Positions 1 through 17,849 of a DNA stretch of 17,849 nt are shown here, piece by piece. The DNA lies in contig JACPHL010000265.1 in assembly GCA_016188625.1 (NCBI GenBank), positions 1 to 17,849 on the forward strand, read 5' to 3'. Positions within the stretch are counted from its first letter, which is position 1. Every line of letters starts with the position of its first letter. The notes beneath the pieces were generated by a model. It worked only from the letters and a program-made list of their open reading frames with translations, did no database searches and was not told the DNA's origin. The position numbers and the translations under genes were made by a program. This DNA comes from Candidatus Rokuibacteriota bacterium (GTDB taxonomy: Bacteria > Methylomirabilota > Methylomirabilia > Rokubacteriales > JACPHL01).

Positions 1-110
1 ATGTGGACGGCGAGGAGTTCGTGGTGCACGCGCTGACCCGCGAGGCCGCCCGCGAGGTGCTGAGCCGGACGATGGAGAAGCGGGTCGCGCGGGCCTTCGG
101 TCAGGCGTGA
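1..110 (+). CDS. mrpE: Mrp/Mnh Na+/H+ antiporter subunit E, C-terminal fragment (5' end outside window)
   Basis: An open frame already running at the window start ends at TGA 108-110. About 35 residues are visible, beginning VDGEEFVVHALTREA and ending ARAFGQA. MrpE is a small membrane subunit of the multi-subunit Mrp cation/proton antiporter, with a cytoplasmic C-terminal domain. A 'DVDG...hVHaL' stretch near its end, as I recall the family, matches what is seen here. The main support is position: it lies 22 bases upstream of mrpF, in the usual E-F-G order. No transmembrane segment is visible because only the tail is present. I am fairly sure of the assignment by context and less sure from the short sequence alone. 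Confidence 0.72.
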   Translation, partial: VDGEEFVVHALTREAAREVLSRTMEKRVARAFGQA

Positions 111-132
111 GCCCCCCGACGGTGGATCCCTG

Positions 133-402
133 GTGGAGCTGAGGACCGTCTTCGTCGCGGCCGCGGCCTGCCTGATCGTCCTGACGCTGGGGTACCTCTA
201 CCGGCTCGTGACCGGCCCCACGATCTTCGACCGGATCCTCGGGCTCAGCGGGTTCGGCACCAGCACGACCATCATCCTCACCCTGATGGGGTGCGCCTAC
301 GGCCGGCTCGACATGTTCGTGGACATCGCGCTCGGGTACGCCCTGCTCAACTTCGTCGGGGTCCTGGCCGCGGCCCGGTACTTCGAGCGGGCCCGGGGGT
401 GA
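133..402 (+). CDS. mrpF: Mrp/Mnh Na+/H+ antiporter subunit F
   Basis: This 89-residue hydrophobic protein has three predicted membrane helices, at about residues 4-24, 34-53 and 60-80. It carries the family signature GPTIFDRILG (residues 28-37) between helices 1 and 2, which corresponds to the GPxxxDRxxA motif of MrpF/MnhF. The length matches the family (about 85-100 residues). MrpF is a small structural subunit of the Mrp complex in the cytoplasmic membrane, required for assembly of a complex that exchanges Na+ or other monovalent cations for protons. The start is GTG at 133, 22 bases after the mrpE stop. mrpG starts four bases after its stop, so the genes are surely co-transcribed. Equivalent to MbhB of membrane-bound hydrogenases. 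Confidence 0.93.
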   Translation: MELRTVFVAAAACLIVLTLGYLYRLVTGPTIFDRILGLSGFGTSTTIILTLMGCAYGRLDMFVDIALGYALLNFVGVLAAARYFERARG

Positions 403-406
403 GGCC

Positions 407-715
407 GTGACGGCGGCGACCCTCGCGCTCCTGGCGGCCGGGCTCTTCTTCGCCGCGGTCGCGAGCCTCGGGGTCCTCCGGCTCCCGGACTTCTACGCCC
501 GTCTGCACGCCGTGGGCAAGGCCGAGACCCTCGGGGTGCTCCTCGTCCTCGCCGGCGTGGCCCTCTGGCAGGGTCCCACCCTGACCAGCGTGAAGGTGCT
601 GTTCGTGGCGCTCTTCTTCTTCCTCACCAACCCCACGGCGACCCACGCCATCGCCCGGGCCGCCCTCCGGATCGGCGTCAGGCCCCTGGCCGCCGACGCG
701 GAGCGCCGGCCGTGA
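407..715 (+). CDS. mrpG: Mrp/Mnh Na+/H+ antiporter subunit G
   Basis: This 102-residue protein has three hydrophobic helices (about residues 3-24, 42-58 and 61-82). The conserved loop LRLPDFYARLHAVGKAETLG (residues 24-43) is diagnostic of MrpG/MnhG/PhaG, whose family motif is RxPDxxxRxHaxtkaxtlG. The length is typical. The start is GTG at 407, four bases after mrpF ends. Its TGA stop overlaps the GTG start of the next gene in a GTGA junction, implying translational coupling. MrpG is a small membrane subunit needed for a functional Mrp complex and has no catalytic role of its own that is known. Nothing in the sequence is abnormal. Confidence 0.93.
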   Translation: MTAATLALLAAGLFFAAVASLGVLRLPDFYARLHAVGKAETLGVLLVLAGVALWQGPTLTSVKVLFVALFFFLTNPTATHAIARAALRIGVRPLAADAERRP

Positions 716-1239
716 GCGGGCTCCTCAACGCCCTCTTCCTGGCGCTCCTGGTCATCCTGGCCGTGGCCGCGGTCCGGGTGCGGGACCTGGTGGGCGCGGT
801 GCTGGCCCTGTCGGCCTACGGGCTGGTGCTGGCCCTGACCTGGGCGGGGATGGGGGCCGTGGACGTCGCCTTCACCGAGGCCGTGGTCGGGGCCGGGGCC
901 TCCACCGTCTTCTTCCTGGCGACCCTCCTCAGGACCGTCAGGACCGAGCAGGTCCGCCTGCCCCGCGCCCGAGCCGCGAGCCTCGCCGCGGTCTTCCTGC
1001 TCGGGGGCCTCCTCTTCCTCGCCACCCACGAGTTCCCGAGCTGGGGCGATCCGGCCTCGCCTCCGTCGGTCCACGTCTCCCCCCGCTACCTCCGCCTGGG
1101 GTACGCGGAGACCGGGGCCCCGAACATCGTGACGGCGGTCCTCGCCGACTACCGTGGCTACGACACGCTGGTCGAGACCGTGGTGATCTTCACCGCGGCC
1201 CTGGCCTGCTGGGTGCTCCTCGGGAGGCCCAAGGCGTGA
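712..1239 (+). CDS. MbhD/MbhE-type subunit (equivalent to the C-terminal domains of MrpA)
   Basis: This 175-residue membrane protein has two parts. Residues about 1-72 hold three helices with the DUF4040/MbhD pattern, including VDVAFTEAVVGAGAST, which carries the conserved TExxVG membrane glutamate. Residues about 85-172 resemble MbhE, with GAPNIVTAVLADYRGYDTL and a final helix. In classical Mrp systems these two domains form the C-terminal tail of the giant MrpA subunit. Here they stand alone, as in archaeal membrane-bound hydrogenases and split-MrpA clusters, although MbhD and MbhE are fused. The domain lines the proposed Na+ path at the MrpA/MrpB side of the complex. The start is GTG at 712, overlapping the mrpG stop; the stop overlaps the mrpB start. 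Confidence 0.88.
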   Translation: MSGLLNALFLALLVILAVAAVRVRDLVGAVLALSAYGLVLALTWAGMGAVDVAFTEAVVGAGASTVFFLATLLRTVRTEQVRLPRARAASLAAVFLLGGLLFLATHEFPSWGDPASPPSVHVSPRYLRLGYAETGAPNIVTAVLADYRGYDTLVETVVIFTAALACWVLLGRPKA

Positions 1240-1685
1240 TCCGCGAGCACGACAGCGTCATCGTGCGGACCGTGGTGCGGGCGCTGGTCCCCTTCATCCA
1301 GCTCTTCGCCCTGTACGTGGTCTTCCACGGCCACTACAGTCCGGGAGGAGGCTTCCAGGGCGGGGTCATCCTGGCGGCCAGCTACATCCTGATCGCCCTC
1401 GCCCTGGGCCGGGCGGAGCTGGACCGGCTGGTGCAGGAGGGGGCGGTGCTGGTCCTGGGCGCCCTCGGGGTCCTGATCTTCGCCCTCACGGGGGCCCTGG
1501 GCCCGGTCCTGGGTGCGCCGCTCCTGGACTACGAGGTCCTGTCCCTGCCCGGCGTCCACGGCCCCGAGGCCAGGGCCCTCGGCATCCTCATCATCGAGAT
1601 CGGGGTCGCCATCGGGGTGGCGGGCGCGCTCACGCTGATCTTCTGCCGCCTCGCCAAGGCCGGGGAGGGGGGGGGGGCGCCGTGA
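1236..1685 (+). CDS. mrpB: Mrp/Mnh Na+/H+ antiporter subunit B (MnhB domain)
   Basis: This 149-residue protein has about four membrane helices and the family signature HGHYSPGGGFQGGVILAAS (residues 30-48). That glycine-rich loop is characteristic of MnhB/MrpB and MbhF. The length matches MrpB (about 140-150). The start GTG lies within the TGA overlap with the upstream MbhD/E gene (1236-1239). The C-terminus is the low-complexity AGEGGGAP, encoded by an 11-base G run at 1667-1677. That run also forms a purine-rich Shine-Dalgarno-like stretch just before mrpC, which starts at 1682 inside this gene's stop. It is a core subunit of the antiporter membrane domain, next to MrpC. Confidence 0.94.
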   Translation: MIREHDSVIVRTVVRALVPFIQLFALYVVFHGHYSPGGGFQGGVILAASYILIALALGRAELDRLVQEGAVLVLGALGVLIFALTGALGPVLGAPLLDYEVLSLPGVHGPEARALGILIIEIGVAIGVAGALTLIFCRLAKAGEGGGAP

Positions 1686-2062
1686 CCGAGCTCCTCGCCT
1701 ACGCCGCGGCCCGGTACAACTACTGGGTCTACATCCTCCTGATGCTCATCGGCTTCTACGCGATGGTCGCCCACGGTAACCTCCTCAAGAAGGTCATCGG
1801 CATGAACATCTTCCAGACGGCCATCATCCTCTTCTTCCTCTCGACCTCGGCCAAGCGGGGCGGGACCCTGCCCATCGTCGGCCCGGAGGCCCTCGCCGGC
1901 GGCGTGGCCCCGGCGCAGCTCATGAACCCGCTCCCCCACGCCCTCATGCTCACGGCCATCGTGGTGATGGTGGCCACCCTCGGGGTGGCCCTGGCGGTCC
2001 TGGTGAAGATCTACCGGAGGTACCGGTCGTTCGAAGAGGACGTGATCCTGGACCGCCTGTGA
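1682..2062 (+). CDS. mrpC: Mrp/Mnh Na+/H+ antiporter subunit C (NuoK-like)
   Basis: This 126-residue NuoK/MnhC-family protein has three helices, at about residues 13-31, 36-56 and 88-112. The motif KKVIGMNIFQTAIILFFL (residues 36-53) matches the conserved second helix of MrpC (GLxLlsnavNLfll type). A loop of about 25 residues (GPEALAGGVAPAQLMNPLPH), then ALMLTAIVVMVA, gives the characteristic 'DPLPQALxLTAIVI' signature. MrpC is homologous to complex I NuoK and sits between MrpB/A and MrpD. The start is GTG at 1682, overlapping the mrpB stop, and the TGA stop overlaps the mrpD start. The length is slightly above the typical 110-115 residues because of a charged C-terminal tail (YRRYRSFEEDVILDRL). 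Confidence 0.95.
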   Translation: MTELLAYAAARYNYWVYILLMLIGFYAMVAHGNLLKKVIGMNIFQTAIILFFLSTSAKRGGTLPIVGPEALAGGVAPAQLMNPLPHALMLTAIVVMVATLGVALAVLVKIYRRYRSFEEDVILDRL

Positions 2063-3555
2063 TGCTCCTGGATCACCTCCCGCCCCTCCTCCCCGTCGTC
2101 CCGCTCCTCGCCGCCCTCCTCCTCCCCCCGGTGGGCGCCGTCCGTCGCGGCCTGGTCCATCCGCTGGCGGCGGGCGCGGGGGCGGCGACGGCGATCCTCG
2201 CCCTCCTCGCCCTCCGGCGCGTGCTGGCCGAGGGGGTGATCCACTACCACGTCGGGGGGTGGGAGCCGCCGTGGGGGATCGAGCTGGTCCTGGATCACCT
2301 CAGCGCCTTCACGGCCGTGGCGGTCTCCGGCGTGGGGGCCCTCGCCCTGCTCTACGCCGGCCCCGCCGCCGGCGCCGAGGTGCGGGGCCGGGAGGCGTCG
2401 TTCTTCGGGCTCGCGCTCCTCCTCCTGGCGAGCCTTCTGGGGATGATCGTGACGGGCGACCTCTTCAACCTCTTCGTCTTCCTCGAGGTCGCCTCGATCT
2501 CGAGCTATGCGCTGGTGGCCACGGGGGACGGGCGCGCGCCCCTGGCCGCCTTCCGGTACATCGTGCTGGGCACGGTGGGGGCCTCACTCTACCTCCTCGG
2601 GGTCGGCCATCTCTACCTGATGACCGGGACCCTCAACATGGCCGACCTCGCCGACCGGCTCCCCGCGCTCGCCTCCTCGCGGGTGCTGGCCGTGGCGGTG
2701 GGGTTCCTGGTCATCGGGCTGGGGATCAAGATGGGGCTCTTCCCCCTCCACGGCTGGCTCCCCGACGCCTACACCTACGCCCCCCCGGCGGTGACGGCCC
2801 TGATCGCGCCCATCGCCACCAAGGCCGCCGCCTACGCGTTGGCCCGGATCCTCTTCTCCGTCCTCGGGGTCCACCGGGCGCTGACCGAGGTCCCGCTGAT
2901 GACCCTGCTGGCGTGGGCCGGGGCGGTGGCGATCGTGGCCGGCGGCGTCCTGGCGATCCGCCAGAACGACCTGCGGCGCCTTCTGGCGTACTCCAGCGTC
3001 AGCCAGATGGGGTACATCGTGCTGGGGATCGGGCTCGCCAACCGCCCCGCCCTGATCGGGGCGTACCTGCACATCCTCAACCACGCGATGATGAAGGGGT
3101 GCCTCTTCTTCGCCGCGGGGGCCGCGGCGGCCCGGCTCGGGGGCCCGGCCCTGGCGGACCTCCGCTGGATGCACCGCCGCATGCCCCTCACCACCGCGTG
3201 CGTGATCGTCGCCGCCCTCTCCATGATCGGGGTCCCGCCGACGGGGGGGTTCTTCAGCAAGTGGTACCTCCTGGTGGGGGCCGTCGAGGGGGGGCAGCCG
3301 GTCCTCGCCGGCGTGATCCTGGTCGGGGGGCTGCTGGCGGCGGTGTACATGTTCCGGGTGCTCGAGCACGCCTGCCTGGTCCGGCGCGAGGAGGGGGACC
3401 ATGGGCCCGCGCCCCCGTCCGGGCGGTCCGAGGCCTCCCCCGGAATGCTCGTCCCGCTCCTGGCCCTGGGGCTCGGCATCCTGGCGGTGGGGATCTGGAA
3501 CGCGCCGATCGTCTCGGGCGTGCTCAGGTTCGCGGCGCCCGCCGGGCTCAGGTAG
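2059..3555 (+). CDS. mrpD: Mrp/Mnh Na+/H+ antiporter subunit D (NuoN/M-like)
   Basis: This 498-residue polytopic protein of the proton-conducting antiporter family (PF00361) has about 14 helices. The proton-path residues all appear intact: Glu143 in VFLEVASISSY (helix 5), Lys224 with the FPLHGWLPDAY loop (helix 7), Lys255 in APIATKAAAYA (helix 8), His342 and Lys346 in NHAMMKG, and Lys401 in GGFFSKWY (helix 12). The start is GTG 2059 or the adjacent ATG 2062, both overlapping the mrpC stop. The stop is TAG, six bases before the next gene, so TAG is used as a real stop in this genome. MrpD is a proton-translocating subunit of the complex. A hydrophilic segment at about residues 440-455 (near EEGDHGPAPPSGRSEAS) separates the last two helices. 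Confidence 0.95.
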   Translation: MMLLDHLPPLLPVVPLLAALLLPPVGAVRRGLVHPLAAGAGAATAILALLALRRVLAEGVIHYHVGGWEPPWGIELVLDHLSAFTAVAVSGVGALALLYAGPAAGAEVRGREASFFGLALLLLASLLGMIVTGDLFNLFVFLEVASISSYALVATGDGRAPLAAFRYIVLGTVGASLYLLGVGHLYLMTGTLNMADLADRLPALASSRVLAVAVGFLVIGLGIKMGLFPLHGWLPDAYTYAPPAVTALIAPIATKAAAYALARILFSVLGVHRALTEVPLMTLLAWAGAVAIVAGGVLAIRQNDLRRLLAYSSVSQMGYIVLGIGLANRPALIGAYLHILNHAMMKGCLFFAAGAAAARLGGPALADLRWMHRRMPLTTACVIVAALSMIGVPPTGGFFSKWYLLVGAVEGGQPVLAGVILVGGLLAAVYMFRVLEHACLVRREEGDHGPAPPSGRSEASPGMLVPLLALGLGILAVGIWNAPIVSGVLRFAAPAGLR

Positions 3556-3561
3556 GACGGG

Positions 3562-5049
3562 ATGGGCGGCGAGGTCGTCGAGGCCTGGGGGCCGGGGCTC
3601 GCGCTCGTCCCGTCGCTGGCGGCCGCCGCCCTGATCCCGCTCTCGGCCCGTGCCCCCGCGCTCCGCGAGGCGTGGAGCCTCCTCGCCTCCGTGGCCCAGG
3701 CGGCGGTGGTCCTGTCCATGGTCCCGGGGGCCGCGGCCGGGGTGGTGCTCGAGACGACCCTGGTGGAGCTGGCGCCCGGGGTGCCCCTCGTCCTGCGGGC
3801 CGACGCCCTGGGGTGCGTCTTTGCGGCCCTCGCCTCGGGGCTCTGGGTGCTGACCACGGTCTACTCCATCGGCTACGTCCGGGGCCTCCACGAGCACGCC
3901 CAGACCCGCTACTTCTTCTGCTTCGCCCTCAGCCTCTTCGCGGCCGTCGGGGTGGCCTTCGCGGGGAACCTCCTGACCTTCTTCCTCTTCTACGAGATCC
4001 TCACCCTCGCCACCTACCCCCTCGTGGCCCACAAGGAGACGCCGGCGGCGGTCCAGGCCGGCCGGATGTACCTCGCCTACACCCTGACGGCGGGGGTGGC
4101 GCTCCTCGCCGCGACGGCGTGGCTCCAGATCCTCGTCGGCACCGTGGAGTTCCGGCCGGGGGGGATCCTGGGCGAGGCGGTCCCGCCCGCGACGCTCTGG
4201 CCGCTCCTCGGGCTCTTCGTCCTGGGCGTCGGCGTGAAGGCGGCCCTGATGCCGCTCCACTCATGGCTCCCGGTCGCGATGATCGCCCCGACGCCGGTCA
4301 GCGCCCTCCTCCACGCCGTCGCGGTGGTGAAGGCGGGCGTCTTCGGGGTCGTCCGCGTCCTCGGCTACGTGGTCGGCCCCGAGCTGCTGGGAGGCCTCGG
4401 GGCCTGGAGCGCGGTGGCGTGGCTGGCCGCGGCGACCATCCTCGCCGGCTCCCTGCTGGCCCTGGCCCAGGACAACCTGAAGCGGCTCCTGGCCTTCTCC
4501 ACGGTGAGCCAGCTCTCGTACGTCGTCCTCGGGGTCGCGCTGGGGACGCCGAGCGGGGTCGTCGGCGGGATCCAGCACATCGTCAACCACGGGGTCACGA
4601 AGATCACGCTCTTCTTCTGCGCGGGGGCGATCTACGTGGCGACGGGGAAGGAGCGGGTGAGCCAGCTGGCCGGGATCGGGCGCCGGATGCCGGTGACGAT
4701 GGGGGTCTTCGCCGTGGCGGCCCTCGGCCTCGCCGGCCTGCCGCCGGCCAGCGGCTTCCTCTCCAAGTGGTACCTGATCCGCGGGGCCCTGGAGGCCGGC
4801 CAGTGGCCGTTCGTCCTCGTCTGGCTGGCCAGCTCGCTCCTGAACCTCGCCTATTTCCTCCCGATCATCATCAGCGCCTTCTTCCGCCGCTCCGGGGAGG
4901 CCGAGGGGGTCACCGAGGCGCCGGCCACCCTGCTCGTGCCGCTGGTCGTGACGGGGGCGGCGAGTGTCCTCCTGGGGGTGGCCCCCGGGGCCTTCCTCAG
5001 CCTGGCCTCGCGGGCCGCCCACGACATCCTCGGGGGGATCCTCCCGTGA
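3562..5049 (+). CDS. Second large antiporter subunit, MrpA/NuoL-like N-terminal module
   Basis: A second PF00361 antiporter subunit, 495 residues. Key residues are present: Glu145 in FLFYEILTLATYPLV, Lys226 followed by MPLHSWLP, His251 and Lys257 in PTPVSALLHAVAVVKAG, His343/Lys347 in VNHGVTKI, and Lys402 in GFLSKWY. The PTPVSALLHAxxVVKAG stretch is the NuoL/MrpA signature, whereas the upstream mrpD has the MrpD/NuoM form. I infer that this gene supplies the MrpA channel while the MbhD/E gene at 712-1239 supplies MrpA's C-terminal part, so MrpA is split here. Databases may label it 'subunit D'. The start is ATG 3562, six bases after the mrpD stop; an in-frame upstream start is unlikely. The stop overlaps the next gene's GTG. 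Confidence 0.9.
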   Translation: MGGEVVEAWGPGLALVPSLAAAALIPLSARAPALREAWSLLASVAQAAVVLSMVPGAAAGVVLETTLVELAPGVPLVLRADALGCVFAALASGLWVLTTVYSIGYVRGLHEHAQTRYFFCFALSLFAAVGVAFAGNLLTFFLFYEILTLATYPLVAHKETPAAVQAGRMYLAYTLTAGVALLAATAWLQILVGTVEFRPGGILGEAVPPATLWPLLGLFVLGVGVKAALMPLHSWLPVAMIAPTPVSALLHAVAVVKAGVFGVVRVLGYVVGPELLGGLGAWSAVAWLAAATILAGSLLALAQDNLKRLLAFSTVSQLSYVVLGVALGTPSGVVGGIQHIVNHGVTKITLFFCAGAIYVATGKERVSQLAGIGRRMPVTMGVFAVAALGLAGLPPASGFLSKWYLIRGALEAGQWPFVLVWLASSLLNLAYFLPIIISAFFRRSGEAEGVTEAPATLLVPLVVTGAASVLLGVAPGAFLSLASRAAHDILGGILP

Positions 5050-5255
5050 CGCCCAGGGGGCTCCTCTGGATCGCCTTCGCCCTGAGCGCCGCGGTGGAGC
5101 TCCTCCTCCCCGCCGCCGAGACATCCCTGCCTTGGTGGCACCGGACCCCGGCCTTCCACGCCGCCTACGGCCTCGTCGGGTGCATGCTCATCGTCGTCGT
5201 CGCCAAGGCGCTCGGGAGGTACTGGCTCCAGCGGCCCGAGGGCGACGATGACTGA
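5046..5255 (+). CDS. Small conserved-type membrane protein within the antiporter operon
   Basis: This 69-residue protein starts at GTG 5046 in a GTGA overlap with the preceding antiporter gene and ends at TGA 5253-5255, overlapping the ATG (5248) of the next. It has two hydrophobic helices (residues about 5-25 and 40-57) joined by a loop with SLPWWHRTPAFHAAYG, then a basic/aromatic segment GRYWLQRPEGDDD. I know of no named function. Similar short proteins with a 'W..R.P.F.A..G..G' loop and a KalGryWLqR tail recur, to my recollection, between antiporter-like subunits in Mrp-related clusters. It is probably a small structural subunit. Overlap at both ends and GC-rich codon use support real coding. 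Gene finders could miss it, since a long shadow frame covers it. Confidence 0.82.
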   Translation: MTPRGLLWIAFALSAAVELLLPAAETSLPWWHRTPAFHAAYGLVGCMLIVVVAKALGRYWLQRPEGDDD

Positions 5256-6743
5256 CCTCGCCCACCCCGCGTGGGTCTACCTCGCGGGGGCGCTCCTCGC
5301 GGCCGTCGTCCCGCGCCGCGGGCGGGTCCCCCTGCTCCTGGCCGTCCCCGGAGCGGCCCTCGCCCTGGGCCTTTGGCTCCCCGAGGGGCGGGAGACGGCG
5401 GCGCGCTTCCTCGGGCAGGAGGTCGTCCTCCTCCGGGCCGACCGCCTGAGCCTGGTCTTCGGCACGGTCTTCGTGATCATGGGGCTCCTCGGGACCGTCT
5501 TCGCCCTCCACGTCCGGGAGCGCGGCCCGCACGTGGCGGCGTTCGCCTACGTCGGGAGCGCCCTGGGCGTCGTGTTCGCGGGGGACCTCCTCACCCTGTT
5601 CGTCTTCTGGGAGCTCATGTCGGTCTCCTCCGCCTTCCTGATCCTCCAGCGACGCACCGCCAAGGCGCTGGCCGCGGGCTTCCGGTACCTGATGGTCCAC
5701 GCCTTCGGCGGCGCCTGCCTCCTGGCCGGGCTCCTGCTCCGCGCGGCGGCGGGGGAGGGCCTGCGATTCGAGGCCATGGCGCTGACGGGGGCGACGGCGC
5801 TGATCCTCCTCGGCTTCGCGGTCAACGCGGCGATTCCGCCCCTCTCGGCCTGGCTGACCGACGCCTACCCCGAGGGGACGGTGACCGGGAGCGTCTTCCT
5901 CTCCGCCTTCACGACCAAGGCGGCGGTCTACGCGCTGGCGCGGGGCTTCCCCGGGGTGGAGCTCCTGGTGTGGGCCGGGGCGGTGATGGCCCTCTACGGG
6001 GTGGTGTTCGCGGTCCTGGAGAACGACATCCGGCGGCTGCTCGCCTACCACATCGTCAGCCAGGTGGGCTACATGGTCACGGGCGTGGGCCTGGGGACGG
6101 CGCTGGCGATCAGCGGGACGGCGGCCCACGCCTTCAGCCACATCCTCTACAAGGGCCTGCTCTTCATGGCCACCGGCGCGGGAGCACCGGGCCGCGGTGG
6201 AGTGGATGCTCGCCATGGCCTCCGTGGGGACGTTCCTCCACACCGGGCTCAAGCTCCCGTTCTTCACCTTTTTCGCGGCGGATCGCGGGGTCCACCGGCG
6301 GGAGCCCCCGGGGAACATGCTCCTGGCCATGGGTCTGGCGGCCGTCCTCTGCGTCGGCATCGGGGTCGCGCCGGGGTTCCTCTACCGGATCCTCCCGTTC
6401 CCGGTGGCCTACGAGCCGTACACCGCCCCCCACGTCGTCACCACCCTCCAGCTCCTGCTCGGCACCGGGGTCGGGTTCATGCTGCTGGTGCGGCATCTCG
6501 GCGGCGAGCCGACCGTGACCCTCGACACCGACTGGGTGTACCGCCGGGGGGGTCGGCTCCTGCTGGGGTTCTGCCAGGCGTGGGTGCGGGCGAGCGCCCG
6601 GGGGACGGCCGCCCTCGCGCATGGGATCGGCCGGCTGCGGGCGGAAGCGGGGCTCAGGCCCGGCCGGTCGCGGCGCCCTCCCCGTGGGCTACTGGGTGGT
6701 GATCAGCCTGGGGCTCCTGGGCCTGCTCATCCTCGCCCTGTAG
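5248..6743 (+). pseudogene. Third large antiporter subunit (MnhD/HyfB-like), broken by internal deletion and frameshift
   Basis: Residues 1-311 (5248-6180) read as a normal PF00361 antiporter subunit: Glu122 in VFWELMSVSS, NAAIPPLSAWLTDAYPEG, Lys224 in FTTKAAVYALARGF, ENDIRRLLAYHIVSQVGYM and HAFSHILYKGLLFMATGA. After Ala311 the frame changes. Homology resumes at 6182 in another frame as EHRAAVEWML, ASVGTFLHTGLKLPFFTFF. Compared with the two paralogues just upstream, about 55 residues are missing, including the helix-12 SGFxSK lysine segment. A second frame change lies at about 6655-6680: the expected C-terminal helix (VGYWVVISLGLLGLLILAL, then TAG 6741-6743) is in the third frame. Unlike the other two large subunits, the helix-7 lysine is replaced by Asn193 and the loop histidine by Ser. 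Either a decayed gene or an assembly collapse. The first 1.45 kb could also be called as a 484-residue ORF with an aberrant tail. Confidence 0.85.
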
Positions 6744-6753
6744 TCCAGCCGCG

Positions 6754-6996
6754 CTACTTCCGCCCCTCGGCCAGGGCCTGTTCGAGGCGCTCCTGCTCCT
6801 CCCGGGCGGTCTTGAGGCGCCCCTCGGTCTCGCGCAGGGACCGGGTCAGGGCCTCGCGCTCGGCCTCGGCCTCCACCCTCACCCGCGCCAGCTCCTGCTC
6901 CACGGAGCCGAGGGGGCGACCCCAGTAGAGGTACCCGCCGAGGAGTCCGATCAGGAGCGCGGCCACCATGATGCCGACGGCTACCCACTTGGGCAT
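6754..6996 (-). CDS. Small membrane-anchored coiled-coil protein
   Basis: This 80-residue protein has one N-terminal helix (residues about 4-26, ending YLYWGRPLG) followed by a highly charged Glu/Arg-rich segment (about 29-80) with heptad-like spacing, read as a coiled coil. It resembles generic single-pass cytoplasmic coiled-coil proteins; I do not recognise a family. The start is ATG 6996 with a strong ribosome site (GGAAGGAG) about 7 bases upstream. It follows the TM-helix gene by 30 bases and is probably last in the minus-strand operon. Its TAG stop lies 10 bases from the end of the convergent antiporter operon. It may tether or oligomerise beside the preceding membrane protein, which is inference. 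Confidence 0.75.
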   Translation of the reverse strand: MPKWVAVGIMVAALLIGLLGGYLYWGRPLGSVEQELARVRVEAEAEREALTRSLRETEGRLKTAREEQERLEQALAEGRK

Positions 6997-7026
6997 GACC
7001 TGTCTCCTTCCGGCCCGGTCGCGGGG

Positions 7027-7734
7027 CTAGAGATGGGCGATCTCGTCCTCGGGGGCGCGCTCCCGGCGCATCCGCCGCTCGAGGAGGTCCCGCGCCACGT
7101 CGCGCCCCCCGAGGCCGAAGGCCAGGGAGAGGGTGAGGATCAGGCCGCCGAAGGTGAGGGCGAAGGCGAGGAGGACCATCTCCTTCCCGATCCCGAGCTG
7201 GGTGAGGACGATCCCCAGGGTGAAGAAGAGAACGGCCCAGCGGACGGCGCGGGAGAGGAGCCGGGCCTCCGGGATCTGGGCGTTGACCGCCCCGATGAGG
7301 ACCGCCTGGGCCAGGAAGTTGGCCATGAGCCACCCGACGGCCAGGACGAGGAGGGCCGCCAGGAGATTGGGGACCACCCGGACCAGGAGGCTCGTCGCCC
7401 CCGCGGCCCCGGGCAGGGCCAACAAGGTGTCGATCCCCAGCATGGCGAAGAGGAGGAAGATCCCCCAGAAGACGATCGCCCCGGCCAGGCGCTCGGGTGG
7501 CCGGGTGATCCCGGCCCGGAGGACGGCCTGGGCGATCCCCCACCGCTCGCAGCGAGCGGCGAACCCGACGGCCCTGAGGAGCCTCACCACGAGGGCCCGG
7601 GCGACCCCCCCGATGATGAGCCCGATCACGAGCAGGGCGAGGGCCCCCGCGGTGTTGAGGAGGACGATCCCCAGCTTCGGGAGGGCCCCCCGCAGCGGTT
7701 CCGACCAGACGATGTCCCACAGTCTCTCGCTCAT
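7027..7734 (-). CDS. Multi-pass 'conserved TM helix' protein, mechanosensitive-channel-like
   Basis: This 235-residue membrane protein has about five helices. Two segments match the 'conserved TM helix' repeat (PF05552 type) of CmpX-like and small mechanosensitive-channel-related proteins: residues about 16-55 (LGIVLLNTAGALALLVIGL) and about 125-160 (VVPNLLAALLVLAVGWLMA). It ends with the family hallmark LAFGLGGRDVARDLLERR. There is no MscS beta-domain, so it is not a full MscS. The start ATG 7734 has GGAGG 8 bases upstream and overlaps the stop of the upstream glycosyltransferase (ATGA). Much longer in-frame starts exist but are shadows of that gene. Located downstream of compatible-solute genes, it could release ions or solutes on hypo-osmotic shock; that role is inferred from context. 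Confidence 0.82.
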   Translation of the reverse strand: MSERLWDIVWSEPLRGALPKLGIVLLNTAGALALLVIGLIIGGVARALVVRLLRAVGFAARCERWGIAQAVLRAGITRPPERLAGAIVFWGIFLLFAMLGIDTLLALPGAAGATSLLVRVVPNLLAALLVLAVGWLMANFLAQAVLIGAVNAQIPEARLLSRAVRWAVLFFTLGIVLTQLGIGKEMVLLAFALTFGGLILTLSLAFGLGGRDVARDLLERRMRRERAPEDEIAHL

Positions 7735-9002
7735 GGCTTGAGCCTCCATGCCTCGACGAGGGAGGGCTTCTCGGTCTCGAAGGTCAGGGCGAGCCGCTCG
7801 ATCGCCTCCTCGACCTCCGCGGCGCCGGCGTCCCAGCAGGCGAGGAAAAAGCCCGCGGTGCGCCCCAGGTAGAGCGGGGTCAGGGACTTCAGGAGATGCT
7901 CCCGGTGCAGGAGCCGGCGGTGATGGGCGAGGGCGAAGCCGTAGATCGTCCGCACCCAGAGCAGATCGGGGAAGCGGAAGCTCTCGCGGGGCTCGGCGGC
8001 GAGGGTCTGGATCTCCTCGAAGACGGGCGGCTCGAGGATCTGGGTCCAGATCGGGTCCAGGTCCCGGACCCCCTGGCGGAAGATCGCCAGCATCCGGTCC
8101 ACGCTCACCTGGATCGGCTCCAGGCCGACGTGGTAGTGGAAGCCGAAGACCGGGACCGGGATGGAGGCGCTCACCGGGAACCAGACCTCCGCGTAGGTCT
8201 CCATGAGCTCGAAGAGCGAGCCCACCACCTGGACCATCATCGCCGACAGGTCCGCGCCAGGGTCCTTGGCGTCGTGGATCTTCGCCCCGAGGTAGGCCTG
8301 GCAGACCCGGAACCCCTCCGCCAGGGCCGTGATGGTCATCCAGATGTCCACCCCGAAGCGGGCCACGTCGGTCTCCCAGACCGGCTTCTCCAGGTAGCGC
8401 GCGGCGAGCTTCCCCGAGAAGCCGAAGTCGCCGCCGATCGGCTGGCGGATGCGCTGGCCGTAGAGGGCGCGGGTCAGGGGGTAGACGATGGAGTTGGTGA
8501 TCGTGCCGTCGAACTTGTGGCGGGAGTAGAGGGGGGTCACGTAGTCCGCCTCCCCCTCCCAGACCGGGCGGAGGAGCAGCTCGATCCACTCCGGGGTGAT
8601 GGAGCGCAGGTCGGAGTCCACGACGCAGCAGGCCTTGACCCCGAGGGCCTCGGCGATCCCGAAGATGGTCCTGAGCGCGCTCCCCTTTCCCGGGATCCCG
8701 AGGTACGGGGTGACGATCCGGTGGGCCTGCGTGACCGGATGCCTGACCAGGACGGCCTGGAGGTCGTCCAGGGCCGCCTGCGCCACCACCTCGGGCGTCC
8801 CGTCCGTGGAGCCCCCGTCGGAGTTCACGATCACGGCCCTGACCTGGGGGAAGTACTTGGCCAGCCCGACCCCCGCGGCCCGGACGACGTGGCCGATGGT
8901 GCGGGCGTTGTTGTAGCTCGGGATCCCGACCAGAAGGTCGGCCTGCTCGATCTCCTTAAGCTGGGCCTGGGCGGTCGGGCTCAGGAGGCCGTCTTGCGCC
9001 AT
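7731..9002 (-). CDS. GT-A glycosyltransferase, probably of the glycosylglycerate family
   Basis: This 423-residue protein has a GT-A nucleotide-sugar fold. It contains GIPSYNNARTIGHVV (residues 26-40), VNSDGGSTDGTPE (59-71), the GKG loop GIPGKGSALR (102-111), the metal-binding DSD triad in VVDSDLRS (127-134), PIGGDFGFSGKLA (188-200) and RFGVDIWMTITA (215-226). The C-terminal 150 residues are helical. This is the layout of GT2/GT81 enzymes that move glucose or mannose onto glycerate, 3-phosphoglycerate or a glycosylglycerate. It overlaps the upstream phosphoglycerate-sugar phosphatase by 22 bases, so the two probably act in one pathway. Candidates are glucosylglycerate synthase (Ggs-like) or a mannosylglucosyl-3-phosphoglycerate synthase. 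Start ATG 9002 (MAQDGLL) was chosen over a longer Arg/Pro-rich extension to 9056. Family is likely; substrate is unresolved. Confidence 0.85.
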   Translation of the reverse strand: MAQDGLLSPTAQAQLKEIEQADLLVGIPSYNNARTIGHVVRAAGVGLAKYFPQVRAVIVNSDGGSTDGTPEVVAQAALDDLQAVLVRHPVTQAHRIVTPYLGIPGKGSALRTIFGIAEALGVKACCVVDSDLRSITPEWIELLLRPVWEGEADYVTPLYSRHKFDGTITNSIVYPLTRALYGQRIRQPIGGDFGFSGKLAARYLEKPVWETDVARFGVDIWMTITALAEGFRVCQAYLGAKIHDAKDPGADLSAMMVQVVGSLFELMETYAEVWFPVSASIPVPVFGFHYHVGLEPIQVSVDRMLAIFRQGVRDLDPIWTQILEPPVFEEIQTLAAEPRESFRFPDLLWVRTIYGFALAHHRRLLHREHLLKSLTPLYLGRTAGFFLACWDAGAAEVEEAIERLALTFETEKPSLVEAWRLKP

Positions 9003-9832
9003 GGCATCCGGGTACGCGCCCGGTCGCCGAGGAGCCCGAGGACGACCTCGTTCCACCCCCGGGGGCCGGGGCGCCGGGCGCGGGGCCAGGGGCGGTCGCG
9101 GAAGGCCGGGTCCACGTCCCCCTCCGCCCGCGGGATCACGATGGGGTGATCCACGACCTCGAGCATGGGGAGATCGTTGGCCCCGTCGCCGAGCCCCGCC
9201 GTGGCGACCTCGGGGGAGAGCGAGCGGTAGAGGTCGGTCAGGAGCTCCACCGCGGCCCCTTTGGTGGCGCCGCCGGTGAGGTGATAGAGCCGCCCGCCCT
9301 GGGTGAGGGTGAGCCCCCGGGCGCGGGCCTCGCGCCCGAGCCGCTCGACGTCGGCCGCCCCGAGGTCGGCGACGAACGGCTCGTCGTACTCCCGCGCCTT
9401 GGCCCGGCGGGCCGCCTCGAGGTCGAGCCCGGTGAGGGCCGCCACCTCCGCCGGCTCCATCTCGGCGAAGCCGCGGAGGCGGAGGCCCGTGGCCGCCGCG
9501 ATCTCCCGGAGCGCCGCGGTGAGCCGCGCGTAGGCGACCCCCAGCTCCACGATCCGGTACGGCCCGGCCGCGTGCGTCCCGGCGGGAGGGGCCGGGAAGT
9601 ACCCCCCGGGGATCACGATGGCCCCGCCGTTCTCGACGATGAACGGGTCGGGGAGGCCGAGGCGCGCCCGGTGGACCTCCACCTCCGCCCGCGTCTTCGA
9701 GGAGCAGAGGACCAGGGGGATCCCCTCCCGCGCCAGGCGCTCCAGCGCGGGGCGCGCGGCCGCGTCGTCGTAGGTCTCACGGTCCAGGAGGCAGCCGTCC
9801 AGGTCGCTGAAGACCACGAGGGGTCGGCTCAT
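8981..9832 (-). CDS. mpgP: Mannosyl-/glucosyl-3-phosphoglycerate phosphatase (HAD superfamily, MPGP type)
   Basis: This 283-residue HAD-IIB phosphatase has all four motifs: I, FSDLDGCLLD (nucleophile Asp10, Asp12); II, CSSKTR (residues 43-48); III, Lys191 in GGATKGAAVELL; IV, GLGDGANDLPML (Asp216, Asp220). The cap carries AREYDEPF (146-153), a signature of the mannosyl-3-phosphoglycerate phosphatase/YedP family. It would remove phosphate from a glycosyl-3-phosphoglycerate to give the compatible solute (mannosyl-, glucosyl- or mannosylglucosyl-glycerate). Because a GpgS-type synthase lies in the same operon, the glucosyl substrate is the most likely one. Start ATG 9832 is preceded by GAGG. The 3' end overlaps the glycosyltransferase by 22 bases. 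About 107 non-coding bases precede it, so it may have its own promoter. Confidence 0.9.
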   Translation of the reverse strand: MSRPLVVFSDLDGCLLDRETYDDAAARPALERLAREGIPLVLCSSKTRAEVEVHRARLGLPDPFIVENGGAIVIPGGYFPAPPAGTHAAGPYRIVELGVAYARLTAALREIAAATGLRLRGFAEMEPAEVAALTGLDLEAARRAKAREYDEPFVADLGAADVERLGREARARGLTLTQGGRLYHLTGGATKGAAVELLTDLYRSLSPEVATAGLGDGANDLPMLEVVDHPIVIPRAEGDVDPAFRDRPWPRARRPGPRGWNEVVLGLLGDRARTRMPWRKTAS

Positions 9833-9939
9833 CCGGGCGATCCTCGCGGACCCCGGCTAATGACTCTCACTGGCCAAAAGCGACTCCCGACTATGCGCTA
9901 TCGCCCCTCTTTCCGTGTAACCCGGTTGCGCGAGATCCA
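9833..9939 (-). other. Spacer between the hflC reading frame and mpgP
   Basis: This 107-base stretch has visibly lower G+C than its surroundings and sits upstream of mpgP on the minus strand. It is the only sizeable gap between the first (otsA-hflC) and second (mpgP onward) halves of the minus-strand gene series, so it is a plausible place for an internal promoter. A weak pair TTACAC / CATAGT is present on the minus strand, but its spacing of 19 bases and poor consensus match make it unconvincing. No terminator-like hairpin with a T run was seen. Confidence 0.35.
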
Positions 9940-10083
9940 TCAGTCCCGCGCCCGGGAGGTCGGCAGGTACCGGAGCAAGGGGGAGTCGGCCGAGAGGAGG
10001 ACCGTGCTCTTGTCGTCGAGGAACTTCTCGTACGCCTCCAGGCTCCGGAGGAAGCCGTAGAACTCGGGGTCCTGCCCGTAGGC
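9940..10083 (-). other. In-frame continuation of hflC beyond a TAG codon
   Basis: Immediately after the TAG that ends the hflC frame (10086-10084), the same frame stays open for 47 codons to TGA 9942-9940. It encodes AYGQDPEFYGFLRSLEAYEK and then FLDDKSTVLLSADSPLLRYL. This is the normal conserved C-terminal region of HflC (family pattern IYAEAYgrDPEFyaFyRSLeaYr...l.pdSeffryl). The stop therefore sits inside the gene. Compared with the family pattern IYAEAYG, the local reading is IYG-stop-AYG, consistent with GAG changed to TAG. Whether this stretch is translated is unknown. Confidence 0.85.
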
Positions 10084-10815
10084 CTAGCCGTAGATCTGCG
10101 TCGATTGCGCCTCCCCTTCGCCCCGGCGCCGCTGGCTCTCCTCGTAGGCCCTGGCCAGGATGATCGTGCGCTCCTTGTCGGTTTCCGCCCGGATCTTGGC
10201 GGATTCCTCCGCCCCCTCGGAGCGGTAGCGCTTGGCGATCCGCTCGCGCTCGGCCACCATCCTGGCGAAGACGCTGGCCTGAACCTCGGTGGGGAGATCG
10301 GCCCGCTTGACCCGGACGTCCACCACCTGGATCCCGAACTGCTGCGCCTTCTCGGCGGTGCGGGCGGCCACCGCCTCCATGGCCGGCTCCCGCTCCGCGG
10401 CGATGAGCTCAGCGAACTCCCGCGAGGCGAGCTCCCGCCGCAGCTCGGAGAAGACCAGGTCGTCGATCCGGGCTCGCGCCCCGGCCTCGTCCCGGACGGT
10501 GATGAAGAACTGAAGCGGATCCACGATCCGCCAGCGGGTGACATGGTTCACCAGGACCCGCTTCTTGTCCAGGGTGAGGTACTCGGCGGGGTCGGCGTCG
10601 CTGGAGAGGATCCGCCGCTCGAACTTGACGACCTGCTGGAGGAACGGGACCTTCCAGTGAAGCCCCGGCTCCCGGATCGCCCGCTTGAACTGTCCGAGCT
10701 GGAGGATGAGCGCCTGCTCCCACTCGCCGACCGTGAAGAGGGTCTGGCTGCCCAGGATGAGGACGGCCAGGACGAGGACCAGCAGGCCGAAGCCGGAGAA
10801 GATCGTCCGCATCAT
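10084..10815 (-). CDS. hflC: HflC-type SPFH membrane protein, C-terminally truncated by an in-frame TAG
   Basis: This 243-residue product has an N-terminal membrane helix (about residues 5-24), an SPFH/band-7 domain starting TVGEWEQALILQLGQF (28-43), HWKVPFLQQVVKFERR, and an Ala/Glu/Arg-rich helix (about 170-240) ending GEGEAQSTQIYG. HflC pairs with HflK in the cytoplasmic membrane to form a large cage that surrounds and modulates the FtsH protease. The start is ATG 10815, within the ATGA overlap with the hflK stop (ATG 10812 is an alternative). Normal HflC continues about 50 residues further, and that sequence is present after the TAG, giving 291 codons in all. The gene is thus nonsense-interrupted, read through, or affected by a sequence error. 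HflC identity is secure. Confidence 0.92.
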   Translation of the reverse strand: MMRTIFSGFGLLVLVLAVLILGSQTLFTVGEWEQALILQLGQFKRAIREPGLHWKVPFLQQVVKFERRILSSDADPAEYLTLDKKRVLVNHVTRWRIVDPLQFFITVRDEAGARARIDDLVFSELRRELASREFAELIAAEREPAMEAVAARTAEKAQQFGIQVVDVRVKRADLPTEVQASVFARMVAERERIAKRYRSEGAEESAKIRAETDKERTIILARAYEESQRRRGEGEAQSTQIYG

Positions 10816-11870
10816 TGCCGGGCCCTCCCCCCCTGGTCCGGCTGCGCCGGGGGTTGCTGGAGGATGGTGATCTCCTTCAGCGGCAGGAACGGGACGACGT
10901 TCCCGCCCTTGCTGTCGAGGACGACCTTGTGGACGGTGGGGAGGACCCGCTCGAGGGTCTCCAGGTGGAGCCGCTCGCGCGTGACCCGCGGGGCCTTCCG
11001 GTACTCGGCGAGGACCGCCTCGAACCGGGCCGCGTCGCCCCGGGCCCTCAGGATCCGCTCCTCCTTGAACGCCTCGGCCGCCCGGAGGATCTCCTGGGCC
11101 TGGCCCCGGGCCCTGGGGATGATGTCCTCCCGGTACCCCCGGGCCTCGTTGATCAACCGCTCCCGATCCTCCCGGGCCCTGACCACGTCGTGGAAGGCGT
11201 CCTTGACCTGGTCGGGGGCGTCCACGGTCTGGAGCTTCACCTCGGTGATGAGGAGCCCGGACTCGTAGGTGTCCATCAGCTGCTGGAGGAACTCGCGGGT
11301 CTCGTCCTGGACCCTGAGGCGCCCCACGGTGAGCACCTCGTCGATGGTGGTGTTGCCGACCCGGCTCCGGAGCGCGACCTCCGTGGCGGCCCGGATGGTG
11401 CCGATCGGATCCTGGATCCGGAAGAGGTACTGGATCGGGTCCTTGATCCGGAACTGGACGATGATCTGGGCATCGACGATGTTCTCGTCCCCGGTGAGCA
11501 TCAGCGACTCCCGGGGAACCTGGATCAGGCTCCCCGGCCGCCGGGGGTCGCTCCGGAAGCCGACCTCGAGCCGCTGGATCCGCTCCACGTTGACGACGTC
11601 CGCCTGCTGGATCGGCCAGGGGATCCGGTAGTTCGGCCCCGCGCTCGTCTTCTTCACCACGCGCCCGAACTGCTGGACCACGCCCTGCTCGCCGGGGCCG
11701 ACGATGTAGAACCCCGACCCCAGCCAGATGGCCAGCACGACGATGAGCACCGCGAGGAGGTGGCGCCGGGACCAGTGCGGGAGCCCGGGGATCCGGGAGC
11801 GGAGATCCTCCCACCCGCCGCCCCGGCGGCCCCAGGGCCTCGTGGGCCACCGATCGTCGTCGAATCGCAT
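10812..11870 (-). CDS. hflK: HflK, SPFH-domain partner of HflC (FtsH modulator)
   Basis: This 352-residue protein has a short cytoplasmic N-terminus rich in Arg/Gly/Trp, one membrane helix (about residues 36-54), then SGFYIVGPGEQGVVQQFGRV. It continues with PWPIQQADVVNVERIQRLEVGFRS, ESLMLTGDENIVDAQ, and a long helical region (about 230-310). GYREDIIPRARGQAQEILRA and LYLETLE-type LHLETLERVLPTVHKVVLD are HflK hallmarks. The length is shorter than E. coli HflK (419) mainly at the glycine-rich N-terminus. HflK and HflC form the periplasm-facing cage around FtsH and affect membrane-protein turnover; ftsH itself is not in the window. Start ATG 11870 has a strong AGGAGGTGA site. It follows gpgS by 51 bases and overlaps hflC by 4. 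Confidence 0.94.
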   Translation of the reverse strand: MRFDDDRWPTRPWGRRGGGWEDLRSRIPGLPHWSRRHLLAVLIVVLAIWLGSGFYIVGPGEQGVVQQFGRVVKKTSAGPNYRIPWPIQQADVVNVERIQRLEVGFRSDPRRPGSLIQVPRESLMLTGDENIVDAQIIVQFRIKDPIQYLFRIQDPIGTIRAATEVALRSRVGNTTIDEVLTVGRLRVQDETREFLQQLMDTYESGLLITEVKLQTVDAPDQVKDAFHDVVRAREDRERLINEARGYREDIIPRARGQAQEILRAAEAFKEERILRARGDAARFEAVLAEYRKAPRVTRERLHLETLERVLPTVHKVVLDSKGGNVVPFLPLKEITILQQPPAQPDQGGRARQ

Positions 11871-11921
11871 CTCGTCACCTCCTGAACGGGGCGTACGCCT
11901 CGGCGCCCGGGCCCCCGTCCC

Positions 11922-13130
11922 TCACACGTTGTCCTTGTCTACGGCGGCCACGATCCGATCGAAGCAGTCCGGGATGGCCGCCAGGACCCGGTTCCAGTTG
12001 GGGATCAGGGGGAGCCCGACCGGATCGGCCAGGTATTCCTCGGAGGCGATCCGCACCGCCCGGGCGAAGGCCTCCACCGCCGAGCCCTCCTCGTGCTCGT
12101 CGAAGGCCAGGCTGTTGATGAGGGCGTCGTTGTAGTACCGGCCCATCATCTCCTTGGCCGTCCGGAGATAGGTGACCGGGAGGCTCGCCAGCGGGGCCTC
12201 GGAGATGGGGACCCCCTCCTCGGCCAGGGTCCGCAGGATCGACTTGGTGATGTCCACGGCCATCCGCATGAGCCCCTTCTTCGGGTCGTCGGGGGAGAGG
12301 GCCTGGTGCTTGTGCTCGTAGGCGTCCGAGAGGTCGGACTGGCAGACCCGGCCCACCGCGCAGTTGCGGTAGATCTCGGCCAGGACCCCGACCTCGAGCC
12401 CCCAGTCCCCGGGGATCCGGTTGATCCGCGCCAGGTCGGCGATCATGGCGAACTCCCCGGCCAGGGGGTAGCGGAAGCTGTCCAGGAAGACCAGGAAGGG
12501 GTGGTGGCCGACCATCCGCTCGAGCGCCCGGACCAGCGGGGTCACCAGCAGGCGGGTCGCCCGGCCGTGGAGCCGGTCGGTGACCCGGCTGTAGTACCCC
12601 TTGCAGAACTCGAAGGTCAGCCGCGGGTTGGCCACGGGGTAGACCAGCCGGGCGGGGATCTCCCGGGTGTAGGTGACGATGTCGCAGTCGTGCAGCGCGA
12701 TGACGTCGCACTCCCCCCGGGCCAGGACGTAGCCGTAGGCCAGCCACGCCGACCGCCCCTTGCCGTCCGGCCCGATGGTCAGCCCCTTCTCCTCCATCTC
12801 GCGGAGGAGGCTCTGGAACCGGGAGCCGTCGATCCAGATCAGGGTCGTCTTCTGCGGCAGGACGCCGAAGAACCGCCGCGCGCGGTCGAAGTCCTCGTCC
12901 TTGGCGCGCCCCAGGGCCACCACGACCTCCCGGATGTAGCGGACCAGCTTCAGCTCCTCGATGATCCGCGGCATGGCCGGGCCGTCCAGCTCCGAGTAGA
13001 GGCACGGGAGGACCAGGGCGATGGGGCGCATGGCGGCCCACTTCTCCAGCTCGGCCTCCAGCCGCTCGAGGTTGGCCTTCCCCAGCCGGTGCAGGGTCGT
13101 GATCACGCCTTGCTGGTGAAAGTCGCTCAT
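11922..13130 (-). CDS. gpgS: Glucosyl-3-phosphoglycerate synthase (GT81-type glycosyltransferase)
   Basis: This 402-residue GT-A enzyme starts MSDFHQQGVITTLHRLG and shows LVLPCLYSELDGPAM (residues 39-53), the GKGR loop (123-126) and ALHDCDIVTY (145-154) with the metal-binding Asp148-x-Asp150. It also has YPLAGEFAM (221-229), DWGLEVGVLAEIYRN (242-256) and YEHKHQ (271-276). These match the GpgS-type family that transfers glucose from a nucleotide sugar to D-3-phosphoglycerate, the first step of glucosylglycerate synthesis. Length fits. Start ATG 13130 has AAAGGAG about 7 bases upstream, only 16 bases after the otsB stop. The phosphatase needed for step two lies further down the same strand. A mannosyl-specific synthase is a less likely alternative. 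Confidence 0.87.
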   Translation of the reverse strand: MSDFHQQGVITTLHRLGKANLERLEAELEKWAAMRPIALVLPCLYSELDGPAMPRIIEELKLVRYIREVVVALGRAKDEDFDRARRFFGVLPQKTTLIWIDGSRFQSLLREMEEKGLTIGPDGKGRSAWLAYGYVLARGECDVIALHDCDIVTYTREIPARLVYPVANPRLTFEFCKGYYSRVTDRLHGRATRLLVTPLVRALERMVGHHPFLVFLDSFRYPLAGEFAMIADLARINRIPGDWGLEVGVLAEIYRNCAVGRVCQSDLSDAYEHKHQALSPDDPKKGLMRMAVDITKSILRTLAEEGVPISEAPLASLPVTYLRTAKEMMGRYYNDALINSLAFDEHEEGSAVEAFARAVRIASEEYLADPVGLPLIPNWNRVLAAIPDCFDRIVAAVDKDNV

Positions 13131-13146
13131 CCCGATCTCCTTTCGG

Positions 13147-13989
13147 TCACCGTCGTCGCGGTCCCACCGGCGCTGTCACGCCGTTCGCTTGTGTCGTCGC
13201 GCCCTCGCCGAACCAGGCGAGGAGCCGGGCCAGGAGCCGGCGGACCGCCCGGACGTCCTTGACACGGAAGTCCGCCGCCGTCCGCCCGCCGCCGACCCGC
13301 ACGGTCAGCCCCTGGCCCTTGAGGGCCGTGAAGACCTGCTCGTCCGTCGTGTCGTCGCCCACGTAGAGCGTGGTCACCCACCGGCCGACCACCCGCGGGG
13401 CGAGGGCGTCCCGGAGCCAGAGGGCGCAGTCGCCCTTGGTCCACCCCACGGCCGGCCGCAGCTCGAGCACCCGCTTCCCCGGCAGCAGCTCCACCGGGAG
13501 CCCCGAGGCCTCCACCGCCGCCCGGGCGATCCGGCGCACGGTCGGGGCCACGCCGGCCCGGGCCTCGCGGTAGTGGAGGGCGACCGTCAGGCCCTTGGGC
13601 TCGACCCGGACCCCCGGCAGCGACGGAAGGCGGCTCGCCAGGGCCTCGGCCAGGGCGGCGAGCCCCGGGGCCAGGCGCGTCGCCTCCGGGTGACGGAAGG
13701 CGAGCCCGGCCCCCTCCACCTCGAGGCCGTGCGCCCCCGCGTAGACGACCCCCGGCACCCGGACGCGCCCGCGCAGGTCCTCGAGGGCCCGGCCCGAGAT
13801 CACCCCCACCGCGACCCGGGGGGCCCGGGCCAGGGCCGCGAGGACCCCGCGCGTGGCCTCGTCCAGGCTCGCGGCCTCCGGGCGCCGCACGATGGGGGTG
13901 AGGGTCCCATCGTAGTCGGAGAGGAGCAGGAGCCCCGCGCCTCCCCGTGCCGCCTCGGCGAGCGTCGTCGTGAGGGCACCCCGGACCAT
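13147..13989 (-). CDS. otsB: Trehalose-6-phosphate phosphatase
   Basis: This 280-residue HAD-superfamily phosphatase has LLSDYDGTLTPI (catalytic Asp25, acid/base Asp27), GVISGRALEDLRGRV (residues 62-76), YAGAHGLEVEG (83-93), the lysine loop GWTKGDCALWL (Lys185) and LYVGDDTTDEQVF (208-220). All are diagnostic of OtsB. It converts trehalose-6-phosphate to trehalose. Start ATG 13989 is used because the frame upstream is only a shadow of otsA; the 44-base gap after the otsA stop leaves room for a leader. The C-terminal tail (GEGATTQANGVTAPVGPRRR) is not conserved-looking. It stands between otsA and gpgS, linking trehalose and glucosylglycerate synthesis in one transcript. Confidence 0.93.
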   Translation of the reverse strand: MVRGALTTTLAEAARGGAGLLLLSDYDGTLTPIVRRPEAASLDEATRGVLAALARAPRVAVGVISGRALEDLRGRVRVPGVVYAGAHGLEVEGAGLAFRHPEATRLAPGLAALAEALASRLPSLPGVRVEPKGLTVALHYREARAGVAPTVRRIARAAVEASGLPVELLPGKRVLELRPAVGWTKGDCALWLRDALAPRVVGRWVTTLYVGDDTTDEQVFTALKGQGLTVRVGGGRTAADFRVKDVRAVRRLLARLLAWFGEGATTQANGVTAPVGPRRR

Positions 13990-14033
13990 GCGCCACGACC
14001 CCGACGGCGAGACCGGCGCCCGCCGGCCGGGCC

Positions 14034-15524
14034 TCAGCCGACCAGCTCCTTCCGCGGGAGCCGGAGGAGGGCGTCCAGCATCGTCCCGGCCCAGCGGTAG
14101 ATGTTCTGCTCGCGGACGGTCAGCCGGAGCCGCTCCATCCGGAGCCGCCGCTCCCCGGGCGGCATCTCCAGGGCGTCGCGGAGGCGCCGGGCCATCCCCT
14201 CCACGTCGTAGGGGTTGATCTGGAGCGCCTCCTGGAGCTCCCGGGCCGCCCCGGCGAACCGGGAGAGGAGGAGCGTGCCCCCGAGATCGGAGCGGGCGGC
14301 CACGTACTCCTTGGCGACCAGGTTCATCCCGTCGTGGAGCGAGCTGACCACCAGGCAGTGGGCCATCCGGTAGAGGGCCAGGATCTGGACGGGGGAGAGG
14401 TGCTCCCGGATGAGGCAGACGGGCTGCCACTCCGGCGTCCCGTGGCGCCGGTTGATCTCCCGGGCCATCCGCTCGATCCGCACGCCCAGGGCTCGGTAGC
14501 GGCCGATCCGGGTCCGGCTCGGCACCCCGGCCTGGCAGAAGACGATGCGCTTTCGGTACTCGGGGAACATCTGGAGGAAGCGCTCCACGGCGGCCAGCCG
14601 TTCCGCTATCCCCTTAGTATAGTCGATCCGGTCAAGGCCGAGGCCGATCAGTTCGTGGTGGAGGCCGTAGCGGTTTCTGAGGCGCTCCATCTCCTCCCGC
14701 ACCGCCGGCCCCTCGGCGTCGCGCGTGATCCGTTCGAAGTCCACGCCGATCGGGAAGGGCCGCACCCGGGTGGCGTGGCCCCGGTAGACGATCGTGGAGG
14801 TCTCGCGGTCCACCCTGGCCTCCAGCTCCCGGGCCACCGTGTCGAGGAAGTTGTCGCAGTGGCAGCGAATGTGGAAGCCCAGGACGTCGGCCCCCAGGAG
14901 CCCCTCCAGGAGCTCCCGCCGCCAGGGGGCCAGGCCGAAGACCTCGGGGGTGGGCCAGGGGATGTGCCAGAAGTGGCCGATCCGGGCCTCGGGGCGGGCC
15001 TCCTTGAGGAGGCGGGGGAGGAGGCCGAGGTGGTAGTCCTGGAGCCAGATGCAGGCCTCCCCGTCGAGCTCCTCCAGGACCGCCCGGGCGAAGAGGCGGT
15101 TGACCTGGGTGTAGTGCCGCCAGTCCGCCTCCCGGAAGATCGGGCGGACGTAGGCGATGTGGCAGAGCGGCCAGAGGGCCTCGTTGGCCAGGCCGTCGTA
15201 GTACCCCGCCTCCTCCTCCTCGGTCAGCCAGACGCGCTTCAGGGTGTAGCGCGGGGCCTCGGGGGGGACGGCGAGCTTCCCCTCGGCGTCCACCACCTTG
15301 CGATCGGCCGCCCCGCCCCCGTGGGCGACCCAGAGGCCACCCGCGGCCTCGAGGACCGGGTCGAGGGCGGTCACGAGCCCGCTGGCCGGGCGGAGGCAGC
15401 GGACCTGGCCCTCCTCGAGGCTGTGGACGTAGGGCTCGCGATTGGAGACGACGACAAGCTGGGCGTCCCCCAGCCGCTCGCGGAGCAGGTCCGCGAGGTG
15501 GGACTCGTTCCAGACCTCCATCAT
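14034..15524 (-). CDS. otsA: Trehalose-6-phosphate synthase (GT20 family)
   Basis: This 496-residue GT-B retaining glycosyltransferase has VVVSNREPY (residues 24-32), WLQDYHLGLLP (160-170), GHFWHIPWPTPEVFG (183-197; His187 matches the OtsA active-site His) and LGLDRIDYTKGIAERL (295-310; Arg299 and Lys304 match the phosphate-binding pair). It also has SSLHDGMNLVAKEYVAAR (394-411; Asp398, Glu406). It joins glucose from a nucleotide sugar to glucose-6-phosphate. It has an extra N-terminal stretch (about 70-140) compared with E. coli OtsA, and FWHIPWP replaces the common FLHIPFP. It is therefore a divergent GT20 clade; a glucosylglycerol-phosphate synthase is an alternative, but the adjacent otsB favours trehalose. 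Start ATG 15524 overlaps the response regulator stop and follows an AGGAGGTG ribosome site. Long upstream in-frame extensions are shadows. Confidence 0.92.
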   Translation of the reverse strand: MMEVWNESHLADLLRERLGDAQLVVVSNREPYVHSLEEGQVRCLRPASGLVTALDPVLEAAGGLWVAHGGGAADRKVVDAEGKLAVPPEAPRYTLKRVWLTEEEEAGYYDGLANEALWPLCHIAYVRPIFREADWRHYTQVNRLFARAVLEELDGEACIWLQDYHLGLLPRLLKEARPEARIGHFWHIPWPTPEVFGLAPWRRELLEGLLGADVLGFHIRCHCDNFLDTVARELEARVDRETSTIVYRGHATRVRPFPIGVDFERITRDAEGPAVREEMERLRNRYGLHHELIGLGLDRIDYTKGIAERLAAVERFLQMFPEYRKRIVFCQAGVPSRTRIGRYRALGVRIERMAREINRRHGTPEWQPVCLIREHLSPVQILALYRMAHCLVVSSLHDGMNLVAKEYVAARSDLGGTLLLSRFAGAARELQEALQINPYDVEGMARRLRDALEMPPGERRLRMERLRLTVREQNIYRWAGTMLDALLRLPRKELVG

Positions 15525-15910
15525 GACGACACCTCCTGTCGGACCGCGCGACGGATCACCGCGAGGAGATCGGAGAGCTTGAAGGGCTTCTCGATGTAGC
15601 CCACCGCCCCGAGGCGTTCGGCCGCCTGGCGGGTCGAGGGCCCGCCGAAGGCCGTGATGACGATGACGGGGATCTCCGGGTGACGGCTCCTGAGCGGGGG
15701 GAGGAGATCCAGCCCGCTCCGCCCGGGCATCTCCTTGTCCAGGATGATCACCGACGCCGTGACCCGCGCGAGCAGGTCCAGAAGCTCGCCTCCGCCGCTC
15801 GCCTCCACCACCCCGTAGCCGGTCCGGGAGAGGAAGTCCCTGAGGACGGCGCGCATCTCCGGATCGTCGTCGGCGACGACGATGGTGGGCAGGGCGCGAG
15901 GTGAGTCCAT
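15521..15910 (-). CDS. Single-domain response regulator (CheY-like receiver)
   Basis: This 129-residue receiver domain has no output domain. The acidic pocket is Asp14-16 in VVADDDPEMR, the phosphoacceptor is Asp58 in VIILDKEMPGRSG, the switch Thr is Thr86 in VIVITAFG, and Lys108 lies in YIEKPFKL. All key residues are intact. It would act by protein interaction after phosphorylation by a histidine kinase not present in this window. It is directly coupled (ATGA) to otsA, suggesting that it or its signal relates to osmotic solute synthesis. Start ATG 15910 (MDSPRAL) is preferred because the receiver fold begins right after it. A start at 15985 would add a 25-residue Arg/Leu-rich extension and would overlap the sigma-54-like promoter. 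Confidence 0.87.
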   Translation of the reverse strand: MDSPRALPTIVVADDDPEMRAVLRDFLSRTGYGVVEASGGGELLDLLARVTASVIILDKEMPGRSGLDLLPPLRSRHPEIPVIVITAFGGPSTRQAAERLGAVGYIEKPFKLSDLLAVIRRAVRQEVSS

Positions 15911-15926
15911 GATGTCCCGAGATGCG

Positions 15927-15942
15927 AGCAAAGGGTGTGCCA
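15927..15942 (-). promoter_or_regulatory. Candidate sigma-54 (RpoN) promoter upstream of the response regulator-otsAB-gpgS genes
   Basis: On the minus strand this reads TGGCACACCCTTTGCT, matching the sigma-54 -24/-12 consensus TGGCACG-N4-TTGCW at every defined position except one (A instead of G after TGGCAC). The GG-to-GC spacing is exact. The expected start of transcription, about 12 bases past the GC, falls only around 6 bases before ATG 15910. That would give a very short leader, which counts against it unless the start codon differs or translation is nearly leaderless. Chance occurrence of so close a match in this window is low, but no activator binding site has been identified. Confidence 0.5.
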
Positions 15943-16025
15943 GGAGGGGCCGGCTCAGAACCCTCCGGGATTGCGGGGTTTTCAACGCCGGCGGGGGAGG
16001 CCGGCGGCCAGGGCCTAGGTAAAGT

Positions 16026-16041
16026 TGTCGCGCCCGCGACA
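16026..16041. repeat. Perfect inverted repeat, 7-bp arms with 2-base spacer
   Basis: TGTCGCG-CC-CGCGACA is a perfect dyad centred about 105 bases upstream of the response regulator start and about 90 bases upstream of the sigma-54-like element. This position and symmetry would suit an upstream activator or repressor site. As RNA it would form a short strong hairpin. No second copy was noticed in the window. Confidence 0.55.
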
Positions 16042-16061
16042 GCCCTGACGCCGGGCCTTAC

Positions 16062-16078
16062 CCCCCGGACTCCGGGGG
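16062..16078. repeat. Perfect inverted repeat, 8-bp arms with 1-base centre
   Basis: CCCCCGGA-C-TCCGGGGG is a perfect 8-bp dyad lying about 90 bases past the stop of the aldo/keto reductase. It would form a very stable GC hairpin in the minus-strand transcript, followed by AAGG rather than a T run. It is possibly a transcription-end or mRNA-stabilising hairpin for the reductase gene, or a protein-binding palindrome. Confidence 0.5.
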
Positions 16079-16168
16079 AGCGGACCGCCGGCTCAGCGCG
16101 GGGGCGGCTTGGGCAGGCCCGCGATCCGCCGGGCGGCGGGCAGGGAGCGTGCGCGCGGGGGCACCGAC

Positions 16169-17113
16169 TCAGCGGGCGACGAGGGCGACCATCCGCTCCC
16201 GGGTGGCGGCGTCCGGCAACGCCCCCTGGCCCGCCCGCATGTTGTCGGTCAGGTGCTCGGGCCGGCTCGTGGCGGGGATCACGCAGGTGACGGCCGGATG
16301 GGCCAGGATCCACTTCAGGAAGAACTGCGCCCAGCTCTCGCAATCGAAGTCGGCGGCCCAGGGCGGGAGCGGCTGCCCGCGCACCCGCCCGAACAGGCCG
16401 CCCGCCGCGAAGGGGCGGTTCACCAGGACGGCGATCCCGCGGTCGCGGGCGAGGGGCAGGAGGCGGCGCTCGGCCTCCCGCTCGCCGAGCGAGTAGTTGA
16501 GCTGCACGAAGTCGAGCGGCTCGCTCCGCATCACCCGCTCCAGCTCGCCGTAGGCGCCGGCCGTGTAGTGGGTGACGCCGAGGTAGCGGATGCGGCCGTC
16601 CTGCTTCCACTCCCGCAGGGTGCGGAGATGGGTCTGCCAGTCCACCAGGTTGTGGACCTGCATCAGGTCGAGGCGCCGGGTCCGGAGGCGCTGAAGCGAG
16701 CGCTCCATCTGGGCCACGCCGGCCTCGCGCCCGGTCGTCCAGACCTTGGTGGCGAGGAAGAGCGAGGGGTGGAGTCCGAGGTCCGTCGCTAGGTCGCCCA
16801 CGACCGCCTCGGCCGCCCCGTACATCGGCGACGAGTCGACGACGCGGCCGCCCAGCGCGGCGAAACGTCGCAGGACCTCCCGGAGCGGCTCGCGCTCGGC
16901 GGGCGCGGCGTCGACGTCGAAGGTGCGCCAGGTCCCGAGGCCGACGGCGGGGATGGTCTCGCCGGTGGAGGGAACGGGACGCTGGAGCAACGCGGCCGCC
17001 GCCCGGGCGCGCGCCCCCCGGCTTCCCGCGAGGCCAGCCGCCGCCGCGGCCATCAAGCGCAGCCACGCCCGCCGCGAGAGCGGCTGGCCGACCAGGTCAC
17101 CCCTGTCGCTCAC
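16169..17113 (-). CDS. Aldo/keto reductase with a twin-arginine (Tat) signal
   Basis: This 314-residue protein begins, from GTG 17113, VSDRGDLVGQPLSRRAWLRL. SRRAWLR (residues 13-19) is a Tat motif, followed by the hydrophobic AAAAAGLAGS and an Ala-rich cleavage region near 35-42. The rest is an aldo/keto reductase TIM barrel: PAVGLGTWRTF (55-65), catalytic Asp93 and Tyr98 in VVDSSPMYGAAE, Lys123 in LATKVW, His154 in MQVHN, then DGRIRYLGVTHYT and FVQLNYSLGEREAERR. Such enzymes reduce carbonyls with NADPH. A Tat leader implies export of a folded, possibly cofactor-loaded enzyme, or may be vestigial. The start could instead be ATG 17203, which adds 30 poorly conserved-looking residues before the Tat motif. 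It precedes the response regulator on the same strand but is separated by 258 bases. Confidence 0.88.
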   Translation of the reverse strand: MSDRGDLVGQPLSRRAWLRLMAAAAAGLAGSRGARARAAAALLQRPVPSTGETIPAVGLGTWRTFDVDAAPAEREPLREVLRRFAALGGRVVDSSPMYGAAEAVVGDLATDLGLHPSLFLATKVWTTGREAGVAQMERSLQRLRTRRLDLMQVHNLVDWQTHLRTLREWKQDGRIRYLGVTHYTAGAYGELERVMRSEPLDFVQLNYSLGEREAERRLLPLARDRGIAVLVNRPFAAGGLFGRVRGQPLPPWAADFDCESWAQFFLKWILAHPAVTCVIPATSRPEHLTDNMRAGQGALPDAATRERMVALVAR

Positions 17114-17718
17114 TCTGGACGGATCCCCGGCTTGAGTCGCGATACACGCCACGTGACGAGCGCGTGCGAGCCAGCGGGCATCTTCCCTCGATTTTGTGGA
17201 CACTGCCTGTTCCGCGGTCTTCGTGCTTCACGATCTACTGTGACCCGCCCCGAGGCCTCGATCCTCAAGGAATCCAGCTACCGCGCCGGCTCAGCGGCAC
17301 CCGCTCCCAGGCGTCTGCTGTAGCCGGAAGTTAGCGTGAGGGCCGTCACCCTTCGAGCCGCCAGCGCGTCAGGTCACACGCGCCGTGAAGGAACGCCAGA
17401 ATATGGGTGGTTCCATTGCCCCGTGCAGCTTCGCTGAGGAACTCTCGTCCGCCGCCCCAAGGTCCTCGCTCCAGTCCTGCGTCATTTCGTAAACCGGTCG
17501 TGTGCTCGCTCGGGCTCGCGCAGAGTCAGTCGATGTCAAGAGCGAACTTGCCTCTCGTCGTTTTCAACACAAGGAGGGTTACGTCCGCTGCCCCAGATTG
17601 GAATGCGCCCGATAACTGTCCTGCCATTGTGAAACTTCGGCCCACCGCCTCGCTCGTCCACCTCAAATTTGTGCCAGCCCAACAGGAGCTGGACGTTCTT
17701 GGACAGCTCATCCAGACG
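17114..17718. other. Long stretch without a convincing gene; lower G+C
   Basis: About 600 bases upstream of the aldo/keto reductase. G+C falls from about 75% to about 50% near 17521-17580. On the minus strand, frames are open between stops but lack good starts. From about 17525 to TGA 17348-17346 one reads GGGREFLSEAARGNGTTHIL and ends LTRWRLEG. A frame just below 17719 reads LSKNVQLLLGWHKFEVDERG and ends at a TGA near 17531. Codon third positions are much less GC-biased than in neighbouring genes. These look like decayed or foreign sequence rather than intact genes. The 5' part (17114-17300) presumably holds the promoter of the reductase gene, but I found no clear -35/-10 pair. Confidence 0.5.
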
Positions 17719-17849
17719 TCATCGTCGGCGTCTCTTGGTGGCCGTCTGCGGCGGCCGCCACCTCCGCGCCCCCAGCGAGTTCAGCACAAGCCGGCCGCGC
17801 CGGTCGACACGGCACCGGGCGATCTCCACCCCGCCACCGAGCATCCGCC
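17719..17849 (-). CDS. Possible C-terminal coding fragment running off the window end
   Basis: On the minus strand an open frame enters from the window edge and ends at TGA 17721-17719. It encodes about 42 residues including MLGGGVEIARCRVDRRGRLV and ending WRPPQTATKRRRR. Third positions are strongly G/C (about 85% by eye), like the real genes here and unlike the adjacent low-GC stretch, and a basic tail is a plausible protein end. I do not recognise the family. With only 131 bases the call is weak. Confidence 0.35.
   Translation of the reverse strand, partial: RMLGGGVEIARCRVDRRGRLVLNSLGARRWRPPQTATKRRRR

Follow-up and report, generated by a model that had tools for sequence, protein, structure and literature searches.

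We propose, with moderate confidence, that the window (the whole 17,849-nucleotide stretch of DNA analysed here) carries an osmolyte operon in which GpgS and an MPGP-family phosphatase form a two-step route, a further glycosyltransferase, termed GTx, acts as a one-step glycosylglycerate synthase of the Ggs type, with glucosylglycerate as its probable product, and a channel-like gene serves release. Such an operon for osmolyte synthesis would sit beside the trehalose genes otsA and otsB. GpgS would join NDP-glucose and 3-phosphoglycerate, and the MPGP-family phosphatase would strip off the phosphate to yield glucosylglycerate. GTx would be a metal-dependent, presumably retaining GT-A enzyme of the mannosylglycerate synthase (MGS; GT78-like) type, and we infer that it glycosylates D-glycerate directly at the 2-hydroxyl, the hexose being most probably glucose donated by ADP-glucose or a different NDP-glucose. 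The PF05552 channel-like protein would probably release the solute on down-shock. A sequence-only reading had taken the locus for a glycosylglycerate pathway, and the structure and residues of GTx, together with the operon context, support that view.

Gene layout and the two-step route

All genes described here lie on the minus strand. gpgS (11922..13130; 402 aa) encodes a homologue of the archaeal/Methanococcoides-type glucosyl-3-phosphoglycerate synthase, mpgp (8981..9832; 283 aa) an MPGP-family HAD phosphatase (mannosyl-/glucosyl-3-phosphoglycerate phosphatase) and gtx (7731..9002; 423 aa) an MGS/GT78-like GT-A glycosyltransferase. The three frames are open, and mpgp and gtx overlap by 22 bases (8981-9002). 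This confirms the sequence-only description of a GpgS-type, an MPGP-type and a second GT-A enzyme on one strand, including the gene boundaries and the overlap. The 3′ end of gtx in turn overlaps, by 4 bases at an ATGA junction, the start of a gene for a small PF05552-type (MscS-related conserved TM helix) membrane protein (7027..7734; 235 aa; PF05552 36.7 bits). Immediately upstream of gpgS lies otsB, encoding trehalose-phosphatase (13147..13989; TIGR00685 139.9 bits), with otsA, encoding trehalose-6-phosphate synthase (GT20; 14034..15524; PF00982 423 bits), next to it. Two genes absent from the earlier reading, hflK (10812..11870; TIGR01933 283.9 bits, above the cut-off of 159.4) and hflC (10084..10815; TIGR01932 169.8 bits), are inserted between gpgS and mpgp and are not pathway members; the insertion recurs in a relative (genome G073, locus L033). 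hflC has an in-frame TAG (10086-10084), past which HflC-like sequence continues in the read-through frame to about position 9939. The host bacterium is known from metagenome data only.

The gene set is not a chance assembly, since the same genes recur in 11 further genomes from this phylum, usually in the order GpgS, MPGP, GTx. Identities to these counterparts are 70–82% for GpgS, 63–69% for GTx and 45–65% for MPGP, one MPGP copy being a contig-end fragment.

GpgS scores 371.5 bits (E 4e-111) against the NCBIfam equivalog model GpgS_Meth, short of its cut-off of 700, and keeps the motifs HDCDIV, GRAT, YPLAGEF and EHKHQ. The phosphatase passes the TIGR01486 subfamily model (247.1 bits, cut-off 164.75), stays under the NCBIfam MPGP equivalog cut-off (228 against 244) and matches the MPGP structure 3ztw in the PDB with an E-value of 3.5e-42. 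On these sequence scores the labels GpgS-type and MPGP-type appear fair, with curated cut-offs that stop short of proving exact orthology.

Fold and active site of GTx

The predicted structure of GTx (AlphaFold2, pLDDT 88) has MGS as its closest solved relative. The top Foldseek match was MGS 2y4j (E 5e-16), and VIA-align superimposed GTx on Rhodothermus marinus MGS over its full length (Z 34.5, 355 residues), compared with a Z of 19.6 over 224 residues, mainly the core, for GpgS. A profile search with GTx likewise placed MGS first (E 1.3e-6), ahead of GpgS (E 2e-3). GTx and MGS share only about 20% sequence identity, and therefore donor and acceptor are not transferable from MGS. The Pfam model PF21969 (MGS_GT) gave GTx a score of 24.9, just under the gathering cut-off of 27, so we term the protein GT78-like and not GT78; a fusion homologue, described below, reached 27.3. 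Searching for the MGS_GT family in the window's own, GTx-bearing genome and in 14 control genomes returned 0 matches.

The active-site residues of MGS, K76, D100, D102, D192 and H217 (PMC2581804), align with K106, D129, D131, D219 and H243 of GTx. On the acceptor side, MGS Thr139 (PMC2581804), R131 and D135 correspond to T169, R161 and D165. All eight GTx residues are invariant among 34 aligned proteins, and GTx retains the metal, donor and glycerate-carboxylate residues of MGS. Because the glycerate-carboxylate site is fully kept, glycerate O2 is suggested as the nucleophile. The motifs GGDFGFS and FGVDIWMT, which the sequence-only reading had likened to those of glycerate-type glycosyltransferases, are both found in GTx.

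Association with GpgS and alternative roles of GTx

The GTx enzyme family is widespread and closely tied to its partner genes. Genomes with both GTx and GpgS, GTx only, GpgS only and neither number, in that order, 12/0/0/83 in Methylomirabilota, 60/3/3/82 in Nitrospirota and 39/5/7/196 in Acidobacteriota, and a near-perfect co-occurrence of window-type GTx with GpgS and the phosphatase holds in the first two phyla and extends, for GTx and GpgS, to Acidobacteriota. The three GTx-only genomes of Nitrospirota are the three in which GpgS and GTx form a single polypeptide; the one fused GpgS domain checked scored 417 bits, above its cut-off of 262. When 80 GTx loci from other phyla were first inspected, many seemed to lack GpgS. 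This was dismissed by a genome-wide search of 30 genomes picked for having no nearby GpgS or other informative feature, in 27 of which GpgS and GTx are co-resident even if unlinked. Catalytically intact GTx relatives also occur where no GpgS was detected, namely in G304 and G317, where they adjoin MPGP, and in G425, on a 5.1 Mb contig, absence of GpgS from metagenome-assembled genomes being possibly a matter of missing data; conversely, G159, G315, G394, G490 and G508 have GpgS and no window-type GTx.

Among the 80 loci, a PF05552-type homologue lies directly downstream of GTx in 77. Within 5 kb of GTx, a glycerate 2-kinase is present in 15 loci, in some fused to MPGP, and GlgC, which supplies ADP-glucose, in 6, both neighbours speaking for direct synthesis. 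Some GTx paralogues are catalytically degraded and paired with TreT. A paralogue, L002, appeared to be a stop-interrupted gene until the TGA within the match was recognised as its natural stop. The degraded paralogues, the GpgS-GTx fusion and the near-invariant channel neighbour were the less expected observations.

Co-occurrence and fusion are no less compatible with a sequential pathway than with two parallel routes. Both, together with the 27 of 30 genomes that hold the two genes even where unlinked, speak for GTx acting after GpgS and attaching a further hexose either to glucosyl-3-phosphoglycerate (MggA-like) or to glucosylglycerate (MggS-like); the end product would then be mannosylglucosylglycerate, diglucosylglycerate or a similar disaccharide glycerate. 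We consider this the lesser possibility, though one to be taken seriously, as it is at odds with the fully kept glycerate-carboxylate site, with the intact relatives in which GpgS was not detected and with the genomes that have GpgS but no window-type GTx. Of the two options named in the sequence-only reading, direct synthesis is favoured by structure, acceptor-site residues and operon precedent, and addition of a second sugar is kept alive by co-occurrence and fusion. More speculatively, GTx and GpgS could form an obligate pair acting in sequence, joined in some genomes into a bifunctional protein, and their so far undetected disaccharide glycerate would be an osmolyte widespread in Nitrospirota, Methylomirabilota and Acidobacteriota, with a TreT-adjacent derived clade that lost catalysis and became a regulatory partner of trehalose synthesis; we think this combination improbable.

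The nearest solved structure being R. marinus MGS, GTx could itself be a mannosylglycerate synthase that uses GDP-mannose and D-glycerate, so that the operon would yield two solutes, glucosyl- and mannosylglycerate. The PIGG(D/E) of GTx resembles the PLGGE loop of MGS, where the Gly has been argued to tolerate mannose (PMC2581804). However, the GpgS of M. hassiacum also aligns as PLGGE, and the PLSGE/PLGGE loop was dropped as a mannose/glucose discriminator. With the low identity to MGS, and with GlgC as the recurrent nucleotidyltransferase neighbour against a single non-GlgC sugar nucleotidyltransferase, possibly a GDP-mannose enzyme (locus L145), we find mannosylglycerate synthesis rather unlikely. 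Were GTx another 3-phosphoglycerate-dependent synthase, of a GpgS/MpgS-like kind and with a product that needs the phosphatase, this would fit the overlap of gtx with mpgp and the MPGP-GTx pairs of G304 and G317, but we consider it very unlikely. The Gly-Arg of the GR-x-T motif is kept in 51 of 51 archaeal-type GpgS homologues, in MpgS and in fused bacterial GpgS; at this site GTx has DGTIT and MGS has DAMIT, and the arginine is Thr in all window-type GTx aligned. This missing motif and a score of 49.8 against the NCBIfam GpgS equivalog PRK13915 (cut-off 262) also ruled out that GTx is simply a GpgS. Finally, weak PF00535 (GT2) similarity could hint at an unrelated cell-envelope glycosyltransferase that entered the operon by chance, a suggestion we give almost no credence: structure, residues, co-occurrence and fusion all indicate glycerate chemistry, and polyprenyl-phosphate glycosyltransferases such as ArnC reach only a Z of about 18 over 215 residues. 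As ArnC, GtrB and WrtF scored far below MGS, the fold comparison ruled out an envelope assignment. On the predicted model GTx does not resemble enzymes of cell-wall or lipid synthesis, the placement that the sequence-only reading had named as its refutation.

Significance and comparison with known systems

The preferred reading, GTx as a one-step synthase, gives a so far loosely assigned glycosyltransferase family of hundreds of loci, including relatives of Nitrospira and Methylomirabilis, a testable role in glycerate chemistry beside a constant gene partner. The operon suggests a salt osmolyte for hard-to-culture nitrifiers and denitrifying methane oxidisers; a literature search for glucosylglycerate in Nitrospira matched nothing but a review of ectoines. 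The products of the natural GpgS-GTx fusion would reveal whether GpgS and GTx act side by side or one after the other.

Pairing of a GpgS-phosphatase route with a single-step synthase appears to have a known precedent by analogy with Persephonella marina, where ggs reportedly lies in an operon-like cluster with gpgS and gpgP, and Ggs is said to make glucosylglycerate in a single step from ADP-glucose and D-glycerate. GpgS, phosphatase and a third glycosyltransferase are clustered here too, in the window and in its Methylomirabilota relatives, whereas the window adds the hflKC insert, the overlapping PF05552 channel-like gene and the adjacent otsAB. Given this precedent and the MGS/GT78-like character of GTx, calling the enzyme unassigned, as the sequence-only reading did, was overstated. 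Neither P. marina nor Petrotoga is among the 80 GTx loci from other phyla.

The MggA-MggB and MggS enzymes of Petrotoga and Rhodopirellula make mannosylglucosylglycerate. Their systems resemble the window in gene content, combining GpgS, a second glycosyltransferase and a phosphatase. Mycobacterial GpgS (GT81) shares with GTx the GT-A core, the DxD and the Lys/Asp/His network; however, mainly the core aligns, and GTx lacks the Gly-Arg of 3-phosphoglycerate enzymes. The closest likeness is to R. marinus MGS (GT78; 2bo4, 2y4j), which takes in the whole length of the fold, the C-terminal helical domain with it, as well as the metal, donor and acceptor residues. GTx differs from it in its sequence and sub-threshold MGS_GT score, and in its linkage to GpgS, MPGP and the channel-like gene.

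Gene order around GTx

Open reading frames and family searches give the minus-strand order gpgS-hflK-hflC-mpgp-GTx-PF05552 (7027-13130), where GTx is the GT-A glycosyltransferase at 9002-7731. The sequence-only reading had placed a GpgS-type synthase, an MPGP-type phosphatase and a second glycosyltransferase on one strand, with a 22-base overlap between the phosphatase and GTx; strand, coordinates and overlap all proved exact. The hflKC genes lie within the gpgS-mpgp-GTx interval, an ATGA is common to the end of GTx and the PF05552 gene, and the trehalose genes otsB and otsA lie directly upstream of gpgS. An in-frame TAG interrupts hflC at 10086-10084, with HflC-like sequence for 48 further codons, and may be a recent nonsense change, an assembly error or a readthrough site. 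On the opposite (+) strand, a Mrp-type antiporter operon (407-6700) was annotated from open reading frames and gene order; GpgS also lies close to such genes in L159 (802-2007 and following) and L115. The MAG holding the contig comprises 2.6 Mb in 344 contigs.

Fold and acceptor site of GTx

Single-sequence search of solved structures gave no match for GTx, and two family models matched it weakly, PRK13915 (GpgS) with 49.8 bits and MGS_GT of Pfam with 24.9 (cut-off 27). A profile built on 34 homologues (Methylomirabilota, Nitrospirae, Acidobacteria, Deltaproteobacteria, Gallionella-type bacteria and others) ranked the R. marinus mannosylglycerate synthase (MGS; E 1.3e-6) above GpgS (2e-3). The Alphafold2 model of GTx (pLDDT 88, pTM 0.88) matches MGS over its full length (Foldseek E 5e-16), and VIA-align gave a Z of 34.5 over 355 residues for MGS and 19.6 over 224 for GpgS.

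K114/D134/D136/E232/H258 of GpgS correspond to K76/D100/D102/D192/H217 of MGS, and the acceptor-carboxylate threonine is T187 and T139, respectively (PMC2581804). The GTx counterparts, K106/D129/D131/D219/H243 and T169, are invariant in the 34-homologue alignment; so too are R161 and D165, the residues aligned with R131 and D135 of MGS. In each of the 51 archaeal-type GpgS examined, Gly-Arg immediately precedes the position of the acceptor threonine; GTx has Gly-Thr there and MGS Ala-Met, with GTx and the archaeal-type sequences placed in register by the motif itself. The arginine presumably contacts the phosphate of 3-phosphoglycerate. In our reading of the sequence, GTx would lack this 3-phosphoglycerate feature, which makes D-glycerate the better acceptor candidate.

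Distribution, neighbours and paralogues

Within Methylomirabilota, 12 of 95 genomes have window-type GTx and precisely these 12 have GpgS; 11 of them encode MPGP (the twelfth has a contig-end fragment). Among 148 Nitrospirota genomes, 60 have both GTx and GpgS, 3 GTx only, 3 GpgS only and 82 neither; MPGP follows a similar pattern (59 both, 4 and 4 one only, 81 neither). For GTx and GpgS in 247 Acidobacteriota genomes (≥40% identity), the four values are 39, 5, 7 and 196. All are raw genome counts that include shared ancestry, so the Fisher values computed from them call for caution. No GpgS was detected in the genomes of the GTx relatives L164, L165 and L169 (contig of 5.1 Mb), whose catalytic residues are intact. 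L168-L170 form an Acidobacteriota subclade, 34-37% identical, with intact catalytic residues; GpgS went undetected in two of the three.

Three Nitrospirota with GTx and without a stand-alone GpgS each carry one open frame of 812-815 residues, a GpgS part followed by GTx (L152:12034-14364; matching frames in L151 and L153). The fused GpgS part resembles bacterial GpgS (the one scored reached 417 bits, where the cut-off is 262).

Neighbours were counted in the best-scoring 80 of at least 570 loci, which are therefore no random sample. A PF05552-like gene directly follows GTx on the same strand in 77 of these 80 loci outside Methylomirabilota; within 5 kb, 15 loci have a glycerate 2-kinase and 6 have GlgC. 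The window's PF05552 protein (7734-7027) is of the small conserved-TM-helix type, and Pfam found no MscS beta domain in it. In Gallionella-type bacteria glycerate 2-kinase is fused to MPGP; such fusions, of about 710-790 residues, lie directly upstream of GTx in L074 (7729-9939), L086, L089, L110, L131 and L149.

In about 30 Methylomirabilota genomes examined, a GTx paralogue directly follows the trehalose synthase TreT (L042-L070, and L002:1116-2384 on contig C86 of the window's own genome). GpgS is absent from these genomes, the window's own excepted. None of 30 aligned TreT-adjacent relatives, L002 included, keeps all four of K106, D129, D131 and H243: DxD has become EAD/EAE, the metal histidine is lost and GKG is mostly GRG. 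In the tree they fall, along with similar proteins of other phyla, into a derived clade (support 92/98, under the stricter level). L071, which matches 2x6q at E 2e-104, gives the TreT assignment good support. These paralogues may be conserved pseudo-glycosyltransferase partners of trehalose synthase; since most keep D131, they might have a changed activity instead of none. Trehalose clusters adjoining GTx (L071, L073, L099 and others) repeatedly carry a DUF5752 protein (PF19027) and an MscS channel upstream of TreT/OtsA.

Single-step or sequential synthesis

Two models of GTx are compatible with the data. It would act either in parallel, as a Ggs-type single-step synthase alongside the two-step GpgS/MPGP route, or sequentially, extending the GpgS product by a second sugar. 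The co-occurrence of GTx with GpgS and the GpgS-GTx fusion speak for a second sugar, a reading we nevertheless consider unlikely. Against it stand the acceptor site, the MGS fold along the whole of GTx, the catalytically intact relatives in which GpgS went undetected and a precedent reported for P. marina, and the same four points favour the parallel model. We hold it somewhat probable that GTx is a single-step glucosylglycerate synthase; a single-step mannosylglycerate synthase is less probable even than the addition of a second sugar. The family is well defined and widespread, and its system is ordinary in kind: in P. marina, ggs is reportedly located with gpgS and gpgP, a single-step synthase beside the two-step route, as the parallel model would have it for GTx.
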